A model generated the notes under the pieces. The model ran no database searches. It was not told the DNA's origin and saw only the letters and a program-made list of their open reading frames with translations. Shown one piece after another: positions 1 to 64,000 of a DNA stretch of 64,000 bases. The stretch is taken from the NCBI GenBank assembly GCA_030754035.1, contig JASMBC010000002.1, positions 15,441 through 79,440 on the forward strand, given 5' to 3'. Numbering within the stretch: position 1 is the stretch's first letter; each line of letters starts with the position of its first letter. The position numbers and the translations under genes were made by a program. This stretch comes from Arenicellales bacterium. GTDB lineage: Bacteria; Pseudomonadota; Gammaproteobacteria; Arenicellales; UBA868.

Positions 1-1
1 C

Positions 2-895
2 GAAGTGTTCATGGTACGGGTAAGCTATGACCAGAAACCCTACCGCCGTGCCTTCATGGAAACCTTCGGCGCCACCTGCCATGCCAGCCCAAGTAACCTG
101 ACCGAGTCGGGCAAGAAGATCCTGGCCGAGAGCCCCGACAGCAGCGGCAGCCTGGGCATCGCCATCAGCGAGGCTGTAGAACTGGCCGCCCAGCGTGATG
201 ACACCAAGTATGCCCTGGGCAGTGTGCTCAACCACGTATTGCTGCACCAGACCGTGGTTGGACAAGAAGCCATGCGCCAGATGGAACTGGCCGATGACTA
301 CCCGGACGTCGTGGTCGGCTGTACCGGCGGTGGCAGCAACTTTGCCGGCCTGAGTTTCCCCTTCATCGGCGCCAAACTGCGCGGCGAGCAGGATGTACGG
401 ATCGTCGCGGTAGAACCGGCCAACTGCCCCTCGCTGACCAAGGGCAAGTACGCCTATGACTTCGGTGACACCGGCAACCTCACCCCACTGGTGAAAATGC
501 ACACCCTCGGTTCCTCCTTCGTACCACCGGCCTCACACGCCGGTGGCTTGCGTTACCACGGCATGGCACCGCTGGTCAGCCAGCTGGTGGATCTGGGTGA
601 AGTCACACCGACATCCTACTCCCAGACCGAGTGCTTCGACGCCGGGGTAACCTTTGCCCAGGCCGAGGGCATCGTGCCTGCGCCAGAGGCCAACCACGCG
701 GTCAAGGGTGCCATCAGCGAGGCCATGCGCTGTAAGGAAGAAGGCGAATCACGCGCCATATTGTTTAACCTGTGTGGCCACGGTTACTTCGATATGCAGG
801 CCTATACCGACTACAACGCCGGCCAGCTGCAGGACTACGCTTATGACGAAGGTGAAGCGGCCATGGCGTTGGCGGGATTGCCGTCGGTGGCTTGA
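2..895 (+). CDS. trpB: TrpB2-type tryptophan synthase beta chain (5' end outside window)
   Basis: PLP-dependent beta chain that joins indole and serine to make tryptophan. About 298 C-terminal residues are present; the family is usually near 450 residues, so roughly a third lies upstream. The GCTGGGSNF phosphate-binding loop, the EGIVPAPEANHA segment and the FNLCGHGYFD C-terminal motif are visible and are typical of the TrpB2 branch rather than the TrpAB partner form. No trpA is visible. The reading frame is open at the left edge and the first ATG in it (position 11) is internal. It ends 3 bases before the next gene's GTG. Its position beside an indoleacetate-type cluster may be chance or may reflect indole/tryptophan metabolism. 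Confidence 0.9.
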   Translation, partial: EVFMVRVSYDQKPYRRAFMETFGATCHASPSNLTESGKKILAESPDSSGSLGIAISEAVELAAQRDDTKYALGSVLNHVLLHQTVVGQEAMRQMELADDYPDVVVGCTGGGSNFAGLSFPFIGAKLRGEQDVRIVAVEPANCPSLTKGKYAYDFGDTGNLTPLVKMHTLGSSFVPPASHAGGLRYHGMAPLVSQLVDLGEVTPTSYSQTECFDAGVTFAQAEGIVPAPEANHAVKGAISEAMRCKEEGESRAILFNLCGHGYFDMQAYTDYNAGQLQDYAYDEGEAAMALAGLPSVA

Positions 896-898
896 TCG

Positions 899-1381
899 GT
901 GGGCAACGAAGACGTGCGGGATCATCTGATAGGAAAGCGCTACCAGCCGTTCGTTGCGGAGGTTGATAAATGGCGGGTACGGTTCTTTGCCCGTACTATT
1001 GGGGAAACCAACCCAGCCTGTTTTGATGAGGCTGTTGCACTTAAAGCAGGGTACCGGTCGCTGCTTGCGCCGCTCACCCTGCCTTTCTCCTTGGCAATGG
1101 ATTTCGATCAGTCGCTACTGGTGCTCGAGGATCTGGGTGCTGATCTGAAGCGGGCAGTTCACGGGGAGCAGGGGTTTGTACGCTTCGCTGAAGTCTTTGC
1201 TGGCGACATTATTACCGGCGAGCAGCAGATCTCCGACATCTTCGAGAAAAAAGGCGGGGCGCTGCTGTTTGTTGTTACCTCTACGCGATTGGAAAATCAG
1301 TTTGGAGAGCACATCGGCGACATGCACACCACGATCATCGTTCGCCAGCAGCAAACTTCTTCGGATTCAAAGGGTGCGTGA
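899..1381 (+). CDS. MaoC-like (FAS1-type) hydratase subunit, N-terminal hot-dog half
   Basis: A 160-residue protein of the MaoC_dehydrat_N type, one half of a two-gene hot-dog hydratase. The segment FFARTIGETNPACFDEAVA followed by LLAPLTLPFSLAMD matches the substrate-tunnel half of two-subunit enzymes of the HadAB/HTD2 kind; the catalytic Asp/His pair is carried by the next gene. The start is a GTG placed 3 bases after the trpB stop, and the stop overlaps the next ATG by one base (TGATG), so the two are translationally coupled. Inferred role: hydration of the 2-enoyl-CoA made by the acyl-CoA dehydrogenase downstream. Substrate is not shown by sequence. Confidence 0.75.
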   Translation: MGNEDVRDHLIGKRYQPFVAEVDKWRVRFFARTIGETNPACFDEAVALKAGYRSLLAPLTLPFSLAMDFDQSLLVLEDLGADLKRAVHGEQGFVRFAEVFAGDIITGEQQISDIFEKKGGALLFVVTSTRLENQFGEHIGDMHTTIIVRQQQTSSDSKGA

Positions 1382-1803
1382 TGGAACAACCAGAATATTC
1401 TAATCTCAGTGTTGGTGACAGTATTCCCTCTCTTACTGTCGGCCCGATCGATCGGGCCCAGCTCGCATTGTTTGCGGGAGCCTCAGGTGATCATAACCCT
1501 ATCCACCTGGATGATGCTGCTGCTCGTGAGGGCGGTCTGCCTGGCACTATTGTTCATGGTATGTTGAATATGGCGTTTCTTGGCAGGCTGCTTACCCAGT
1601 GGGTGCCACAGCAGCAGATCCAACGGTTCTCTAGCCGTTTCGTCGGGATGGCTTTCCCGGGTGATGAAGTCACCTGCAGCGCCACCGTCAAATCCTTGGA
1701 AATGCCGCCCGGCGAAAACCGGGTGGTTTTGGATTTGAGTGCTCAGGCCCAGTCTGGAGAGGTGCTGCTCAAGGGTTCGGCCACTATCGTCTTGTTTGAC
1801 TAG
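1381..1803 (+). CDS. MaoC family (R)-specific enoyl-CoA hydratase, catalytic half
   Basis: A 140-residue hot-dog hydratase. The hydratase-2 motif is clear: FAGASGDHNPIHLDDAAA contains the catalytic Asp and His (D..NPIH), followed by the IVHGMLNMAFLGRLL helix. ATG at 1381 overlaps the previous stop. In MaoC enzymes this motif adds water to give the (R)-3-hydroxyacyl-CoA. In the known indoleacetate cluster of Aromatoleum this step is assigned to a crotonase/3-hydroxyacyl-CoA dehydrogenase fusion instead, which I do not see here; the MaoC pair plus the SDR at 13770 look like a replacement. Role in this pathway is inferred. Confidence 0.8.
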   Translation: MEQPEYSNLSVGDSIPSLTVGPIDRAQLALFAGASGDHNPIHLDDAAAREGGLPGTIVHGMLNMAFLGRLLTQWVPQQQIQRFSSRFVGMAFPGDEVTCSATVKSLEMPPGENRVVLDLSAQAQSGEVLLKGSATIVLFD

Positions 1804-1857
1804 TAACCGATCCGTGAGCAAGTCGTTTACCGTAGCTATTTCTGAGGCCCAGGTCTG

Positions 1858-3972
1858 ATGACCTTGAAGGTCGGCATCGACGTGGGCGGCACGTTTACTG
1901 ATTTTTGGGTTACCGAAAAAGGGGAAGAGCCGGTTGTACATAAGGTGCTTTCCACGCCTGAGGATCCGTCGATTGCAGTGCTTCGCGGTCTCAGTGAGAT
2001 TGCGGGGTTGGCGGGCTCCTCCCGGCCTCTGCGGACATTTGCAGGCAGTATCGAAACCATAGTGCACGGCACTACGGTAACGACTAACGCTACCTTGACA
2101 CGGGCCGGCGCTTGCTCCGGCTTGATTACCACGGCCGGGGTACGTGATGCGCTGGAGATGCGTCGTGGTATTCGGGAAGAGCAGTACAACAATCGATATA
2201 CCAACGTGGTACCTCTGGTGCCACGGTACTGCAGGATCGGAGTCGGTGGTCGACTCGACCGGGAGGGCCGTGAGATTGAGCCTTTGTCGCTGGATGAAGT
2301 CCAGGCCGCAGTTGATCTTTTTAAGGCCGAGGGCGTAGAAGCCGTTTCGATCTGCTTCATGAATGCCTTCGCCAATGCTCACCATGAGCAGCAGGCTGCA
2401 GATCTGGTGCGCCAGGCATTACCAGATGCTTACCTGAGTGTGTCCAGCGAATTGCTGCCATCAATCCGTTTCTACGAACGTGTCAGCACCACTGTGCTCA
2501 ACTCCTACGTCGGACCGATCCTGGAGCGTTATCTTGACCGCTTGCAGGTGCGCCTCGCAGAAGCAGGTTTTGCCGGGTTGCTGTTGGTAATGCAGTCTAA
2601 TGGCGGCGTTATGGCGCCTGACATTGCTCGGGAGAAGCCAGCCTTAACGTTGTTATCGGGCCCAGCTGCGGGCCCGGGTGCTGGTCTACTGTATGCCGGG
2701 GCCCATGATTGGAAAAACTGTATCGTCATAGATATGGGTGGCACGAGCTTCGAGGCGGCTCTGGTACGGGAGGAGCCGGTCATGGTAAACGAGGGGGTCA
2801 TAGATCGTCACCGGATTGCGTTGCCGATGCTGGGCATCCACACCATCGGTGCAGGTGGTGGTTCCATCGGATGGATTGATCAAGGGGGCTTGCTGCGCAT
2901 GGGGCCACAGAGCGCCGGCGCTAATCCGGGCCCCGCTGCCTATGGCCATGGTGGCCGTCAGCCGACAACGACTGATGCGAACTTGGTGTTGGGCTATCTG
3001 GATCCGGAGTATTTCGCTGGCGGGCGGATGCCGCTTGACCTGCCGGCGGCGCGCGATGCTATTGCTGCAGGTGTTGCCGAACCATTGGGCTTGTCAGTGG
3101 TAGAGGCTGCGGCCGGTATGTACCGGGTGACCTGCAACAACATGGCCCAGGGAGTACGGGAGATCACCATCAAGCGCGGTTACGATCCGCGCGAGTTTCC
3201 GCTGGTAGTCGCGGGCGGGGCTGGGCCTATTCATTCCTGCCTGATAGCAGACGAACTGGATATCCCTTTGCAGATCGTGCCGCGTGAATCATCGATTCTA
3301 TGTGCTGTCGGCATGTTGATGGGTGACCTCAGGCACGACCTGGTGCGCACTTTCGTCGCTCGGCTGGACGATGTCGACTGGGCTGCGTTGCAGGGTCTGG
3401 TTGATGCCCTGTGCGAGGAGGGTACGGCGCTGCTGGAGGCGGAGCGCATCGCGCCAGATGCCCGTGAGTTTTTCCTCAAACTCGATTGCCGGTATCTCAA
3501 GCAATATCACGAAGTCTCTTTCCCGGTACCGCTTCAGGCGATCACCGATCGGGACCAGGCCGTAATCGCAAGCGCCTTTCACGCTGAGTATAACCGCCTG
3601 TACGGGTACTCACTGGAGCAGGAAGCCGCTGCGGTTGAGATCATCAACATTCGCCTACAGGCAGTTGGACGCGTTGAGAAACCGGAACTGAATGCCGAAA
3701 TCCGCCATGGCGCTGATGCGTCCCATGCGATCAAGGGTGAGCGGTCAGTTTATGTTTTTGAAGATGACGCATTTCGCCAGATGTCGGTCTACGATGGCGA
3801 TAAGTTGCAACATGGCAATCGCGTTGCTGGTCCGGCGATAATCGAGAAACAGACCACAGCAGTGTTTGTCAGCTCATCGTTTGACTGTATCTGCGACAGC
3901 CTCGGTTCGCTAGTGCTGTATAGCCGCCAGCGGGCTGATTTGGTGACAGAACTGCTCAGAGGAGACTCCTGA
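1858..3972 (+). CDS. Hydantoinase A-like (HyuA/acetophenone carboxylase family) subunit, probable 2-oxoindoleacetate lactamase
   Basis: A 704-residue ATP-binding subunit of the hydantoinase/oxoprolinase family. The N-terminal actin-like phosphate motif IDVGGTFTDFWV (residues 6-17) and the later IDMGGTSFEAALV and ASGC-terminal AGGAGPIHSC segments are the family nucleotide-binding signatures. These enzymes use ATP to open lactams or carboxylate ketones. With the next gene it matches the IaaCE pair that opens the 2-oxoindole ring in anaerobic indoleacetate degradation; which of the two letters applies I cannot say. A GAGG site lies 12 bases before the ATG. The alternative, another hydantoinase or a ketone carboxylase, is made less likely by the mutase and Mo hydroxylase alongside. 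Confidence 0.8.
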   Translation: MTLKVGIDVGGTFTDFWVTEKGEEPVVHKVLSTPEDPSIAVLRGLSEIAGLAGSSRPLRTFAGSIETIVHGTTVTTNATLTRAGACSGLITTAGVRDALEMRRGIREEQYNNRYTNVVPLVPRYCRIGVGGRLDREGREIEPLSLDEVQAAVDLFKAEGVEAVSICFMNAFANAHHEQQAADLVRQALPDAYLSVSSELLPSIRFYERVSTTVLNSYVGPILERYLDRLQVRLAEAGFAGLLLVMQSNGGVMAPDIAREKPALTLLSGPAAGPGAGLLYAGAHDWKNCIVIDMGGTSFEAALVREEPVMVNEGVIDRHRIALPMLGIHTIGAGGGSIGWIDQGGLLRMGPQSAGANPGPAAYGHGGRQPTTTDANLVLGYLDPEYFAGGRMPLDLPAARDAIAAGVAEPLGLSVVEAAAGMYRVTCNNMAQGVREITIKRGYDPREFPLVVAGGAGPIHSCLIADELDIPLQIVPRESSILCAVGMLMGDLRHDLVRTFVARLDDVDWAALQGLVDALCEEGTALLEAERIAPDAREFFLKLDCRYLKQYHEVSFPVPLQAITDRDQAVIASAFHAEYNRLYGYSLEQEAAAVEIINIRLQAVGRVEKPELNAEIRHGADASHAIKGERSVYVFEDDAFRQMSVYDGDKLQHGNRVAGPAIIEKQTTAVFVSSSFDCICDSLGSLVLYSRQRADLVTELLRGDS

Positions 3973-5681
3973 TGAAACAGGTCGATCCGGTACTTCTGGC
4001 GGTGTATGCCCGCATCTTCAAGTCGATCACCGATGAGATGAGCCTGTCGGTTCAGATGACCGCGCGCTCACCGATTTTGTGTGAAGCCAAGGATTTTGTC
4101 ACCGGGCTGTACGATGCCGAGGGCAACATGCTGGAGCAGACCGAGAACCTCCCGATTCTGGCGTTTTCCCTGGCGCCGGTCTGCAAGTACATCATTGAAT
4201 ATTTCGGTGATGACGTGCACGAAGGCGATGTCATTTTCCACAATGATGTTTTCTCGCTGGGCAACCAGAATAACGACGTCGCGGTATATAAGCCGATCTT
4301 TCACGATGGTGAATTGATTGGTTGGTCTGCGGTCAAGGGGCACCAGGCCGACATCGGTGGCGCAGTCCGAGGTGGTTATAACCCCAACGCGACCGAAGTC
4401 TGGCAGGAGGCACTGCGCATTCCGCCGGTAAAGGTCTACGAGAAGGGGCAACTGCGCAAGGACGTCTGGGGACTCATCTTCGCCAATATCCGGCTGGACA
4501 TAGTCCAGCACGACCTGCGCTCGCAGATGGGTGCCTGTACCGTTGGTGAGCGACGTCTACAGGCGCTGTTGTGCAAGTACGGTGTTGATAGTTTTTTCGT
4601 ACACAAGGCCGCTTTATTCGATGCCTCGCGAAAAATGGTTGAGAAAGAAATCGAGCAGATACCCAATGGCAATTACCACGGCACAGGGCGGGTGTATTTT
4701 GACGGTCACCATGAAGGCACCCAGTTCGACATCCGCGTCAGTATTACGGTCACGGAGCAGCGTATCACCTTCGACTACAGTGAGACCGACCCACAGACCG
4801 ACGGTTTCGTCAACGGAACCTTTACCTCCAGCGCCTCGGCGACGGTTCTCTCATTTTTGCAGATGATCAATCCTGACATACCCCACAACGAAGGTATGCT
4901 CCAACCGATAGACATCATTATTCCCGAGGGCACTATTCTCAATGCCAGCTACCCTAAGGCGACCACATTTGGTAATCATCTGTGCCCGCCAAATGCCGAT
5001 GCCATCATTCGGGCGCTGGCACCGGTAATCCCGGACAGGGTTACCGCTGGCTGGAACAACTTGCTATGTTCGTTAACGACCGGGCTGGATCCGGCCACCG
5101 GTGAGCCCTATGTGGATATTGGCTTCATGGGGCTCAAGGGAGGCTCTGGCGCCATGCACGGGACCGATGGATATGACCATATTGGCATGATTGATGCCTC
5201 GGGTGGCGTACTCGATCAGGATTACGAGATGTTCGAGCAGATGACGCCTCACCGCCTGATTCGTCATGAGTATCAGCCTGACTCGGCGGGCCCTGGTCAG
5301 TGGCGCGGCGGCCTGGGGGTGGTGACCGAGTTCGTGATTGGTTCCCACGACACGCAATTAGTTACCTTCGGTGACGGTGATTTTGAGCCTGCATTCGGCC
5401 TATTCGGTGGTGGCGACGGAACTCTCAATACTATTCGTCTGACTTACCCCGATGGCCGAGAGGTGATTCCCCGTAACAAGGACCTGATCAAGAACGTTCC
5501 GGCAGGCACACACTATTTCCAACTTGCCGGTGGAGGCGGGGGTTATGGTGACCCGGCCCGGCGTGACCGTGACCTGCTGACCGAAGAAATCCGCAATGGC
5601 ATCATCAGCGCGGCCCAGGCGCAGCAGGCCTACCACCTGGATTCCAGCCAAACTCAGTCAGGGGCAGGCGATGAACTTTGA
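3972..5681 (+). CDS. Hydantoinase B-like (HyuB) subunit, partner of the preceding HyuA
   Basis: A 569-residue hydantoinase B/oxoprolinase family protein. It opens with VDPVLLAVYARIFKSITDEM and contains FHNDVFSLGNQNNDVAVYKPIF, PNATEVWQEALRIPP and the C-terminal GGGGGYGDPARRD glycine-rich segment, all standard for the family. The ATG overlaps the HyuA stop by one base, so both subunits should be made together. Expected complex: HyuA/HyuB heteromer that hydrolyses a cyclic amide using ATP, here proposed for 2-oxoindole-3-acetate giving 2-aminophenylsuccinate. The ring-opening assignment rests on gene context, not on residues specific to that substrate. Confidence 0.8.
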   Translation: MKQVDPVLLAVYARIFKSITDEMSLSVQMTARSPILCEAKDFVTGLYDAEGNMLEQTENLPILAFSLAPVCKYIIEYFGDDVHEGDVIFHNDVFSLGNQNNDVAVYKPIFHDGELIGWSAVKGHQADIGGAVRGGYNPNATEVWQEALRIPPVKVYEKGQLRKDVWGLIFANIRLDIVQHDLRSQMGACTVGERRLQALLCKYGVDSFFVHKAALFDASRKMVEKEIEQIPNGNYHGTGRVYFDGHHEGTQFDIRVSITVTEQRITFDYSETDPQTDGFVNGTFTSSASATVLSFLQMINPDIPHNEGMLQPIDIIIPEGTILNASYPKATTFGNHLCPPNADAIIRALAPVIPDRVTAGWNNLLCSLTTGLDPATGEPYVDIGFMGLKGGSGAMHGTDGYDHIGMIDASGGVLDQDYEMFEQMTPHRLIRHEYQPDSAGPGQWRGGLGVVTEFVIGSHDTQLVTFGDGDFEPAFGLFGGGDGTLNTIRLTYPDGREVIPRNKDLIKNVPAGTHYFQLAGGGGGYGDPARRDRDLLTEEIRNGIISAAQAQQAYHLDSSQTQSGAGDEL

Positions 5682-6804
5682 GTTGACCTCGACCCAGGCA
5701 ACGGTGCAGCAGACCTTTGCCCGTTTTTCTGACAATGTCATTGCGCCGGCTGCCGCGGCGCTGGATGAAGCCGGAAATTTTCCGCGGGATATTTTTCGCC
5801 AACTTGCCGCGCTCGGGTTTTTCGGCATCCGCTACCCGCAAAGTGCTGGCGGATCGGGGATGGACTTGGTGTCGTTTTGCCTGGCACTGGAAGAGATTTC
5901 ACGCGGTTCTCTGGCTGTGGCTGGCTGTGCTGCCATGCAGTCGTTGATGGGCACCAATTTTCTGTTCCAGTTGGGTGATCAGGCCCTGCACCAGCGTTTG
6001 TTGTACCCAGCGCTGCAGGGGGAGAAGATCGGGGCGATCTGTATGACCGAGCCAGATGCGGGCAGCGACCTGGGCGGTATTCGCACCAGCGCCACGCGGG
6101 TGCCAGGCGGTTATCGCCTCAATGGTCAGAAGATGTGGGTCACTTCGGCACCGGTAGCGGATTTTTTCACCGTGTTCGCACGGGCCGGGGACGACGAGCG
6201 ACTGACTATATTTCTGGTGGAGCGGGATTTCGAGGGTCTGAGTGTGGGTCGGGCTATCGACAAGATGGGGGTAAGGGCCTTACCCACTTCCGAACTCGCA
6301 CTGAACGACTGCCTGGTACCGGACAGCCATCGTCTAAGCAAGGCAGAGGGCGATGGCGAAGAGCACCTGCGGCGAATACTGTCGGAAATTCGGATCATCA
6401 CAGGGGCCATGGCCCTAGGTGTGGGCCGCGCCGCGTTGGACGAAGCGCAGCGCTATGCCGGTGAGCGCTGCCAGTTTGGCAAGCCAATCAATCGTTTCCA
6501 GGCAGTGCAGTTGCGACTGGCCGAGATGGCGACAGAAATGGAGGCAGCACGGCACCTGGTCTATCACGCGGCCTGGCGCAAGGATGCCGGGCAGTCGGTG
6601 CGCCAGCACGCGGCCATGGCCAAGTTATTTGCGACCGAAGCGGCCACTCGAGTCTGCGATGATGCAGCCAGGGTTCTGGCTTCTTATGGGTTCGCCATGG
6701 AATACCCGGTGCAGCGTTATCTGCGGGATGTCCGCTTTACACTAATTGGTGGCGGCACCAGCGATATCCTTAAGTTGATTATTGCGAAGGAACTGTCAGG
6801 ATGA
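5671..6804 (+). CDS. iaaF: Acyl-CoA dehydrogenase, probable benzylmalonyl-CoA dehydrogenase type
   Basis: A 377-residue flavin acyl-CoA dehydrogenase. FAD-binding motifs CMTEPDAGSDLGGIRT (residues 124-139) and MWVTSA (155-160) are clear. The usual catalytic Glu of the IYEGTS motif is Gly here (IGGGTS, 359-364), but a Glu sits at residue 239 in helix G, the position used by isovaleryl- and long-chain acyl-CoA dehydrogenases, so an active enzyme is expected. I chose the ATG at 5671, which overlaps the HyuB stop by 11 bases; an upstream in-frame start would add an unrelated tail. Next to the B12 mutase it fits IaaF, which oxidises and decarboxylates (2-aminobenzyl)malonyl-CoA to the cinnamoyl-CoA. 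Its stop overlaps the mutase small-subunit ATG (ATGA). Confidence 0.8.
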   Translation: MNFELTSTQATVQQTFARFSDNVIAPAAAALDEAGNFPRDIFRQLAALGFFGIRYPQSAGGSGMDLVSFCLALEEISRGSLAVAGCAAMQSLMGTNFLFQLGDQALHQRLLYPALQGEKIGAICMTEPDAGSDLGGIRTSATRVPGGYRLNGQKMWVTSAPVADFFTVFARAGDDERLTIFLVERDFEGLSVGRAIDKMGVRALPTSELALNDCLVPDSHRLSKAEGDGEEHLRRILSEIRIITGAMALGVGRAALDEAQRYAGERCQFGKPINRFQAVQLRLAEMATEMEAARHLVYHAAWRKDAGQSVRQHAAMAKLFATEAATRVCDDAARVLASYGFAMEYPVQRYLRDVRFTLIGGGTSDILKLIIAKELSG

Positions 6805-7193
6805 GGAGCGCCATTAGAGTACTTATTGCCAAACCGGGTTTGGATGGGCACGACCAGGGTGCCAAGATCGTGGTGCGTGCCTTAATGGATGCAGGCTTTG
6901 ACGTAACTTACAGCGGCTTGCGCCAGACCCCCCAGCAGGTCGCCCAACTTGCTCACGAGACAGGCGCGGATGTCATCGGGCTATCGAGCATGGCAGGTTC
7001 ACATCTATCTTTCTGTCGCAAACTCAAACCGATCTTGGCCGAGTATGGTCTGCAGGAAAAACTCTGGATTGTTGGCGGCAGCATCCCGGCCCAGGATCAC
7101 ACACCGCTGAAGGAGACGGGTGTCGATGGCATCTTTCCTGCCGGCACCACCCTGCAGGAGATCGTAACGTTTATCACAGAGAGGGCAGGATGA
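6801..7193 (+). CDS. B12-binding small subunit of acyl-CoA mutase
   Basis: A 130-residue free-standing cobalamin-binding domain. The DxHxxG signature is present as LDGHDQGAK (residues 14-22), where the His coordinates cobalt, followed by the GLSSMAGSH and GGSIP loops of the Rossmann-like fold. It is the length of the C-terminal domain of methylmalonyl-CoA mutase. Both ends overlap their neighbours by 4 bases (ATGA), placing it between the dehydrogenase and the large mutase subunit. With the next gene it forms a two-subunit mutase of the kind used in indoleacetate breakdown (IaaGH) to convert arylsuccinyl-CoA to benzylmalonyl-CoA. Confidence 0.9.
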   Translation: MRSAIRVLIAKPGLDGHDQGAKIVVRALMDAGFDVTYSGLRQTPQQVAQLAHETGADVIGLSSMAGSHLSFCRKLKPILAEYGLQEKLWIVGGSIPAQDHTPLKETGVDGIFPAGTTLQEIVTFITERAG

Positions 7194-8800
7194 GCCGCGA
7201 AAAGCCGCCGGTACCCAAACCGGTTTTCAACGAATCTGGTCTTGAAATCAAGCCGCTGTATACCCCCGCTGATGTTGAGGCCAGTGGCGGCAACGACAAA
7301 ATAGGACTACCGGGGCAATACCCATTCACTCGCGGGATCCATCCTTTGATGTACCGTCAACGGCCCTGGACTATGCGTCAGTACGCTGGTTTTGGCAGCC
7401 CCCACGAAACCAATAAGCGTTTTAAATATCTTATTGCTAACGGTCAGACGGGTCTCAACGTGGCGTTTGACCTACCGACCCAGATCGGACTTGACTCGAG
7501 TGACCCGGTGGCGGCCGGGGAAGTGGGCCGCGTCGGTATGGCAGTGGACACGCTACGGGATCTCGAAATCGCTTTCGAAGGGATTGATCTTGAGCAGGTT
7601 ACGGTTTCGCTGACCGTCAACGGTTCCGCGGCGACTCTGATTGCCATGTATCTGGAACTGGCCCGCAAGCGGGGTTACGACATACGCAGCCTGCGGGGCA
7701 CGGCTCAAAACGACATTCTCAAGGAATTCATCGGCCGGGGGACCTGGGTCTACCCGGTACAACCTTCAATTCGACTGGTAGCTGATACCATTGAGTTCTG
7801 CGCCCACGAGGCACCTAAGTACAGCCCGGTCAGCGTTTGCGGGTACCACATCCGCGAGTCGGGCGCGGACCCTGTACAGGAAATGGCGTACGCCTTTTGC
7901 ATTGCCAAGGTGTATGCCGATGAGGTTATCGCTCGGGGCCTATCAGTTGACGAGTTTGCCGGCCGCCTGTCGTACAATTTTAATATCTTCGGCAATATTT
8001 TTGAGCAGGTCTGTAAGTTCAGAGCCGGCCGCAGCCTGTGGGCCGAGATCATGCGGGAGCAGTACGACGCACAAAAATCCACTTCTATGTGGCTGCGCAT
8101 GATTGCCGGTGGCGGCGGTAGCGGCCTGACCAAGGAGCAACCGGAACTGAATATCGTGCGAGGCGCCTACTATGCGCTTATTGGAGCGTTGTCAGGGGCG
8201 CAAACCATGGCACTGTGCTCTTATGATGAGGCCTACACGATTCCTACCGAGTACTCCGCCCGTATCTCTTTGCGCACAATGCAGTTGCTGACAGCGGAAA
8301 TGGGTTTGTGTGACACCGTAGATCCACTGGCGGGTTCGTATTATGTGGAGACGCTGACCAGTCAGATGCGTGAACAGATGGAAAAAGTCATGCGCGAGAT
8401 CGACGCACAAGGCGGTATTGTCAAATTGATCTCAGAGGGAATTATCCAATCCCAGTTGTCCGCCCAGGCTTATGAAAGGCGTCGCCAGATCGAAAGCGGT
8501 GAGTTTGCCAAGGTCGGAACCAACTGCTTTCAGATTGACGAAGAAGAGCAGGAAGTGGCGCTACACCCCTACAGCGACGAGGATGCGCTGGCGCAGATTG
8601 CCGCCACTATGCAGGTTTGTGCCGAACGAGACAATAAGCAGGTTGCTGCAGCGCTGGCAGAAGTGAGTGCAGCTGCAGCGGGAGACATCAATGTGATGCC
8701 GGCGATTTCTAAAGCCGTCAGCAGCTATGCCACTGTGGGAGAGATTACAGCTAAGCTAAGCGATGTGTTCGGGTGCTACCAGGAGCCGATCCGGTTCTAG
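7190..8800 (+). CDS. Coenzyme B12-dependent acyl-CoA mutase, large (catalytic) subunit
   Basis: A 536-residue TIM-barrel subunit of the methylmalonyl-CoA mutase family. The RPWTMRQYAGFGSP segment carries the active-site Tyr, GYHIRESGAD carries the conserved His, and an Arg is kept in the segment EFIGRGTW, where methylmalonyl-CoA mutase holds the substrate carboxylate; isobutyryl-CoA mutases differ there. This supports a dicarboxylic acyl-CoA as substrate. It is only the N-terminal part of the classical enzyme because the cobalamin domain is the preceding gene. Context suggests a 2-aminophenylsuccinyl-CoA to 2-aminobenzylmalonyl-CoA rearrangement. Ethylmalonyl- or methylmalonyl-CoA mutase is the alternative but would not explain the neighbours. 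Confidence 0.85.
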   Translation: MSREKPPVPKPVFNESGLEIKPLYTPADVEASGGNDKIGLPGQYPFTRGIHPLMYRQRPWTMRQYAGFGSPHETNKRFKYLIANGQTGLNVAFDLPTQIGLDSSDPVAAGEVGRVGMAVDTLRDLEIAFEGIDLEQVTVSLTVNGSAATLIAMYLELARKRGYDIRSLRGTAQNDILKEFIGRGTWVYPVQPSIRLVADTIEFCAHEAPKYSPVSVCGYHIRESGADPVQEMAYAFCIAKVYADEVIARGLSVDEFAGRLSYNFNIFGNIFEQVCKFRAGRSLWAEIMREQYDAQKSTSMWLRMIAGGGGSGLTKEQPELNIVRGAYYALIGALSGAQTMALCSYDEAYTIPTEYSARISLRTMQLLTAEMGLCDTVDPLAGSYYVETLTSQMREQMEKVMREIDAQGGIVKLISEGIIQSQLSAQAYERRRQIESGEFAKVGTNCFQIDEEEQEVALHPYSDEDALAQIAATMQVCAERDNKQVAAALAEVSAAAAGDINVMPAISKAVSSYATVGEITAKLSDVFGCYQEPIRF

Positions 8801-8809
8801 GCATAAGAC

Positions 8810-9712
8810 ATGTCCAGTAAACATCACACCGACCAGACAGAATCAACCGGGAGTGTTCGCGCGTACCACGCGCCGGATTCGGTCACGGCAGCAACAGCCC
8901 TGTTGGCAGATGGGCAGGGCGCGGTGATCGCTGGCGGCACTGACCTGGTTCTGCAACGCCGTGCAACTCCATCCAGCTGGCAGCCGGTGCTGGTAAGTGT
9001 CCGCCAGATAGATGCCTTGTACGGGGTTCGTGAGGATGAGGGTTGGCTCTGGCTCGGCCCGTTGACCACAGTAAGCGAATTACTGCTTGATCCGTTGGTA
9101 GCACACCACGCTCCCGTGCTGCGTCGTGCGGCAGATTGTTTTGCCAGCAGTCAGATCCGCAACGCGGCGACTCTGGGCGGCAACCTCTGTAACGCCTCAC
9201 CCGCAGGCGACCTGTTGGTGCCACTGATTCTCCTGGACGCCCAAGTAGAGTTGTGTTGTTCCGATGAAGGGGTGACCCGTGTGCGATCTTTACCGGTTGA
9301 GCAGTTTTTGATCGGTCCGGGGCGTACCAGTCGGCAGCCCAACGAACTTTTGACGGCTGTCCGGGTGCCATTTGTCCAGGACACCCGGGTCTTTGCTTTT
9401 GAGAAATTCGGTACCCGCCCCGCTCTAGATATCGCTACCGTGTCTGTGGGTCTGTCGGCCGTGCGCACGGGCGACCGCCTAACCCAGGTGCGTGTTGCAC
9501 TGGGTGCCGTGGCGCCTACTGCTTTGCGTGCAAGGGAAGTCGAAGCCGTTCTTGAGAATCGCAAACTGGATGATGAAACGATAGCGTCGGCAGTGGTTGC
9601 CGCGATGGAGGAAATCAACCCGATAGATGATGTCCGGGCCAGCAGTTGGTACCGGAAAGAGTTGATACACAATCTGTTGATGAGGGTATTGCGTAATGCC
9701 GCTGATTCATGA
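8810..9712 (+). CDS. Molybdenum hydroxylase, FAD-binding medium subunit (CoxM/HcrB family)
   Basis: A 300-residue FAD subunit of the xanthine oxidase family. The two FAD motifs are visible as AVIAGGTDLVLQ (about residues 37-48) and TLGGNLCNASPAGD (about 121-134), followed by the CO-dehydrogenase flavoprotein C-terminal domain. It passes electrons from the iron-sulfur subunit to an external acceptor. ATG follows the mutase stop by 9 bases and its stop overlaps the next gene by 17 bases, so the Mo enzyme is co-transcribed with the mutase. In the proposed pathway the complex hydroxylates C2 of indoleacetate using water. Confidence 0.9.
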   Translation: MSSKHHTDQTESTGSVRAYHAPDSVTAATALLADGQGAVIAGGTDLVLQRRATPSSWQPVLVSVRQIDALYGVREDEGWLWLGPLTTVSELLLDPLVAHHAPVLRRAADCFASSQIRNAATLGGNLCNASPAGDLLVPLILLDAQVELCCSDEGVTRVRSLPVEQFLIGPGRTSRQPNELLTAVRVPFVQDTRVFAFEKFGTRPALDIATVSVGLSAVRTGDRLTQVRVALGAVAPTALRAREVEAVLENRKLDDETIASAVVAAMEEINPIDDVRASSWYRKELIHNLLMRVLRNAADS

Positions 9713-10184
9713 AGTAGCTTTTCTTCTGAACGGTAGTCCAATCAGAGTGAGTGTGCCTGTCACAATGACCGCATTGGAGGTGCTGCGTGGCCCACTCAAT
9801 ATGACAGGCACCAAGCTTGGTTGTGGTGAAGGCGAATGTGGTGCTTGTTCTGTGTTGGTCGATGGCCGATCGATGAATTCGTGCATTCTTCTGGCGGTCG
9901 AGTGTGATGGTCGAGAGATTACTTCCATCGAGGGCCTGGCTGCTGACCCGGGAACTGCAGGTTTGCGTCGGGCATTTGTCGATGCGGGTGCTGTGCAGTG
10001 TGGCTTTTGTACCCCTGGTATGGTGATTCAGGGCAAGTATCTTCTGGATGCGCAGGTGGGCGGCGATAGGGCAGCGATCTCCCGGGGTTTGGAGGGTAAC
10101 TTGTGCCGCTGCACAGGCTACCAGAAAGTCATTGATGCCATAGAGCAGGCCATAGTGTCGAAAGAAGGCGCGGGTGATGATTGA
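9696..10184 (+). CDS. Molybdenum hydroxylase, [2Fe-2S] small subunit
   Basis: A 162-residue subunit with both [2Fe-2S] clusters of the xanthine oxidase family: the plant-ferredoxin type GCGEGECGACSV followed by SC, and the C-terminal helical type CGFCTPGM plus NLCRCTGY. Length and motif order match CoxS/HcrC. The start overlaps the FAD subunit and the stop overlaps the large subunit by 11 bases, a tight medium-small-large operon. It carries electrons from the Mo site to FAD. Confidence 0.93.
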   Translation: MPLIHEVAFLLNGSPIRVSVPVTMTALEVLRGPLNMTGTKLGCGEGECGACSVLVDGRSMNSCILLAVECDGREITSIEGLAADPGTAGLRRAFVDAGAVQCGFCTPGMVIQGKYLLDAQVGGDRAAISRGLEGNLCRCTGYQKVIDAIEQAIVSKEGAGDD

Positions 10185-12492
10185 GAAACCCGAGTCTGCA
10201 CAGAGTTTGATTGGCCAGCGCATTCCAAAGCGGGATGCGCCAGAGAAGGTCAATGGCAAAGCGCGCTACGTGCATGACATCAATCTCCCCGGGCAGTTGG
10301 TTGGAAAAATATTGCGCACAGATCGTGTGCATGCCCGGATTATCGCTATTGACGTCTCTGCGGCTCGGGCCTTGCCGGGGGTGCACGCAGTGATCACTGC
10401 AGCCGAGGTTCCGGATCAGGCAATTGGTGTTACCCGGGACAACCCACCGCTGAAGGGCGACAGGGTTCGTTGCGAGCGTGACGAGATCGCAGCGGTTGCA
10501 GCCGAGACTGAAGAAATTGCCGATACAGCTCTTGCCCTGATTACGGTGGAGTACGAGGATTTACCAGTGCAGCTGGATGCGGCCGTAGCCCGAGATGCCG
10601 GGGCGCTGCTGATTCATGATGACAAGCCCGGCAATATCGCACTGGAGTTCGACTACGAACACGGTGATGTGGTCCAGGGTGAGGCGGAGTCGGACGTGGT
10701 GATTGAGGACTGTTTCAGCCTGCACTACGTGACCCATGCCTGTTTGGGCGTGTCGGGCGTCATTGCAGATTTTGACGATATCACCGGCAATCTGACCTTG
10801 TACTCTAATACCCAGGTACCATTCCTGCATAAGCGCGAGTTCGCCGAGGTCCTGGAAATGGACCCCAACCGAATCCGTATCATCCAGCCGACAATCGGTG
10901 GCGGTTTTGGTTCAAAACTGGATATCTACCCATTTGAACCGATCTGTGTGTATCTGGCGCAGGCGGCCGGACGCCCGGTCAAACTGGTATTCAGCCGAAC
11001 CGAGGAGTTTGTTGCATCCCCTACTCGCCAGCCGGCCCAGGTACGGCTACGTAGCGGCTGTCGTCGTGATGGTCGTCTGACTTTCCGCAAGGTCGATATG
11101 CTGTTGGATAACGGCGGCTATACCTCCTGGGGTGCGACCACGCCGATGGTGATGATGCAGACTTTTTCGTCGCTGTACCGGGTGCCGCACTGCCTCTACC
11201 ACTCGGCTGCTGTCTATACGAACAATCCTTATGCGGGATCTTTCCGTGGCTACGGTAACCTGCAGGCGACCTTCGCAGTAGAAGGGCATATGGAGAAACT
11301 GGCAGAAGCCATTGGGATGGATCCACTTGAATTTCGACTGCTGAATGCCCAGGAGCCCGGCGAGGTCACTGGTCAGGGAATGCATTTTAGGTCTTGCGGT
11401 TTCAAGGATTGCCTGCGTACGGTCGCCGAGCGGAGCGATTACCAGGCGCGGCGGCAGCAGAACATTGAGCAGCGCGACTCGGGACCGATACGTCGTGGTG
11501 TTGGCATGGCGTCGATGCTGCATGTGGGTGGAGGCGCCAAGATTTATCCGTCTGATGGCTGCGGTACTATTCTCAAGCTGGATGACTTTGGCCATGTCAC
11601 CATTCTTACGGGTGCCTCGGAGATTGGCCAAGGTTCAGAAACTGTACTGTCACAGTTGGTTTGCGAGGAGCTTGGGCTGCCGCTGAGTTCGGCTACGGTG
11701 GTCAATAACGATACCGACATTACCCCCTGGGACGTTGGCGTTCATGCCAGCAGGACCACATTTATTGCAGGTAATGCCGCGGTCGGTGCCGCGCGTCTTG
11801 CGAAACAGAAGATTCTTGACGCGGCGGCCACCGCAACCGGCTATTCGACGCAGGAATTGGACTTGCGTGGTGGCGGAATTGTACTGCGCGAGGACAACAC
11901 TACTTTGATGATGCTGGACAGGTTGTTGCGCTCCATGCATTTCAAAGACAAGGCGGATCTGGTTATCACCAATTACTACTACGAGCCACCGTCAGTACAC
12001 CAGGATGCCCAGCACAAGGGTGACGTGTCGGCTGCCTATGCTTGGGCCTCGCAGGTTGTCGAGGTTGAGGTCGATAGCGAGACTGGCGTGGTGCGGTTGC
12101 TGAAATGTACCGCAGCCCATGATGTGGGCCGGGTCATCAACCGTCTTGGCATCGAAGGCCAGATTGAGGGTGGTATCGTTATGGGCCAGGGTTATGCGCT
12201 GTCGGAAGATCTCGTGATCCGAGGTGGCCACTGCCAGAACCCGGGCTTTAGGGACTACAAGCTGATCACTGCCCCGGAGATTCCACAGATGGACATTAGC
12301 TTTATCGAGACCATGGATGGCGAGGGCCCGCGCGGTGCCAAGGGTGTTGGCGAAGCCCCTGCAATCTGCGTTGCGGCGGCAGTTGCCAACGCCATAGAGA
12401 ATGCGACCGGGGTTCGCATTAATCAGTTGCCATTCACTCCGGAAAACGTCTATCGGGCGCTACGCGCGGCCGCCGAAGATTCATCTGCGTGA
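10174..12492 (+). CDS. Molybdenum hydroxylase, Mo-pterin large subunit (xanthine oxidase family; probable indoleacetate hydroxylase)
   Basis: A 772-residue catalytic subunit of the xanthine dehydrogenase/4-hydroxybenzoyl-CoA reductase family. Visible signatures are the [10 protein letters not shown] loop, the [11 protein letters not shown] segment with its active-site Arg, the EIGQGSET loop that contacts the Mo-pterin and the C-terminal GAKGVGEAP with the catalytic Glu. The cofactor should be the cytosine dinucleotide form, in keeping with the MocA-like gene downstream. The cluster (hydantoinase, mutase, CoA-transferase) argues for hydroxylation of the indole ring rather than 4-hydroxybenzoyl-CoA reduction. 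I saw no HcrB-type extra iron-sulfur insertion in the FAD partner, which also speaks against a reductase. Confidence 0.85.
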
Positions 12493-12523
12493 TCAGCATC
12501 GACCAATTTCAGGCCCAGGACCG

Positions 12524-13723
12524 GTGAGGCGTCGCACAGTCCTCTCGATGGAGCAGGCGCTCAGTTTGCCCTACGCAACCCTGCGCTTTGCACAGTTGGG
12601 CTGGCGGGTCATCCGGATTGAGCCTGCACCGTCGGGTCGCGAACTGCCCGGTGACCCGAACCGTTATATCGGTAGCCAGGTCGTCGACCACGACCGACGC
12701 AGTTACTTTATCGCGCCCAATGTCGGTAAGGAGGCTATTGCCCTTGATCTTAAAGATCCGCGTGGGCAGGCGTTACTGCACCGGATGATTGATGAACTTA
12801 AGGTCGATGTCTTTTGCTGTAATACTCTGCCCAGCCGATACACCGCACTGGGCATTGATTACCCCAGGTTGCAGGCGATCAGGCCAGAGATCATCTGGGC
12901 TGGGATCTCTGCGATGGGGCCCGATTTCCCAAAGGTGCCCGGCTACGACCCGGTTATTCAGGCTATGGCAGGATACATGGAACTGACCGGTGACCCAGAT
13001 GGTGACCCGATGCTGAGCGGTATTCCCCTGATCGATCTCAAAGCCGGCGATGAGGTCTACGCCGGGGTCTGCCTGGCGCTGGCTGAGCAGGCAGAGTCGG
13101 GCCGCGGAAGTGAGATTCATGTGTCGATGCTCCAGGCTGCGGCTTCCTGGCTGATTACAACTTTGCCACTGCTGGATTTCGATTGTGACTATTCAGAGAT
13201 CACTCGCGCTGGCAATGAGCATCGCAAGTTTATTCCGACCAACACCTACCCGACCAAGGATGGGTTTATCTTTCTCGCTATTGGTAGTGATGGTCAGTGG
13301 CAACGTCTAACTGCCATTAGCAAGTTCCTGGCCATTGCCAACACCGACAGGGCCACTAACGAGGGTCGTCATCGGCACCGCGCCGCGATTCACGCCGAGA
13401 TTCGAGTCATTAGCCAACAGTATCCGACGGCTGAGCTTGCCGAGGATCTGCGAGCGGCGACCATACCGCACACGCCGATCCAGACCGTGCCACAAGTTGT
13501 TGCTCTACCGGGGGTAGAAGAACATTTGACGCGCACTCAGACCCCAGCGGGCAAGTCGATCCGTATGCAGCCGATGGCGGTCGATGTGCCTGGGGCCAGG
13601 CAGGAACTGGACTTTCCGCCCAATTATGGCCAGCACACGGCTGACGTATTGCGTGAAGTTGGCTGCAGCGAAGACGAATGCCAGGTTCTTCAGCAGGAAG
13701 GCGTGATCTATTGCGCCCAGTGA
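12524..13723 (+). CDS. iaaL: Class III (CaiB/BaiF) CoA-transferase
   Basis: A 399-residue family III CoA-transferase. The catalytic Asp that forms the acyl anhydride is in [12 protein letters not shown], following the [17 protein letters not shown] signature. I place the start at GTG 12524 with AGGA just upstream: the open frame extends back to 12401 but that part lies inside the Mo-subunit gene and has no family similarity. A later ATG at 12549 is also possible. The usual N-terminal GVRVLD motif is altered ([12 protein letters not shown]). In the indoleacetate pathway a CoA-transferase of this class (IaaL) activates 2-aminophenylsuccinate from succinyl-CoA, alongside a CoA ligase, and both are present here. 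Confidence 0.78.
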
Positions 13724-13769
13724 ACTGGCACGATCAAGAAATACCATTACTGAAAAAAGAGAGAGATTG

Positions 13770-14597
13770 ATGAAAAAACTGCAGGATAAAGTCGCTCTGG
13801 TGACCGGCTCGGGTCGTGGAATCGGCCAGGCGATAGCACTGAAACTCGCTGCCGAGGGCGCCCGGGTAGTGATTAATGACCTGGATGACGAGCCAGCACA
13901 GGAAACGGTCGCTGCAATTCATGCCACGGGTAGTGAGGCCGTCGCCTGTGTCGGTGACGTTACCGCAACAGATTTTGGTGAGCGCATGGTTCGGGTAGCG
14001 CTCGAGAACTATGGCGGGATCGATATCATCGTCAATAATGCCGGGTACCCGTGGGATAATGTCATCCAGAAGATGTCGGATGAACAATGGCAGGCGATGC
14101 TGGATGTCCACGCGACCGCGCCGTTTCGCATCCTGCGTGCGGCAGCAGACCCTATCCGGGCCGCGGTCAAGGCGGAAAAGGAAGCGGGGCAGACGGTCTA
14201 CCGCAAGGTGGTCAATATTTCTTCGATTGCCGGTGTTTTCGGTAACGCCGGGCAACTGGGATATTCAGCCGGCAAGGCGGCTGTGGCGGGCATGACCCGG
14301 GCGTTGGCCAAGGAATGGGGCCGCTACCATGTCAACGTCAATGCTGTCGCTTTCGGCTATATCAAGACCCGAATGACTCAGGAGATAGAAGGCGAGAAGA
14401 CGGTGACCCGGGTCGGGGAAAATGATGTCCGTATGGGTATTCAGCCTGAATTCATCGACTTTATGAACCGCATGATTCCTCTGGGCCGGGGTGGCACGGT
14501 GCAAGAGGCAGCCGGCGCCGTGTACCTGTTCTGCTTGCCCGAATCAGATTACATCTCCGGTCAGGTCGTACTTGCCAGTGGTGGGTTGGTAATCTGA
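13770..14597 (+). CDS. Short-chain dehydrogenase (FabG-like 3-hydroxyacyl-CoA dehydrogenase)
   Basis: A 275-residue SDR. The NAD(P) loop TGSGRGIGQ, the NNAG motif and the Ser-Tyr-Lys triad (NISSIAG, then YSAGK) are intact. Start at ATG 13770, preceded by GAGAG; a TTG one codon earlier is less likely. FabG-type SDRs act on (R)-3-hydroxyacyl thioesters, which is the stereoisomer a MaoC hydratase makes, so this enzyme and the 899-1803 pair make a consistent hydration/oxidation couple producing the 3-ketoacyl-CoA for the thiolase. That pairing is inference. Confidence 0.8.
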   Translation: MKKLQDKVALVTGSGRGIGQAIALKLAAEGARVVINDLDDEPAQETVAAIHATGSEAVACVGDVTATDFGERMVRVALENYGGIDIIVNNAGYPWDNVIQKMSDEQWQAMLDVHATAPFRILRAAADPIRAAVKAEKEAGQTVYRKVVNISSIAGVFGNAGQLGYSAGKAAVAGMTRALAKEWGRYHVNVNAVAFGYIKTRMTQEIEGEKTVTRVGENDVRMGIQPEFIDFMNRMIPLGRGGTVQEAAGAVYLFCLPESDYISGQVVLASGGLVI

Positions 14598-14659
14598 GTC
14601 ACCCGGATTGACAGTAACGATACGCCCACAGCAACGATATTCCAAAGGGAGCAGAAGCT

Positions 14660-15691
14660 ATGGTGGGAGTGACGGCCAGCGCGGAAGCCATAATCACCCA
14701 GGCGCTGGACTGGACTATAGCTGGCCGTCAGGTTGCATTAGCGACGGTAGTGTCCACTTGGGGTAGTTCACCCAGGCCGGCGGGGAGCCAATTGGTGATC
14801 AACGATCGGGGCGAGTTCGCCGGTTCGGTTTCAGGTGGCTGCGTCGAAGGCGCTGTTATCGGCCAGTGCCGGAAGATCTTCGGCACTGGCGGCGCCCAGA
14901 TTCTGGAATACCAGGTTGCCGATGAACAAGCGTGGGAGGTGGGCCTGACGTGTGGTGGCAAGGTATCTATTCTGATTAATGCACTGGCGGATGTGACAGC
15001 CCTGCAGACGTTGCAGGAGTGTTTAACGCAACGCCAGGCTGCCTTGCTCATGACCAACTGTGACAGTGGAGCGCAGGCAACGGCAACTGCCAGTACACCC
15101 AGTTGGGAATTCCCAGATATGGATCTGGATCCGAGACATTTACAACAGCGTCTGGGCAATGGCGTGAGCGGTCTGGTGTCCTCGTCGAGCGTTCAATGGT
15201 TTGCACGGGTATTCCAGCCGTCCTTCCGGCTGGTCGTTGTCGGGGCTGTGCACATCGCGCAGGTGCTGGTACCGATGGCCCGCTTGGCAGGCCTTGATGT
15301 GACGCTGGTCGACCCGCGCACAGCCTTTGCTAATGCTGTACGCTTCCCTGACACGCGTATCGTCACTGATTGGCCGGACCGCTACTTCCAGAACCAGCCA
15401 GCGGATGCGACCACCGCCGTGGTACTTCTCAGCCACGATCCCAAGATTGACGACCCAGCGCTGATTGCCATTCTTGACTCACCGGCACCTTATCTCGGAG
15501 CGTTGGGTAGCCGTAAGACTCACGCCCGCCGACTGGCGCGCCTGGCTGCCGCCGGTGTTGACGCGAAGGCAGCAGAGCGGATTCATGCGCCGATTGGTTT
15601 GGATCTGGGAGGTCAAAAGCCGGAAGATATCGCTATCGCTATCCTGGCTGAAATCGTCAGTGTACGCAGCAATTTGGGCGTGCGGCTGTGA
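14660..15691 (+). CDS. xdhC: XdhC-type molybdenum cofactor maturation protein
   Basis: A 343-residue XdhC/CoxI family protein, needed to bind and sulfurate the molybdenum cofactor and load it into xanthine oxidase-type enzymes. The N-terminal half shows STWGSSPRPAGSQLV and GSVSGGCVEGAV, including the conserved Cys; the C-terminal half is the Rossmann domain starting at VVVGAVHIAQVLVP, with LGALGSRKTHARRL near the end. Its place after the hydroxylase subunits indicates that it services that enzyme. The stop overlaps the ATG of the next gene by one base. Confidence 0.88.
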   Translation: MVGVTASAEAIITQALDWTIAGRQVALATVVSTWGSSPRPAGSQLVINDRGEFAGSVSGGCVEGAVIGQCRKIFGTGGAQILEYQVADEQAWEVGLTCGGKVSILINALADVTALQTLQECLTQRQAALLMTNCDSGAQATATASTPSWEFPDMDLDPRHLQQRLGNGVSGLVSSSSVQWFARVFQPSFRLVVVGAVHIAQVLVPMARLAGLDVTLVDPRTAFANAVRFPDTRIVTDWPDRYFQNQPADATTAVVLLSHDPKIDDPALIAILDSPAPYLGALGSRKTHARRLARLAAAGVDAKAAERIHAPIGLDLGGQKPEDIAIAILAEIVSVRSNLGVRL

Positions 15692-16329
15692 TGCCCGATG
15701 GCCCGGTAACTCAGGGGTGCAGTGATAGTGTGGCGGCTATGATTCTGGCCGCGGGTTTCAGTCGGCGCATGGGTCAGCAAAACAAGTTGTTGTTACCTAT
15801 CGGCGACATCCCGATGATCCGACACGTGGCGCTTGCAGTGCTGGCTTCACGGGCTGAGCCGGTTATTGCCGTGACTGGCTTTGAGGGCAAACAGGTTCGC
15901 CATGCATTGGCCGAACTAAAACTGACAATCGCTGAGAATCCCTGTCCGGATGAGGGCCTCAGCAGTTCGTTGCGGATCGGGTTAGAAGCACTCCCTCGGG
16001 ACTGCGGCGCCGTGCTGGTTTGCCTGGGTGATATGCCCGGGATCAGGGCCAGGCACATAGACGCTTTGGTAACTGCATTCCTAGCGCACGATGCAAAGTT
16101 GATTTGCACGCCTACCTACGGTGGTGAGCGGGGCAACCCCGTGTTGTGGCCGCGCCACATGTTCACAAAGATGCAGGCACTGGTCGGGGATACCGGCGCC
16201 CGGGCCCTGCTGGCCCGCTACCGGGAACGGGTGCTAACGGTGCCCATGACAGATTCTGCAGTAGTGACCGATATCGACACTCCTGATTGTCTTGGGCGAT
16301 TTGATACTACTGATGGCCTGGGTCTATGA
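15691..16329 (+). CDS. mocA: MocA-like molybdenum cofactor cytidylyltransferase
   Basis: A 212-residue NTP-transferase of the MobA/MocA family. The nucleotide-binding signature AMILAAGFSRRMGQQNKLLLP (residues around 10-30) and the CLGDMPGIRARHID metal-binding segment are present. MocA adds CMP to molybdopterin to give the cytosine dinucleotide form used by xanthine oxidase-family hydroxylases, so it pairs with XdhC and the three hydroxylase subunits. Start ATG 15691 overlaps the xdhC stop (TGATG); a GTG one codon earlier is possible. Confidence 0.83.
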   Translation: MPDGPVTQGCSDSVAAMILAAGFSRRMGQQNKLLLPIGDIPMIRHVALAVLASRAEPVIAVTGFEGKQVRHALAELKLTIAENPCPDEGLSSSLRIGLEALPRDCGAVLVCLGDMPGIRARHIDALVTAFLAHDAKLICTPTYGGERGNPVLWPRHMFTKMQALVGDTGARALLARYRERVLTVPMTDSAVVTDIDTPDCLGRFDTTDGLGL

Positions 16330-16493
16330 CTTCGGTGGCCAGGTTCGGTAGCCGGGGAGAAACGAGACACGCACTACGTGGAACAAGTGATGAGAATGAC
16401 GTGGGATTAGGTGAACTGCAGCACACTTAATACACATAACAATTAAGGTAATATGTTCTAAAACGCCTTCTGGACATTATTAAAGGAGTTACA
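16330..16493 (+). promoter_or_regulatory. Intergenic region with AT-rich segment before the thiolase
   Basis: A 164-base gap inside an otherwise tightly packed operon. Its last 70 bases are clearly AT-rich (around 16425-16480, with a TAATAT hexamer near 16449), unlike the flanking genes, and end in a strong ribosome site AAAGGAG at 16482-16488 before the GTG start. This suggests a second promoter for the thiolase-ligase pair. No convincing -35 hexamer can be named. Confidence 0.3.
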
Positions 16494-17708
16494 GTGGCCT
16501 ATCCAGTTCAGATTCCCTACGGCGCGTATTGGTCAACGCCGTTTGCCAAATGGCAGGGCAGTTTTGCCGACCTACACAGCATACGTTTCGCCGCCGCGGT
16601 GGCGGTAGGCGAACTGAAGCGCCGCAACATTCCCGGCGAGCTATTCGATTATGGCGTCCTGGGTACGACTGTCCCGCAGCGGCACTCGTTTTATGGGTTG
16701 CCGTGGTTGATGGGGCTGATTGGTGCCACCGGGGTGGGAGGGCCAACCATCAACCAGGCCTGTGCCACCAGCGTGCGCTGTTTGCTGGCAGCAACCCAGG
16801 AGATCCAATCGGGAATGGCGACGGCCGCACTGGTGCTGACCTGTGATCGTGTCTCCAATGGACCTCATCTTTATTACCCCAATCCCGGGGGGCCTGGTGG
16901 CACCGGAGAAGCAGAGGACTGGGTGATGGGTAATTTCAATTGTGACCCTCTTGGTGGCCATGCCATGATCCAGACTGCAGAGAACGTTGCCAGCCGCCAC
17001 GGCATCGATACTGTACGCCAGCATGAGGTGGTATTGCGCCGCTTGGAGCAGTACGACCGGGCAATGGCTGATGATCACGCTTTCCAGCGGCGTTACATGA
17101 CCCTGCCTTTCGAGGTGCCCAATGCCTCGTTTCGCCGGGTACGTACCACCATGCCAGGGGATGAGGGTGTCGCCCGCTCCAATGCCGATGGCCTGGCGGA
17201 GTTGAAGCCGGTGATCAGCGGGGGTAGCGTAACCTACGGGGGGCAGACCCACCCGGCCGATGGCAATGCAGCCCTGGTAATCACCTCCCCTGCCCGGGCG
17301 GCGGAACTCAGTTCAGATCCAGCTATTTCCATCCAGTTACTCGGGTTTGGGCTGGCCCGGGCTGAACTGGCCCATATGCCGGAGGCAACGGTGCCAGCGG
17401 CCCGGGCCGCACTGGCGCAGGCTGGTATGAAAGTTACAGACCTTGATGCGGTTAATACCCACAACCCCTTTGCTATCAATGATATCTATTTCGCCAACAG
17501 TACCGGCTTTGATATCGAGGCGATGAATAATTACGGTTGTTCATTGATCTGGGGGCATCCGCAGGGTCCGACCGGCCTTCGCTCAGTGATCGAGTTGATC
17601 GAGGAGCTGGTCCAGCGTGGTGGCGGACGGGGCCTTTTTGTGGGATGTGCCGCGGGCGATACCGCAATGGCCGTTGTCGTTAGCGTGGACAACGCTGCGA
17701 AAGGGTAG
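16494..17708 (+). CDS. iaaA: Thiolase (3-ketoacyl-CoA thiolase)
   Basis: A 404-residue thiolase with all three catalytic elements: the nucleophilic Cys in NQACATSVR, the His in WGHPQGPTG and the second Cys in FVGCAAGDTAMA. The GTG start is set by AAAGGAG 5 bases upstream. It would cleave the 3-ketoacyl-CoA formed by the SDR to an aroyl-CoA plus acetyl-CoA; in the indoleacetate scheme the product is 2-aminobenzoyl-CoA. The same enzyme could also cleave benzoylacetyl-CoA if the beta-amino acid route at 20.3-23.2 kb runs. The following CoA ligase starts 8 bases downstream. Confidence 0.85.
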   Translation: MAYPVQIPYGAYWSTPFAKWQGSFADLHSIRFAAAVAVGELKRRNIPGELFDYGVLGTTVPQRHSFYGLPWLMGLIGATGVGGPTINQACATSVRCLLAATQEIQSGMATAALVLTCDRVSNGPHLYYPNPGGPGGTGEAEDWVMGNFNCDPLGGHAMIQTAENVASRHGIDTVRQHEVVLRRLEQYDRAMADDHAFQRRYMTLPFEVPNASFRRVRTTMPGDEGVARSNADGLAELKPVISGGSVTYGGQTHPADGNAALVITSPARAAELSSDPAISIQLLGFGLARAELAHMPEATVPAARAALAQAGMKVTDLDAVNTHNPFAINDIYFANSTGFDIEAMNNYGCSLIWGHPQGPTGLRSVIELIEELVQRGGGRGLFVGCAAGDTAMAVVVSVDNAAKG

Positions 17709-17716
17709 AGCGGTAA

Positions 17717-19546
17717 GTGAATAGTGCACTAGAGTTCGCAGCTGCTAGGGTGACTACCTCGGTTTCAGCCGATGGTGGTCTGGTCATCGAATCGCCAGTG
17801 CCGCTGGGCGACTACGAGAATCACCTGGGCGAGATGTTACGGCGCTGGGCACAGGCAGCACCTCAGCGGGTGTTTCTTGCTGAACGTCGTGGTAACGGGG
17901 ACTGGTGGCGTCTGGACTATGCCAGCGCGGCGGCCCAGGCGGATCGGATATCACAGGCATTGCTGGATCGTGGCCTGTCACCAAAGAGACCGGTCATGAT
18001 CCTGTCCGGCAACAGTATCGACCACGCGCTGCTGGCACTGGGTGCGATGCAGGTCGGCATACCTGTGGTGCCAGTGTCACCGGCGTATTCGCTGATGAGC
18101 GAAGATCACGGCAAGCTCAAGGTGCTGTTCGAACTGTGTCAGCCAGGGCTGGTTTATGCCGCGCAGGGCGACCCGTTCGCTCAGGCACTGGCGCAACTGC
18201 CATTGGATACGGTTGAACTGGTGGTGACTGATAAGGGGTCGCTGGATACGCCGACGACCGGTTTTGCGGAACTTCTGGCAACAAGCGTTACGCCCGCAGT
18301 GGATAAGGCATTTGCTGCAGTAACGCCAGAACACACGGCGAAGGTTCTGTTTACCTCGGGCTCCACCGGCATGCCCAAGGGAGTCATCAATACTCATAGA
18401 ATGCTCTGCGCTAACCAGAAAAGTGTTGCTCTGGTTTGGCCATTCGTTGAACAAACTCCCCCTGTGCTGGTCGACTGGTTGCCCTGGAATCACACCTTCG
18501 GCGGCAATCACAACTTCAACATGATCCTGCGTAATGGTGGCACCCTTTATATAGATGGCGGTAAGCCGCTACCGGCTCTGATCGGACAAACTGTCACAAA
18601 TCTTCGGGAAGTCTCGCCCACGATCTACTTCAACGTGCCGGTGGGTTACAGCATGCTGTTGCCATACCTTGAGAAGGACGATCTGCTGCGCGAGAGTTTT
18701 TTTTGCAACCTGAAACTGATTTTTTACGCCGCGGCTGCGCTGTCGCAGGACCTGTGGCAGCGTCTTGAGCAGGTCAGCGTAGTTGCCCGTGGTGAGAAAG
18801 TTTCGATGACATCCTCATGGGGGTCTACCGAGACCGCACCACTGGCGACTTCGGTTCACTTTCCTTTGCTTGAGGCCGGAAATATCGGCATCCCCGTGCC
18901 GGGAGTCGCCATAAAAATGTTGCCATCGGGAGACAAAATGGAACTTCGGGTGAGAGGCTCGAACGTGACGCCGGGGTATTTTCGGCAACCGGACTTGACT
19001 GAGTCGATGTTCGACGAAGAAGGGTATTACCGGATCGGTGACGCGGGCAGGCTGGTAGATCCGGATGATCCAGCCAAGGGGATTTTGTTTGATGGTCGCT
19101 TGGCCGAGGACTTCAAGTTGACCAGCGGCAGTTGGGTGGCGGTCGGTGCATTGCGGATCGCGGCAATTGGTGCGGCATCACCCGTGATACAGGACGCCGT
19201 AGTCACCGGTGCTGATCGCGACTGGGTTGGACTGCTGGCCTGGCCGAACCTGGCGGCTTGTCGCAACTTGGCGGGCGCAGCGGATGATCTGCCAGTGCAG
19301 GAACTGTGTGCCAGTAGTGCGGTAAGTCGGCAACTGGTCAATGGATTGAAAGCGTACAACGCTGGGCACCGCGGATCCAGCACCCGGATTGTGCGCGTTA
19401 TGCTGATGAGTGAGCCGCCGCAGATTGATGCCAACGAGGTCACTGACAAGGGCTATATCAACCAGCGTGCAGTGCTCGAACGCCGCAGAGCCTTAGTGGA
19501 TCGACTCTACGCCGAGAGCCCACGCGGGGAAGTGCTGGTGTTGTAA
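17717..19546 (+). CDS. iaaB: Acyl-CoA synthetase (feruloyl-CoA synthetase-like AMP-forming ligase)
   Basis: A 609-residue AMP-forming ligase. The P-loop motif VLFTSGSTGMPKGV, the SSWGSTETAP A5-type motif and the IGDAGRL A7-type motif are present. It belongs to the long feruloyl-CoA synthetase-like branch (around 600 residues) rather than the benzoate-CoA ligase branch seen at 33.7-39 kb, and the C-terminal Lys domain is atypical. Start is a GTG. Coupled to the thiolase gene it matches IaaB, which activates 2-aminophenylsuccinate; cinnamate or benzoylacetate are plausible alternatives given the MIO enzyme next door. Confidence 0.75.
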   Translation: MNSALEFAAARVTTSVSADGGLVIESPVPLGDYENHLGEMLRRWAQAAPQRVFLAERRGNGDWWRLDYASAAAQADRISQALLDRGLSPKRPVMILSGNSIDHALLALGAMQVGIPVVPVSPAYSLMSEDHGKLKVLFELCQPGLVYAAQGDPFAQALAQLPLDTVELVVTDKGSLDTPTTGFAELLATSVTPAVDKAFAAVTPEHTAKVLFTSGSTGMPKGVINTHRMLCANQKSVALVWPFVEQTPPVLVDWLPWNHTFGGNHNFNMILRNGGTLYIDGGKPLPALIGQTVTNLREVSPTIYFNVPVGYSMLLPYLEKDDLLRESFFCNLKLIFYAAAALSQDLWQRLEQVSVVARGEKVSMTSSWGSTETAPLATSVHFPLLEAGNIGIPVPGVAIKMLPSGDKMELRVRGSNVTPGYFRQPDLTESMFDEEGYYRIGDAGRLVDPDDPAKGILFDGRLAEDFKLTSGSWVAVGALRIAAIGAASPVIQDAVVTGADRDWVGLLAWPNLAACRNLAGAADDLPVQELCASSAVSRQLVNGLKAYNAGHRGSSTRIVRVMLMSEPPQIDANEVTDKGYINQRAVLERRRALVDRLYAESPRGEVLVL

Positions 19547-19558
19547 CGCGGCTGGCGC

Positions 19559-20023
19559 TCAGTCAAGTGGTAAAGCGGTGGTGTATTTCTTCGGCCGCAG
19601 CACAAAGGAAGTATTGACCGCACGGATAGCGGGCACCTGCAGCAGTCGAGTCGTGAGAAAATTCTCGAAAGCGCTCATGTCGGCTACCACGATCTTCAGC
19701 ATGTAGTCATAGTCGCCGCTGGTCATGTAACACTCGAGAATCTCCGGCCAGCCACGGACCGCATCGTCGAACTGGGCGACGGTTTCCGGGTGGTGGTTTT
19801 CCAGCGAGACGTGAGCAAAAGCGCGCAGCGTAAACCCGAGTTGCTCGGTATCGAGCTGTGCCGAGTAGCCACGAATAACACCGCGTTGCTCGAGTTCCCG
19901 CAGTCGGCGCCAGCACGGTGACGGCGACAGGCCGATTTTTTGCGCCAGATCCCGATTGGATATGCGTCCGTGCGATTGCAGCGTGGTCAGGATGGCGCGC
20001 TCGTAGCGATCAAGTTTCAACAT
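19559..20023 (-). CDS. Lrp/AsnC family transcriptional regulator
   Basis: A 154-residue Lrp/AsnC protein: N-terminal HTH (ILTTLQSHGRISNRDLAQKI, then LSPSPCWRRLREL) and a C-terminal RAM effector domain (YMTSGDYDYMLKIVV). It is transcribed away from the MIO lyase gene, and the family commonly senses amino acids, so control of the 20293-23247 genes by phenylalanine or tyrosine is a reasonable inference. Its 3' end converges on the ligase gene with a 12-base gap. Confidence 0.88.
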   Translation of the reverse strand: MLKLDRYERAILTTLQSHGRISNRDLAQKIGLSPSPCWRRLRELEQRGVIRGYSAQLDTEQLGFTLRAFAHVSLENHHPETVAQFDDAVRGWPEILECYMTSGDYDYMLKIVVADMSAFENFLTTRLLQVPAIRAVNTSFVLRPKKYTTALPLD

Positions 20024-20292
20024 CGTTGGTTATTCCCAGTTTTGTTTTTAACTGCTGTGGACACGCGCAGTGAGTAACGATACATTCTCCGCAATATAAT
20101 TGCAAAAATAGTACAAAATCAACTGAAACATTTCTTAAATACTTTAAAAACAGGCGATAAAAACAAAGAAATTGCCGTCTTTTCGTTGTCTAATTGCTGA
20201 GAATTTTCCCTGGCCGGTTTCTTGGGCCATGGGTTTGACAGACAACCGTAGCGCGGCGCCACCAGCCGTGGTGGCCGCAACAGGAGACAACA
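20024..20292 (+). promoter_or_regulatory. Divergent control region between the Lrp gene and the MIO enzyme gene
   Basis: 269 bases, strongly AT-rich from about 20085 to 20210 (runs of A and T, for example AATATAATTGCAAAAATAG), in contrast to the flanking coding DNA. It must carry the promoters of both divergent genes and the likely Lrp site. The last 35 bases hold an inverted repeat, GCCACCA-GCCG-TGGTGGC at 20258-20275, directly followed by the AGGAGA ribosome site for the ATG at 20293, so a hairpin in the leader could affect translation. Exact promoter elements are not called. Confidence 0.45.
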
Positions 20293-21942
20293 ATGACGAT
20301 CAGCAGTGGGACACTGGTTCTAGATGGGCAGGAGCTTTCATTGGAAGAATTAGTTGAGGTCGGACGTGACCCTTCAATCAGCATTTCAATTCAACCTAGC
20401 AATTGGCCGAAGATCGAGCAGTGTCGAGCCCTGGTCGAAAAGTGGGCCGATGAAGAACAGGTCATCTATGGCGTCAATACCAGTTGTGGTGGACTGGTCA
20501 ACTACTTGCTGCCTAAAGGTAACGACCGCGAGTTTCAGCGAAATCTGATTCGCAGCGTATCGACCAACGTGGGTGCTTTTTTGCCTGATGAACTGGTCAG
20601 AACTACCATGATTGCGCGGGTCAATTCGCTGTGTCGGGGCTACTCTGGTATTAAACCGGAGAATCTCAAGATTTATCTGGAGATGATCAATCGGGGCGTC
20701 GTGCCGTGTATACCCGAACAGGGCTCACTGGGATCAAGCGGTGACCTGGGACCACTAGGGTGCATCGCCTGTGTGGCCATTGGCGAGTGGAAGGCCCATT
20801 ATCAGGGCAAGCTCATGGATGGGGCTGCAGCGATGGCAGCGGCCGGTATTCCACTGATGAAGCTCAATGCCAAGGAGGGTTTGTCGATGATCAACGGCAC
20901 CTCCTGTATGGCCGCTATTGCCAGCAGCAATGTTTTTGAGGCCGGCCTTGCGATCAAGCAGTCGGATGCGCTGGCGGCGCTGTCGATCGAGACCTTGCTG
21001 GGGCGCGCAAACCCGTTTGATCTGCGGGTGCATCGGCAGAAATACCACCCCGGGCAATATGCCACCGCCTATAACTTGAGCAAATTGCTCGAAGGTAGTG
21101 ATTTGGTGTTGGATGAGCAGGAAGTTTCAGAGAATCTTCAGGAGTTGTTGAAAAAGAACAACAATATCCAGGCGGCTGACATTCCGGTAGAGGACGCCTA
21201 TTCACTTCGCTGCACACCGCAACTGATCGGCCCTTGCCGCGATGGGCTCCAGTTCGCCCGGGACATCGTTAATCGTGAAATTAACAGCAGTAATGACAAC
21301 CCGCTCATATTCACAGAGTACGATACTTTCATCCACAATGGTCACTTCCAGGGTCAGTACCTGTCTCTCGCCATGGACAACATCGCGACAGTGATGACCA
21401 CTGTCAGCGTGATCAGCGACCGGCGTGTCGATCGCTTCATGGATGCCAGTCACAGCGTGGGGTTACCACCTTTTTTGGTTGCCAATGATACTGGCCTGCG
21501 GATGGGCTTTATGCCGGGGCAGTTCATGACTTCCTCGGTCGTGGCCGAGAACCGCACCCTGTGTTTGCCAGCATCGGTGCAATCGATACCTTCGACTGCG
21601 GACTTTCAGGACGTCGTCAGTTTCGGCCTGATCGCCGGGCGCAAGGCACGCAAAGTGATTCGTAACACCAACTATGTGTTGGCGTTCGAACTGATGTGTG
21701 GTGCGCAAGCCGCTGACATTCGTGGTGCCCACCGTCTGGGCCCGGCATCGCGGGCGTTGTACGAGGCGACCCGGGAAACGGTGCCCTACCTGGACTACGA
21801 TACCGTTATCATCGATTATCTGGAAGAGATTGCCCGGCGTCTGCGCCAGGGTGAGTTCCTCGAGCGGGTGGAACAGGTGGTTGGGCCATTGATGATGAAC
21901 GATACTTCCGGTGGTTCCGAGGAGTTGGCTAAGGCGGCTTGA
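20293..21942 (+). CDS. MIO-type aromatic amino acid ammonia-lyase or 2,3-aminomutase (HAL/PAL family)
   Basis: A 549-residue member of the histidine/phenylalanine ammonia-lyase family. It keeps the catalytic Tyr (IYGVNTSCGG, Y59), the MIO-forming triad as Ser148-Ser149-Gly150 within GSLGSSGDLGPLG (usually Ala-Ser-Gly), MINGTSCM, EDAYSLRCTPQ and SSNDNPL. At the selectivity loop it reads NLIRSVSTNVG, without the His that marks tyrosine and histidine lyases, so phenylalanine or a related aromatic amino acid is likely. The next gene is a beta-amino acid-type transaminase, which favours an aminomutase making a beta-amino acid; a simple lyase giving cinnamate is the alternative. Start has AGGAGA 6 bases upstream. 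Confidence 0.85.
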   Translation: MTISSGTLVLDGQELSLEELVEVGRDPSISISIQPSNWPKIEQCRALVEKWADEEQVIYGVNTSCGGLVNYLLPKGNDREFQRNLIRSVSTNVGAFLPDELVRTTMIARVNSLCRGYSGIKPENLKIYLEMINRGVVPCIPEQGSLGSSGDLGPLGCIACVAIGEWKAHYQGKLMDGAAAMAAAGIPLMKLNAKEGLSMINGTSCMAAIASSNVFEAGLAIKQSDALAALSIETLLGRANPFDLRVHRQKYHPGQYATAYNLSKLLEGSDLVLDEQEVSENLQELLKKNNNIQAADIPVEDAYSLRCTPQLIGPCRDGLQFARDIVNREINSSNDNPLIFTEYDTFIHNGHFQGQYLSLAMDNIATVMTTVSVISDRRVDRFMDASHSVGLPPFLVANDTGLRMGFMPGQFMTSSVVAENRTLCLPASVQSIPSTADFQDVVSFGLIAGRKARKVIRNTNYVLAFELMCGAQAADIRGAHRLGPASRALYEATRETVPYLDYDTVIIDYLEEIARRLRQGEFLERVEQVVGPLMMNDTSGGSEELAKAA

Positions 21943-21984
21943 ACCAGGTTTTTTCCCTGGACATCAAGGCCGTAGCAGAACACG

Positions 21985-23247
21985 ATGCAACGCCAGGTGA
22001 TTGAAAGCCGCTATCGGGAACTGACCGCGAGTAGTGCCCGCGCCTTCAGTGAAGCTAAGCGTTGGCTCCCCGGGGGGTGTTCACGACAGGCAGGCTTCTG
22101 GCATCCCTATCCCCTTACTTTCGTGCGCGGTGAAACATGTTACCTGTGGGATCTGGATGGCAGACGTTATATCGATCTTCTCGGTAACTACACAGCATTG
22201 GTACACGGTCATGCCTATCCACCGATAGTAGCGGCAGCACGGGCCCGAACTGACGACAGTTCCTGCTGGGTCGGTAACAACGAGGAACAGGTTCGGCTTG
22301 CCCGGCTGCTGGTCGAACGGGTCGGCTCAGTGGAACAGGTACGGTTTACCAATTCGGGTACCGAGGCAGCCAATCTTGCCCTGATGATCGCGCGCCGCTG
22401 GACCGGCCGCGATAAGGTGTTAATGGCCCGAGGTGGTTACCATGGCTCATTGATGGAGTTTGAGACCGGCTTTGGGGGCGCCACCGGCCCACTGACCTGT
22501 ATTGCCCAGTATGGTGACCTGCCCGCGTTTCAGGAAGTGCTCTCACAAGAGGGTGAATCCATAGCTGCAGTCTTCCTTGAACCGGTTATGGGGGCGGGCG
22601 GCGTGATTTCCGGCAGTCAAGAGTTCATCGAAGGCGTGCGCGAGGCTGCCCACTCAGCTGGTGCGCTATTTGTTCTGGATGAGGTTTTGACCCTGCGGTT
22701 GGCCCGCGGTGGTCGGCAGGCGCAACTCGGAGTCACGCCGGATCTAACCCTGTTTGGCAAGCTGATTGGTGGCGGCTTCCCGGTAGGGGCAGTCGGGGGT
22801 GGCCGGGAACTGCTGGAATTGTTCGACCCCGCCAATCCACGAATCTTTCATACCGGCACCTTCAACGCTAATCCAGTTACCATGGCAGCAGGGGTTGCCT
22901 CGGTCGAGGCGCTGACTGCCGAACGCATCGACCACATGGATGCTCTTGCCGAGAAACTGAAAAACGGGCTGTTGCAGGCCGCCAGTCAGGCGGGGTTAGC
23001 CTTGTCGATCAATCACACGGGCTCGATCATGAATCTGTTTTTTTCCGACTCGCCTGGCACGGCCTATGGTGCGCGTGACGACCAGGAACTGATGGCCCGT
23101 TTTCACCTGGCAGCTTTGAATCATGGGTTGTTCCTCGCTCCACGTGGGCTGATTGCCTTGTCCACAGTAATGAGCGGCGCGACTATTGACGAGGTGCTCG
23201 AGCGCGCAGTTGCGGCACTGGCAGATACCGCGTCGGCAGAACTTTGA
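21985..23247 (+). CDS. Class III PLP aminotransferase resembling beta-phenylalanine aminotransferase
   Basis: A 420-residue class III (glutamate-1-semialdehyde-like fold) aminotransferase. PLP Lys is K259 (TLFGKLIGGG), the ring-binding Asp is D232 (VLDEVL), and the FTNSGTEA phosphate loop is intact. From memory of the beta-phenylalanine aminotransferase of Variovorax, two substrate-binding Arg residues are in equivalent places: R34 in GGCSRQAGFWHPYP and R387 in LAPRGLIALS. It lies 42 bases after the MIO gene on the same strand. A proposed role is conversion of a 3-amino-3-arylpropanoate to the 3-keto acid. Glutamate-1-semialdehyde mutase is unlikely because the context is catabolic. No good ribosome site is visible. 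Confidence 0.78.
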   Translation: MQRQVIESRYRELTASSARAFSEAKRWLPGGCSRQAGFWHPYPLTFVRGETCYLWDLDGRRYIDLLGNYTALVHGHAYPPIVAAARARTDDSSCWVGNNEEQVRLARLLVERVGSVEQVRFTNSGTEAANLALMIARRWTGRDKVLMARGGYHGSLMEFETGFGGATGPLTCIAQYGDLPAFQEVLSQEGESIAAVFLEPVMGAGGVISGSQEFIEGVREAAHSAGALFVLDEVLTLRLARGGRQAQLGVTPDLTLFGKLIGGGFPVGAVGGGRELLELFDPANPRIFHTGTFNANPVTMAAGVASVEALTAERIDHMDALAEKLKNGLLQAASQAGLALSINHTGSIMNLFFSDSPGTAYGARDDQELMARFHLAALNHGLFLAPRGLIALSTVMSGATIDEVLERAVAALADTASAEL

Positions 23248-23301
23248 GCAAACTGGTACCGAATCCGCCGGCTGGTGTCGTGTTGCACCTATAAATTTTT
23301 A

Positions 23302-23317
23302 GGCCGATGCTTCGGCC
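23302..23317. other. Perfect stem-loop between convergent genes
   Basis: GGCCGA-TGCT-TCGGCC, a 6-bp perfect stem with a 4-base loop, lies between the aminotransferase and the AOR gene, which converge. On the + strand it follows rather than precedes a T run, so it is not a standard intrinsic terminator, but it is the only strong hairpin in the gap and may end transcripts or protect 3' ends. Confidence 0.35.
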
Positions 23318-23428
23318 AGCACTGGCGGTAGGATCGAGTCACGGCACTTTGTGCTCCTGCAGCAATGGTAACGGTGCATGGTTGGGGTCGGGTGTGATCA
23401 CCAGCGAGTGGCCGCAACCGAGGCAGCT

Positions 23429-25654
23429 TCAGCCGCCGCTTATTGCGCTGACGAAGGAAATCCGGTCACCATCATGTATCCGGGTCGCCCGCTCGCCGGA
23501 CATGATCGTCTGGCCGTTGAGAATAGCCAGGGACAACTCGCCATCCAGCCGCTCGGCAAGAGTCGGGCGGCACCGTGCCAGTGTAACGCGCAACTCAGCC
23601 AGGTCAGCAACCGGTTCGTCCAGCAGAACTGTTTCGGCTGGTTGCCCGGCTTCCCGGGGAAAATCAATAGTGACCGCAAAACCGGTGGCCGCGCGTACCA
23701 ATGCCGCGCGCCACTGGGGGTGTGGAAGCCCGGCCTCTGTCAGCCCGGCTACCTCGTAGAAACGCATCTTGAGAGCCTCGAATGCGACTGAGTCCAGCCG
23801 TTCACCCTGGTAGGGGCCATCACTGACGCCCTCCAGGAACCAGCGTCGAGGGAGCGTATCATCGGCCGGACCCAGACCAAGGCGATGATTGAGTAGCCGC
23901 TCCAGGCCATTGATATTGGCGCCAGCGGCCTCAACCGTTGCAGCACTCATCTCGACCCCGGTCAACTGCTGTAGTTGGCCCGCAAAGTCATGGCAATCCG
24001 GGAGGCTGGGTGAATTGAACAGCCAGGTATTGAAGCGGCACATGCCCACCGCATCGCCACTGGCATAGACACGCTCACAGCGGGCTACAGCATACTCCTT
24101 GCCCTCGTAGTCGTTGGGTCGGGCCGCTACCTCACCATCGTACAATGCCTGCTTGAACTGTGGGTCGTCATTGATTCGCGCATTGATCTCAAGTGTGACC
24201 CGGTTGCGCAGGTGATCCATGCCGCGGGTTGCAACCGCCAGCCCGAGCGCGAAAGCTTTGATGATGCGCGCATCATGGGGATCTGACTGGAACAGGCCCT
24301 TCGATGCCATGCGGTAATCCAGCGCTGCAGATGGATATTTTCCGTGCGCCACCGCTTTACCTGAGTCGGCCAGAGTATCGCCAAAACCGTTGCGCTCGGC
24401 GATCAAGAGTAGCAGGTGCTCAATCAGTTCAGCGTCACCCCAATTCAGTTCGAGGCCGCCAGTATCCGCGGTAGTCAGCAGGTCACGCTGGTACAGTTCC
24501 ATGGCCCAGGCAATGGCACTTCCGGTGCTGGCTGAGTCCAGGCCGAGGTCGTTGAGCATATTGTTGAATCGGACGACCTGTTGCGGTTGGTCAATACCCA
24601 GGCCCGGCCCGAACTTGCCGAGCGTGACATATTCCGGGCCATCACCATGTAACCAGTTATCCTCGTTCGGTTCGTTATCGGTTGCCTCGGGAACTGTCGG
24701 CAGGCGGTTGCGGGCACGACAGTGCACCGGGCATTTGTAGCAACCAGCCATGCCATCGCGGTAAGTATCGAAGTGCTCCGCGTCAAGCGTTTCCCGCCAA
24801 CCGGTCTGCTGGTTGTTGCGAACGCCCAACGCGCCCAGCAACCGGCTTGGCTTGTAGAGAAATGGGGTACCGACTGTCTTCAGTACTTTGCGTGTCACAC
24901 TGGTACTGAGAATCTTGCGGCCGATCGCTTTGCTCGCGGCCCGGTAGTCATCGTCCATCGGCCAAGCGGGTGGGCGGCCCAGGATCAGGATTGCCTTGAG
25001 GCCCAGGGCCCCCATTTTGGCACCGCCCCCTCCGCGCGCCCAGATGGACTTCGGTCCGGCCATAATTCCTGCGCATAAGACCAGGTTCTCACCTGCCCGG
25101 GTGATCCGGGCCATCGCCATATCGCGGCCTTCCTGGCAGGCGAAGTCCCCTTCGATCGCTGTTGTCAGGGCAATGTTATCCATGCCTTGGTAGCAATCTC
25201 CATCCAGAAACTCGGTCGTACCCTGGCCCAGTTTCAGCACGGTCCATCCCGGTGAGCGGCCGTAGAGCACAATATGGTCAATACCATGGCGGCGCATAAA
25301 CGACGGGAAGTAATCACCGGCGTTGCTGTCAAGTATGGCGTCACTGTCTGGAGCCACCCCACTGACGTTGCCGCGGGGTGCTCCGGGGATTAGCGAGGTC
25401 AGCACTCCGGCGCCGAAGATCAGTGGAACCTGTGGGTCCAGCGGATCCAACCCTTCCGGGAGCAGGTTGTACAGCAGTGCCATGTTCGCGCCACGGCCTC
25501 CCAGGTAGTTCTCAAAGATCTCCCGTGGCAAAAAATAACGACAGGTTTCATGCCGCTCAAGATCGACAAACAGTGTGCCACCCTGGGTAGCAAATTGTGG
25601 TTCGTCGTGCAGGCGATCGCACAAGCGTGTAACTCGCTCACGGGTATCCATCAT
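23429..25654 (-). CDS. Aldehyde:ferredoxin oxidoreductase (AOR family) fused to a C-terminal MoaD-like domain
   Basis: A 741-residue tungstopterin oxidoreductase. Typical AORs have about 605-620 residues. The N-terminal GGRGANMALLYNLLP segment, the [4Fe-4S] Cys motif CYKCPVHC and the late Cys in GMCRF mark the AOR fold. Residues from about 658 to the end form a ubiquitin-like MoaD/ThiS domain (VTIDFPREAG, TLAERLDGELSLAILNG, IHDGDRISFVSAISGG) ending in the diagnostic Gly-Gly. MoaD delivers sulfur for the pterin cofactor, so the enzyme carries its own cofactor-assembly partner in cis. Likely substrates are arylacetaldehydes or benzaldehyde; a BamB-like role is a weaker alternative. The start overlaps the bzdR stop by one base. 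Confidence 0.82.
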   Translation of the reverse strand: MMDTRERVTRLCDRLHDEPQFATQGGTLFVDLERHETCRYFLPREIFENYLGGRGANMALLYNLLPEGLDPLDPQVPLIFGAGVLTSLIPGAPRGNVSGVAPDSDAILDSNAGDYFPSFMRRHGIDHIVLYGRSPGWTVLKLGQGTTEFLDGDCYQGMDNIALTTAIEGDFACQEGRDMAMARITRAGENLVLCAGIMAGPKSIWARGGGGAKMGALGLKAILILGRPPAWPMDDDYRAASKAIGRKILSTSVTRKVLKTVGTPFLYKPSRLLGALGVRNNQQTGWRETLDAEHFDTYRDGMAGCYKCPVHCRARNRLPTVPEATDNEPNEDNWLHGDGPEYVTLGKFGPGLGIDQPQQVVRFNNMLNDLGLDSASTGSAIAWAMELYQRDLLTTADTGGLELNWGDAELIEHLLLLIAERNGFGDTLADSGKAVAHGKYPSAALDYRMASKGLFQSDPHDARIIKAFALGLAVATRGMDHLRNRVTLEINARINDDPQFKQALYDGEVAARPNDYEGKEYAVARCERVYASGDAVGMCRFNTWLFNSPSLPDCHDFAGQLQQLTGVEMSAATVEAAGANINGLERLLNHRLGLGPADDTLPRRWFLEGVSDGPYQGERLDSVAFEALKMRFYEVAGLTEAGLPHPQWRAALVRAATGFAVTIDFPREAGQPAETVLLDEPVADLAELRVTLARCRPTLAERLDGELSLAILNGQTIMSGERATRIHDGDRISFVSAISGG

Positions 25655-26550
25655 TATTCCTTGGTCATGGCTTTTCGCTGACGGCGAATAATCTGAAGCA
25701 ATTGGTGGATACAGTCTGGCTCCGACAGTTCGCTGGTATTGATTATGGCGTCAGCCTGGCGGTAATAGGGCTCGCGTTCGTTCAGCATCTCTGTCAGGTC
25801 AGCGAGTGCCTCGGGGTTGCCGTCCATAGGACGAAAATCTTTTTGCGCCAGAACCCGCTGCATATGATCTTCCGGGCGGGCCTGAAGCCAGATAGTAACG
25901 TAGTGGGTAAGCAGATAACTGAAGCTTACCGGATCGTTGATGATGCCGCCGCCGGCCTCAAGGATGATGCCTTCGTGCTGTTGACGAATGCGTTGCAAGG
26001 CGCGCTGTTCCACACGCCGATAGGCTGCCTGGCCCGACAGTGCATGGATTTCGTCGGCAGACATGCCTGCATCTTTTTCTGTTTCTTCAGTCAAGCGGAT
26101 AAAGGGTCGGTCGATTTTTTCAGCCAGAGTTAGTCCCAGAGTGCTCTTACCAGCGCCGCGCACACCGAGCAGGGCGAAGCCTCCTTGCTTGTGCAGATGA
26201 CCGTCTATGTCGTGTTCAATGAAGTCGCTGACCTGACGCAACTGTCCGGGGTCAAGCGCACCCAGTCGTTCTAACAGCAGGCTGCGTTCGCGGTCCTGCA
26301 ATTGCTCGGTACTGACCAGTTCGGACAACGGCACCTGCATCGCCGAGGCCAGTTGCCGCAAACGCCTGATCGAAGGGTTGCCCTTACCCGTTTCGATTTG
26401 CGCGAGGTAGCGGGTTGAGATCTCCGAGTAGTCGGACAACTGTGCGCGGGTTATGCCCATACGCAGCCGCAGATTGCGAATTCGTTGGCCGAGACGGGCG
26501 AGAAAGGCCTCTTCACGCCCGGCGTTGTCTGAGGAGATGGTGAAGGCCAC
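25654..26550 (-). CDS. bzdR: BzdR/BoxR-type regulator (XRE HTH plus shikimate kinase-like sensor)
   Basis: A 298-residue protein with the exact two-part build of BzdR: an XRE-type helix-turn-helix at about residues 18-78 (MGITRAQLSDYSEISTRYLAQIE) and a shikimate kinase-like domain from about 122 with a Walker A loop GVRGAGKST (129-137). In Azoarcus, BzdR represses the anaerobic benzoate operon and is released by benzoyl-CoA bound in the kinase-like domain; the length is also the same as I remember for that protein. It sits in the - strand operon with had, oah and dch, so it would be autoregulated with its targets. Known BzdR sites contain TGCA repeats. Confidence 0.92.
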   Translation of the reverse strand: MAFTISSDNAGREEAFLARLGQRIRNLRLRMGITRAQLSDYSEISTRYLAQIETGKGNPSIRRLRQLASAMQVPLSELVSTEQLQDRERSLLLERLGALDPGQLRQVSDFIEHDIDGHLHKQGGFALLGVRGAGKSTLGLTLAEKIDRPFIRLTEETEKDAGMSADEIHALSGQAAYRRVEQRALQRIRQQHEGIILEAGGGIINDPVSFSYLLTHYVTIWLQARPEDHMQRVLAQKDFRPMDGNPEALADLTEMLNEREPYYRQADAIINTSELSEPDCIHQLLQIIRRQRKAMTKE

Positions 26551-26574
26551 CGGCGGAGTTCTTGTCAGTGTGGA

Positions 26575-27021
26575 CTAGATGTGCTGGCCGCTATCGACGT
26601 GCAGTACTTCACCGGTGATCATACGGACCGCGTCGGAGAGTAGGAATAACACGGTGCGGGCCACGCCGGCCGGCTCGGGCAGGCAATCCAGCGCGGTCTC
26701 GGAAAGTGCGCCATCGCTCATTTCTGTCAGGGCCCGGTCACGGATAATGCCGGCGTTATTGACCAGCAGGGTAGTGTCATCGGGCAAAGAGGCGGTGGTG
26801 TCAGCCACTGAATCCGGATCGCGGACATCGACCTGGTGCCATTCGATGTTAGTGCTGACTGTGCTAGTGCTGGGTTCATGGTCGAAGATATGCGCGAAAC
26901 TGTCGCAGTGTTGCAACTGGGCTGCGATTTCTCCACCGATACTGCGACTGCTCGCGGTGACTATCGCAGTGACTATCGCGGTGGTATCCCTGAAATCAAA
27001 CAGCGTGTTCATGATCGCCAC
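26575..27021 (-). pseudogene. Decayed short-chain dehydrogenase, active-site segment deleted
   Basis: A 148-codon open frame that keeps an SDR N-terminus up to NNAGIIRDRALTEMSDG and then jumps directly to an SDR C-terminus (PAGVARTVLFLLSD, ITGEVLHVDSG). About 85-100 residues with the catalytic Ser and YxxxK are missing, and the glycine-rich NAD loop is damaged. A 12-base tandem duplication at 26956-26979 adds a repeated AIVT. It cannot be a working SDR. It lies between dch and bzdR with a 24-base gap to bzdR, so it is still within the operon. The intact ancestor was probably a 3-hydroxyacyl-CoA dehydrogenase-like SDR. Confidence 0.8.
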
Positions 27022-27057
27022 TATGCTTGTCGAGGGCGCAAACCCGGGAACAGGAAT

Positions 27058-27828
27058 CTAGCGGTGTTGCCATCGTGGTGCTCGCTTTTGCAAAAATGCC
27101 TCTAGCCCTTCAACAGCATCATGGCTTGTCATGAGTTCATCCAGATACAATTTTTCCACCGCAGCCAGGCGGATTCTGACTCGGCTCGCAAGGTCGGCGC
27201 GCAGCGCACGGGTGGCGAGCCGCAGACTCGCGGCACTGCGTGGAGCCAGGTGCCTGTCAAAATAGGCCAGGGCCAACGCAGCCGGGTCGTCATCCAGTGC
27301 GCTCACCAGTCCACAGGCCTGCGCTTCAATGCCACTGATGGTGCGGCCAGAGAGTAACAGATCGCTGGCAGCCGCGGGGCCAATCAGTTCGGGAAGCAGG
27401 CAGGACGCAGCTGGTGCGAACACCGCAAGCTGGATCTCGGGCTGACCCAGAGCGGCATCCGGGGAGGCGAACAACAGGTGCGCGGCGCAGGCAAGCTCCA
27501 GGCCCCCGCCCAGGCACTGCCCCTGAACAGCGGCCAGCACCGGTGTCGGTGAATCGAGCAAAGTCAGTACCAGTTGATGCAAAGACTTAAGCATCTGTTC
27601 ACATTCACCTGGTAGGTGTTCTTCGACACTGGCACCGAAACTGAAGTGCGGGCCTTCAGCTGTGAGCAGGATGGCGTGCAGGGTTGGCTCGTGGGCATGC
27701 CGGTCGAGCGCAGTTTGCAGGGCCTCGACCATAGAGCGGTCGATGATGTTGCTTTTGGGTCGGGCGAGAGTCAGCGTCAGCAGGGCAGCATCGCGCTCCA
27801 GTGAAACCTTGACTGGAGATGTGGTCAT
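27058..27828 (-). CDS. dch: Cyclohexa-1,5-diene-1-carbonyl-CoA hydratase
   Basis: A 256-residue crotonase-fold enzyme that adds water to the dienoyl-CoA product of benzoyl-CoA reductase. The sequence follows Dch closely: LTLARPKSNIID, GPHFSFGASVEEHLPG, the oxyanion segment GQCLGGGLELA, LGQPEIQLAVFAPAASCLLPE and the C-terminal SHDAVEGLEAFLQKRAPRW. The start overlaps the oah stop by 4 bases, so the two are translated together. It is the second step of the lower benzoyl-CoA pathway; the name bzdW is used for the same gene in Azoarcus. Confidence 0.93.
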   Translation of the reverse strand: MTTSPVKVSLERDAALLTLTLARPKSNIIDRSMVEALQTALDRHAHEPTLHAILLTAEGPHFSFGASVEEHLPGECEQMLKSLHQLVLTLLDSPTPVLAAVQGQCLGGGLELACAAHLLFASPDAALGQPEIQLAVFAPAASCLLPELIGPAAASDLLLSGRTISGIEAQACGLVSALDDDPAALALAYFDRHLAPRSAASLRLATRALRADLASRVRIRLAAVEKLYLDELMTSHDAVEGLEAFLQKRAPRWQHR

Positions 27829-28961
27829 TTCCCTTGGCCTGGCATCAGGCTTTCGATCAGTTCCACCGTCCAGGGTGCGCCCTTGGCCAGTGCCCGGCGC
27901 AGTGCGACGAAATCAATTTCCCGGCCGGTTTCCCGGGTGCCCTCGTTAAAAGCGCGAAAACCCGTCCGGGCTTCGTTCATCATGTTCAGCGCGAGCCAGG
28001 CCCTTGAGTTCTCTTTATTGCGGTTCCATGCCTGCAGCTTGGGTTTGCGCAGTTCCTCGACACTCTTGGTCATGCACTCGGGGAAGGTAAGCAGTAGCTT
28101 TGCGCAAAGCTGTTCGACCCTCTGGTCCAGTAGTGTCAGGTCCACTTGTCCCGATTTGAGCACCTGCTTGGCCTGTTCCCGAGCCTCACCCTGAAGGAAT
28201 TCGCCGTGAACCATCTGGCCGAATTCGTCCAGCATACGGTCGGTGATTACCATGGGATTGGGCCGAAATTCACCATCAACCTTGAGCGCCGGCACGACCT
28301 CGCAGCAGATTCCCAGGCGATAGGCCTTGTGCGCCGAAAATGGTTCGCACAGGGTGCCTGAAACCATTGCCTGTTCACAACCGATCATGACCGGCAGAAA
28401 GTCGGTTGAGCCGCCGATAGCGGCCGAGCCGTGCTTGGGGCCGGCCTGCCCGAACAGGGCGAGATCCTGGCTTACGGAAAAGTCACAGGCCATACCGATC
28501 TCCTGCCCACCACCGATGCGCATACCGTTGACGCGGCAGATGACCGGCTTATCACAGCCGAGAATCGCCGAGACCATGTCATTAAAAAGGCGCATGTATT
28601 GCCGGTATTCCTGCGGGTTACCTGCGTAGTACTCGGCGTACTCCTTTGTGTTGCCGCCGGTACAGAAAGCCTTGTCGCCGGTACCGGTGAATACCACTGC
28701 GTTGACATCTCGGGAGGTGGAGGCCCGGCCGAAGGCGTGGATAACACCTTTCACCATCTCGGTGGTGTAAGAGTTGTACTGGGACGGGTTGTCCAGGGTA
28801 ATCCAGGCGTTGTACAGACCCTCGGCCGTAGTTCCATCCAGAGTCGTCGCCGGGCGCTTCTCGAAGATCACACCGGCAGCGGCTTTGTCGCCGGCAAGGG
28901 CGTGATCGACCAGGACCTCAGGAGCTGTTCTGGCAACGATAGATTCAATCGTGTCGTTCAT
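27825..28961 (-). CDS. oah: 6-oxocyclohex-1-ene-1-carbonyl-CoA hydrolase (ring opening)
   Basis: A 378-residue crotonase-superfamily ring hydrolase (Oah/BamA/BzdY). Length and segments such as WITLDNPSQYNSYTTEMVKG, FTGTGDKAFCTGGNTKEYAEYY, GMRIGGGQEIGMACDF and GPKHGSAAIGGSTDF are those of the family that hydrates and cleaves the C-C bond to give 3-hydroxypimelyl-CoA. It is the most reliable marker gene for anaerobic aromatic degradation. It starts 16 bases after the had stop and overlaps dch by 4 bases. Confidence 0.95.
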   Translation of the reverse strand: MNDTIESIVARTAPEVLVDHALAGDKAAAGVIFEKRPATTLDGTTAEGLYNAWITLDNPSQYNSYTTEMVKGVIHAFGRASTSRDVNAVVFTGTGDKAFCTGGNTKEYAEYYAGNPQEYRQYMRLFNDMVSAILGCDKPVICRVNGMRIGGGQEIGMACDFSVSQDLALFGQAGPKHGSAAIGGSTDFLPVMIGCEQAMVSGTLCEPFSAHKAYRLGICCEVVPALKVDGEFRPNPMVITDRMLDEFGQMVHGEFLQGEAREQAKQVLKSGQVDLTLLDQRVEQLCAKLLLTFPECMTKSVEELRKPKLQAWNRNKENSRAWLALNMMNEARTGFRAFNEGTRETGREIDFVALRRALAKGAPWTVELIESLMPGQGK

Positions 28962-28977
28962 TTTTTTCTACCTCAAT

Positions 28978-30045
28978 TCAGGGAATCAGTATTGCCCGGC
29001 GACCCAGGCTATGGTCATGGACTGCTTGAAAAACCTCGTTGATCTCATCAAGCGGGCGTTGTTCTACAAATGGGCCAAGTGCGACTTGCCCGGTAAGGAT
29101 AAGGTCGAGGGCGGCAGGGTACAGCGAGGGCGGGCAGCCCCAGTTGCCTAGCGCCCTGGCATGAAAGGCCATGAGGTTGGAAAGGCGCAACGACGACTTT
29201 TCCATGGTGAAACCGACCACCGCGAGGGTCGCACCGTGGTTAAGTAGGCCAAAGGCGCTTTGCTGTCCGGCGCCGGTGCCCGAGCACTCAAATATTTTCC
29301 ATCCCGTGTCGGCCAGGTCCCGTTCCCGTGCAAAGTTGCGGATAAGTTTTTTCAGGTCACGGCCCTCTACCTCGCGGGCGTCTACCGTCAGTGCTGCACC
29401 ATGGTCTGCAAGCAGTTCGAGTTTGGTAGCATCGATATCGACTGCGACCACCTGAGCGCCCAGGGCGTTGGCGATCTGAACTGCGTAACCGCCGATGCCC
29501 CCTGCGCCGATGACTATCGCAAGATCGCCGGCCTGGACCTGCGCCTGCAGTGCGGCCTGATAAGGGGTGGTTACCGCGTCCGCCACAACTGCAAGATCAG
29601 CCAGGGTCAGGCTGGTCTTTTCCAGTCGACTCAGATCTACTTCGCACAGGCCGTTGGCCGGGACCTGAATATGACTGGCAAACCCCCCGTCGATGTCATT
29701 GCCGGGCATCTGTTGAGCCCGGCAGATAGTTTCTTTACCTTGACTGCACAGGTCGCATTCGCCGCAGGGGATCACGGCGGGTACGATGACTGGCCGGTCC
29801 AGCCAATATGTCGCCTCATCGCCGGTGGCAATGACATGGCCGCTGATCTCGTGGCCCAGCACGAGCGGCAGCGCCTGATTGGTCTTGACACCATCGTAGT
29901 AAAAGCCCAGATCCGTATGGCATACGCCGCAGCCGGCGATTTCGATGGTGACGTGCCCGGGTGGGGGTGGAGGCAGCGTCAGCGCTCTGCGCTGTAGTGG
30001 TTCGTCAGCGCCGGAAAAAACCCAGCTGTACGGAGTATTGGTCAT
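28978..30045 (-). CDS. had: 6-hydroxycyclohex-1-ene-1-carbonyl-CoA dehydrogenase
   Basis: A 355-residue zinc alcohol dehydrogenase-family enzyme that oxidises the 6-hydroxy compound made by Dch, with NAD. The catalytic zinc site is seen in [15 protein letters not shown] and GHEISGHV, the structural zinc Cys residues in [15 protein letters not shown], and the NAD loop in [13 protein letters not shown]. First gene of the - strand operon; its promoter must lie in the 187-base gap shared with korA. Known as bzdX in Azoarcus. Confidence 0.92.
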
Positions 30046-30232
30046 TATGGTTGAACTCTCGGGAAAAGGCGTCTGGACCCAGGTGCGAAGGTCAGGATTC
30101 GGCTCAGGTGCTGGAATATGGTGTTGTTCCTGATACCATTTTATCTATACACGTAAAGTAATTATGTGTACTATAGTTCATAAAATTGCCAGATTGCAAG
30201 ATAGTGCCTGTTACGAGTAACCCCCCCAACCC
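30046..30232. promoter_or_regulatory. Divergent control region of the had-oah-dch-bzdR and korAB operons
   Basis: The only gap between the two divergent operons, with an AT-rich core at about 30130-30190. It contains an imperfect dyad, TATACAC at 30146-30152 facing GTGTA at 30166-30170, and a direct repeat CAGGTGC at 30080-30086 and 30105-30111. Only one TGCA is present (30195-30198), so the TGCA-repeat arrangement known for BzdR in Azoarcus is not obvious. The korA ATG lacks a clear ribosome site. Promoter hexamers cannot be called with confidence. Confidence 0.4.
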
Positions 30233-31948
30233 ATGACCCCGGAAAGACTATCGATCACTGTGGCCGGCAGCGGCGGTGCGGGGGTGGTAACCGTTGGCAA
30301 CACCCTGTTGGAGGCGGCCGGGTCGATCGGCTGGTACGCGCGCATGGCCAGGTCCAGTGGCCCGCAGATCCGTGGCGGCGAGGTTGCGGCCACGGTCTGC
30401 CTGTCACCGCAGCCGATTCAGTCAGATCCTAGCCACTGTGACCTGCTCGTGGCGCTTGACTGGAAAAATATTGACCGTTTTGCCGATGAGATAGTACTCA
30501 ACGGGCATAGTGTGGTTATCAGTGATCCAGAACAAGGAGAAGTGCCCGACAGTATCCGTGACAGCGGGGCACAGTGCCTGGCAATACCTTTCAAAGAACT
30601 GGCAGCGAACGCCGGTGGTGCACGGGTGAATATGGTTGCCTTGGGTATTACCATGCAGTTGGCTCGACTGACTCGCGAATCCATCAAGTTCACGCTGGAG
30701 AAAACTTTTCATGGCGACCGGCGATTTACCATCGGCATGGCGGGGGTCGATGCCGGGATCCTCGCGGCATTGTCCGTCAACCGCCTGGACCTGCCTCCGG
30801 CCCCGACCACATCCTGTTCCGAACGCTGGTCCATCACTGGCAACCAGGCGGCGGCACTGGGGGCGTTGCGCTGTGGCGTGCGCTTCGCTGCAGGTTATCC
30901 CATCACCCCGGCTACCGAAGTCTTGGAATACCTGGCGCTGGCCCTGCCGAAACTCGGAGGAGAGTTCGTTCAGGCGGAGGATGAACTGGCGGCGGTAAAC
31001 CAGATCATAGGAGCCTCTTTCGGTGGGGTGCCTGCGATCACTGCGACATCGGGACCGGGTTTGGCACTGATGATGGAGTCGATTGGACTTGCGGTTGCCG
31101 CCGAAATACCCATCGTTGTCATCGATGTCATGCGCGGTGGGCCCGCAACAGGCATACCCACCAAGTCCGAGCAGAGCGACCTCAATATTGCGTTGTACGG
31201 GCTGCCGGGTGATGCACCACACTTGGTAATCGCCCCGACCTCAGTCAATGATTGCCTTGATGCCGTGTATTGGGCTGTAGAACTTTCTGAGTGGTTACAG
31301 GCGCCGGCGATCGTACTCTCGAGCCAGGCTCTGGGCCAGACGCGCACGATAGACGACAAGCCCCCAACCCGTGAACAAAAGGCAGTACGCAAGGTTCCGG
31401 ACCAGGCTGATGGAGCATACCAACGCTACCAGCTGACGCCCGATGGGGTGTCACCCATGACGTTACCAGGAATGCCTGGTGGTCAGTACACGGCTGAAGG
31501 TCTGGAGCACGACGAATCTGGTATTCCGTCGGTACGCGCCGGTGACCACCTGCGCCAACTGGAAAAGCGACGCGGCAAACTGACCAGCTTTGACTATGGC
31601 GATTACTGGGCTGATATCCAGGGCGAAGGTTCGACTGCCATCATTACCTGGGGTGGGCCGGTCGGTGCCGCACGAGAGCTACTCGCACGTTCACATGAGT
31701 TCGATGGAGGTTTGCGGCTTATCGCATTGCGGTTGCTGGCACCGGAACAGCCCGGGCCTATGGCCAAGGTGCTATACGGGGTAAAACGTATTCTGGTAGT
31801 GGAGCAAAGCCATGGTGGCCAGTTCTACCGCTATCTCAGGTCCTGTTACGATCTGCCGGCTCCGACGAGATCCTTTTGTCGTCCCGGACCTGTGCCGATT
31901 CTTGCGGCCGAGATTGCCGCCCAACTACAACAATGGAACTTGTCATGA
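30233..31948 (+). CDS. korA: 2-oxoacid:ferredoxin oxidoreductase, fused gamma-alpha subunit (KorA type)
   Basis: A 571-residue fusion of the gamma domain (residues about 5-190; AGSGGAGVVTVGN, SSGPQIRGGEVAATV) and the alpha domain (from about 200; GNQAAALGALRCGVRFAAGYPITPATEV, DELAAVNQIIGASFGG, TSGPGLALMMESIG). In Thauera the KorAB pair oxidises 2-oxoglutarate and regenerates the reduced ferredoxin that benzoyl-CoA reductase needs; the same is inferred here from the neighbours. It overlaps korB by 4 bases. The gamma domain sets the start at 30233 although the ribosome site is poor. Confidence 0.88.
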   Translation: MTPERLSITVAGSGGAGVVTVGNTLLEAAGSIGWYARMARSSGPQIRGGEVAATVCLSPQPIQSDPSHCDLLVALDWKNIDRFADEIVLNGHSVVISDPEQGEVPDSIRDSGAQCLAIPFKELAANAGGARVNMVALGITMQLARLTRESIKFTLEKTFHGDRRFTIGMAGVDAGILAALSVNRLDLPPAPTTSCSERWSITGNQAAALGALRCGVRFAAGYPITPATEVLEYLALALPKLGGEFVQAEDELAAVNQIIGASFGGVPAITATSGPGLALMMESIGLAVAAEIPIVVIDVMRGGPATGIPTKSEQSDLNIALYGLPGDAPHLVIAPTSVNDCLDAVYWAVELSEWLQAPAIVLSSQALGQTRTIDDKPPTREQKAVRKVPDQADGAYQRYQLTPDGVSPMTLPGMPGGQYTAEGLEHDESGIPSVRAGDHLRQLEKRRGKLTSFDYGDYWADIQGEGSTAIITWGGPVGAARELLARSHEFDGGLRLIALRLLAPEQPGPMAKVLYGVKRILVVEQSHGGQFYRYLRSCYDLPAPTRSFCRPGPVPILAAEIAAQLQQWNLS

Positions 31949-32799
31949 AGGGCGAGTCGAGCCAAGCATTTTCGACAAAAAGCTATAAGTCCGGTGTCAA
32001 ACCTATCTGGTGTCCAGGCTGTGGCGATTTTGGTGTGCTGGCCTCCATATCCCGCGCACTGACACTATTGCAGGTTCCCCCAGAGGAGGTGGCTGTTGTT
32101 TCGGGTATCGGCTGTTCTTCGCGGATACCTGCCTACCTCAATTCTTATGGCTTTCATGGTGTCCATGGTCGCGCATTACCACTTGCCACCGGGCTTAAAC
32201 TGGCGCGTCCCGAACTGACAGTACTGGTAGCCGGTGGCGATGGTGATGGCTTTGCCATTGGCGGAAATCATTTTCTACATGCCTGTCGACGCAACGCTGA
32301 TCTCACCTACATCGTTATGGATAATCAGGTCTATGGCATGACCAAGGGCCAGGCCTCCCCCACGACCGAACCGGATTGGGACCTCAGTCAGTTGACCCCG
32401 GGCGGCCCGGGTATGAATCCTTTTCTTCCCTTGGTACTGGCGCTAGGCTCGGGTGCAAATTTCCTTGCCCGCGCCAGCAGCAGTGACCCCGGGGGCACAG
32501 CTGATGTCCTGGTCGAGGCGATTCGTCATCCAGGTTTTTCTTTCGTGCAGGTATTAAGCCCGTGCCTTACTTTTCAACCAGAGCAGCGAAAGTGGAAAAA
32601 AATGGTACGTCCGGCTCCAGTGGAAGCAACCACGGATCCGGTCAGGGCTGCCAAGCGACTTATGACCGATGATAACTTTTTTGTTGGGGTTCTCTATCGG
32701 GGTGAGCGAGATCCATACGATGAATCTAGCGTGGAGGCGACATGCGAGCTCAGCTCGCTCGAGTCGGAGTTTAAAATACATGATCTCGCCAGAAGTTGA
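31945..32799 (+). CDS. korB: 2-oxoacid:ferredoxin oxidoreductase, TPP-binding beta subunit (KorB)
   Basis: A 284-residue thiamine diphosphate subunit. It shows WCPGCGDFG near the N-terminus, GIGCSSR, the TPP motif GGDGDGFAIGGNH with VMDNQVYGMTKGQ, and a late Cys in LSPC, which together supply the four ligands of a [4Fe-4S] cluster. ATG at 31945 overlaps the korA stop (ATGA); an in-frame ATG 12 bases earlier is possible. Works with KorA as a heterodimer or larger assembly. Confidence 0.9.
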   Translation: MKGESSQAFSTKSYKSGVKPIWCPGCGDFGVLASISRALTLLQVPPEEVAVVSGIGCSSRIPAYLNSYGFHGVHGRALPLATGLKLARPELTVLVAGGDGDGFAIGGNHFLHACRRNADLTYIVMDNQVYGMTKGQASPTTEPDWDLSQLTPGGPGMNPFLPLVLALGSGANFLARASSSDPGGTADVLVEAIRHPGFSFVQVLSPCLTFQPEQRKWKKMVRPAPVEATTDPVRAAKRLMTDDNFFVGVLYRGERDPYDESSVEATCELSSLESEFKIHDLARS

Positions 32800-32847
32800 C
32801 CTAGAGCTAACAGCGGCCAGGATTAATGGGCTGTAGAGGAATTCCCA

Positions 32848-33285
32848 GTGGAATACACCACCAATATCAGCGTTAGTTTCCAGCACGTTGACTGGGCACG
32901 AATCGTCTTTTACCCCCGATATTTCGAGATGTTTAACCAAGTCGTCGAGCAATGGTTCGACGAGGCTTTGGGTTGCCCGTTCCATCGTTTGCACGAAGAG
33001 TGGGGTAACGGTATTCCGCTCGTCGACAGCGAGTGTCGTTTCCGCCGGGCGAACCATCTCGGGGACCAGATCACCTTCGAGCTTGGGGTGCTAAAGCTCG
33101 GCCGCTGCTCGTTTACGGTGGTGCTTGAGGGCAGTCACCGGGGTGAACTGTGTGTCGGTGCGCAATTGACCATGGTTTGGGTGACCTTGGCCGAGCCGGT
33201 GGCGGCGATCCCGATTCCGCAGGACGTTCGCCGGGCTATGAAACCTTATCTGAAGAATGCCAACAAGCAGGAGTCGAGTGTATGA
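32848..33285 (+). CDS. Hot-dog acyl-CoA thioesterase (4-hydroxybenzoyl-CoA thioesterase family)
   Basis: A 145-residue hot-dog thioesterase. The segment HVDWARIVFYPRYFEMFNQ is the family active-site signature with its Asp. It may release aromatic acids from dead-end CoA esters and recover CoA, which is common in benzoate clusters. Start is a GTG; the open frame begins there and the family N-terminus fits. It overlaps the RidA gene by 4 bases. Confidence 0.85.
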   Translation: MEYTTNISVSFQHVDWARIVFYPRYFEMFNQVVEQWFDEALGCPFHRLHEEWGNGIPLVDSECRFRRANHLGDQITFELGVLKLGRCSFTVVLEGSHRGELCVGAQLTMVWVTLAEPVAAIPIPQDVRRAMKPYLKNANKQESSV

Positions 33286-33674
33286 AGACTGTACAGCCGC
33301 CCGGATGGCCTCGGCCAAAAGGTTACGCCAACGGCGTGCTGGCCCAGGGTCAGTTATTGTTCATTGCCGGCCAGGTGGGTTGGGACGAGACCGAGACATT
33401 TCTCAGTGAGCGTTTTAGTGACCAGGTCGAGCAGGCGCTGAAGAACGTGGTAGCGGTGCTGACAGAGGCGGGCGCATTGCCCGAACACATCACCCGAATG
33501 ACCTGGTACGTCACCGATAAGCAGGAATACCTGGCGCAGTCCCCGGCCGTTGGTGAGGCCTACCGTCGTGTGATCGGGCTACACTATCCGGCCATGTCCC
33601 TGGTTGAGGTGGCTGGCTTGGTTGAGGAAGGGGGCAAGGTCGAGATCGAGGCTACTGCGGTCATTCCTGAATAG
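33282..33674 (+). CDS. RidA (YjgF/YER057c) family protein
   Basis: A 130-residue RidA-like protein; the open frame extends further upstream but the family begins near QPPGWPRPKGYANGVLAQGQLLFIAGQVGWD, which fits the ATG at 33282 overlapping the thioesterase stop (ATGA). The conserved Arg-containing end is replaced by VEIEATAVIPE, as in several RidA-like proteins beside benzoate-CoA ligase. RidA enzymes hydrolyse reactive imines; its job in aromatic clusters is not established. Confidence 0.82.
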   Translation: MKTVQPPGWPRPKGYANGVLAQGQLLFIAGQVGWDETETFLSERFSDQVEQALKNVVAVLTEAGALPEHITRMTWYVTDKQEYLAQSPAVGEAYRRVIGLHYPAMSLVEVAGLVEEGGKVEIEATAVIPE

Positions 33675-33733
33675 ATCGCACAGCTCATATCAGGATTCGC
33701 GGGTGGGTGAAACCGAATAAAGGAGTTAAGGAC

Positions 33734-35314
33734 ATGAGTAGCAGCACATTATCCCCGCTGGAGTTGCCGCGGACGTACAACGCGGCTACCCATTTTATTG
33801 ATCGCCATCTTGATGAAGGCCGCGCCGATAAGATTGCCCTGATCGATGATCAGGGCAGTTATACCTATGCTGAATTGGCCGAGAAGGTCAACCGGGCTGC
33901 CGGTGCACTGTTGCAACTTGGGTTAGAGCCCGAACAGCGGGTGCTGTTGTGTCTGCTCGATACTATCGATTTTCCCGCGGTATTTTGGGGGGCGATCAAA
34001 GCTGGGCTGGTGCCGGTTCCGGTCAACACGCTACTGACTGCTGCGGACTATACGTATATGCTTGAGGACAGTCGGGCCCGCGCACTGGTGGTTAGTTCGG
34101 CACTGTATGATCAGTTTGCCGGGCATCTGACACAGCATGCCTTTCTCGAACAGGTGATTGTGGCTGGCGGCAGCGCTGGTGATCACCCAGTTCTGGATGA
34201 TCTTTTGGCTACGGGCCCGGTTGTGACCCATCCCGCACAGACCACCTGCGATGACACGGCATTTTGGCTCTACACCTCAGGATCTACCGGCACTCCCAAG
34301 GGAGCGGTCCACCGCCATTCGAACCTGGTACAGACGGCGCATCTTTACGGCAAGGGTGTGTTGGGTATCCGCGAAGACGACCTGGTGTTCTCGGCGGCAA
34401 AACTATTCTTCGCCTATGGGCTTGGCAACGCGATGTCCTTTCCGTTGCACGTGGGCGCTACTGCAGTGCTGCTGGCAGCACGGCCGACGCCGGATGTGGT
34501 TTTGAATCGTCTGAAGCAGTCCGCCGCTACTATTTTCTACGGCGTACCCACTTTGTATGGCGCCATTCTTGCAGAGCCCGGCTACGACCAGAGCTGCGTA
34601 TCCGATCAACTGCGTCTGTGTGTTTCGGCGGGCGAGGCCTTGCCAGAAGAGGTCAGCCACGAATGGGAGCGGCGTTTCCAGGTGCCGATACTCGATGGGT
34701 TAGGCAGCACCGAGATGCTACATATTTTCCTGAGCAATCGGCCCGATGATATTCATTATGGGAGTACTGGCAAAGCGGTACCGGGTTATGAACTGCGAAT
34801 CGTGGATGAGTCTGACGCCGAGGTTGCCGCAGGTGAAATTGGCGAGTTACTGGTCCGCGGCCCCTCAAGCGCCTCGTGCTATTGGAACCAGCGCGATAAG
34901 AGTCTCAACACCTTCCAGGGCGAGTGGACCCGCTCGGGTGACAAGTATTTTCTCGATGATGATGGCTACTACCGTTACTGTGGTCGTACCGATGACATGC
35001 TCAAAGTGGGGGGTATCTGGGTATCACCTTTCGAGGTCGAAAGTGCACTGCTTTGTGAGAGCCGGGTGCTGGAGGTAGCGGTCGTTGGTAAACAGGACGA
35101 ACAGGGGTTGGTCAAACCAAAGGCAGTGGTGGTGTTACAGGAGGGTGTAACAGCATCTGCGACTCTGGTCAGCGAACTACAGGCTTTTGTCAAAGAGCGG
35201 CTGGCGCCTTTCAAGTACCCGCGGTGGATAGAGTTCATCGAGGAATTACCCAAGACGGCCACCGGCAAGATCCAACGCTTCAAACTGCGCGAGCAGGATC
35301 GGATCGATGACTGA
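33734..35314 (+). CDS. bclA: Benzoate-CoA ligase
   Basis: A 526-residue AMP-forming aryl-CoA ligase of the BclA/BadA branch. It begins PRTYNAATHFIDRHLDEGRADKIALID, has the P-loop WLYTSGSTGTPKGAVH, the KLFFAYGLGNAMSFP segment special to benzoate-CoA ligases, and the catalytic Lys near the end in PKTATGKIQRFKL. Start at ATG 33734 with AGGAG at 33721-33725; an upstream in-frame start is less likely. It makes benzoyl-CoA, the substrate of the reductase at 54.9-59.7 kb. Its paralogue is at 37444. Confidence 0.9.
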   Translation: MSSSTLSPLELPRTYNAATHFIDRHLDEGRADKIALIDDQGSYTYAELAEKVNRAAGALLQLGLEPEQRVLLCLLDTIDFPAVFWGAIKAGLVPVPVNTLLTAADYTYMLEDSRARALVVSSALYDQFAGHLTQHAFLEQVIVAGGSAGDHPVLDDLLATGPVVTHPAQTTCDDTAFWLYTSGSTGTPKGAVHRHSNLVQTAHLYGKGVLGIREDDLVFSAAKLFFAYGLGNAMSFPLHVGATAVLLAARPTPDVVLNRLKQSAATIFYGVPTLYGAILAEPGYDQSCVSDQLRLCVSAGEALPEEVSHEWERRFQVPILDGLGSTEMLHIFLSNRPDDIHYGSTGKAVPGYELRIVDESDAEVAAGEIGELLVRGPSSASCYWNQRDKSLNTFQGEWTRSGDKYFLDDDGYYRYCGRTDDMLKVGGIWVSPFEVESALLCESRVLEVAVVGKQDEQGLVKPKAVVVLQEGVTASATLVSELQAFVKERLAPFKYPRWIEFIEELPKTATGKIQRFKLREQDRIDD

Positions 35315-35338
35315 TTCGGCAAGCTGGCTACCCGGGGG

Positions 35339-35630
35339 CTGGCGCGAACGGACCTCTGGCTAGGGCAGATGGATGTTATCGAGATCAACAAGAGGCTTGC
35401 TGCCAAGGTTCTGGCAGTTATGGGTCAGCTGCATCTGGAAGATGACTCTCCAAGAGGTAAGTCCCAATGGGGATGCCATCGCTCTGGATCATCCGCTGGG
35501 TATGAGAGCAGGTTCCGGTTTGGTGGCCACAGCACCTAACCAGTTTGGGCGCGGGCAGGGGTGCTACGGTTTGTGTGCCCTGTGCACGGGGGTGGGTCAG
35601 GGACTGGCACTGGTTTTTGAACGGGCCTGA
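35339..35630 (+). pseudogene. 3-ketoacyl-CoA thiolase fossil (C-terminal end, frameshifted)
   Basis: The gap between two ligase genes holds the end of a degraded thiolase in two frames. First frame: LARTDLWLGQMDVIEINKRLAAKVLAVMGQLHLEDDSPRG, which matches the DVIEINEAFAAQ region. About position 35455 the match shifts frame and continues as SPNGDAIALDHPLGMRAGSGLV and ends YGLCALCTGVGQGLALVFERA, matching NPNGGAIALGHPLG and the final GVGQGIALIIER of beta-ketoadipyl-CoA-type thiolases. The active-site Glu-Ala/Gly and His contexts are altered and no N-terminal half is present. A clear gene remnant rather than a coding gene. Confidence 0.8.
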
Positions 35631-35675
35631 TTGAGGAGTTTTGCCCCGGCGGGACATCGAAAGGAAGACGTTCAT

Positions 35676-37322
35676 ATGCAAACACTGGGACCTTCGACAC
35701 ATATCGACACCTTTGCCCGGGACAATCTGCCCCCGGTGGCGCAATGGCCGGTTTTCCTGCACAACCAGCCCCAGTTTCAATACCCCGAATACCTTAATGT
35801 TGCGGTCGAGCTTACCGACCGCATGGTTGCGAGTGGCTTTGGCAATCACAATGCGCTGATTGGCCATGGCCGGCACCGCACCTACCAGGAGCTGACCGAT
35901 TGGAGTAACCGGTTGGCCCATACATTAAGCACACATTATGGTGTGATGCCGGGAAACCGTGTGTTGCTCCGTTCTGGCAATAATCCGGCTATGGTGGCCT
36001 GCTGGTTGGCTGTCACCAAGGTTGGGGCAGTCGCGGTCAATACCATGCCTTTGCTACGTGCCGTTGAATTGGGGCAGATTGTGGATATGGCCGAGATACG
36101 CCTGGCGCTTTGCGATACCCGGATGATGGATGAACTGATCGCCTGTGCCAAAGGCAGCAGTTGGCTGGAACAGGTGGTTGGCTTTGACGGTACTGCCAAT
36201 CATGATGCGGAACTCGATCGGCTCGCGCTCGACCAGCCGGCACAGTACGATGCCGTCGTTACTGGTCGAGATGACGTTGCCTTGCTGGCATTCACTTCGG
36301 GTACGACCGGCAGACCAAAGGCCACCATGCACTTTCACCGTGATCTTCTGGCCATAGCCGATGGCTATGCCCGGGAGGTGCTTTCGGTTAGCCCCGAAGA
36401 TGTGTTTGTTGGCTCGCCGCCGCTCGCATTCACTTTTGGCCTGGGTGGATTGGCGATTTTTCCTTTGCGGCATGGTGCGACGGCAGCACTTCTGGAAGAT
36501 GCTTCGCCGCCCAACCTGGTTGAGATCATTCAAGCCTACCGGGCTACCATCTGTTTTACCGCGCCCACCGCCTACCGCGCTATGCTGTCCGCGGTCGACC
36601 AAGGTGCGGATCTGTCATCGCTTCGTATCGCGGTGTCGGCCGGGGAGACCCTGCCGGGTCCAACGTTTGAGGCTTGGCAGGAAAAGACCGGGGTGCCGAT
36701 TCTGGACGGTATCGGCACCACCGAGTTGTTACATATATTTATCAGCAGCCGTCTTGGCCAGGCTGCAGCTGGTGTAACCGGGGTGCCAGTCAATGGTTAT
36801 CAGGCCAGGGTGGTTGACGAGCAGATGAATGACGTCGAACCTGGGGAAATCGGCCGACTGGCGGTGCGGGGTCCGACGGGGTGTCGCTATCTCAATGACG
36901 AACGCCAGCAGGCTTACGTGTGCGATGGTTGGAACCTGACCGGAGATGCTTTTGTTCGGGATGAAGCTGGCCGCTTCCGGTTCATCGCGCGGACTGACGA
37001 TATGATCATTTCATCGGGCTACAACATCGCCGGTCCGGAAGTCGAAGCAGTCCTGTTGGCTCACCCTGATGTTGCCGAATGTGCCGTGATCGGGCAACCG
37101 GACCCCGGCCGCGGCCAGCTCGTGGCGGCTTATGTGGTGCTCGCCCCGGGGGCAACCCAAACAGAGGCAACCGCACAGCAGCTACAAGAGCACGTCAAGG
37201 CGACCATCGCCCCGTACAAATACCCTCGCTCGGTGACATTTATCGAGGAGTTGCCCAAAACACAAACCGGCAAGATTCAGCGCTTTCGGTTGCGTCAGGC
37301 CGGAGCGGCGGATCAGTTCTGA
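35676..37322 (+). CDS. abmG: 2-aminobenzoate-CoA ligase (AbmG type)
   Basis: A 548-residue AMP-forming ligase whose N-terminus THIDTFARDNLPPVAQWPVFL is characteristic of 2-aminobenzoate-CoA ligases. P-loop AFTSGTTGRPKATMHFH, IGTTELLHIF and PKTQTGKIQRFRL are intact. Start at ATG 35676, set by AAGGAAG at 35661-35667; upstream in-frame codons fall in the thiolase fossil. It would activate anthranilate to 2-aminobenzoyl-CoA, the same intermediate expected from indoleacetate, so it links the two pathways. A simple benzoate ligase is less likely given the N-terminal signature. Confidence 0.82.
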   Translation: MQTLGPSTHIDTFARDNLPPVAQWPVFLHNQPQFQYPEYLNVAVELTDRMVASGFGNHNALIGHGRHRTYQELTDWSNRLAHTLSTHYGVMPGNRVLLRSGNNPAMVACWLAVTKVGAVAVNTMPLLRAVELGQIVDMAEIRLALCDTRMMDELIACAKGSSWLEQVVGFDGTANHDAELDRLALDQPAQYDAVVTGRDDVALLAFTSGTTGRPKATMHFHRDLLAIADGYAREVLSVSPEDVFVGSPPLAFTFGLGGLAIFPLRHGATAALLEDASPPNLVEIIQAYRATICFTAPTAYRAMLSAVDQGADLSSLRIAVSAGETLPGPTFEAWQEKTGVPILDGIGTTELLHIFISSRLGQAAAGVTGVPVNGYQARVVDEQMNDVEPGEIGRLAVRGPTGCRYLNDERQQAYVCDGWNLTGDAFVRDEAGRFRFIARTDDMIISSGYNIAGPEVEAVLLAHPDVAECAVIGQPDPGRGQLVAAYVVLAPGATQTEATAQQLQEHVKATIAPYKYPRSVTFIEELPKTQTGKIQRFRLRQAGAADQF

Positions 37323-37443
37323 AATAACGGATGCGGCGATCTTTCGGAAAGTACGGGCCATATCCAGTGCTGGAGTTGGCGAGAGTGCGTTTATGGGGAT
37401 GGCAGTTCCTGTCCGGAGCCAGTGATTTGCACCGGCTAGTGCC

Positions 37444-39051
37444 ATGATCGGCCAACAAGCCGCTTTTGCTCGGATTGATATCGCGGCCGACCCACCCCGG
37501 ATCGAGGTGCCCCGGCTTTATAACGCGGCGCTGGAATTTATTGATCGCAACGTAATTGAAGGTCGTGGTGAGCGCGTTGCATTGATCGACGAGAGTGGCC
37601 GTTACACCTACCGGGAGTTGAGTCAGCGCGTCAACCAGGCTGGCCACGTCTTGCGCGAAGCCGGCGCCGGAATGGAGCAACGGGTGCTGTTATGCCTGGA
37701 TGGCGGCGTTGATTTTGTATCGCTTTTTTGGGGTGCGGTCAAGATCGGTGCAGTACCGGTTCCGGTCAACCCCTTATTAACCCCAGAGGATTACACAAAT
37801 CTGGTCAGTGACGCCCGGCCACGGGTGTTAGTTACCAACCCGGACTGTTTCGATTATTTTGACAGTATGCCCAGTTGCCGCCCACCCCGGTGCCGGGTGC
37901 TGAGAGCAGGTTCTGACCGGGCCAGGCCGGGTGATCTGGCGCGGTTGATGGCAACGGCACCGATGGAACTGGAGGCGGCAGCGACAAAATCGGACGATAC
38001 CGCGTTCTGGCTTTATACATCGGGCTCGACCGGCAGCCCCAAAGGGGTAGTACATCTGCATCGCAGTCCGATTCACACTGCAGTGTTGTTTGGGCAAAAG
38101 GTGCTGGGGATAGGCCAGGATGATCGTGTTTTTTCGGCATCGAAAATGTTCTTTGCCTATGGTCTGGGCAACAGTATGAGTTTTCCGTTTGCGGCCGGAG
38201 CTACGTCCATCGTGAGTGCACGCCGGCCAACAGCAGAGAACGTGCTTGCCGTTATCGATCAGTACCGTCCGACGGTATTTTGTGGCGTGCCTACGCTGTA
38301 CCATAACTTACTGGACAGCGCCGGGGCGAAGGAGGCCAAATTGCTGGCAACGTTGCGCCTCTATGTCTCGGCCGGTGAGCCCCTTCCAGAGTCCATAGGG
38401 CAGCGCTGGCAGGCGCTGTCTGGCCGTGAGGTTATCGATGGGCTGGGGACCACCGAGATGCTGCAGACATTTCTCAGCAATCGGCCGGGGCAGGCCTGTT
38501 ATGGCACTACCGGCATTGCCGTACCCGGCTACCGCATCAAGTTGGTGAACCAGGCGGGAACTACGGTTGCACCTGGGGAGGTTGGTGAGTTGATGGTGGC
38601 CGGCCCGAGCGCTGGCGCGGGTTACTGGAATCGTCGGGCACAGAGTATCCGGACCTTTGCCGGGTCATGGACCCGGACCGGCGATCAGTACATTGTTGGC
38701 CCGGACCAGCGCTATCGTTACTGTGGTCGGCACGACGATATGCTGAAAGTGGGAGGTATCTGGGTCTCACCCTATGAGGTGGAATCATTGCTGATTCGCC
38801 ACCCACTGGTGGCGGAATGTGCAGTAGTAGGGCAGTCAGATGCGGGCGGCCTGATCAAGCCCAAGGCATTCGTGGTACTCAAGGATCCGACTCTGGCGGG
38901 CGCTGTCACCATTGATGCACTACAGCGTTTTGCACGCGAGCATCTGGCACCCTACAAGTACCCGCGCTGGGTCGAATTCCTGAATGAGTTACCTCGCACC
39001 GCGACCGGCAAAGTGTGCCGGTACCGGTTGCGTGAGCATCTTGGCGTATAG
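37444..39051 (+). CDS. Benzoate-CoA ligase-like enzyme (paralogue of 33734)
   Basis: A 535-residue aryl-CoA ligase with the same build as the gene at 33734: PRLYNAALEFIDRNVIEGRGERVALID, WLYTSGSTGSPKGVVH, KMFFAYGLGNSMSFP and the C-terminal PRTATGKVCRYRL. The benzoate-type KMFFAYGLGNSMSFP segment is kept, so the substrate should be a benzoate analogue, perhaps a hydroxy- or methylbenzoate or phenylpropanoid. The AMP-binding region between 125 and 165 is more diverged. It may have arisen from duplication; the overlap pattern with the hydrolase downstream (2-base gap) ties the two. Confidence 0.82.
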   Translation: MIGQQAAFARIDIAADPPRIEVPRLYNAALEFIDRNVIEGRGERVALIDESGRYTYRELSQRVNQAGHVLREAGAGMEQRVLLCLDGGVDFVSLFWGAVKIGAVPVPVNPLLTPEDYTNLVSDARPRVLVTNPDCFDYFDSMPSCRPPRCRVLRAGSDRARPGDLARLMATAPMELEAAATKSDDTAFWLYTSGSTGSPKGVVHLHRSPIHTAVLFGQKVLGIGQDDRVFSASKMFFAYGLGNSMSFPFAAGATSIVSARRPTAENVLAVIDQYRPTVFCGVPTLYHNLLDSAGAKEAKLLATLRLYVSAGEPLPESIGQRWQALSGREVIDGLGTTEMLQTFLSNRPGQACYGTTGIAVPGYRIKLVNQAGTTVAPGEVGELMVAGPSAGAGYWNRRAQSIRTFAGSWTRTGDQYIVGPDQRYRYCGRHDDMLKVGGIWVSPYEVESLLIRHPLVAECAVVGQSDAGGLIKPKAFVVLKDPTLAGAVTIDALQRFAREHLAPYKYPRWVEFLNELPRTATGKVCRYRLREHLGV

Positions 39052-39053
39052 CG

Positions 39054-39848
39054 ATGGTCGAGCACACCAGCAAGATAGAGATCCAGGGTTGCACTCTGGA
39101 GTATCAGTGGCTGGGCCCATCGCCGTCAGCACAGGCACCGACGCTGGTGTTTTTGCACGAAGGTCTGGGTTGTGTACAAATGTGGCGGGATTTCCCGCGA
39201 CAATTGACAGCGGTTACCGGCTTGGGCGCGCTTAATTACAGTCGGGTCGGGTATGGCAGGTCAGATGCCGCGGTGCTGCCGCGGCGTTGCGACTATATGC
39301 ATGATGAGGCCCAGCAGGCGCTGCCACAGGTACTGGATGCCTTTAACATTGAGTCGGCCATTCTGGTCGGCCACAGTGATGGCGGATCGATCGCACTGAT
39401 TCATGCCGGCAGCCAGAGCGGTACCCGCGTCAAGGCACTGATCCTGCTGGCGCCACATGTATTCGTCGAGGCGCTGAGTATCGCCAGTATCAGCGAGGCG
39501 GCGAAACTGTACCGCAGTACTGACCTGCCTGAGCGACTTGCGCGTTACCACGGCGAGTCGGTCGATCAGACCTTCTGGGGCTGGAACGACATCTGGCTGC
39601 ACCAGGATTTTCGCCAGTGGAACATTGAGCACTATCTGCCCAGGGTCACGGTGCCGGTATTACTCCTCCAGGGAGAAAACGATCAATATGGAACTCCGGC
39701 ACAATTGCAGGCTATCGAGTCCGGGGTTCGCGGGCCAACCGAGCGTCACCTGCTCTCTGACTGTGCTCATTCGGTACATCGTGAGCAGCTCGAAGCGACG
39801 CTTAGCGCCTGCAGTGCCTTTCTTGCGCCCTTCACAACCAACCCATGA
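39054..39848 (+). CDS. Alpha/beta hydrolase
   Basis: A 264-residue alpha/beta hydrolase with the oxyanion segment FLHEGLG, the nucleophile elbow GHSDGGS (Ser) and a late catalytic His in CAHSVHREQ; the acid is probably the Asp/Asn around LLQGENDQYGT. It follows the ligase gene by 2 bases. Substrate unknown: members of this family beside benzoate ligases may hydrolyse CoA esters or aryl esters. The function is not deduced further. Confidence 0.8.
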   Translation: MVEHTSKIEIQGCTLEYQWLGPSPSAQAPTLVFLHEGLGCVQMWRDFPRQLTAVTGLGALNYSRVGYGRSDAAVLPRRCDYMHDEAQQALPQVLDAFNIESAILVGHSDGGSIALIHAGSQSGTRVKALILLAPHVFVEALSIASISEAAKLYRSTDLPERLARYHGESVDQTFWGWNDIWLHQDFRQWNIEHYLPRVTVPVLLLQGENDQYGTPAQLQAIESGVRGPTERHLLSDCAHSVHREQLEATLSACSAFLAPFTTNP

Positions 39849-40075
39849 ACGAATGTAGCCGTACTGAGGAAAATAGGCCAACCGGTGGTCGGCCAAAGCA
39901 AAGTTGCAGTGGCTTGGCAATGTCATTAAAGTGGCGCAAACCTCGCATGTCATGCGGGTCTCGCCGGCGAGTGGTTGTGGTCAGCGCAGTTGTCTTTTTG
40001 TACATTGGTTTATTGCTGGCGTCTTTTATAAAAAACCCGCCCGGTTTCCGGGTGGATTATCTAGGAGGAAAAGAG

Positions 40076-41260
40076 ATGAAACTTCGAATTGTTGTGTTGT
40101 CCGTCGTTGCCGCCCTGCTGGCGTTGCCGGCTGCTGCTGCCGACAAGGTCAAGATTGGTTTTGTTACAACGCTTACGACTGGCGCGGCTGTCATCGGTAA
40201 AGACATGCAGGATGCCGTCAATCTCGCAGTGGAGGATATCGGCGGCAAGATGGGCGGGCTGGATGTGGAGGTGATCTTTGGTGATGACGGCTTTAAGCCT
40301 GAAACCGGCAAACAGGTAACGGACAAACTGGTCAAGTCAGATGATGTTGATTTCGTCGCTGGATATATCTGGTCGCACGTACTGCTGGCTTCGCAGAAAT
40401 CGGTACTGGGTGCCGGCAAGTTCCTGATCAGTTCCAATGCGGGGCCGTCTCAACTAGCCGGGAAACTATGCAACAAGAATTTCTTTTCGACTTCCTGGCA
40501 GAATGATCAAACCCCGATGGCCATGGGGGAAGTGCTGAATCAAAGGGGTATCAAGAAGCTTTACGTCATGTCGCCGAACTATGCCGCCGGTAAGAATATG
40601 GTGGCCGGAGTGGAGCGTACTTTCAAAGGTGAGATTGTCGGTAAGGATATGACCAAGTGGGGCAAGGACGCACAGCTGGACTTTTCGGCTGAACTGGCCA
40701 AGGCAGGCGCCTCCGGGGCCGACGCGATATTCGTTTTCTACCCGGGTAAGGCCGGCGGTGCATTCGTCAAGCAGTACGAGCAGGCGGGCCTGACCGGTAA
40801 ATTACCGCTGTACACGGTATTCACCATTGATTCTATTGCCTTGCCCAAACTGCAAAAGGCGAAAATGAAAGCAGTGCTTGGGTCCCTAAATACGCAGTTC
40901 TGGGGACCGGATCTGGATACCCCACAAAACCACCAGTTCGTCTCCGGCTTCAAGAAAAAGTATGGCCGCTATCCGTCGTTCTACGCTGCCCAGTCCTACG
41001 ATTCGGTGTTCCTCATCAAGAGTGCCGTCGAAGCAGTAGGCGGCAACCTGGCTGACATGGACGGCATGCGCGCGGCGATGGAAAAGGCCGATTTTCCGTC
41101 AGTTCGGGGCGCGTTTCGCTATGGCAAGAACCATTTCCCGATTCAGAACTTCTACCTGCGCCAAGTTGTCGAGGACGGTGACGGCAACTGGACAACCTCG
41201 GTTGTCAGTACTGTGCTCAAGGATCATCAGGATTCCTACGTAGGCGAGTGCAAGATCTAG
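40076..41260 (+). CDS. Branched-chain-type ABC transporter, periplasmic substrate-binding protein
   Basis: A 394-residue type I periplasmic binding protein with a signal peptide (MKLRIVVLSVVAALLALPAAAA, cut after about residue 22) and the Leu/Ile/Val-binding fold starting DKVKIGFVTTLTTGAAVIGKDM. The start is fixed by a strong AGGAGG at 40064-40069 and the signal peptide, not by the longer open frame from 39845. Together with the permease and ATPase genes it forms a HAAT-family importer; in aromatic clusters such systems take up benzoate-like or phenylpropanoid acids. Substrate inferred only from the neighbourhood. Confidence 0.9.
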   Translation: MKLRIVVLSVVAALLALPAAAADKVKIGFVTTLTTGAAVIGKDMQDAVNLAVEDIGGKMGGLDVEVIFGDDGFKPETGKQVTDKLVKSDDVDFVAGYIWSHVLLASQKSVLGAGKFLISSNAGPSQLAGKLCNKNFFSTSWQNDQTPMAMGEVLNQRGIKKLYVMSPNYAAGKNMVAGVERTFKGEIVGKDMTKWGKDAQLDFSAELAKAGASGADAIFVFYPGKAGGAFVKQYEQAGLTGKLPLYTVFTIDSIALPKLQKAKMKAVLGSLNTQFWGPDLDTPQNHQFVSGFKKKYGRYPSFYAAQSYDSVFLIKSAVEAVGGNLADMDGMRAAMEKADFPSVRGAFRYGKNHFPIQNFYLRQVVEDGDGNWTTSVVSTVLKDHQDSYVGECKI

Positions 41261-41291
41261 ACAGCAACTGCACTGTCATTGGTAAATAGTA

Positions 41292-41348
41292 CCGGGGTCA
41301 GTTAATCTGACACCGGCCAGTCGGGCCGGCCCGGGCCGTCCCGACTGG
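41292..41348 (+). other. Tandem stem-loops between the binding-protein and permease genes
   Basis: Two adjacent hairpins fill the gap after the binding-protein gene. The first is CCGGGGTCAG-TTAAT-CTGACACCGG at 41292-41316 (10-bp arms, one mismatch). The second has arms CCAGTCGGG at 41317-41325 and CCCGACTGG at 41340-41348, with a GGCCCGGGCC palindrome in the loop. No T run follows, so this is a processing or attenuation element rather than a plain terminator; such structures often let the binding protein be made in excess of the permease. Confidence 0.6.
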
Positions 41349-41458
41349 TTTAGCAGACATACCGTCCCGACCCGTGGAGCCAAAACCGTGAGCCTCGACG
41401 TCATCCCAGCTCGCTATTCCGTCGCGCCCCGCGCATATCGGCCCGGACAATCCTGATC

Positions 41459-42382
41459 GTGGACAGCACCCTGCTTGTTATCCAGATCCTGAACGGGCTA
41501 CAGCTTGGCGTGTTGCTGTTTCTGCTCGCCGCCGGCCTCACGCTGGTGTTCGGCATCATGGATTTCATCAACCTGGCGCACGGCTCGTTCTACATGGTTG
41601 GTGCGTTTTTCTGCGCCACGCTGACCTTGTGGCTGGATTCTTTTCTGCTGGCGCTGCTTTTAACCCTGCCGCTCACCTTTGTGGTGGGCATGGTGGTCGA
41701 ACTGCTGGTGGTACGCCATCTGTACCAGGAGGATCATTTGCAGCAGATTCTTGCTACCTTTGGCCTGATCCTGGTGGCCGATACGCTGGTACATATCATC
41801 TGGGGCCCTGAGGGCCTGACTTTTGCTTTGCCAGAGATTCTCAATGGTCAGGTAACGGTATTGCCAGGGATCCTTTTTCCGGTCTACCGCATCCTCATTA
41901 TTAGTGTCGGGCTGTTGATTGCTGTTGGCCTTTACATAGTGGTAACTCAAACCCGGGTCGGCATGCTGATCCGTGCCGGTGCCTCTAACCGGCGCATGGT
42001 TGAAGCGCTGGGGGTGGATATACGTTACCTCTTTACGCTGGTATTCGGCGTCGGCGCCGTCATGGCCGGCCTGGCGGGCCTGATGATCGCACCGATCACT
42101 GAGGCCAGTATCGGTATGGGCAATGAAATCCTCATCGTCGCCTTCGTCGTCATCGTTATCGGCGGTGTCGGCTCGATCAAAGGCGCTTTTCTGGGTGCGT
42201 TGCTGGTCGGCCTGATCGATACGCTGGGGCGGTCCTTTCTGGACGATATGCTGAAACTGGTTCTTTCCAACCAGGCGGCCGAGACTTCAGCTCCGGCAAT
42301 CTCTGCTATGTTGATCTATATCCTGATGGCTGCGATCTTGTACTTTCGCCCACAGGGGCTGTTTCCACCGAAGGGCCGCTAA
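41459..42382 (+). CDS. livH: ABC transporter permease, LivH type
   Basis: A 307-residue inner-membrane permease with about eight hydrophobic segments, including the LivH signature AHGSFYMVGAFF and, late, the EAA-like VVIVIGGVGSIKGAFLGALLVG. Start is a GTG. The stop overlaps the livM ATG (TAATG). Forms the channel with LivM. Confidence 0.9.
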   Translation: MDSTLLVIQILNGLQLGVLLFLLAAGLTLVFGIMDFINLAHGSFYMVGAFFCATLTLWLDSFLLALLLTLPLTFVVGMVVELLVVRHLYQEDHLQQILATFGLILVADTLVHIIWGPEGLTFALPEILNGQVTVLPGILFPVYRILIISVGLLIAVGLYIVVTQTRVGMLIRAGASNRRMVEALGVDIRYLFTLVFGVGAVMAGLAGLMIAPITEASIGMGNEILIVAFVVIVIGGVGSIKGAFLGALLVGLIDTLGRSFLDDMLKLVLSNQAAETSAPAISAMLIYILMAAILYFRPQGLFPPKGR

Positions 42383-43341
42383 TGTCGTTGTCGACACCAC
42401 AATACCTGGCCCGGCACTGGCCGGCATTCGCCGGGGTTCTGGTTTTGCTGGCGGCCCCATTGGCTATCACTTATTGGGATCAGCCTTTCTATCTGGATGT
42501 GTTGATGCGGCTGATGATTCTGGCAATTGCTGCCAGCAGTTTGAACCTGATTCTCGGTTATGGCGGCATGATCAGTCTTGGCCACTCGGTGTACATTGGT
42601 ATCGGCGCTTATGCGGTCGGAATTCCTGCCTACTACGGCCAGTACAGCGGGGTACTGCAGTTACTGCTGGCGCTGGGTGGGGCTGGGATCTTTGCTCTGG
42701 TAACCGGGTTAATCTGTCTGCGGACCCGTGGCGCGTATTTCATTATGATCACACTGGCCTTTGCCCAGATGATGTATTTCACTTTCGTCAGTATCGAGGA
42801 GTACGGCGGTGATGATGGGTTGGTGATCTATGCCCGCAGCGATTTTGGGGGCCTGTTCGATGTGGAGAATAGTATTCGTCTGTATTACCTGGTGGCGGCC
42901 TGCCTGCTGCTGACACTGTTACTGGTGCACCGGATCGTAAATTCCCACTTTGGCATGGTGATTCGGGGGGCAAAGAGCAATGAATCGCGTATGCGGGCAG
43001 TTGGGTTTCCGACTTTTCGTTACCGCCTGGCCTGTTATGTCATTTCCGGCATGCTCTGCGGCCTTGCGGGCTGGCTGATGGGCAATTTCACAGGGTTTAT
43101 CAGCCCGGAGATGATGGATTGGACCCGCTCCGGTGAACTGATTGCAATGGTGATTCTGGGCGGGTCGGGCACCCTGCTTGGGCCGACTATCGGCGCAGCG
43201 GTTTTCATCGGCATGGAGACGGTGCTGGCCGAGGTCACGGTCTACTGGCATCTATACCTCGGACTGCTGTTGATCCTAGTTGCGAAATTTGGTCGCGGCG
43301 GACTCGGTGGCCTGTGGCAGCGAATCCGAGGAGTACGGTGA
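42382..43341 (+). CDS. livM: ABC transporter permease, LivM type
   Basis: A 319-residue permease, with LNLILGYGGMISLGHSVYIGIGAYAVG as the LivM signature near residue 55 and the EAA-like AMVILGGSGTLLGPTIGAAVFIG loop near 255. Its last codons overlap the livG GTG by 4 bases. Pairs with LivH in the membrane. Confidence 0.9.
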   Translation: MSLSTPQYLARHWPAFAGVLVLLAAPLAITYWDQPFYLDVLMRLMILAIAASSLNLILGYGGMISLGHSVYIGIGAYAVGIPAYYGQYSGVLQLLLALGGAGIFALVTGLICLRTRGAYFIMITLAFAQMMYFTFVSIEEYGGDDGLVIYARSDFGGLFDVENSIRLYYLVAACLLLTLLLVHRIVNSHFGMVIRGAKSNESRMRAVGFPTFRYRLACYVISGMLCGLAGWLMGNFTGFISPEMMDWTRSGELIAMVILGGSGTLLGPTIGAAVFIGMETVLAEVTVYWHLYLGLLLILVAKFGRGGLGGLWQRIRGVR

Positions 43342-44099
43342 GCGCACCGCTTCTTGAAGTCTCAGCGCTGAGCCGCAGCTTCGGTGGTATCGCTGCAGCC
43401 AGCGAACTGAGCTTGCAGGTAGTTCACGGTGAGGTGCACGCGATCATCGGCCCGAACGGCGCCGGTAAAACGACTCTGGTGTCTTTACTGGCCGGTGAGT
43501 TGCGCCCGGATTCTGGCTCGATTCGTTTTTGTGGCGAGACTATTACCGCCATGCCGGTGCACGCGCGCACACAGCGGGGCCTTGCCCGGACTTTTCAGAT
43601 CACCAGTATCTTCCCGGAGTTTTCTGCGGTGGGGAATGTAGCAATGGCGGTACAGGCACACGCCAACCACTCTTTTCGCTTCTGGCGGCCGGTGGCGGCG
43701 GACATGGCGCTTCGGCAGCGCGCGCTGGAGGTGTTGCAACAGGTGGGACTGGCAGATGCCCCCGACCGCAATGCCGGGGAGATGTCTCACGGCGAGCATC
43801 GCCTGCTGGAAATGGCTATGGCGCTGGCAACTAGGCCAGCACTGCTGCTACTGGATGAGCCTGCGGCGGGACTGGGCCCGGAGGAAACCACTGCTATGGT
43901 TGCCATCCTGCGAAAACTCAGGCAGGACAAGGGCATCTTGCTGGTGGAGCACGACATGGACGTGGTTTTTGCAATTGCCGACCGGATCACGGTTATGGTG
44001 AGCGGCCGGGCTATTGCGACGGGCAGCCCGCAGGCGATCCGTGAGGACGACAATGTCCGCAAAGCCTACCTGGGTGAGGGGTTGCACGAGCGTGCTTGA
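43338..44099 (+). CDS. livG: ABC transporter ATP-binding protein, LivG type
   Basis: A 253-residue ATPase: Walker A GPNGAGKTT, signature MSHGEHRLLEMAMAL (an LSGGQ variant, SHGEH), Walker B LLLDEPAAGLG and the switch His in LVEHDMDVVF. The Walker A sits about 40 residues in, which fits a start at GTG 43338 overlapping the livM stop (GTGA). The first open-frame ATG at 43314 is inside livM. Confidence 0.88.
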   Translation: MSAPLLEVSALSRSFGGIAAASELSLQVVHGEVHAIIGPNGAGKTTLVSLLAGELRPDSGSIRFCGETITAMPVHARTQRGLARTFQITSIFPEFSAVGNVAMAVQAHANHSFRFWRPVAADMALRQRALEVLQQVGLADAPDRNAGEMSHGEHRLLEMAMALATRPALLLLDEPAAGLGPEETTAMVAILRKLRQDKGILLVEHDMDVVFAIADRITVMVSGRAIATGSPQAIREDDNVRKAYLGEGLHERA

Positions 44100-44793
44100 A
44101 GTTCAGGGACTCCAGGCCTTTTACGGGGCCAGCCAGGCACTGTTCGGGGTTGACCTGGAGGTCGCTGCGGGTCAGGTAGTGACTTTGATGGGGCGCAACG
44201 GAATGGGTAAGACTACGACTGTCAACTGCATTATGGGACTGTTAGCCCACAGTGCGGGCAGCGTCCGGGTCAATGGCCAGGACATGGGTGGATTGCCAAG
44301 TTTCCGGGTTGCACAGGCCGGAGTAGGGCTGGTGCCTGAAGGCCGCCAGGTATTTCCCAATCTGACGGTCACTGAAAATCTGCTGGCAACTGCAGCCAAT
44401 CGCCATGGCGCGGCACAACCCTGGCAGATGAACCGGGTATTGCAGATGTTTCCGGCACTGGCCGAACGTCGGCACAGTTCGGGCAGTCTGCTCTCGGGCG
44501 GGGAACAACAGATGCTTGCGATCGGCCGGGCACTGATGATTAACCCGACCCTGCTTATTCTGGATGAAGCCACTGAGGGGTTGGCACCGCTGGTACGTCG
44601 CGAGATCTGGTCGTGTCTGGTTCAGCTGAAAAACGCCGGTCTGTCCATCCTGGTCATTGACAAGAATGTGGCCGACCTTGCCCGGATCGCCGACCGCCAT
44701 TTCATCATCGAGAAAGGTCGCACGGTCTGGACCGGTGACTCACGTGAGTTGCTTGCAGGCGATACGCTGAAACGCCGTTACCTGGGAATCTAG
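44092..44793 (+). CDS. livF: ABC transporter ATP-binding protein, LivF type
   Basis: A 233-residue ATPase. Walker A GRNGMGKTTT, signature LLSGGEQQMLAIGRAL, Walker B LLILDEATEGLAP. In place of the usual H-loop His it has IDKNVADLA, as many LivF proteins do. Start GTG 44092 overlaps the livG stop by 8 bases; the open frame's earlier ATG lies in livG. Last gene of the + strand operon; the next gene converges on it 63 bases later. Confidence 0.88.
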   Translation: MLEVQGLQAFYGASQALFGVDLEVAAGQVVTLMGRNGMGKTTTVNCIMGLLAHSAGSVRVNGQDMGGLPSFRVAQAGVGLVPEGRQVFPNLTVTENLLATAANRHGAAQPWQMNRVLQMFPALAERRHSSGSLLSGGEQQMLAIGRALMINPTLLILDEATEGLAPLVRREIWSCLVQLKNAGLSILVIDKNVADLARIADRHFIIEKGRTVWTGDSRELLAGDTLKRRYLGI

Positions 44794-44856
44794 TAAGGGT
44801 ATTATTTCTTGGTGTTCCACACGCCGCGGGATTAAGGCAGGTGGTCTGCAGGCCGC

Positions 44857-46311
44857 CTAGGCACTTGTGTCCAACGTGGTTTCACGCAGTGTGCGCAAGG
44901 CGCTGGCATCAATCTGTGGAATTTTTTTAAGAATGGCCTCGAATCGACCGGCGCTGTGAAGGTGTGTTTGCCCATAGCCTTTGACCAGGCCGGCACAGGC
45001 GGCCGCTTCCAGGGCGAGGTCATAATCGCGTCGTGCCGCCCCGAGAAGTTGCCGCAGCCAGTTTTCGATGGCGGCTTGTTCCTTGAAATAACGGTAGGAC
45101 CGGGTCCGACGCGAGCGTAGACCTGCGATGATGCGCAGTGCCAGGAAGCCGCTAACCGTATCAGTCTTAACCTTTATCGGGAAGCCCCGGTTGCCAAAAC
45201 CGGTGCGGGCGCTGAATGAAAGCACCCGCTTTGCGAGTTTGGGCGAAAGAATCGAAATGAGTTCGTCCGTTCCAGGCTTGAAGTAATCGACCACGCGAAC
45301 GATCTGGTTCTCGTTAGCACGCACCTCCTCGCGCAGCCTGGTGAAACGTTGACGCCGGGTCTTCAGGTCGGCGACCCGGATGATGTCATCATAGGCCATG
45401 AGTCGGACCAGCCAGCGCCCGGTTTCGCGGGTCAGGGTATAGCCGCGCTGCTCGCCACCATTGGCGCGGTCGGCTTCAAGTACCGCCTGCAACCGGTTCA
45501 GGTAGAGTTGAACATAGGCACTATCCTGATAATCAGCCAATCGTTCCATGGCCATGCGAAGAAGATCGTGGATGTCTGGCGGAAACGTGTTTTTCATCGC
45601 TGCCAGGGCCTGGGCGGTCGGTTGTGCCCGGGCCGGGCTTGATGCTGTGATGGTAGTTGGCAGGTCTTTCGATTCACCTGAGGCGATGGCAAAGCCAAGA
45701 TCAAAGCCGGCCAGGTTAGCAGCCACTGCAACCGAACTGCGCTGAATGCTCGCGGTGAAGGCCTGGCGTGAAAAGGGCAGCACCCCAGCACCTGCTACGG
45801 CCCCGAACAGTACTGCGTTGATGATACTGCCGGTGGCGGCTGCGCAGGCGGCCATGTCAAAGTGCACGAGTCGCTGGCACTGTGCGGCAACGGCGCTGAG
45901 GAGGTATTCGGGGTCGATGCGCACATCTCTCGGCGAGGCTTTCTCGGCGACTGCGTAGGCCCGGTGACTGGAGGAGACTACCGTGGTACGTGATCGGGTA
46001 ATGAACCCAGCCTGTAAGGCGCGCCCTGCTTCTACCGCCTCAGTCGACAATACCAGGTCTACATCGCCAGGGCAGGGCATCAGCGCGCAGACCATGGACT
46101 GGTTGGTGTTGTGCTCAGAGAAGTTTGGCCACGTTTCCAGGTAGTAGGTCGTTGCGCCGGTGCGCTGGGCAACGCCCGGGACATAGGTATACCGCACCTC
46201 GAAATTCTGGCTCTCGCAAAGGTCTGCCATCCACTGGGTTAACAGGCCACCGCCTTCGCCACCCATGGCGCCAATGACGATTCTTATCGGACGTGTATCG
46301 GGGTGATCCAT
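44857..46311 (-). CDS. iorB: Indolepyruvate:ferredoxin oxidoreductase beta subunit with C-terminal extension
   Basis: A 484-residue protein: the N-terminal 190 residues are the gamma-type 2-oxoacid oxidoreductase domain (IVIGAMGGEGGGLLTQWMAD, GVAQRTGATTYYLE), followed by a long C-terminal domain of about 290 residues found in proteobacterial IorB. It works with IorA to convert arylpyruvates to arylacetyl-CoA and reduced ferredoxin. I start it at ATG 46311, 2 bases after the iorA stop; an upstream in-frame start would overlap iorA. Product from indolepyruvate would be indoleacetyl-CoA, one step from the indoleacetate cluster substrate. Confidence 0.87.
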   Translation of the reverse strand: MDHPDTRPIRIVIGAMGGEGGGLLTQWMADLCESQNFEVRYTYVPGVAQRTGATTYYLETWPNFSEHNTNQSMVCALMPCPGDVDLVLSTEAVEAGRALQAGFITRSRTTVVSSSHRAYAVAEKASPRDVRIDPEYLLSAVAAQCQRLVHFDMAACAAATGSIINAVLFGAVAGAGVLPFSRQAFTASIQRSSVAVAANLAGFDLGFAIASGESKDLPTTITASSPARAQPTAQALAAMKNTFPPDIHDLLRMAMERLADYQDSAYVQLYLNRLQAVLEADRANGGEQRGYTLTRETGRWLVRLMAYDDIIRVADLKTRRQRFTRLREEVRANENQIVRVVDYFKPGTDELISILSPKLAKRVLSFSARTGFGNRGFPIKVKTDTVSGFLALRIIAGLRSRRTRSYRYFKEQAAIENWLRQLLGAARRDYDLALEAAACAGLVKGYGQTHLHSAGRFEAILKKIPQIDASALRTLRETTLDTSA

Positions 46312-46313
46312 AG

Positions 46314-48455
46314 TTACCGGGTGCGGGGTTCGCTGCCTTGCAACGCGCCGATCACCCACTGGCGAACATTACTGATAGTTCGTTCCCGCCAACTGGGATT
46401 GTTGATGATAGTGGCCTCAAAAAAAGACGGACAAAGCCCGGCCTGGTGGGCCATGACGCCACAGTTTCCACAGCCTACACACTGGTTATCTATTACCGCG
46501 ACTGGCCCATCAGCGAGGGGGTCGGGGTTGTCTTTAACAGTAAGTGAGGGGCAACCGGATAGCCGGACGCAGGCCCGGTCACCGGTACAGATATCTGGGT
46601 CAATGCCCAGTCGGACCCGCAGTGCCCGTGCACCACAATCCAGGGCTTCCTGGTGCGCCTGCTTCACCCGGCGCTGGCGGGCCAGTTGGCATTCACCCTG
46701 GGAGATGATGATCTTCAGACCCGGCGGCGACTGGCTAATAGCTTCGGTTAGTGTCGTGACCATCTGTTTGACGTCGTAGCTGGGTATCGTTCGTACCCAC
46801 TGGGCACCCACGCCGCGTACTGCCTTTTCAATCGTCATCTGGACAGGGTTGCCGGACCTGGCCTGGTCAGTAGAGGGAATAGCCTGGTGGCCGGTGGCAG
46901 CAGCATAGCCATTATCGACGATGAGCAACACACCGTTATCACCGTTGAATATCGCGTTGGCAACGCCGCTGGTCAGGCCGTTGTGCCAGAAGCCACCGTC
47001 ACCCATGATGCTGATCAGGGGTTTGGCAAAATTAGGGGCCAGGCCGGAGGAACTGGCGAGACCCAGGCCGTAGCCGACAGTATGCTGGCCAATATTAAAC
47101 GGGGGCAAGGTGGAGAACAGATGACAACCGATGTCGCCGCTGACATGGAATTCACCCAGTTCCTGCTGAACTAATTTCAACGCACTGAACAAGGGCCGTT
47201 CCGGGCAGCCGATGCAGAATCCTGGTGGGCGGGCAGGCACGGGGAATCCAAGGGCTGTTTGAGAGCCCGAAATTTCCCGCGTAGCCTGTTGCTGGGCGCT
47301 CTCCATTGTCGCCAGGCTGACCCCCGCCGGTGTGGCGCCATTCAAAAATCTGGTAATGCCAGTGATCAATATCCGGGTCTTGTATTCACCAGCTGTGGGC
47401 AACAGGTCCTTGCCGTGAATCCGGGTGTCGATGCCGGTGCCGTGCAGGTCAGCCTTGATGCTTTGTTCGATGTAGTTTGGCTGCCCTTCCTCGATTACTA
47501 ACACAGCCTTTTTGCCGGCACAGAATGCCCTGATCTCCTCCGGGATCAGCGGGTAGGTGACAGTAAGTAGGTAAATCGGAATTTTTGAGTTGCCCAACGC
47601 GTCCGCGAGAGACAGTATCTCCAGTGAGCGATTGAGGGCGTTGTAAATGCCACCCTGGACGATAATTCCAATGTCGACATAGTCACCCGGCAGGCTCTGA
47701 TTCAGTTTATTTGTGCTGATGAAACGAAGTGCCCTCGGCCACCGCTCAGTGATTTTCAATTGCTCCTGTTGATAGGAGGAGGGGGGCAGGACCACTTTGT
47801 TGTAATCAAACACGGCTTGTTCGAGGGGATGGTGGGCGTTGTACTGACCTGGCCGGTTATCCTTGGCGACGAAGCTGCCATAGACATGGCAGGCGCGAAT
47901 ACGCAGCATCAACATCACCGGAGTGTTAGTCGCTTCAGACAGTTCAAAGCCGTGTTCTACGGCAGCAACGATAGCCGGTAAGTCGGGGCGGGGGTCGAGC
48001 AGCCACATCTGTGATTTTGCCGCGAAAGCATGAGTCCGCTCCTGCATGATGCTGGACCCCTCGCCGTAATCCTCACCGACAATAACCAGAACACCACCCC
48101 GGACCCCGGCCGAGGCGACATTGGCCAGCGCATCAGCCGCTACATTGGTGCCGACCGTTGATTTCCAGATGACAGCGCCGCGTAGCGGATAGTGAATAGA
48201 TGCGGCCAGCATGGCGGCCGCAGCGGCCTCGCTGGCGGCGTTCTCGAAGTGCACGCCGAGCTCACGCCGGATTTCCGCGGCATCATTAAGGACATCCATC
48301 ATATGTGAGATCGGTGAACCCTGGTAACCGCCAATGTAGGAGACACCGCTTTGCAGAAGGGCCTTGGTGACTGCCAGTACCCCTTCACCACGGAAGACCT
48401 CACCGTCGCGGTTGCGAAGGCTCTGCACTTCCTTGCTGAATGATCGTTCGGCCAT
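46314..48455 (-). CDS. iorA: Indolepyruvate:ferredoxin oxidoreductase alpha subunit
   Basis: A 713-residue TPP-dependent subunit: N-terminal pyrimidine domain (GYQGSPISHMMDVL, HFENAASEAAAAAMLAA), TPP domain (GDIGCHLFSTLPPF, MGDGGFWHNGL) and a C-terminal ferredoxin-like part with CTGDRACVRLSGCP and CVGCGNCG plus LCPSF. It decarboxylates aryl pyruvates derived from tryptophan, phenylalanine or tyrosine and delivers low-potential electrons to ferredoxin, which is relevant to the reductase that needs them. A TGCA-containing palindrome lies just upstream (48462-48481). Confidence 0.9.
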   Translation of the reverse strand: MAERSFSKEVQSLRNRDGEVFRGEGVLAVTKALLQSGVSYIGGYQGSPISHMMDVLNDAAEIRRELGVHFENAASEAAAAAMLAASIHYPLRGAVIWKSTVGTNVAADALANVASAGVRGGVLVIVGEDYGEGSSIMQERTHAFAAKSQMWLLDPRPDLPAIVAAVEHGFELSEATNTPVMLMLRIRACHVYGSFVAKDNRPGQYNAHHPLEQAVFDYNKVVLPPSSYQQEQLKITERWPRALRFISTNKLNQSLPGDYVDIGIIVQGGIYNALNRSLEILSLADALGNSKIPIYLLTVTYPLIPEEIRAFCAGKKAVLVIEEGQPNYIEQSIKADLHGTGIDTRIHGKDLLPTAGEYKTRILITGITRFLNGATPAGVSLATMESAQQQATREISGSQTALGFPVPARPPGFCIGCPERPLFSALKLVQQELGEFHVSGDIGCHLFSTLPPFNIGQHTVGYGLGLASSSGLAPNFAKPLISIMGDGGFWHNGLTSGVANAIFNGDNGVLLIVDNGYAAATGHQAIPSTDQARSGNPVQMTIEKAVRGVGAQWVRTIPSYDVKQMVTTLTEAISQSPPGLKIIISQGECQLARQRRVKQAHQEALDCGARALRVRLGIDPDICTGDRACVRLSGCPSLTVKDNPDPLADGPVAVIDNQCVGCGNCGVMAHQAGLCPSFFEATIINNPSWRERTISNVRQWVIGALQGSEPRTR

Positions 48456-48461
48456 CGTTAG

Positions 48462-48481
48462 TTTGCAGCCCTCAATGCAAA
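48462..48481. promoter_or_regulatory. Palindrome TTTGCA-N8-TGCAAA upstream of iorA
   Basis: TTTGCA at 48462-48467 and its exact reverse complement TGCAAA at 48476-48481 are separated by 8 bases, and a further TGCA follows at 48504-48507. The site lies 7 bases before the iorA ATG (- strand), so a bound protein would block translation or early transcription. BzdR of Azoarcus recognises TGCA repeats, so BzdR is one candidate; a MarR or Lrp protein is another. Assignment is inference. Confidence 0.4.
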
Positions 48482-48529
48482 TGAGTAATTCACCATCTTC
48501 GGTTGCAGTAATGCTTGCTCATCGAAAGT

Positions 48530-48722
48530 TCAAAATGGCTGATGCCGTACGTTCCTTAGAATTTTTTGGAGCGTTGCAACAAAAGCGGTGAATTCACTTT
48601 CTTCGACCCCGTGAAAAAGATGTCGGAAATGCCAGTAAAAGACGGGCCAGAATCTCTCAAAAACCTGGCGACCTTTCTCGGTGAGGTAGACTTCGATGAA
48701 GCGGGAGTCACTTAATCGGGGC
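48530..48722 (-). pseudogene. MarR-family regulator fragment (C-terminal end only)
   Basis: The open frame encodes DSRFIEVYLTEKGRQVFERFW and some 40 more residues, matching the wing and C-terminal dimerisation helices of MarR proteins (canonical DDRRAVLVSLTEKGR). The helix-turn-helix that should come before it is absent; instead the frame runs directly into the hemerythrin fossil at 48723. So this is a truncated remnant. In intact form it could have controlled the iorAB genes. Confidence 0.65.
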
Positions 48723-48958
48723 CTGCTCATGTTCGATTCGCATGACGGAGGTGACACCCTGGGTCATTCCAGTTGCCTTTTCATAAGAAGCGCAAAGCCC
48801 CCCTCTCTAGCAAAATGAAGCATAGTCTCCGAAGAGAAATTCTTCCATTTCCGAGATGCCTCAGGCCAGTCTTTTTCGGAGACCGCCTCGTCTGCCGCGG
48901 CCAACTCCTGGTCACAGTACCGATGAACGCCAGTCATGAATTCCGTGATAGTTGTCAT
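48723..48958 (-). pseudogene. Hemerythrin (HHE) domain protein remnant, frameshifted and truncated
   Basis: A 64-codon frame starts MTTITEFMTGVHRYCDQELAAADEAV and runs to HFAREGGFALLMKRQLE, matching the first two helices of bacterial HHE proteins, but the usual HFxxEExxLFP is broken. After a frame change the match resumes as MTQGVTSVMRIEHEQ, which is the TGMTQGP..MRMEHEQ region of the same family. It then stops abruptly at the MarR fragment. A decayed oxygen/iron-binding protein rather than a working gene; a short truncated protein from 48958 cannot be excluded. Confidence 0.65.
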
Positions 48959-49045
48959 ATGGTTTCAACTCCTTTCGTGTCCCGGCTCTCTGTCAAATTA
49001 GTGCCATTACTAAAGCGTTCGGGGTTACTCACGGCCCTGGACCGC

Positions 49046-50491
49046 TTATTCAAGTTGCCTGGGCAGCCAGGTCGCCAGTTCCGGCACAAAAATTAGCAAG
49101 GTCAGTACCACCAACTCGATCAGGATAAAAGGCAGCGCGGCAGCGACAACTTGCCCCAGCGTCACTTTGAAGGGTGCGACACCTTTCATCACGTAGAGCA
49201 GCAGCCCAAAAGGCGGCGTCAACAGGCTGATCTCCATGGTGATCAGCATTAGCACCATCAGCCAGATGACGTCGATATTGAAAGTGGCCTGCAGTGACTG
49301 GGAACTCAACAGGAAGAAGGGTAGCGTCAGCAGTAACATGCTGACCTGGTCCATGAAGGCGCCCAGAAATAGCAACACCAGCATCATCATGATCACAACC
49401 GTCAACGGTGTCAGGTTCATTGTGGCGAGGTACTGCAACAACCCATCCGTTGCCCCGGAATTCGACAGTGCCTGGCTGAAAACCAGTGAGCCAGCGATGA
49501 TGAACAGGATCATGATATTAATCTTTGCCGTTTCCATCAGCGCCTTTGCAATTGCCCGCCAGTTGAAATCAGCTCCTGCTATGCCCGAGATCCGCACAGT
49601 CGACTTGAACAGGCGAAAAAAGTAACACACAACGAGCGCTGCCAGGCAGCCCAGTGCGGCGGCATCGGTTGGCGAAGCGAGTTTGAAGAATATGCTGCCT
49701 ACGACCACGATGAAAATAATGAGCAGCGGCAAGATGTACAGCAACCCCGGGAGAATACGGTTGGCGGCACGACGGTAGTGGCCGGTGTAGGCCCATGAGA
49801 GCCGCTCCGTGCCGCCGAGCCACAGTGCCACGGTGACCGGCTCATCAAACTGATCGGTTTCGATCTCGTAGGCTGGGGCAAGCTTCGGATTAATGGCACA
49901 GCGACCCACCACATAGGAAAAAAACAACACCGCCATCAGCACCCCCGGCACGATGCCGGCAACGAGTAACTGGGCCACCGACTGCTCGGCAAGACTGGCC
50001 AGCAGTACCGCCAGAGCCGAAGGCGGTACCAGCATGGCGATTCCACCGACCGCCATAATCGGCCCCATGGCTATCTCGGGCTGGTAGCCCCGCTTGGCCA
50101 TGTCTGGCAGCAATACCGAGCCGAGGATTGCAGTATTGGCGATAGTCGAGCCCGAAAGCGAAGAGAACACGGTGCCGCCAACAATCGCGACGACGGCCAA
50201 GCGGCCGGGAACACGCGCGATCAACCGATCAATTGCGCTGATAGCCTTGAAGGCAACACCGGTCTGTAGCAGGATTTCTCCCATCAGCAAAAACAACGCA
50301 ATCGGCGCAAGCGTGTATTTGATTGCGTTGTGAAATTCCAGTGGCATCAGGACCAGGCCGATATCACCATTGATAAACAGAGCAGTGCCAAGCACGTTGG
50401 CGGCGAAAAACGCAAAAGCCACAGGCAGGCCGAGAAACATTGTGATGCAGACTGTTCCGAGCAGCAGAATCAGGGCGAGGTACCATTCCAT
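49046..50491 (-). CDS. dctM: TRAP transporter large permease (DctM family)
   Basis: A 481-residue integral membrane protein with about 12 hydrophobic segments, of the TRAP-type large permease family; ALFLLMGEILLQTGVAF, GGTVFSSLSGSTIANTAILGSVLLPDM and GGIAMLVPPSALAVLL are family signatures. It uses a sodium or proton gradient to import an organic acid delivered by the DctP protein. Starts 3 bases after the dctQ stop. Confidence 0.88.
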   Translation of the reverse strand: MEWYLALILLLGTVCITMFLGLPVAFAFFAANVLGTALFINGDIGLVLMPLEFHNAIKYTLAPIALFLLMGEILLQTGVAFKAISAIDRLIARVPGRLAVVAIVGGTVFSSLSGSTIANTAILGSVLLPDMAKRGYQPEIAMGPIMAVGGIAMLVPPSALAVLLASLAEQSVAQLLVAGIVPGVLMAVLFFSYVVGRCAINPKLAPAYEIETDQFDEPVTVALWLGGTERLSWAYTGHYRRAANRILPGLLYILPLLIIFIVVVGSIFFKLASPTDAAALGCLAALVVCYFFRLFKSTVRISGIAGADFNWRAIAKALMETAKINIMILFIIAGSLVFSQALSNSGATDGLLQYLATMNLTPLTVVIMMMLVLLFLGAFMDQVSMLLLTLPFFLLSSQSLQATFNIDVIWLMVLMLITMEISLLTPPFGLLLYVMKGVAPFKVTLGQVVAAALPFILIELVVLTLLIFVPELATWLPRQLE

Positions 50492-50494
50492 GAG

Positions 50495-51025
50495 TCAGAA
50501 GCTCGCCTTGGATGAATCTGTTGCGATTGGAATTCGTAGCATACTGCGGCGGAACCGCAATAAAAATTCGATCGCAAGGAAAAGAAACGAGGTAGTGAAG
50601 ACCGTCATTATGTATCCGGTTGGAATACGCAGATCTTTGTCCGGCAGGGAGCCATCCTGAAATTCCCAGATAGTCACCCGGCTTCCGTAAAAACACAGCG
50701 CGATACAAAGTATTGCACCTGCAACGTCCATGGCGCGCTCAACGCGTTCTGCAGCTTCTCGGCGAAGCGCCATGGTGACGACATCCACGCGGACATGAGC
50801 GCCCTGGCGCAGGACCCACGGAGCCCCAAGGAAAACCCCAAAGTACAAGGTGTACTCAACCGCCTCGTAAAGCCACCAGATGCTGCCCAACTGGGTTTTG
50901 ACCAGGAAAAGATTAAGGGGGATCAGAACGGCGATGAGTCCGATAGAAGCGGCGACCAGTGCGGCCAGGTACAGCATGAGCCGATCGAAGCCAGCTTCAA
51001 AGCGATCGATCTGCTTTTGCATCAC
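50495..51025 (-). CDS. dctQ: TRAP transporter small permease (DctQ family)
   Basis: A 176-residue four-helix membrane protein with FFGxxLGAPWVLRQGAHVRVD as the DctQ signature (YFGVFLGAPWVLRQGAHVRVDV). Co-transcribed between dctP and dctM. It anchors and couples the binding protein to the large permease. Confidence 0.85.
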   Translation of the reverse strand: MMQKQIDRFEAGFDRLMLYLAALVAASIGLIAVLIPLNLFLVKTQLGSIWWLYEAVEYTLYFGVFLGAPWVLRQGAHVRVDVVTMALRREAAERVERAMDVAGAILCIALCFYGSRVTIWEFQDGSLPDKDLRIPTGYIMTVFTTSFLFLAIEFLLRFRRSMLRIPIATDSSKASF

Positions 51026-51128
51026 GTACCTGTCGAGTCGACCTTAAACTGAAAACGAAATGACCAGCGTGCGGGAGCCGGCCTGATGGCCGGATCCCGC
51101 CAGCGTGAACGAGGATAAGCTAGGACAA

Positions 51129-52118
51129 CTACTGGGTAAACAGTTTCTTGAGCGCAGGGCCGTGTTCGGGGCTGCGTTCGAGAACCTCCGCCCAACCGGC
51201 AGCAACAGCGGCCGCCAACCACTGGTCCCGATCGGCCCCTTCCAGGGTGATCGTTTCCATGCCTTCACTGGCCATCCAATCTTTTTGTTTGGTCAGCAGT
51301 GCCTGGAAATCCGGATTGCTGGTCTCAGCTTTGACCTCGAACTCGAGGCCGACCTGGTTCAGCAGGTCCTGCTGTTCCTGGGTCAGGGAATTCCATTTCT
51401 TAAGATTTGCTACGGTATGCAAAGACGAGTGATAGAAGCCCGGTTCGACCCGGTACTTGGTCACTTTTACCCAGGCGGGGTTCCAGCCTAGCGCTGGCCA
51501 GCCGTAGCCCTGGACGGTCCCATTTTCCATGTAGGTATAGACCTGTGCAAAATTCGAGCGCTGCACGGTCGCGCCGAGTGAGGTGAAAAACGCCGTGTAA
51601 ACAGGTGACACCCGCAGGTTCAGGCCTGTCAGATCCGGTCCGCTAATCGGTTGATTGAGCCAAAGATGGAACGGGCCGAAATCATGGTGCCGTGCGATGA
51701 ACTTCATATTCTTTTCTGTCATCAACTTTTGCACGTAATCAATCGCGCCGTTTGCGCGCAACTCCGCAAAGGTGTAGTCCTGCAGACGCAGCACAGGGGC
51801 TTCAGGCAGTACATTCCCGAAATAGGCTTCGGTGCAACCGACGATATCGTACGCGCCCTTGGCCATTTTTTTGGTCAATTCAAACGGGCTGCCGATTGCC
51901 GGAGCGCCACCCTTAAGATCGATCTGGACAACGCCCTTACCACGGGCGTTGACCGCTTCGACCAGTTTTTCGAAGGGCTTACCCGGGGGGCTGCCAATGG
52001 GAAAACAGCTGGCCCCGGAAAGGGTTACTTCAGCTGAATACGCCGGGTTCATCGCAGAGCCGATGACAGCGATTGCTCCAGCCAGAACAAAGATCGCATT
52101 TTTTTTCAGTTGCAACAT
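51129..52118 (-). CDS. dctP: TRAP transporter periplasmic solute-binding protein (DctP family)
   Basis: A 329-residue extracytoplasmic binding protein with a signal peptide of about 29 residues (ending NPAYSA). The fold and the conserved Arg in LNLRVSPVYTAFFTSLG, which normally salt-bridges a carboxylate, indicate an organic acid ligand. First gene of its operon, with AGGAGG just before the ATG. The CoA ligase at 52329-53912 lies upstream on the same strand, so a carboxylic acid taken up here may be activated there. Ligand identity is not shown. Confidence 0.87.
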   Translation of the reverse strand: MLQLKKNAIFVLAGAIAVIGSAMNPAYSAEVTLSGASCFPIGSPPGKPFEKLVEAVNARGKGVVQIDLKGGAPAIGSPFELTKKMAKGAYDIVGCTEAYFGNVLPEAPVLRLQDYTFAELRANGAIDYVQKLMTEKNMKFIARHHDFGPFHLWLNQPISGPDLTGLNLRVSPVYTAFFTSLGATVQRSNFAQVYTYMENGTVQGYGWPALGWNPAWVKVTKYRVEPGFYHSSLHTVANLKKWNSLTQEQQDLLNQVGLEFEVKAETSNPDFQALLTKQKDWMASEGMETITLEGADRDQWLAAAVAAGWAEVLERSPEHGPALKKLFTQ

Positions 52119-52150
52119 TTAAAGCCTCCTTATGCACAGTATTAGAAATA

Positions 52151-52168
52151 CCCGAAAAACGATTCGGG
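52151..52168. promoter_or_regulatory. Inverted repeat CCCGAA-N6-TTCGGG in front of the TRAP operon
   Basis: A perfect 6-bp dyad with a 6-base spacer, 33 bases upstream of the dctP ATG (- strand), next to an AT-rich stretch with a TAATAC hexamer that could serve as a -10 element. It could be an operator for the transporter genes. Seen from the + strand it is followed by T-rich DNA, so a terminator for a + strand transcript is also possible. Confidence 0.35.
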
Positions 52169-52328
52169 TTATTGTTATTTAACGGCGCGGGTCACCAGGC
52201 AGGGTCGCTGCCAGGTGTGCTCCGCGGGTTATTCGCTAACCACTCGTAGCACAATGCCACAAATCATGGGGAAATTCACGTCCGAGGTGTAAACACGCCA
52301 GATCCGTGCTATCAGCCCCGGTTCTTGT

Positions 52329-53912
52329 TCACGGCATTGGCTGTCCAACCGTGGGTCGGTGCCTGCCGGCACCAAGAGCCCGGCGGTCAATTTTTCCGTT
52401 TGGCAGTAGCGGGAAATCGGTCGTTATTATGAAATGCCTAGGCACCTTGTAACCGGCCAGTTGCTGCCTGCACCAGGCGGAAAAATCAATCGACGCAGCG
52501 GATCGAGGCTGGGGCGAGACCTCATCAGCCAATTGGATAAAGGCAGTAGCGCTTTCCTGAAAAACCGGGTCTGGTACCGCGATCACTACAGCCATGGCCA
52601 CTGCCGGGTGTTGCTCGAGTACGGCTTCGATTTCCCGCGGATAGACGTTGTAACCGCCGGTGATAAACATCTCCGTCGCTCGTCCGACCAGGTGCAGTGA
52701 GCCATCGGCATGCAGGGTGCCGATGTCCCCGGTCCGCAACCAGCCGTCAGCAGTGAAGGCTGCGGTGCTCGCCTCTGGCAGGTCAAAATAGCCGGACATC
52801 ATCCAGGGTGAACGAGCTTGTATCTCACCGCTATGGCCAGATTCGACCGATCTGCCCGCATCATCAGCGATACGTATTTCGCACCCTGGATGAGGAAACC
52901 CGACTATGGTAGATGGAGTATGGGCCGGGTTCAGCGCACCGGTTCCGGTCAAAGAGCCACAGGACTCAGTCAGGCCGTAGGCAGTTGCAATGTTGGTATC
53001 CAGGCGGGCCAGTTTGCGCAGTAACTCCGGCGGCATCGGGGCGCCGGACCAGATCAGCCATTCGAGCGCCGGGACCGTTGCATCCTTGAACCGAGACAGT
53101 TCTGACACTCTGCGATACATGGTTGGGACCTGCAGCCAGAGGTTGATTTTTTCACGCTGAACCATCTTGAGCGTAACTTCAGCATCAAAACTCTCCATGA
53201 AATAGATGGTGCCGGCACCGACCAGGGCAAAACAGACAATATCACCCAGCCCCCCGATATGGTTCACTGGCAGGTTGGCAACTATTCGGGGAATCTGTGA
53301 TGGCCAACGCTGGTGGCGGGCGCGATTGCCCAGCACCAGCGCCTGGTGGCTGATCACAACTCCTTTGGGAACACCAGTGGTACCGGAGGTGTAGACAATT
53401 ACCGCCGGATCATCAGGCATGACCACGTGCTGGGCAGCACGATAGCTTGCGTTCGAAACCTGATCGGCCAGATCGGCAAATTCTTCATAAGGCAGCGTGC
53501 CACTGCTGTTATCCGTTTCGTCTATTGCAATGATCCTGCCTTGCTCAAGCCCCGGGTGGGTGCTGCCTGCCGGCTGCGCCACACTAAACAGCACCGTTGG
53601 GGTCGCATTAGCAAGAATGACTGCCCTTTCCCTCATGGTGTACCTGGGATTAAGGCCGGTCCAGATTGCGCCAATGCGAACCGTTGCCAAAAAGACGATG
53701 AGGAATTCGGGTCGTGGGCTGGTGAGCATGGCGACCCGGTCACCGGGGGCAACGCCCAGGGCCAGCAGTGCTTTAGCGCAGCGGTCGACCTGACTGACCA
53801 GTTCCGCGTAACTCCAGCAGCGCCCGGAAAATTTCATCGCCATGCGCTCAGGCCAGCGCTGGGCAGTACTGAACGGATAGTCGCTGATACGCGGTAGGTG
53901 AGGCGTTGTCAC
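52329..53912 (-). CDS. AMP-forming acyl-CoA synthetase
   Basis: A 527-residue acyl-CoA ligase: P-loop VYTSGTTGVPKGVVISH, GLTESCGS, GWLRTGDIG, and the terminal Lys in PNGKIDRRALG. Closest to the medium-chain/aryl acid synthetases of the FadD/MenE type and not to the benzoate-type ligases at 33.7-39 kb. I place the start at GTG 53912, preceded by AGAGGA, because the 25 residues before it have no match to the family. Upstream of dctP on the same strand, so it may activate the TRAP substrate. Confidence 0.8.
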   Translation of the reverse strand: MTTPHLPRISDYPFSTAQRWPERMAMKFSGRCWSYAELVSQVDRCAKALLALGVAPGDRVAMLTSPRPEFLIVFLATVRIGAIWTGLNPRYTMRERAVILANATPTVLFSVAQPAGSTHPGLEQGRIIAIDETDNSSGTLPYEEFADLADQVSNASYRAAQHVVMPDDPAVIVYTSGTTGVPKGVVISHQALVLGNRARHQRWPSQIPRIVANLPVNHIGGLGDIVCFALVGAGTIYFMESFDAEVTLKMVQREKINLWLQVPTMYRRVSELSRFKDATVPALEWLIWSGAPMPPELLRKLARLDTNIATAYGLTESCGSLTGTGALNPAHTPSTIVGFPHPGCEIRIADDAGRSVESGHSGEIQARSPWMMSGYFDLPEASTAAFTADGWLRTGDIGTLHADGSLHLVGRATEMFITGGYNVYPREIEAVLEQHPAVAMAVVIAVPDPVFQESATAFIQLADEVSPQPRSAASIDFSAWCRQQLAGYKVPRHFIITTDFPLLPNGKIDRRALGAGRHRPTVGQPMP

Positions 53913-54029
53913 GGCATCCTCTGTGGTGCGATTTCCATCAGGCGGGTTTTCACGGCAACCCGGGGCAGGCTGAAAAGAGCCCCTCACCTGAAGACAGCAT
54001 TGACCCGCGCCTCACATCTGAAAGCCCGG

Positions 54030-54150
54030 CGCAGATCGGCCTGCGCAGCCGCGACCTAAGTCCCATTCCTTCGGTAATAGCCCTCAGCCGTCGCTGCAAA
54101 ACCAAGGCCTGGACAGGGTCAATGTCTGGTAACGGGGCTGGTGTCGGCAT
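54030..54150 (-). pseudogene. Possible hydantoinase B N-terminal remnant
   Basis: In one frame the - strand reads DIDPVQALVLQRRLRAITEG followed by MGLRSRLRRPICAGLSD, which can be aligned with the start of the HyuB gene at 3972 (VDPVLLAVYARIFKSITDEM, then SPILCEAKD). The match covers only about 40 residues, with later sequence out of frame. I regard this as a probable but weak fossil. Confidence 0.35.
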
Positions 54151-54293
54151 CAGTATTTACCGGTGGCATCGGCGGGCTACGAAAACCGCATTGGCTATTT
54201 AAGAGAATTAAAGAGAATAGAGTTGCCAGACGCCTGTAGGCAAGTATTTGTTTGTGCAAGGTAAGGTTGATTACGCCGCTAAGCGCCGTAACT

Positions 54294-54571
54294 GACTCCT
54301 GCCCAGCCACAGATTCTTCAATTGCTGCATCGCCTGCAATCTGAGCCTGGGCTTGCGCATATCTTTAATCAGTCACGATCTGTCAGTGGCCCTAGCCGCA
54401 TTATGCGATCAGGTCATGGTGATCAATCATGGTGAGATCATTGAATGCGGCTCATGTGCACAGGTTTTTTCCAAGCGCCCCCAGGCCTATATCGCAGAAC
54501 TGATACCTGCCGTTCGCTTGCCCGAAGTGGGCGAAAAGCGGTTCGATGAGGTAAATACTCGTAAGGCTTGA
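54294..54571 (+). pseudogene. Oligopeptide-type ABC ATPase remnant (C-terminal, frameshifted)
   Basis: One frame reads PQILQLLHRLQSEPGLAHIF, then the match shifts to another frame as LISHDLSVALAALCDQVMVINHGEIIE and ends with QAYIAELIPAVRLPE. This is the Walker B/H-loop to C-terminal stretch of a DppF/OppF-like ATPase (canonical QILDLLRDLQ..GLAYLFISHDLAVV). The Walker A half is gone and a frameshift sits at about 54360. A relic, not a gene. Confidence 0.7.
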
Positions 54572-54818
54572 TGGCGCACGCAGCTACCTCCTGCAACCAC
54601 AGGCATCGGTTCTGGCTCTCAGTAACGCGCCTTTAGCGTAGTTTCAGGTGTATTCAGAATAGTTGCTGATAACTCTCTGATTCGGAGCATTTATTTGGTG
54701 CTACCACAGGGGTGCCACGCTCGCCGCTTGGGCTGGTGCAGAGTTGGTCTGCGGGGGCCGAGGTAGGCAGGGCGTATTAGTCAGTTGATTTGGGCGTAGT
54801 TTTATCGCCATATAACGG
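54572..54818. other. Non-coding stretch before the reductase operon
   Basis: Between the ABC fossil and the promoter at 54819. I see no open frame of conserved type, no RNA gene and no repeat beyond short AT-rich patches. It serves as upstream sequence for the TetR-reductase gene. Confidence 0.5.
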
Positions 54819-54881
54819 TTGACAAATTAACCATATGGAGGGTAATGTTTCAGCATACTGACTGGTCGGTATGTAACCAAA
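54819..54881 (+). promoter_or_regulatory. Promoter and TetR-type operator of the benzoyl-CoA reductase operon
   Basis: TTGACA at 54819-54824 followed 18 bases later by TAATGT (54843-54848) makes a plausible -35/-10 pair, with the start of transcription expected near 54855. Directly there lies CATACTGACTGGTCGGTATG (54854-54873), a 20-bp dyad in which 16 of 20 bases are symmetric; it has the GACxGGTC-type core common in TetR-family operators. A protein bound there would block initiation. The first codon (ATG 54882) is 9 bases later, with a second in-frame ATG at 54897. The fused TetR domain encoded just downstream is the natural candidate to bind it. Confidence 0.6.
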
Positions 54882-56726
54882 ATGACACTAGCACACATGA
54901 CACAAAAAACCACGGCGGTGGAACGGATTCTGGCGGTGGCCGAACCGCTTTTCCTGGCGGCGAGTTACGCCAACGTGACCATGGATCAGATTGCCCGCAA
55001 GGCTGGATTTACCAAGGGCGGCCTGTACCATCATTTTCCCAGCAAGGAGGCTTTGTACCTGGCGATGATGCAGACTGATCTTGCCGAGAAGCAGGCCCTT
55101 TTTACCGCGATGGCCCGATCCGGGGGTGACTGTCGATCGCGGCTGCGGTGCCTGACCCAGGCATTTTTTGAGTTACCCGATCCCAAGCGCCAACTGATCA
55201 GCCTGGTACGGCGCAACAGTAACGCCCTTGGTGACGCAGCCCGGGCTCGGTTGATCAGCGCCTACCAGCAGGCACTGCCGAACCAGATCCTGTCCATAAT
55301 CAAGAGTGGGATTCGCACGGGTGAGATTCAGACCGTCGATGCCCGTCTGTTAGCCTGGTCATTCGTAGCTCTGGTGGAAACCGCGATCAGTGCGCATGGG
55401 GACCGGGTACTGGAAGAGTCGGGTAAGAAACTCGATTTCGTCCTCGACCTGTTTTTCCGTGGAGCGTGCGGCCCAAAAGACAGTGGACTGGGCCAGGCAG
55501 CCACGACCAGCACTGCGGCAAATTCGGGGTCGGCAGTGACGGCACCAACAGCTTATACCGGCACCGGTGTGTTTCCCGAGTGGCAGGACCAGGATCTGGC
55601 TGGGCTGCTGTTGGCCTGCCGTGATCTTGTCGAGGACGGCGACTTTCCAACGGTACAGCGCTGGCGGGATGGGGGTGGCCGGGTGCTAGGCCATTTTCAG
55701 GTCTATTTTCCAGAGGAGATCGCGCATGCCGCCGGGCTGCTGCCCTTCAAGTTGCGTGGTGCCCCGGTTGAGCCCGACCATGCAGACTCCCGTTTCGGTT
55801 CGTACCTGTGTTCTATTCTCAAGACATCGCTGGAACTGGTGCTGAGCGACCGCGTAGAACTGGACATGTTTGTTACCCACCCGATCTGCGATGCAGCCCG
55901 AAATCTGGCCGCGGTCTGGGAACGCAACAGTGAGCATCCCTGTCAGATCCTGTACCTGCCGCAGAATGCGAATTCGGCCGACAGCGGGCGTTACCTGCGT
56001 AACGAGTACGCTCGGCTCCTGGAAGTGGTCCAGCAGGTTGCCGGGACTACGATCACCGATGACGACCTGCGAGGCTCTATCGAGCTGTTCAATCGCAACC
56101 GTACGCTGATCCGCGAGTTGTATCAGATCAAGCGTGAGACACCGTGGCTGTTAAATGCCGAGGATGCTTATTGCCTGGTATCGGTGGGAGGGATGGTGCC
56201 GCGCGAGGAGCACAATGCCTTGCTTGAGACGGTACTACCGATGATCCGGGAGCAGGCCGATAGTAACCAGGAGGACCGGATACGGGTGGTATTCGAGGGC
56301 GGTTTCTGTGAGCAGCCACCGTTGGATCTGATCCGCATGGTCGGTCGCTCGTGCTATGTTGTTGATGACGACTTTCTGATCGGACTGCGCTGGATTCTTG
56401 AAGACGTCCCGAGCACGGGTGATCCGCTACACCAGCTGGCCCAAGCCTACCTGGAGAAATCATCCTACAGCCCGGTACAGCACGACTTGCGCAAGCCCAA
56501 GGAAAAAATGCTCAAAGAACGGATCAGCGCCGCCCGGGCGGATGCCGCCATTATTACTGCGGCCAAGATGTGCGAGCCAGGACTGGAGGAGCAGGTCTGT
56601 TATACCCGCTCGTTGGACGAGGACGGTATAGGATATTTCGTCAGTGAGTTCGAAGAAAACATGACGAGTTTTGATCACCTGGGTCTGCAGATCGAAACTT
56701 TTATGGAAAACCTGATGTACCAGTGA
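54882..56726 (+). CDS. bzdN: TetR regulator fused to the BcrC/BzdN-type catalytic subunit of benzoyl-CoA reductase
   Basis: A 614-residue two-part protein. Residues 1-195 are a complete TetR regulator: HTH at about 14-60 (VTMDQIARKAGFTKGGLYHHF) and a TetR ligand domain ending FVLDLFFRG. A 30-40 residue linker rich in Ala, Thr, Ser and Gly follows. Residues 233-614 are a full-length reductase subunit (family length about 380) with GHFQVYFPEEIAHAAGLLP, the iron-sulfur Cys region THPICDAARN and the end MCEPGLEEQV. There is no Met or convincing ribosome site between the halves, so the fusion looks real. The start may be ATG 54882 or 54897. The next gene encodes the other catalytic subunit. The two halves are normally separate genes, so a lost stop codon is the main alternative. 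Confidence 0.85.
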   Translation: MTLAHMTQKTTAVERILAVAEPLFLAASYANVTMDQIARKAGFTKGGLYHHFPSKEALYLAMMQTDLAEKQALFTAMARSGGDCRSRLRCLTQAFFELPDPKRQLISLVRRNSNALGDAARARLISAYQQALPNQILSIIKSGIRTGEIQTVDARLLAWSFVALVETAISAHGDRVLEESGKKLDFVLDLFFRGACGPKDSGLGQAATTSTAANSGSAVTAPTAYTGTGVFPEWQDQDLAGLLLACRDLVEDGDFPTVQRWRDGGGRVLGHFQVYFPEEIAHAAGLLPFKLRGAPVEPDHADSRFGSYLCSILKTSLELVLSDRVELDMFVTHPICDAARNLAAVWERNSEHPCQILYLPQNANSADSGRYLRNEYARLLEVVQQVAGTTITDDDLRGSIELFNRNRTLIRELYQIKRETPWLLNAEDAYCLVSVGGMVPREEHNALLETVLPMIREQADSNQEDRIRVVFEGGFCEQPPLDLIRMVGRSCYVVDDDFLIGLRWILEDVPSTGDPLHQLAQAYLEKSSYSPVQHDLRKPKEKMLKERISAARADAAIITAAKMCEPGLEEQVCYTRSLDEDGIGYFVSEFEENMTSFDHLGLQIETFMENLMYQ

Positions 56727-56760
56727 ACCTGGCGAATTGCCGGGACGAGGAGAGACAGTA

Positions 56761-58053
56761 ATGGGACAGGATAGTCAGAACGAGATTGTAGGGCGCGGTG
56801 CCCGGGACGGGGCCGAGCTTTTCCGGCAGTGGTTCTCCTCACTGGACGCGACTGCCGAACAGGGAGCGCAGAGTGCCTACGTGTTTGTCATGGGCAGTAT
56901 GAACGAGATTCTAAAGGCTTTCGATCTGCCGGTGGTCTTTCCGGAGATCAATTCGCTCCAGACCGCGGTGCGGCGTGTTGCCCACGAGTACCTCAACGAG
57001 GCTGAGGATTACGGTTATTCACCCGACATCTGCGGCTACGTCAAAGCTGATGTAGCAGTGCAGTTGCGTAATGGCGAGCACCCGATGGGTAGGATTCCCA
57101 AGCCTTCCCTGGCCGTTTACACCAATGCCTGTAATACCTATATCAAGTGGGCGGAGATCTGGGAGCGTATGTACAAGATTCCGATTTTCACGCTGGACGT
57201 ACCGGGCAGCCGCGAGGGCGGGGTGCACACTGGCCCAGGTGACCGCTCGTTCGAGAATGATCGCAGTTATGTCGAGGCCCAGGTGCATGAGCTGATCACG
57301 CTGTGTGAGGAAGTAACCGGTCGCAAGTTCGACATTGACAAGTTGCGCGAGGTATTGGGTTATGCCAACGACGTGGCCAGCAGCTGGCAACGGGTGTTGC
57401 AACTGAATGCCAGTCGGCCTTCAGTATTCAATGCCGTCACTGAGGGGACTATTTACCTGGGGGTTGCCAACGGCTTTCGCGGCACCGAGCAGGGCAGTCG
57501 ATATTTCAGGGAGCTGGTCGAGGAGATGGAATATAAATCGGCGAACGGCATCGGCACCCTGACCGACGAGAAATACCGACTGACCTTCGTGGGCGTTCCC
57601 TGCTACCCGATTTTCCGGCGCTTTAACGAGATGTTCTCCGACTGGGGAGGCACTTTCGTTAATTCAACCTATCTGTGGTTTGCCTCTGGTGGTACCAACA
57701 GGGGCTTTCAGTACGACCTGCAACGCCCGGTCGAGAGCCTGGCCGAGGGCGTGCTGCTCAGCGTCCGTGACGCCATGGACAGTATGTTCCATCAGAGTTA
57801 CATGATTGAGGATATGATCGACGAAATGCATGTGGATGGTGTGGTTTATCACCCGATCAAGAGTTGTCGCACAGTCTCTACCGGGCTCGCGGATAGTCGG
57901 CGCTACCTGATGGAAAAAACCGGTGTGCCATCGCTGTTCCTGGAATCGGACATGATGGATAAACGTGTTGTTTCTGAGGCTCAGATGAAGAACCGGGTAG
58001 ACGCGTTCTTCGAGGGCCTTGCATCGCGTCGCAGCCAGCAGGCCGCGGCCTGA
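56761..58053 (+). CDS. bzdO: Benzoyl-CoA reductase catalytic subunit (BcrB/BzdO type)
   Basis: A 430-residue subunit of the 2-hydroxyacyl-CoA dehydratase/benzoyl-CoA reductase family, of BcrB/BzdO length. Three conserved Cys regions that bind the [4Fe-4S] cluster are visible: YSPDICGYVKADV, VYTNACNTYIKW and HPIKSCRTVSTG. With the C-terminal half of the preceding fusion it forms the module that reduces benzoyl-CoA to the cyclic diene. Start at ATG 56761 (GGAG upstream); a second start at 56737 lies inside the previous gene's end. Which aroyl-CoA it prefers cannot be read from sequence. Confidence 0.88.
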   Translation: MGQDSQNEIVGRGARDGAELFRQWFSSLDATAEQGAQSAYVFVMGSMNEILKAFDLPVVFPEINSLQTAVRRVAHEYLNEAEDYGYSPDICGYVKADVAVQLRNGEHPMGRIPKPSLAVYTNACNTYIKWAEIWERMYKIPIFTLDVPGSREGGVHTGPGDRSFENDRSYVEAQVHELITLCEEVTGRKFDIDKLREVLGYANDVASSWQRVLQLNASRPSVFNAVTEGTIYLGVANGFRGTEQGSRYFRELVEEMEYKSANGIGTLTDEKYRLTFVGVPCYPIFRRFNEMFSDWGGTFVNSTYLWFASGGTNRGFQYDLQRPVESLAEGVLLSVRDAMDSMFHQSYMIEDMIDEMHVDGVVYHPIKSCRTVSTGLADSRRYLMEKTGVPSLFLESDMMDKRVVSEAQMKNRVDAFFEGLASRRSQQAAA

Positions 58054-58073
58054 ACCAGTAGAGGAATCAAGCC

Positions 58074-58889
58074 ATGGCGTATGCTGCAGGTGTAGATGTG
58101 GGGTCGACCCAGAGTAAAGCCGCGATTGTTGATGAGGATGGCAACCTGATCGCGACCGCTCTCGACGAAACCGGAGCAAACGTGGTGCAAGCTGCAGAGA
58201 GGGTATATGAACAGGCCCTGCGCAGCGCTAAGCTGCGCGAAGAGGAAGTCGACTACATTATTGGCACTGGTTACGGCCGCTATAAGGTGACATTCGGCAA
58301 CGCCCAAGTTACCGAGATCAGCTGTCACGGCCGGGGCGCGGTAAAGATGTTTCCCGATACCCGCACGGTGATCGACATGGGTGGCCAGGATACCAAAGCC
58401 ATCAGCGTCAGTCCGAGCGGGGAGATCAACGATTTCTGTATGAATGACAAGTGTGCCGCCGGGACTGGCCGCTTTCTCGGGGCTGCTGCGATGGCCCTGG
58501 ATCTGTCTTTGGCCGAGCTTGGCCCTACGGCCTTGAAGTCGGATAAGCCCGTACGCATCAGCACCACCTGCACGGTATTCGCTGAGTCAGAAGTTCTTTC
58601 CTGGCTGGGTAAAGGAAAAAAACTTCCCGACATACTCTGGGGAGTGCACCAGTCGATCGCTACCCGAACCATCGGCCTGGTGCGTCGGGTAGGGCTGGAC
58701 GAGAAGATTACATTTACCGGCGGGGTAACCCGCAACGTGGCCATGGTCAAGGCGCTGGAAGACCGCCTCGGTATCCGCTTGAACGTGAGTGAACAGGCTC
58801 ACTACTTTGGTGCGCTCGGCGCAGCACTTTTTGCTCTTGATCATATCCTAGATAGCCGTAAACCCGCGTCTAGCGCAGAGGTGGCGTAA
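58074..58889 (+). CDS. bzdP: Benzoyl-CoA reductase ATPase subunit (BcrA/D, BadF/G family), first copy
   Basis: A 271-residue ASKHA-fold ATPase: phosphate loops [11 protein letters not shown] and [10 protein letters not shown], the iron-sulfur Cys in [13 protein letters not shown] and in [11 protein letters not shown], and TGGVTRN near the end. It uses two ATP per electron to push electrons onto the catalytic module. Two ATPase genes rather than one argue for a reductase, not for a 2-hydroxyacyl-CoA dehydratase activator. It is short compared with BcrA/BadF (about 435 residues), pointing to the Bzd subtype. The letter P is given by gene order only. Confidence 0.85.
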
Positions 58890-59719
58890 TGGACTGTACA
58901 GTCGGTATAGACGTAGGTTCTACCTACACTAAGTGTGTTGCCCTTTCGGCAAACGGTGAGATCGTTGGCCGCAGACTGGCACAAACCGGGTTCAAACTGG
59001 GGGAGATCTCGGCGAGGCTATTGAACGAGACCCTGGCAGACAGTGGGCTCGAGCGCGGCGATGTTGGCTATGTAATCGCTACCGGCTTTGGCCGCCACCA
59101 GGTCAAGGACAAGGACGCGGCGGTGACTGATCTGACCGCCGCCGCCCGCGGCGCTAGGTTCATCTTTCCGGATACCCGCACTGTGCTCGATATCGGCGGT
59201 CAGACGATGAAGGCGAGCCGGGTCGACGAGAACTGCAAGGTGGATTCGTTTCGTCTCAACGATAAGTGCGCGGCTGGAACTGGCGCGTTTTTGGAAAAGA
59301 CTGCGTATTACATGGGGTTTAAAACAAAGGAGATCGGACCGCTGTTGGCCACCTCACGTGAGTCAGTCTCCATATCAGGGGTATGCGCGGTGTTCGCTGA
59401 GTCTGAAGTGATCAATCACCTGTCACAGGGTACTGCACCGGCGGACATCATGCAGGGTGCGGTCTCATCACTGATTAAACGATCGGTTCAGTTAATGAAG
59501 CGGGTCCGCGCTGAGCCCGGATATACCCTGGTTGGTGGCCTGTTACGGTTTCGGACAATGGTTGACGAAGTGCAGGAGAAACTGGGCCAGGAAGTCAATG
59601 TTCCCGATGGGGATCTGGTTCAGTTTACAGCCGCGCTGGGTGCAGCCGTGCTGGGGCACCGGCGGATGCAGCAACTGGGTGTAGGCAGCGGGCTTACGGT
59701 GGGTGCCGGTGCTGCCTGA
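58889..59719 (+). CDS. bzdQ: Benzoyl-CoA reductase ATPase subunit, second copy
   Basis: A 276-residue ATPase of the same family: [38 protein letters not shown] and GVCAVFAESEV, so the pair of cluster Cys is kept. The second phosphate loop has Thr where the first copy has Asp (GGQTMKA versus GGQDTKA), which may make the two nucleotide sites unequal, as in a heterodimer. It overlaps the preceding stop by one base. The letter Q is given by gene order only. Confidence 0.85.
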   Translation: MDCTVGIDVGSTYTKCVALSANGEIVGRRLAQTGFKLGEISARLLNETLADSGLERGDVGYVIATGFGRHQVKDKDAAVTDLTAAARGARFIFPDTRTVLDIGGQTMKASRVDENCKVDSFRLNDKCAAGTGAFLEKTAYYMGFKTKEIGPLLATSRESVSISGVCAVFAESEVINHLSQGTAPADIMQGAVSSLIKRSVQLMKRVRAEPGYTLVGGLLRFRTMVDEVQEKLGQEVNVPDGDLVQFTAALGAAVLGHRRMQQLGVGSGLTVGAGAA

Positions 59720-60002
59720 ACAGTTGGTATCGGGTGGCTGTTGTGACTCCACGACGACCACTACTGATGCTGCGGCCGATTCCAGCGCGATTCTTGTCGA
59801 TCCAGCGCTTACGGCAGATGGCTGGGTTAAACGCTATCTGGCCGATCCCGCCCGGGCCCGCGAAGCGCGGGAACTGTACTCTTCAATGGGTTATGAGGTG
59901 TACGAGCAACAACTCGATCCCGCTGACTTTCCCCTGAGTTGTGGCGAGTGCCCCTCAGAGGTCTGCCGGGCTTATGTCATGATCTATACCCGCCGGCGTT
60001 GA
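59703..60002 (+). CDS. Small Cys-containing hypothetical protein at the end of the reductase operon
   Basis: A 99-residue frame overlapping the ATPase stop by 17 bases, on the same strand. The C-terminal 65 residues look conserved in style (DGWVKRYLADPARAREAREL then SSMGYEVYEQQLDPADF and SCGECPSEVCRAYVMIYTRR), with a CxxC and a third Cys that could bind zinc or a cluster. The N-terminal 30 residues are low-complexity (Thr/Ala/Ser). The start (GTG 59703) is uncertain. I do not recognise a function. Its location suggests a helper for the reductase. Confidence 0.6.
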   Translation: MPVLPEQLVSGGCCDSTTTTTDAAADSSAILVDPALTADGWVKRYLADPARAREARELYSSMGYEVYEQQLDPADFPLSCGECPSEVCRAYVMIYTRRR

Positions 60003-60045
60003 CTGTAAGCCGCGACGGGTGGATGCAACGGTCATTCGCCTCGGC

Positions 60046-60292
60046 AATGAATCCTTGCCAGTTTTCCTTTCCAAGCAATCCGTCGTAGATCATATCCTTA
60101 AGTAGTTGGAAGGGCTGGCACTGTGGGGCGTCCAGGGCCTGCTGCAGGTGCCGTGCGATGGCCAGTCGTACGCTCGCCAATCCTGTCGGTCAGGCGCACT
60201 CGAGCGACAGGGTGACGGTAGCCGTGGACCATGGCGTTGTCGGTATCAGCGACTGAGGCAGCGCCCTGTTCTACCATTCGGATCGCCTCCAT
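60046..60292 (-). pseudogene. 3-hydroxyacyl-CoA dehydrogenase fossil (C-terminal domain, frameshifted)
   Basis: The gap between the reductase operon and fnr is not empty: on the - strand, MEAIRMVEQGAASVADTDNA and MVHGYRHPVARVRLTDRIGE match the C-terminal domain of (S)-3-hydroxyacyl-CoA dehydrogenases (canonical EAVRMVEEGVAS, AMVLGYRHPMGP, LTDLVG). A frameshift near 60175 then gives SVRLAIARHLQQALDAP and LLKDMIYDGLLGKENWQGF, matching LLRDMVAAGRLGRKTGRGF. The N-terminal NAD domain is missing. It represents a lost beta-oxidation dehydrogenase. Confidence 0.75.
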
Positions 60293-60395
60293 GTCGGCAT
60301 CGTTGCTCCGCTGGGTCGGTTCCGTAAAAGGAGTGATGTGATAGTATGCTTGCCGTTCGCCAGCCTTTTCCCTCTTTTTTCAAATACATTGATTT

Positions 60396-61151
60396 ATGTC
60401 CGTGGATAGCGTAATCAATTTGCCGCAGGTCCGACTGTCATGCCGGGATTGCTCTTTGGCAGAGCTTTGTCTGCCGCGTGGTCTCGATGCCCAGGACCTT
60501 GAACGTTTCGAAGCAGTTGTTGGCCAGAAACCCCCGCTACAGAGCGGGGAACTCGCCTATCATGCCGGGGACGCCTCCCATGCTCTGTACGCCGTTAAGT
60601 CGGGGTCTTTGAAGATTGTGATGTCAGCGCTTGACGGTGAGGAACAGATTATTGGCTTTTCGATGCCGGGCGAGCTTTTTGGCTTTGATGGAATACAAAA
60701 TAGCCACACTTGTACTGCAGTGGCCCTGGAGCGAACGAATATCTGCGAACTACCGCTTGATTCCATCAGCGAGATTTCCAAAGAGATTCCAAGCCTGAAT
60801 CGTGAGCTCTATAAAGTTATGGCTCACGAGATCAGCCTTGATCAGTCGATGTTGTTGTTGCTGGCAAGGCGCAACGCTGAAGATCGACTGGCCGCTTTCC
60901 TTTTGAGCCTGTCGCAGCGGTTTGCTAATCGGGGCTTCTCCGAAGTGGATTTCACACTGTCGATGTCCCGGCATGATATCGCCAATTATCTTGGGCTCGC
61001 CGCGGAAACCGTCAGCCGTCTTTTCAGCCGCCTGGCTGATGGGGGATTACTGTCCGTTAATGGCCGCAAGATCAAGATTCACAATCTTCAGGGGTTACGA
61101 CAGCGGGTGGGTGATTGTTTAGGCGGAGCGACATCTGCAACCGTCGGTTGA
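60396..61151 (+). CDS. fnr: FNR-type oxygen-sensing transcriptional regulator
   Basis: A 251-residue CRP/FNR protein. The cluster-binding Cys are C16, C19 and C25 in SCRDCSLAELC, plus C117 in TNICELP, the same layout as in E. coli FNR (20, 23, 29, 122). The recognition helix AAETVSRLFSRL keeps the Glu, Ser and Arg that contact TTGAT-N4-ATCAA sites. It would switch the surrounding anaerobic genes on when oxygen is low. I saw no perfect FNR box in the window's promoters, so direct targets here are uncertain. Confidence 0.93.
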   Translation: MSVDSVINLPQVRLSCRDCSLAELCLPRGLDAQDLERFEAVVGQKPPLQSGELAYHAGDASHALYAVKSGSLKIVMSALDGEEQIIGFSMPGELFGFDGIQNSHTCTAVALERTNICELPLDSISEISKEIPSLNRELYKVMAHEISLDQSMLLLLARRNAEDRLAAFLLSLSQRFANRGFSEVDFTLSMSRHDIANYLGLAAETVSRLFSRLADGGLLSVNGRKIKIHNLQGLRQRVGDCLGGATSATVG

Positions 61152-61190
61152 AAGTCCGATTTTACAGCCGGCAGGTATAGTTCTGGTTTC

Positions 61191-62585
61191 CTAGATCGCT
61201 CTTGAGTGGTGCGATTGGCCTGGATGTGGCGACAGGTAACGATCGAAGATCATGCAGATATTGCGCAGCAGGAAGCGCCCGGCCGGGGTAACCTGGATAT
61301 GGTTCCCGCGTGTCACCGTCACCAGGCCATCATCAGCCAGCAGTCGAAGTTTTTGAAGTTCCGCCTGAAAATAGTCCAGGTCAGCAATACCGTAGCTGGA
61401 CAACGCTTCAGGCAAGCGTACCCCGCCTGCACACATTAGCTGTTCTATTATGTATCGGCGAAGTTCGTCGTCATGATTTAGTTCTATCCCTCGGGCGACC
61501 GGCAACTGGTTGTTATCAATCTGTTCCTGGTAGGCGAAAAGATCTTTGCTATTCTGGCTATAGCTCCTACCGATTTGGCTGATGGCGCTAACACCCAGGC
61601 CGATGAGTTCGCAGCAGGCATGGGTCGAGTACCCCTGGAAATTTCTATGCAAAGAGCCATCCTGGCTGGCTCTCACCATCGGATCATCGGGCCGGGCGAA
61701 ATGATCCATGCCGATGTGTATGTAGCCGGCACTGGTAAGCTTTTCAATACAGGCGCCCAGTATTCCTAGTTTCTCTGCACTGTCGGGTAGATCGGCCGAT
61801 CGGATTCGCTGTTGTGGAGCGAACAGGTGTGGCAGATGTGCGTAGTTGAATATGCTGAGTCGGTCCGGCAGGACCTCCAGTAGCTGGTCCAGGGTGTGAC
61901 TGAAGCTGCTGATGCTCTGAAATGGCAGCCCGTATATCAGATCCACGTTGGTCGAGCGAAAGCCCAGTGCACGGGTATGGCGCAGCAGGTCCAGGGTTTT
62001 TTCGGGTGACTGGACCCGGTGTACCGCAGCCTGGACTTTCGGGTCAAAGTCCTGCACCCCCATGCTGATTCGGTTAAATCCCATCTGTTGTAGTTGATCT
62101 AGGGAGTGGTGCGATACAGTTCGCGGATCAATCTCTATGGAGTAATCACGCTCCGGATCATCAGTGAGCCTAAAATGTTGGCCAATATGGGTGATCAGTT
62201 GTTCGAGTTGATCGGGCTGCAGAAAAGTTGGGGTCCCTCCGCCGAAGTGCATCTGTACGGCTTGCCGGTCGTCATCAAATAGTTGGCCGTACATCTCGAT
62301 TTCGCGGCGAAGGTGATCAAGATAGATGGCCGCCTTGTGGGTAGTTTTTGTGACAATTTTGTTGCAGGCGCAGTAGAAGCAAAGCGTCGCGCAGAAAGGA
62401 ATGTGTACGTAAAGAGACAGTGATCGGGGGATCGGATCTTCGTTGCTGAGGCGAGCGAGCTGGCACACTCGGGTGGAGGTGATCGCTTCGCTGAACTGTA
62501 TGGCCGTAGGGTAGGAAGTGTAGCGTGGCCCGGCGTGATCGTAGCGTCGGATCAAGTCCGGATTAAATACAGGGTTAGGTGACAC
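61191..62585 (-). CDS. hemN: Oxygen-independent coproporphyrinogen III oxidase
   Basis: A 464-residue radical SAM enzyme with the cluster motif CATLCFYCACNK (CxxxCxxCxC). HFGGGTPTFL and the MGVQDFDPKVQ segment are HemN-typical, and the length equals that of E. coli HemN. It lets haem be made without oxygen and is usually FNR-controlled; a half-site TTGAT lies 52 bases upstream of its start (62637-62641). Convergent with fnr, 40 bases apart. Confidence 0.93.
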   Translation of the reverse strand: MSPNPVFNPDLIRRYDHAGPRYTSYPTAIQFSEAITSTRVCQLARLSNEDPIPRSLSLYVHIPFCATLCFYCACNKIVTKTTHKAAIYLDHLRREIEMYGQLFDDDRQAVQMHFGGGTPTFLQPDQLEQLITHIGQHFRLTDDPERDYSIEIDPRTVSHHSLDQLQQMGFNRISMGVQDFDPKVQAAVHRVQSPEKTLDLLRHTRALGFRSTNVDLIYGLPFQSISSFSHTLDQLLEVLPDRLSIFNYAHLPHLFAPQQRIRSADLPDSAEKLGILGACIEKLTSAGYIHIGMDHFARPDDPMVRASQDGSLHRNFQGYSTHACCELIGLGVSAISQIGRSYSQNSKDLFAYQEQIDNNQLPVARGIELNHDDELRRYIIEQLMCAGGVRLPEALSSYGIADLDYFQAELQKLRLLADDGLVTVTRGNHIQVTPAGRFLLRNICMIFDRYLSPHPGQSHHSRAI

Positions 62586-62962
62586 AGGCTCTCGGATAAC
62601 GCGTATATGCTAAGACAAAGCAGATCAGTATTTGGATTGATACCCTGAAATGTATCTCCAGAGTCGGCGCCCAGGGCTGACTTATGTCATAAGCGGAAGC
62701 AATACCGGTATCTTCGCAGGACTCAAGGTTATAATGTTTTTCGAACTTTTCCGCCTAAAAGATCAGCGAATGAGAATAACGATAGTGGCTGCACTCGGTG
62801 GGCGGGCGTTTTTATCACAATGGCAACGCAAGGTCTTGGGCCGAGCCGGTACCCGCCGGTTGATCGCAGATTCTTGAATTGATGCTGATTGAGTAGTTAT
62901 TCTTCAATCCAAGCTTTGACACGCCCCCGCTCGCATGGATGGGAGCTAAGGAATATGCCGAA
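62586..62962. other. Intergenic region between hemN and the efflux gene
   Basis: A 377-base gap. A 75-codon frame at 62650-62877 has no recognisable family and is not called. The stretch should contain the divergent promoters of hemN and the membrane fusion gene; a TTGAT half-site is at 62637. An AAGGA ribosome site at 62948-62952 serves the next gene. Confidence 0.5.
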
Positions 62963-64000
62963 ATGAGAAAATCTGTTGCCCTTGCGGCCATACTACTGTT
63001 GGCCGTCAGCGCCTGGATTGGCTCGGGTCTGCTGCTTGACCGAAAGCCCGCATCCGCGCCCGGTGTATCGGCGGGTTCAGCCGAAAATACCGGCTCTCAA
63101 TTGGCGCGACCACCCGCTGTCCAGGTCCGCACCCTGGTTGCGGTTCCCGTCTCACGGAAACTTTACTTGATGGGGGTGACACAACCGAAGCGTTCTGTAC
63201 AGTTGCGGGCGCAGACAGCTGGCGCTGTTGTCGTGGTTCACTCTGATGAAGGCGAGATGCTGAAGGCCGGTGATCTGGTGATACGGATTGATATCCGTGA
63301 CCGCGAAGCCCGCCAGCGCCAGGCCAAGGCGCTGGTAGCCCAGCGCCAGGCCGAGTACCGGGCAGCGTCTGAGCTTTCCAAAAAGAAACTCAGCTCCAAG
63401 ACCACGGTGGCCGAGGCTCAGGCGCAACTGGAAGCGGCCAAGGCCTCGTTGCAAGGCATCGAACTTGATATGCGCCATACCCGGGTAACAGCACCTTTCG
63501 CAGGGATCATTGAGCGGCGTTTCGTCGAGATTGGCAACTATCTCGATGTGGGAGATCCAGTTGCGGATCTGTTGGATTTGTCGGAGGTGGTTATCAGTGG
63601 CCAGGCCTCAGAGCGGGATATCGGACAATTGCACACCGGTATGCCGGCTCAGTTGACTTTGTCTGGCGGTCAACAGCTAATCGGTACGGTGACCTTTATT
63701 GCCCACGCGAGCGATAGCGCAACCCGGACCTTCCGAGTCGAAGTCACCGCGCCCAATCAGAATCTTGGGGTGGCCAGTGGGATGACGGCCAAGATCAGTT
63801 TGAATTTGGGCAGCACCCCGGGGCATCGCCTCACCCCTGCGGTGCTTACCCTGGATGACGAAGGTCGGGTTGGTGTCAAGATTATTGATAACAGCAGTCG
63901 GGTACGTTTCCTGCCGGTAGATCTGATCTCGGACACTCCTGATGGCATGTGGCTGGGCGGATTGCCGGATACGATCGAACTGATTACGGTGGGGCACGAA
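62963..64000 (+). CDS. RND efflux membrane fusion protein (3' end outside window)
   Basis: The first 346 codons of a periplasmic adaptor of the HlyD/AcrA type. A signal-anchor helix (MRKSVALAAILLLAVSAWIGSGLLL) is followed by the lipoyl half (VVVVHSDEGEMLKAGDLVIRID), a coiled-coil rich in Ala, Gln and Arg (about residues 112-165), the second lipoyl half (TRVTAPFAGIIERRFVEIGNYLDVGDPV) and a beta-barrel. Start at ATG 62963; an ATG at 62955 is closed after three codons. An inner-membrane RND pump gene should follow outside the window. Confidence 0.88.
   Translation, partial: MRKSVALAAILLLAVSAWIGSGLLLDRKPASAPGVSAGSAENTGSQLARPPAVQVRTLVAVPVSRKLYLMGVTQPKRSVQLRAQTAGAVVVVHSDEGEMLKAGDLVIRIDIRDREARQRQAKALVAQRQAEYRAASELSKKKLSSKTTVAEAQAQLEAAKASLQGIELDMRHTRVTAPFAGIIERRFVEIGNYLDVGDPVADLLDLSEVVISGQASERDIGQLHTGMPAQLTLSGGQQLIGTVTFIAHASDSATRTFRVEVTAPNQNLGVASGMTAKISLNLGSTPGHRLTPAVLTLDDEGRVGVKIIDNSSRVRFLPVDLISDTPDGMWLGGLPDTIELITVGHE

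Follow-up and report, generated by a model that had tools for sequence, protein, structure and literature searches.

Why would a tungsten enzyme carry its own MoaD-like sulfur carrier, and what would such an enzyme do beside the genes of the benzoyl-CoA pathway? Both questions are raised by a single gene of the window, the stretch of 64,000 nucleotides analysed here. An earlier note, written from the sequence, had described its product as an aldehyde oxidoreductase (AOR) with an in-cis MoaD-like domain and an intact C-terminal Gly-Gly. The reading frame, which opens with ATG and closes on the residues ISGG, bears out this description. Pfam recognizes AFOR_N, AFOR_C and ThiS in one polypeptide, whose AOR core (residues 27-648) precedes a MoaD/ThiS domain (about 660-741) ending in Gly-Gly (Table 1). 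With both AFOR domains and the four cysteines of the [4Fe-4S] cluster, which are invariant in 80 of 80 proteins of the clade formed with its relatives, the protein belongs to the AOR/WOR family. The tail is best read, from its sequence and predicted fold, as a putative dedicated sulfur carrier acting in cis.

The fold of the tail is that of the MoaD/ThiS carriers. The Pfam ThiS match on residues 671-741 (E 2.2e-4, 22.1 bits) falls 0.4 bits under the cut-off of 22.5, and the same stretch reaches 24.8 bits, above the Pfam cut-off, in a six-frame search of the genome. Predicted alone with AlphaFold2 (pLDDT 83.5), the domain adopts a beta-grasp fold, and the top four PDB matches returned by Foldseek are all MoaD (3rpf_C, 6jbz_B, 1nvi_D and 1fm0_D). 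VIA-align gives Z 9.9 against mycobacterial MoaD (6jbz_B; rmsd 2.5, 79 aligned residues) and Z 9.5 against 1nvi_D, the MoaD of another bacterial molybdopterin synthase; other ubiquitin-like proteins and cobalamin-binding domains score Z 8-9. The comparison of the predicted tail with MoaD that the note had suggested thus yielded the expected ubiquitin-like fold. In the full-length model, the core matches AOR structures by Foldseek (PDB relatives 1aor, 9mqx and 8c0z), with low pLDDT (about 42-48) at residues 450-490, which are part of the active site.

Table 1. Features of the fusion gene and of its surroundings (window coordinates).
Feature	Position	Strand	Evidence or remark
AOR-MoaD fusion gene, 741 aa	23429..25654	-	last gene of minus-strand run
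AFOR_N, tungstopterin-binding domain, residues 27-226	24977..25576	-	Pfam E 2.6e-41
AFOR_C domains 2 and 3, residues 241-648, cluster Cys 305, 308, 312, 539	23711..24934	-	Pfam E 2.8e-86
MoaD-like beta-grasp domain, residues 660-741	23432..23677	-	Pfam ThiS; fold matches to MoaD
C-terminal Gly740-Gly741	23432..23437	-	GG end in 63/64 complete fused relatives
Val343, position of PfAOR Glu313	24626..24628	-	V 59, I 17, T 4 of 80
His460, position of PfAOR Tyr427	24275..24277	-	His in 80/80
His481, position of PfAOR His448, kept	24212..24214	-	His in 80/80
bzdR-type regulator (HTH and shikimate-kinase-like)	25654..26550	-	NF006015, 327 bits, cut-off 204
dch, cyclohexa-1,5-dienecarbonyl-CoA hydratase	27058..27828	-	TIGR03189 over cut-off
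oah, 6-oxocyclohex-1-ene-1-carbonyl-CoA hydrolase	27825..28961	-	TIGR03200 over cut-off
had, 6-hydroxycyclohex-1-ene-1-carbonyl-CoA dehydrogenase	28978..30045	-	TIGR03201 over cut-off
korAB-type 2-oxoacid:acceptor oxidoreductase, divergent neighbour	30233..32799	+	TIGR03710 over cut-off; beta subunit models
Class I benzoyl-CoA-reductase-like genes: C, B, two activase-type subunits	54882..59719	+	TIGR02263 and TIGR02260 (both under cut-off), TIGR00241 over

Relatives were collected by scanning one genome per species. Of the 80 loci returned, a complete fused C-terminus is present in 64 (L080, truncated at its N-terminus, is counted here); another 4 break off at the end of a contig, and the remaining 12 are split. 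Relatives at 99, 87, 83, 79 and 65% identity share the architecture, as do many others in the 50-60% range, so the fusion is not a sequencing artefact. In all 12 split loci, which are acidobacterial, the AOR core is followed downstream by a separate MoaD frame; split and fused forms are thus equivalent arrangements of the same two parts. Outside this clade, the 76 AOR records of a plasmid collection are all below 60% identity, with no clade-like member among the 20 matches listed; phages gave no match to the fusion AOR; and a PF01314 search of 249 genomes of the phylum retrieved, besides the gene of the window, ordinary AORs only.

The architecture, which the note had proposed to look for in other genomes, therefore recurs in dozens of them, but it is not new. 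A MoaD fused C-terminal to an aldehyde ferredoxin oxidoreductase of Azoarcus is in print, in the text and in row 3 of Table 1 of Iyer, Burroughs and Aravind (2006; PMC1779556). The domain order described there is the same as in the window protein, which makes the Azoarcus protein a possible member of the present clade, and Iyer et al. suggested a role in tungsten cofactor synthesis for MoaD proteins linked to AORs. That text and table row make no reference to Glu313 or to the benzoyl-CoA pathway. The MoaD-fused architecture is hence already known, and it is the clade-wide change of the active site and the link with benzoyl-CoA catabolism, both described below, that we did not find in print.

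The most constant part of the tail is its end. The Gly-Gly pair is exactly terminal in 63 of the 64 complete fused relatives, the exception being L087 with four extra residues, and only 6 of 622 other ORFs of at least 200 aa in the same loci end in this way. Both glycines are invariant in the two alignments made, A1 (48 rows, L087 included) and A2 (30 rows, including 6 of the 12 split proteins, without L069, L070 and L083). The domain around them drifts: over 51 relatives, mean identity to the window protein is 39% in the tail against 63% in the core. Such rapid evolution of a fused domain with few conserved residues besides Gly-Gly is what could be expected of a structural or regulatory lid, covering or stabilizing the active site and never charged with sulfur. 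A lid would not need Gly-Gly, however, and both the pair at the extreme C-terminus and the separate moaD of every split relative answer the needs of a carrier rather than those of a lid, which we consider quite improbable. Of the two functions that the note had offered, sulfur loading in cis appears the better, since Gly-Gly is invariant while the domain drifts.

A carrier could also be released. The domain might be cleaved after translation and serve on its own, in the manner of AorD, the fusion ensuring only that both parts are made in equal amounts. The coexistence of split and fused forms in one clade is consistent with such processing, as is the lower conservation of region 646-660 than of the core (0.62 vs. 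0.80), yet the linker residues Thr657 and Gly658 are conserved in 98% or more of the 52 sequences compared, and we regard cleavage as unlikely. A different kind of trimming may concern a few members: between 2 and 8 residues follow Gly-Gly across the separate MoaD proteins of L069, L070 and L083 and the fused protein of L087, and these carriers would need trimming before they could be charged.

How unusual is a carrier so closely tied to its enzyme? AORs of about 610 residues with a separate MoaD had been given by the note as the rule, and the three other full AORs of the window genome agree with it: they are 608-615 aa long, and a ThiS-family gene, separate in every case, lies no more than about 1.5 kb away. 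A fifth AOR match is a fragment, in an assembly (G000) of 1.75 Mb that is 69% complete. One of the three lies in an aorA-aorB-aorC-moaD-aorE-moaA run adjoined by moeB on the opposite strand; in this run the ThiS, AFOR and ThiF names derive from searches, the others from gene order, length, the look of the sequence and the published operon. An annotated MoaD/ThiS gene also adjoins 5 of the 8 plasmid AORs examined. Given these adjoining carriers, a carrier beside an AOR is the usual arrangement, of which the fusion is a variant.

The partners needed to charge and use a sulfur carrier are widespread among the hosts. A ThiF/MoeB-type E1 was found in 11 of 11 genome entries and MoaE in 9 of 11 (G332 and G373 look like one genome). 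The window genome has a single E1; MoaE was not found in its 69%-complete assembly and is present in G374, the host of the 99%-identical L014. In Geothermobacter (G369), the fused AOR coexists with E1 enzymes and no MoaE match, which may be a gap in an assembly that is in pieces. Every clade genome tested has other ThiS-family genes, located beside moaE in G014, G061, G332, G372 and G374, and the idea that the fused domain is the only MoaD of the cell was rejected for this reason.

Published systems offer partial parallels. According to the accounts of its operon and maturation, AorABC of Aromatoleum aromaticum is likewise a tungsten-dependent AOR of an aromatic degrader with MoaD-like maturation proteins, AorD and AorE (PMC6365974; PMC9295118). 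It differs from the fusion in its three subunits and separate carriers, which are absent from the purified enzyme (PMC6365974). In the expression series reported for the recombinant enzyme, AOR activity was 4.5 U/mg without aorD and aorE, 16 U/mg with them, and 85 U/mg when tungstate was added as well; the tungsten contents were 1.06, 0.39 and 1.52, respectively (PMC9295118). Closer in subunit composition, class I WOR likewise consists of a single large subunit with a ThiS-like partner, WorX, which is a separate protein instead of a fused domain; the section of the 2026 classification that names this neighbour gives its exact function as unknown (PMC13328260). Natural fusions show which partners meet, and here one sulfur carrier is tied to one tungsten enzyme. 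The role of AorD and WorX proteins thereby becomes directly testable through the fused domain or its Gly-Gly.

The second question, that of the reaction, turns on the active site. As set out in a 2025 review where it deals with the metal site, AORs share a conserved second shell of Thr243, Glu313, Tyr427 and His448 (PfAOR numbering) that shows conservative single substitutions only, and BamB and YdhV are without those residues and have a Cys ligand (PMC12096430). Alignment to 1aor places Thr263, Val343, His460 and His481 of the window protein at these positions. The counts out of 80 in Table 1 cover the window protein and 79 relatives longer than 600 aa, L072 being too short. Across the clade, Thr and His are kept, Glu is replaced by Val, Ile or Thr, and Tyr by His, a second shell that is not the one of AOR sensu stricto; Glu341 and Tyr342 are kept as well, and Asp480 joins His460 as a new invariant residue. 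Among 18 AORs outside the clade (3 from the window genome, 7 from other genomes of the phylum, and 8 from plasmids), Glu occupies position 343 in all 18 and Tyr position 460 in 16, and the AorB-like proteins of this control set keep Glu313, unlike the clade. A FastTree phylogeny of 44 proteins recovers the clade as a single group (support 0.97, midpoint root). The name aldehyde oxidoreductase given by the earlier note hence stands for the AOR-family core and is less safe for the reaction, plain aldehyde oxidation being likely but not secure. The altered active site also constitutes a natural test of the mechanism proposed for Glu313.

BamB (4z3w) provides a further parallel: it is a member of the AOR family, takes part in the benzoyl-CoA pathway, and is devoid of Glu313, as is the clade. 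Comparison with 12 BamB-like proteins, one of which was checked against the PDB (4z3w, E 0), revealed Gly337 in 26 of 26 clade rows at the column where Cys is invariant in Bam proteins. Judging from its place, this column likely corresponds to BamB Cys322. Since the Cys column is absent and His448 is kept, membership of BamB (class II benzoyl-CoA reductase) was rejected. By these residues the clade is neither ordinary AOR nor BamB, the second shell being changed and the Bam-type Cys missing.

The genomic context points to the benzoyl-CoA pathway. The claim that the AOR gene closes an operon with bzdR and the ring-opening genes held up: dch, oah and had are found upstream of it, also on the minus strand, with a shortened SDR gene in between, the bzdR stop and the AOR start overlap by 1 nt (TAATG), and the fusion gene comes last. 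Benzoate-CoA ligases are encoded within the same window, and the korAB-type neighbour is likely a reducer of ferredoxin. The shortened SDR gene, between dch and bzdR (26575-27021, minus strand), encodes 148 aa comprising the start and the end of the family without its middle, and a 275-aa SDR occupies its position in L010.

This context extends to the relatives. The fused lineage accounts for 68 of the 80 loci, a number that includes L087 and the cut loci. In 49 of them the AOR is flanked by at least one gene for a 2-oxoacid:ferredoxin oxidoreductase, for an aryl-CoA ligase or for ring opening; these 49 comprise all 7 close relatives and 42 of the other 61. None of the 12 split acidobacterial loci has such genes in its flanks. 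Flanks extended up to 8 kb, many on short contigs, and genes were called by BLAST at identities of at least 28-35%. Two loci, L013 and L081, have a frame for benzoate-CoA ligase whose first base directly follows the stop codon of the AOR; for the one in L013, the name comes solely from BLAST. Behind the AOR of L011 come a TetR-type gene and then boxC and boxB, which belong to the aerobic route through benzoyl-CoA.

Co-occurrence was also assessed at the scale of whole genomes. Among 369 genomes of the class of the window, the clade (called with A1, E <=1e-150) was found in 9 and Oah (TIGR03200, E <=1e-120) in 10, nine genomes sharing both and 359 having neither (Fisher p 3e-17, relatedness disregarded). 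The nine clade genomes, that of the window included, fall in seven families, and G120, of the same class, has a class I cluster and no clade AOR. The class of Geothermobacter (G369) was represented by 277 genomes, of which 32 have the clade, 46 Oah, and 27 both (Fisher p 3e-20); the 5 remaining carriers gave no Oah match. Of the 19 Oah-only genomes, 13 encode a member of the AOR family no more than about 9 kb from Oah, 2 have dch and had in that vicinity, and four are untyped; ten of these 13 proteins were aligned, and all ten have the Bam residues. Conversely, in 26 of the 27 genomes with clade and Oah that were examined, dch, had and Oah lie together in 16 and a BamB-type protein is nearby in 2, one of which also has dch and had (Fisher, 16/1 vs. 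2/13: p 5e-6). This difference in context indicates that, in the Geothermobacter class, the clade goes with class I-like dch-had-oah clusters rather than with bamB clusters. A further 13 genomes, partly chosen by context and overlapping the other sets, all possess Oah. HGD-D pairs, which have the class I reductase fold, were detected in 14 of 14 genomes tested, and the clade was consequently rejected as a replacement for benzoyl-CoA reductase.

To our knowledge, class I benzoyl-CoA degradation is not usually described as including such a tungsten enzyme, and we found no paper in the open literature that connects AORs fused to MoaD with class I benzoyl-CoA reductase. The co-occurrence points to a tungsten enzyme beyond the usual description. 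With roughly even confidence, we propose that the fusion protein, a member of the AOR/WOR family, acts as a single-subunit tungstopterin oxidoreductase with a dedicated MoaD of its own and serves benzoyl-CoA catabolism. MoeB, the single E1 of the genome, would adenylate and thiocarboxylate the terminal Gly741. MoaE would then dock on the tethered domain, its sulfur being used to make molybdopterin beside the apo-enzyme, and the AOR core would be filled with two molybdopterins and tungsten. The mature enzyme would most likely convert an aromatic aldehyde to the acid, to be activated by the neighbouring CoA ligases, and reduce ferredoxin, from which class I benzoyl-CoA reductase would draw its electrons.

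Several observations count against this proposal. Glu313 and Tyr427 are replaced clade-wide; the ordinary ThiS-family genes mean that the fused copy is not the sole carrier; the published tungsten content fell with aorDE when no tungstate was added (PMC9295118); L087, L069, L070 and L083 have residues after Gly-Gly; and clade and pathway come apart in G120, in the carriers with no Oah match and in the split loci. The main uncertainty lies in the altered second shell, with which the enzyme might catalyse a different reaction. Loss of both Glu313 and Tyr427 in 80 of 80 proteins, the new invariant His460 and Asp480, and the near-perfect co-occurrence with Oah in the class of the window would suit a low-potential reaction of another kind, with an aromatic acid or a CoA thioester of the benzoyl-CoA pathway as substrate. 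The BamB-type Cys ligand is absent, however, the HGD-D pairs make a further ring reductase superfluous, Thr263, Glu341, Tyr342 and His481 are kept, and the adjoining ligase and the box genes of L011 speak for a step before benzoyl-CoA; we therefore lean against a reaction other than aldehyde oxidation, while giving it some weight. Tentative to a like degree is the broader idea that the clade is an unrecognized component of the class I pathway, with a third type of AOR-family tungsten site lacking both Glu313 and the Cys ligand, a non-aldehyde chemistry, and cofactor sulfur supplied in cis.

Other genes of the window deserve mention. The frame at 54882-56726 (plus strand) encodes a benzoyl-CoA reductase subunit C-like protein preceded by an N-terminal TetR-type domain in one frame (TetR_N at residues 16-62, HGD-D at 273-611). 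The same 626-aa TetR/HGD-D frame occurs in G374, host of L014, and most relatives are about 390-450 aa long. The separate TetR gene of L011 is 52% identical to the TetR part of this ORF; an initial BcrCB call in L011 came from this match and was rejected, the genes there being boxC and boxB. Convergent to the AOR gene, a frame at 20293-23247 (plus strand) encodes an aromatic amino acid lyase or aminomutase (TIGR04475, under cut-off) next to a class III aminotransferase, a pair that may feed aromatic acids from phenylalanine. Finally, the molybdenum subunit of a xanthine-oxidase-family enzyme is encoded at 10174-12492 (plus strand), for which the best model is 4-hydroxybenzoyl-CoA reductase alpha (under cut-off); genes for a CoA transferase and for XdhC-type maturation are nearby.

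Follow-up and report, generated by a model that had tools for sequence, protein, structure and literature searches.

PutA of enteric bacteria, in which a DNA-binding domain and a catabolic enzyme share one chain, represses its own genes, and the regulators BzdR and BoxR respond to benzoyl-CoA. To our knowledge, the regulators so far described for the anaerobic breakdown of aromatics (BzdR, MbdR) are encoded by separate genes. In Azoarcus, the mbd genes are repressed by the TetR protein MbdR, whose binding to ATACN10GTAT across the transcription start is relieved by 3-methylbenzoyl-CoA (PMC4424350). On the enzyme side, MbdNOQP of Thauera chlorobenzoica (PDB 9g87, 9gai) is the best match for all four reductase subunits encoded at the locus described here, but there MbdN is a polypeptide of its own and has no DNA-binding domain. 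No paper on the 9g87 and 9gai structures was found in the open-access literature.

The present locus shares with MbdR of Azoarcus sp. CIB (PDB 4uds) the TetR family, an mbd-type operon, ATACN10GTAT at the transcription start and autoregulation (PMC4424350), the last two being predicted features of the fusion, but MbdR has a gene to itself. BzdR and BoxR also regulate this pathway and likewise join a DNA-binding domain to one derived from an enzyme; their enzyme-like part, however, is a sensor only and not a subunit of a pathway enzyme. PutA differs in having a ribbon-helix-helix domain and a flavoenzyme, and in its redox switching, which is a demonstrated property of PutA. What is new here is the union of the two halves in one chain, its conservation and the visibility of a likely precursor; taken singly, the two halves and the operator belong to known types. 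We found no description of the TetR-MbdN architecture in the open-access literature, which omits most subscription journals.

The fused gene and its operon

The window is the whole 64,000-nucleotide stretch analyzed, positions 15441-79440 of contig C48 of G000, a 1.75-Mb metagenome-assembled genome. Within it, 54882-56726 (+) is a real TetR-MbdN fusion: a single open frame of 614 codons, running from the ATG at 54882 to the TGA at 56724-56726 with no internal stop. The parts of the fusion and the genes that follow it are:

54882..55469, + strand: TetR domain (residues 1-196), with a helix-turn-helix at about 34-51 and a ligand/dimer domain at about 63-195
55470..55568, + strand: linker (residues 197-229), low in complexity, fast-evolving yet in frame, disordered in the model
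55569..56726, + strand: MbdN-type subunit (residues 230-614 plus stop), with cluster-type cysteines C310, C336 and C564
56761..58053, + strand: mbdO homologue (PDB 9g87_A, E 3e-167), aroyl-CoA-binding catalytic subunit by homology
58074..58889, + strand: mbdQ homologue (PDB 9gai_D, E 4e-122), ATPase/activator subunit
58889..59719, + strand: mbdP homologue (PDB 9gai_C, E 3e-88), ATPase/activator subunit
59703..60002, + strand: 99-aa cysteine-containing protein, the final conserved gene of the operon, kept in fused and unfused operons

Pfam recognizes both halves, with TetR_N at residues 16-62 (57.2 bits; cut-off 24) and HGD-D at residues 273-611 (200.7 bits; cut-off 28.4), which places the second half in the 2-hydroxyacyl-CoA dehydratase/benzoyl-CoA reductase family. 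The N-terminal half has the marks of a TetR protein: this TetR_N score lies above the gathering threshold and the ligand domain is all-helical in the model, with Foldseek matches to TetR structures. AlphaFold2, run on a 55-sequence alignment, returns two confident domains (residues ~10-195 and most of 230-614) separated by a disordered segment, residues 200-223, where confidence falls below 50. A scan of the joint for start codons found no ATG between the domains, and its GTG and TTG codons occupy positions that are not common to all lineages and lack a convincing ribosome site. The original prediction of one uninterrupted frame for regulator, linker and reductase subunit, with neither an internal Met nor a good ribosome site at the joint, is borne out by these results.

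The closest solved protein to residues 231-613 is MbdN of 3-methylbenzoyl-CoA reductase (PDB 9g87_B, E 2e-152). In structural alignment this gamma subunit and the fused half are 57% identical, with a TM-score of 0.95 on target length. The NCBIfam equivalog for BcrC (TIGR02263) gives 246 bits against a curated cut-off of 421. The second half was first described as a full-length BcrC/BzdN-type subunit spanning residues 233-614; the reductase family and the full length hold, but the type is that of MbdN and the N-terminal end lies nearer residue 230. C310, C336 and C564 align with cysteines of MbdN and with C73, C100 and C327 of BzdN (numbering from PMC11971306). Three of the six cysteines of the BzdN double-cubane cluster are therefore kept, the same three as in MbdN, and the other three have no counterpart. 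The MbdN counterparts of C310, C336 and C564 may, judging from the alignment, act as cluster ligands; with only three cluster cysteines, as in MbdN, the fused protein probably holds a simpler relay cluster. In the BzdNO structure, the O subunit binds benzoyl-CoA, and a double-cubane Fe-S electron relay is housed in the N subunit (PMC11971306), so the suggestion that the attached subunit itself handles aroyl-CoA is doubtful.

The gene order mbdN-O-Q-P is the same in relatives, and the fused half is predicted to be the MbdN-type subunit of an active class I, ATP-dependent 3-methylbenzoyl-CoA-type aryl-CoA reductase. The 99-aa protein, which ends in LSCGECPSEVCRAYVMIYTRRR and has no family or PDB match, is perhaps a small partner of this reductase. 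The window also encodes the benzoyl-CoA pathway enzymes Oah, Had and Dch, all above curated cut-offs. Elsewhere in the aromatic cluster, 20293-23247 holds a phenylalanine aminomutase/ammonia-lyase-like gene, which scores below its curated cut-off, and after it a PLP aminotransferase-like gene.

Distribution, selection and origin

A search for other genomes with the same architecture, proposed along with the original prediction, recovered the single-frame fusion in genome collections (L001, L002, L003 and L004) and, genome by genome, in G014, G001, G018 and G040. It occurs in five metagenome-assembled genomes that represent four species-level lineages in two families of one order. These are five of the 109 genomes searched from that order; no further fusion was found among 369 genomes sampled across the class, and no full-length match among plasmid sequences. 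The carriers are a small group of uncultured marine bacteria. Identity to the window protein is 99% in G014, 88% in L002 and L003, and 66% in L004, which belongs to another family of the order; between the families the TetR part is 57-58% identical.

Both halves of the fusion are under purifying selection, with dN/dS values among the window, L002 and L003 of 0.05-0.11 for the TetR part and 0.03-0.07 for the MbdN part. The linker evolves faster (0.5-0.74), and its length changes in whole codons only. A stop-free linker alone is expected in about 7-13% of cases in a neutral simulation, which is too often for the open linker to serve as proof of selection. The case for a kept fusion therefore rests on the frame-keeping indels, the lack of a shared start at the joint and the recurrence in divergent genomes. 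The early view of the fusion as tolerated, and not a randomly lost stop, agrees with this conservation, selection and frame keeping. No second MbdN-like gene was found in G014, G018 or G040 (91, 79 and 98% complete), and the fused protein must therefore supply the subunit, if the reductase works.

Separate neighboring tetR and mbdN genes occur at 17 other loci in several phyla. At the 16 loci from the first search, which belong mainly to Acidimicrobiia but also to Planctomycetota and one gammaproteobacterium, the homologous tetR forms an ORF of its own immediately upstream of mbdN. At most of them mbdN begins in another frame within the end of tetR, the stop and start codons sharing an ATGA or GTGA, usually a 4-bp overlap. 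A widespread fusion in Actinobacteria, suggested by the first match list, was rejected on finding two ORFs in different frames. The 17th pair (L107, G001:C88, 4653-5270 and 3493-4656, 4-bp overlap) is unfused, and the same genome has the fused gene as well, indicating that fusion is not needed for function. No operator with three or fewer mismatches was found near L107. The pair (3493-5270) adjoins xanthine-dehydrogenase-type and dioxygenase-type genes. Generally, the unfused pairs (L023, L030, L044, L048, L058, L107 and others, from Acidimicrobiia, Planctomycetota and other groups) share the TetR and the operon order of the fusion, and several have the same or a similar operator; they differ in being two genes, most often joined by an ATGA overlap. 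Relatives in Chloroflexota, Gemmatimonadota and Acidobacteriota have mbdN without this tetR upstream.

The fused sequences fall on one side of a single branch in the MbdN-part tree (SH-aLRT 93) and likewise in the TetR-part tree (support 80/40). Both trees thus fit a single origin of the fusion, with moderate support, and the overlapping or adjacent tetR-mbdN pair is its likely precursor. The outgroup is distant, and we can only infer that the pair came before the fusion.

Operator, promoter and inducer

Two predicted elements lie directly upstream of the fused gene:

54819..54848, + strand: putative sigma-70-like promoter, read by eye (TTGACA at 54819-54824, 18-nt spacer, TAATGT at 54843-54848)
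54854..54873, no strand: predicted operator CATACTGACTGGTCGGTATG, a 20-bp near-perfect palindrome containing ATACN10GTAT that overlaps the expected transcription start

The promoter was missed by a scan with a strict consensus; a TTGAC motif is found at a similar place in L002, L003, L004, L048, L023, L058 and L073. The palindrome closely follows the -10 region, with 8 bases separating it from the start codon of the fusion, and is the sole copy in the window with fewer than four mismatches. The identical sequence stands upstream of L002 and L003; at the equivalent place L004 carries ATACTGAAGAGTAGGTAT, again with an exact ATACN10GTAT, so that the candidate fits the published MbdR operator exactly in all of these and in the window. 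Among the unfused pairs, L023 and L048 likewise have an exact match upstream and L058 and L073 a near one; a related ACCGACCGGTCAGTCGGT motif is seen in many Acidimicrobiia. At the same stringency, shuffled sequence gives about 0.7 chance matches per 1.3 Mb. G000 contains only two convincing sites, 54854-54873 and C48:812-829, the latter preceding a stand-alone sister TetR near the contig start. A 2-mismatch site in G000 and G001, considered as part of a wider regulon, was set aside as it lies inside a coding gene. The fused gene thus has what is expected of the TetR family, a conserved palindromic candidate operator near its own promoter, and its position at the expected transcription start backs the proposal that the fusion regulates its own operon.

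The same operator precedes sister TetRs that are 51-56% identical to the fused domain (48-56% in the ligand domain). Stand-alone TetRs with this palindrome are found at L110 (4041-7944) and L098-L105. The L110 neighborhood includes a benzoate-CoA ligase gene together with boxC and boxB, each of which scores above its curated cut-off. TetRs of this type are probable regulators of the aerobic benzoyl-CoA pathway, distinct from BoxR. Because benzoyl-CoA is common to the box and reductase pathways, we infer that the inducer is benzoyl-CoA or a close aryl-CoA, most likely the former. The simplest sensor is the ligand pocket of the TetR domain itself, since its free relatives regulate without an attached enzyme. 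The window also encodes a BzdR/BoxR-type regulator (25654-26550) with an XRE domain and a shikimate-kinase-like domain, above curated cut-offs; two regulators therefore probably act on the pathway. With 54882-56726, the cluster holds two kinds of regulator fused to enzyme-derived domains.

Readings of the joined chain

The fused chain is probably a bifunctional protein in which an MbdR-like TetR repressor is joined by a flexible linker to an MbdN Fe-S relay subunit, and it is likely to act as an autorepressor that responds to aryl-CoA and forms part of the very enzyme under its control. Without substrate, TetR dimers would bind the palindrome at their own transcription start and keep the fusion-mbdO-mbdQ-mbdP-orf99 unit off. 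A build-up of aryl-CoA, most likely benzoyl-CoA, would fill the TetR pocket, the repressor would leave the DNA and the operon would be expressed. New repressor would then be made 1:1 with the enzyme and work as its subunit, and once the aryl-CoA is consumed the large pool of attached repressor could shut the operon off quickly. The fusion itself would have arisen once, from an operon with adjacent or overlapping tetR and mbdN. The conserved site upstream of the operon thus suggests an enzyme that serves as its own thermostat. This explanation covers the repressor and subunit functions and makes no claim that joining them is an advantage. Several points count against it: the TetR half is only distantly similar to MbdR (E 4e-9), with several other TetRs of solved structure scoring better; G001 also has the unfused pair; an open linker is weak evidence by itself; the promoter was missed by the strict scan; and the chain could be cut in the linker after translation.

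Neutral fusion of operon genes overlaps with the preferred explanation and is a plausible, if somewhat doubtful, alternative. On this reading, a mutation that joined the two frames where tetR and mbdN overlap would have been tolerated, leaving two independent halves, a TetR that is still an autorepressor and a joint of no regulatory significance. Precursors with a 4-bp overlap are common and the linker evolves fast, as noted above, but the fusion is kept with frame-keeping indels in every fused lineage found, a pattern that fits "hard to reverse" as well as "useful".

It is less likely that the chain is a PutA-like trigger enzyme, whose DNA binding is set by assembly with MbdO or by the Fe-S cluster or redox state of MbdN and not by the TetR pocket alone. 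DNA-binding and enzyme parts do share one chain, the tether joins the electron-relay subunit, and it has been kept in four lineages across the large divergence of the TetR part. However, the same TetR is separate in most relatives and stands alone beside box genes, and its ligand domain is conserved in fused, paired and stand-alone settings; the attached enzyme is therefore not needed for sensing.

Splitting of the chain into ordinary separate TetR and MbdN proteins, by a protease or a non-canonical internal start, is improbable. The linker is disordered in the model, and residue 229, where unfused MbdN begins, is encoded by GTG in the window and L002; at this position, however, L003 has GTT and L004 has GTA, and nothing resembling a ribosome site lies ahead of it. 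An internal start for MbdN was rejected for want of a conserved candidate. Finally, although all loci are metagenome-assembled, a false join or missed frameshift is very unlikely, to the point of being negligible, because five sequence-divergent assemblies have the same architecture and the same single frame recurs in L001-L004, G014, G001, G018 and G040.

Overall, the architecture and the idea of autoregulation set out in the original prediction stand, and the substrate-handling role of the attached subunit is doubtful. Under the preferred explanation, the enzyme, which is sensitive to oxygen and consumes ATP, contains its own repressor. As the likely precursor is still present in relatives and in one fusion-bearing genome, the locus is a natural experiment on why a local regulator and its enzyme merge. 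Stoichiometric autoregulation, or the sensing of assembly by an Fe-S enzyme, can be put to the test here, and the locus also supplies a conserved candidate operator and a probable inducer. If the trigger-enzyme reading were true, the operon would sense the amount of working enzyme as well as the substrate.
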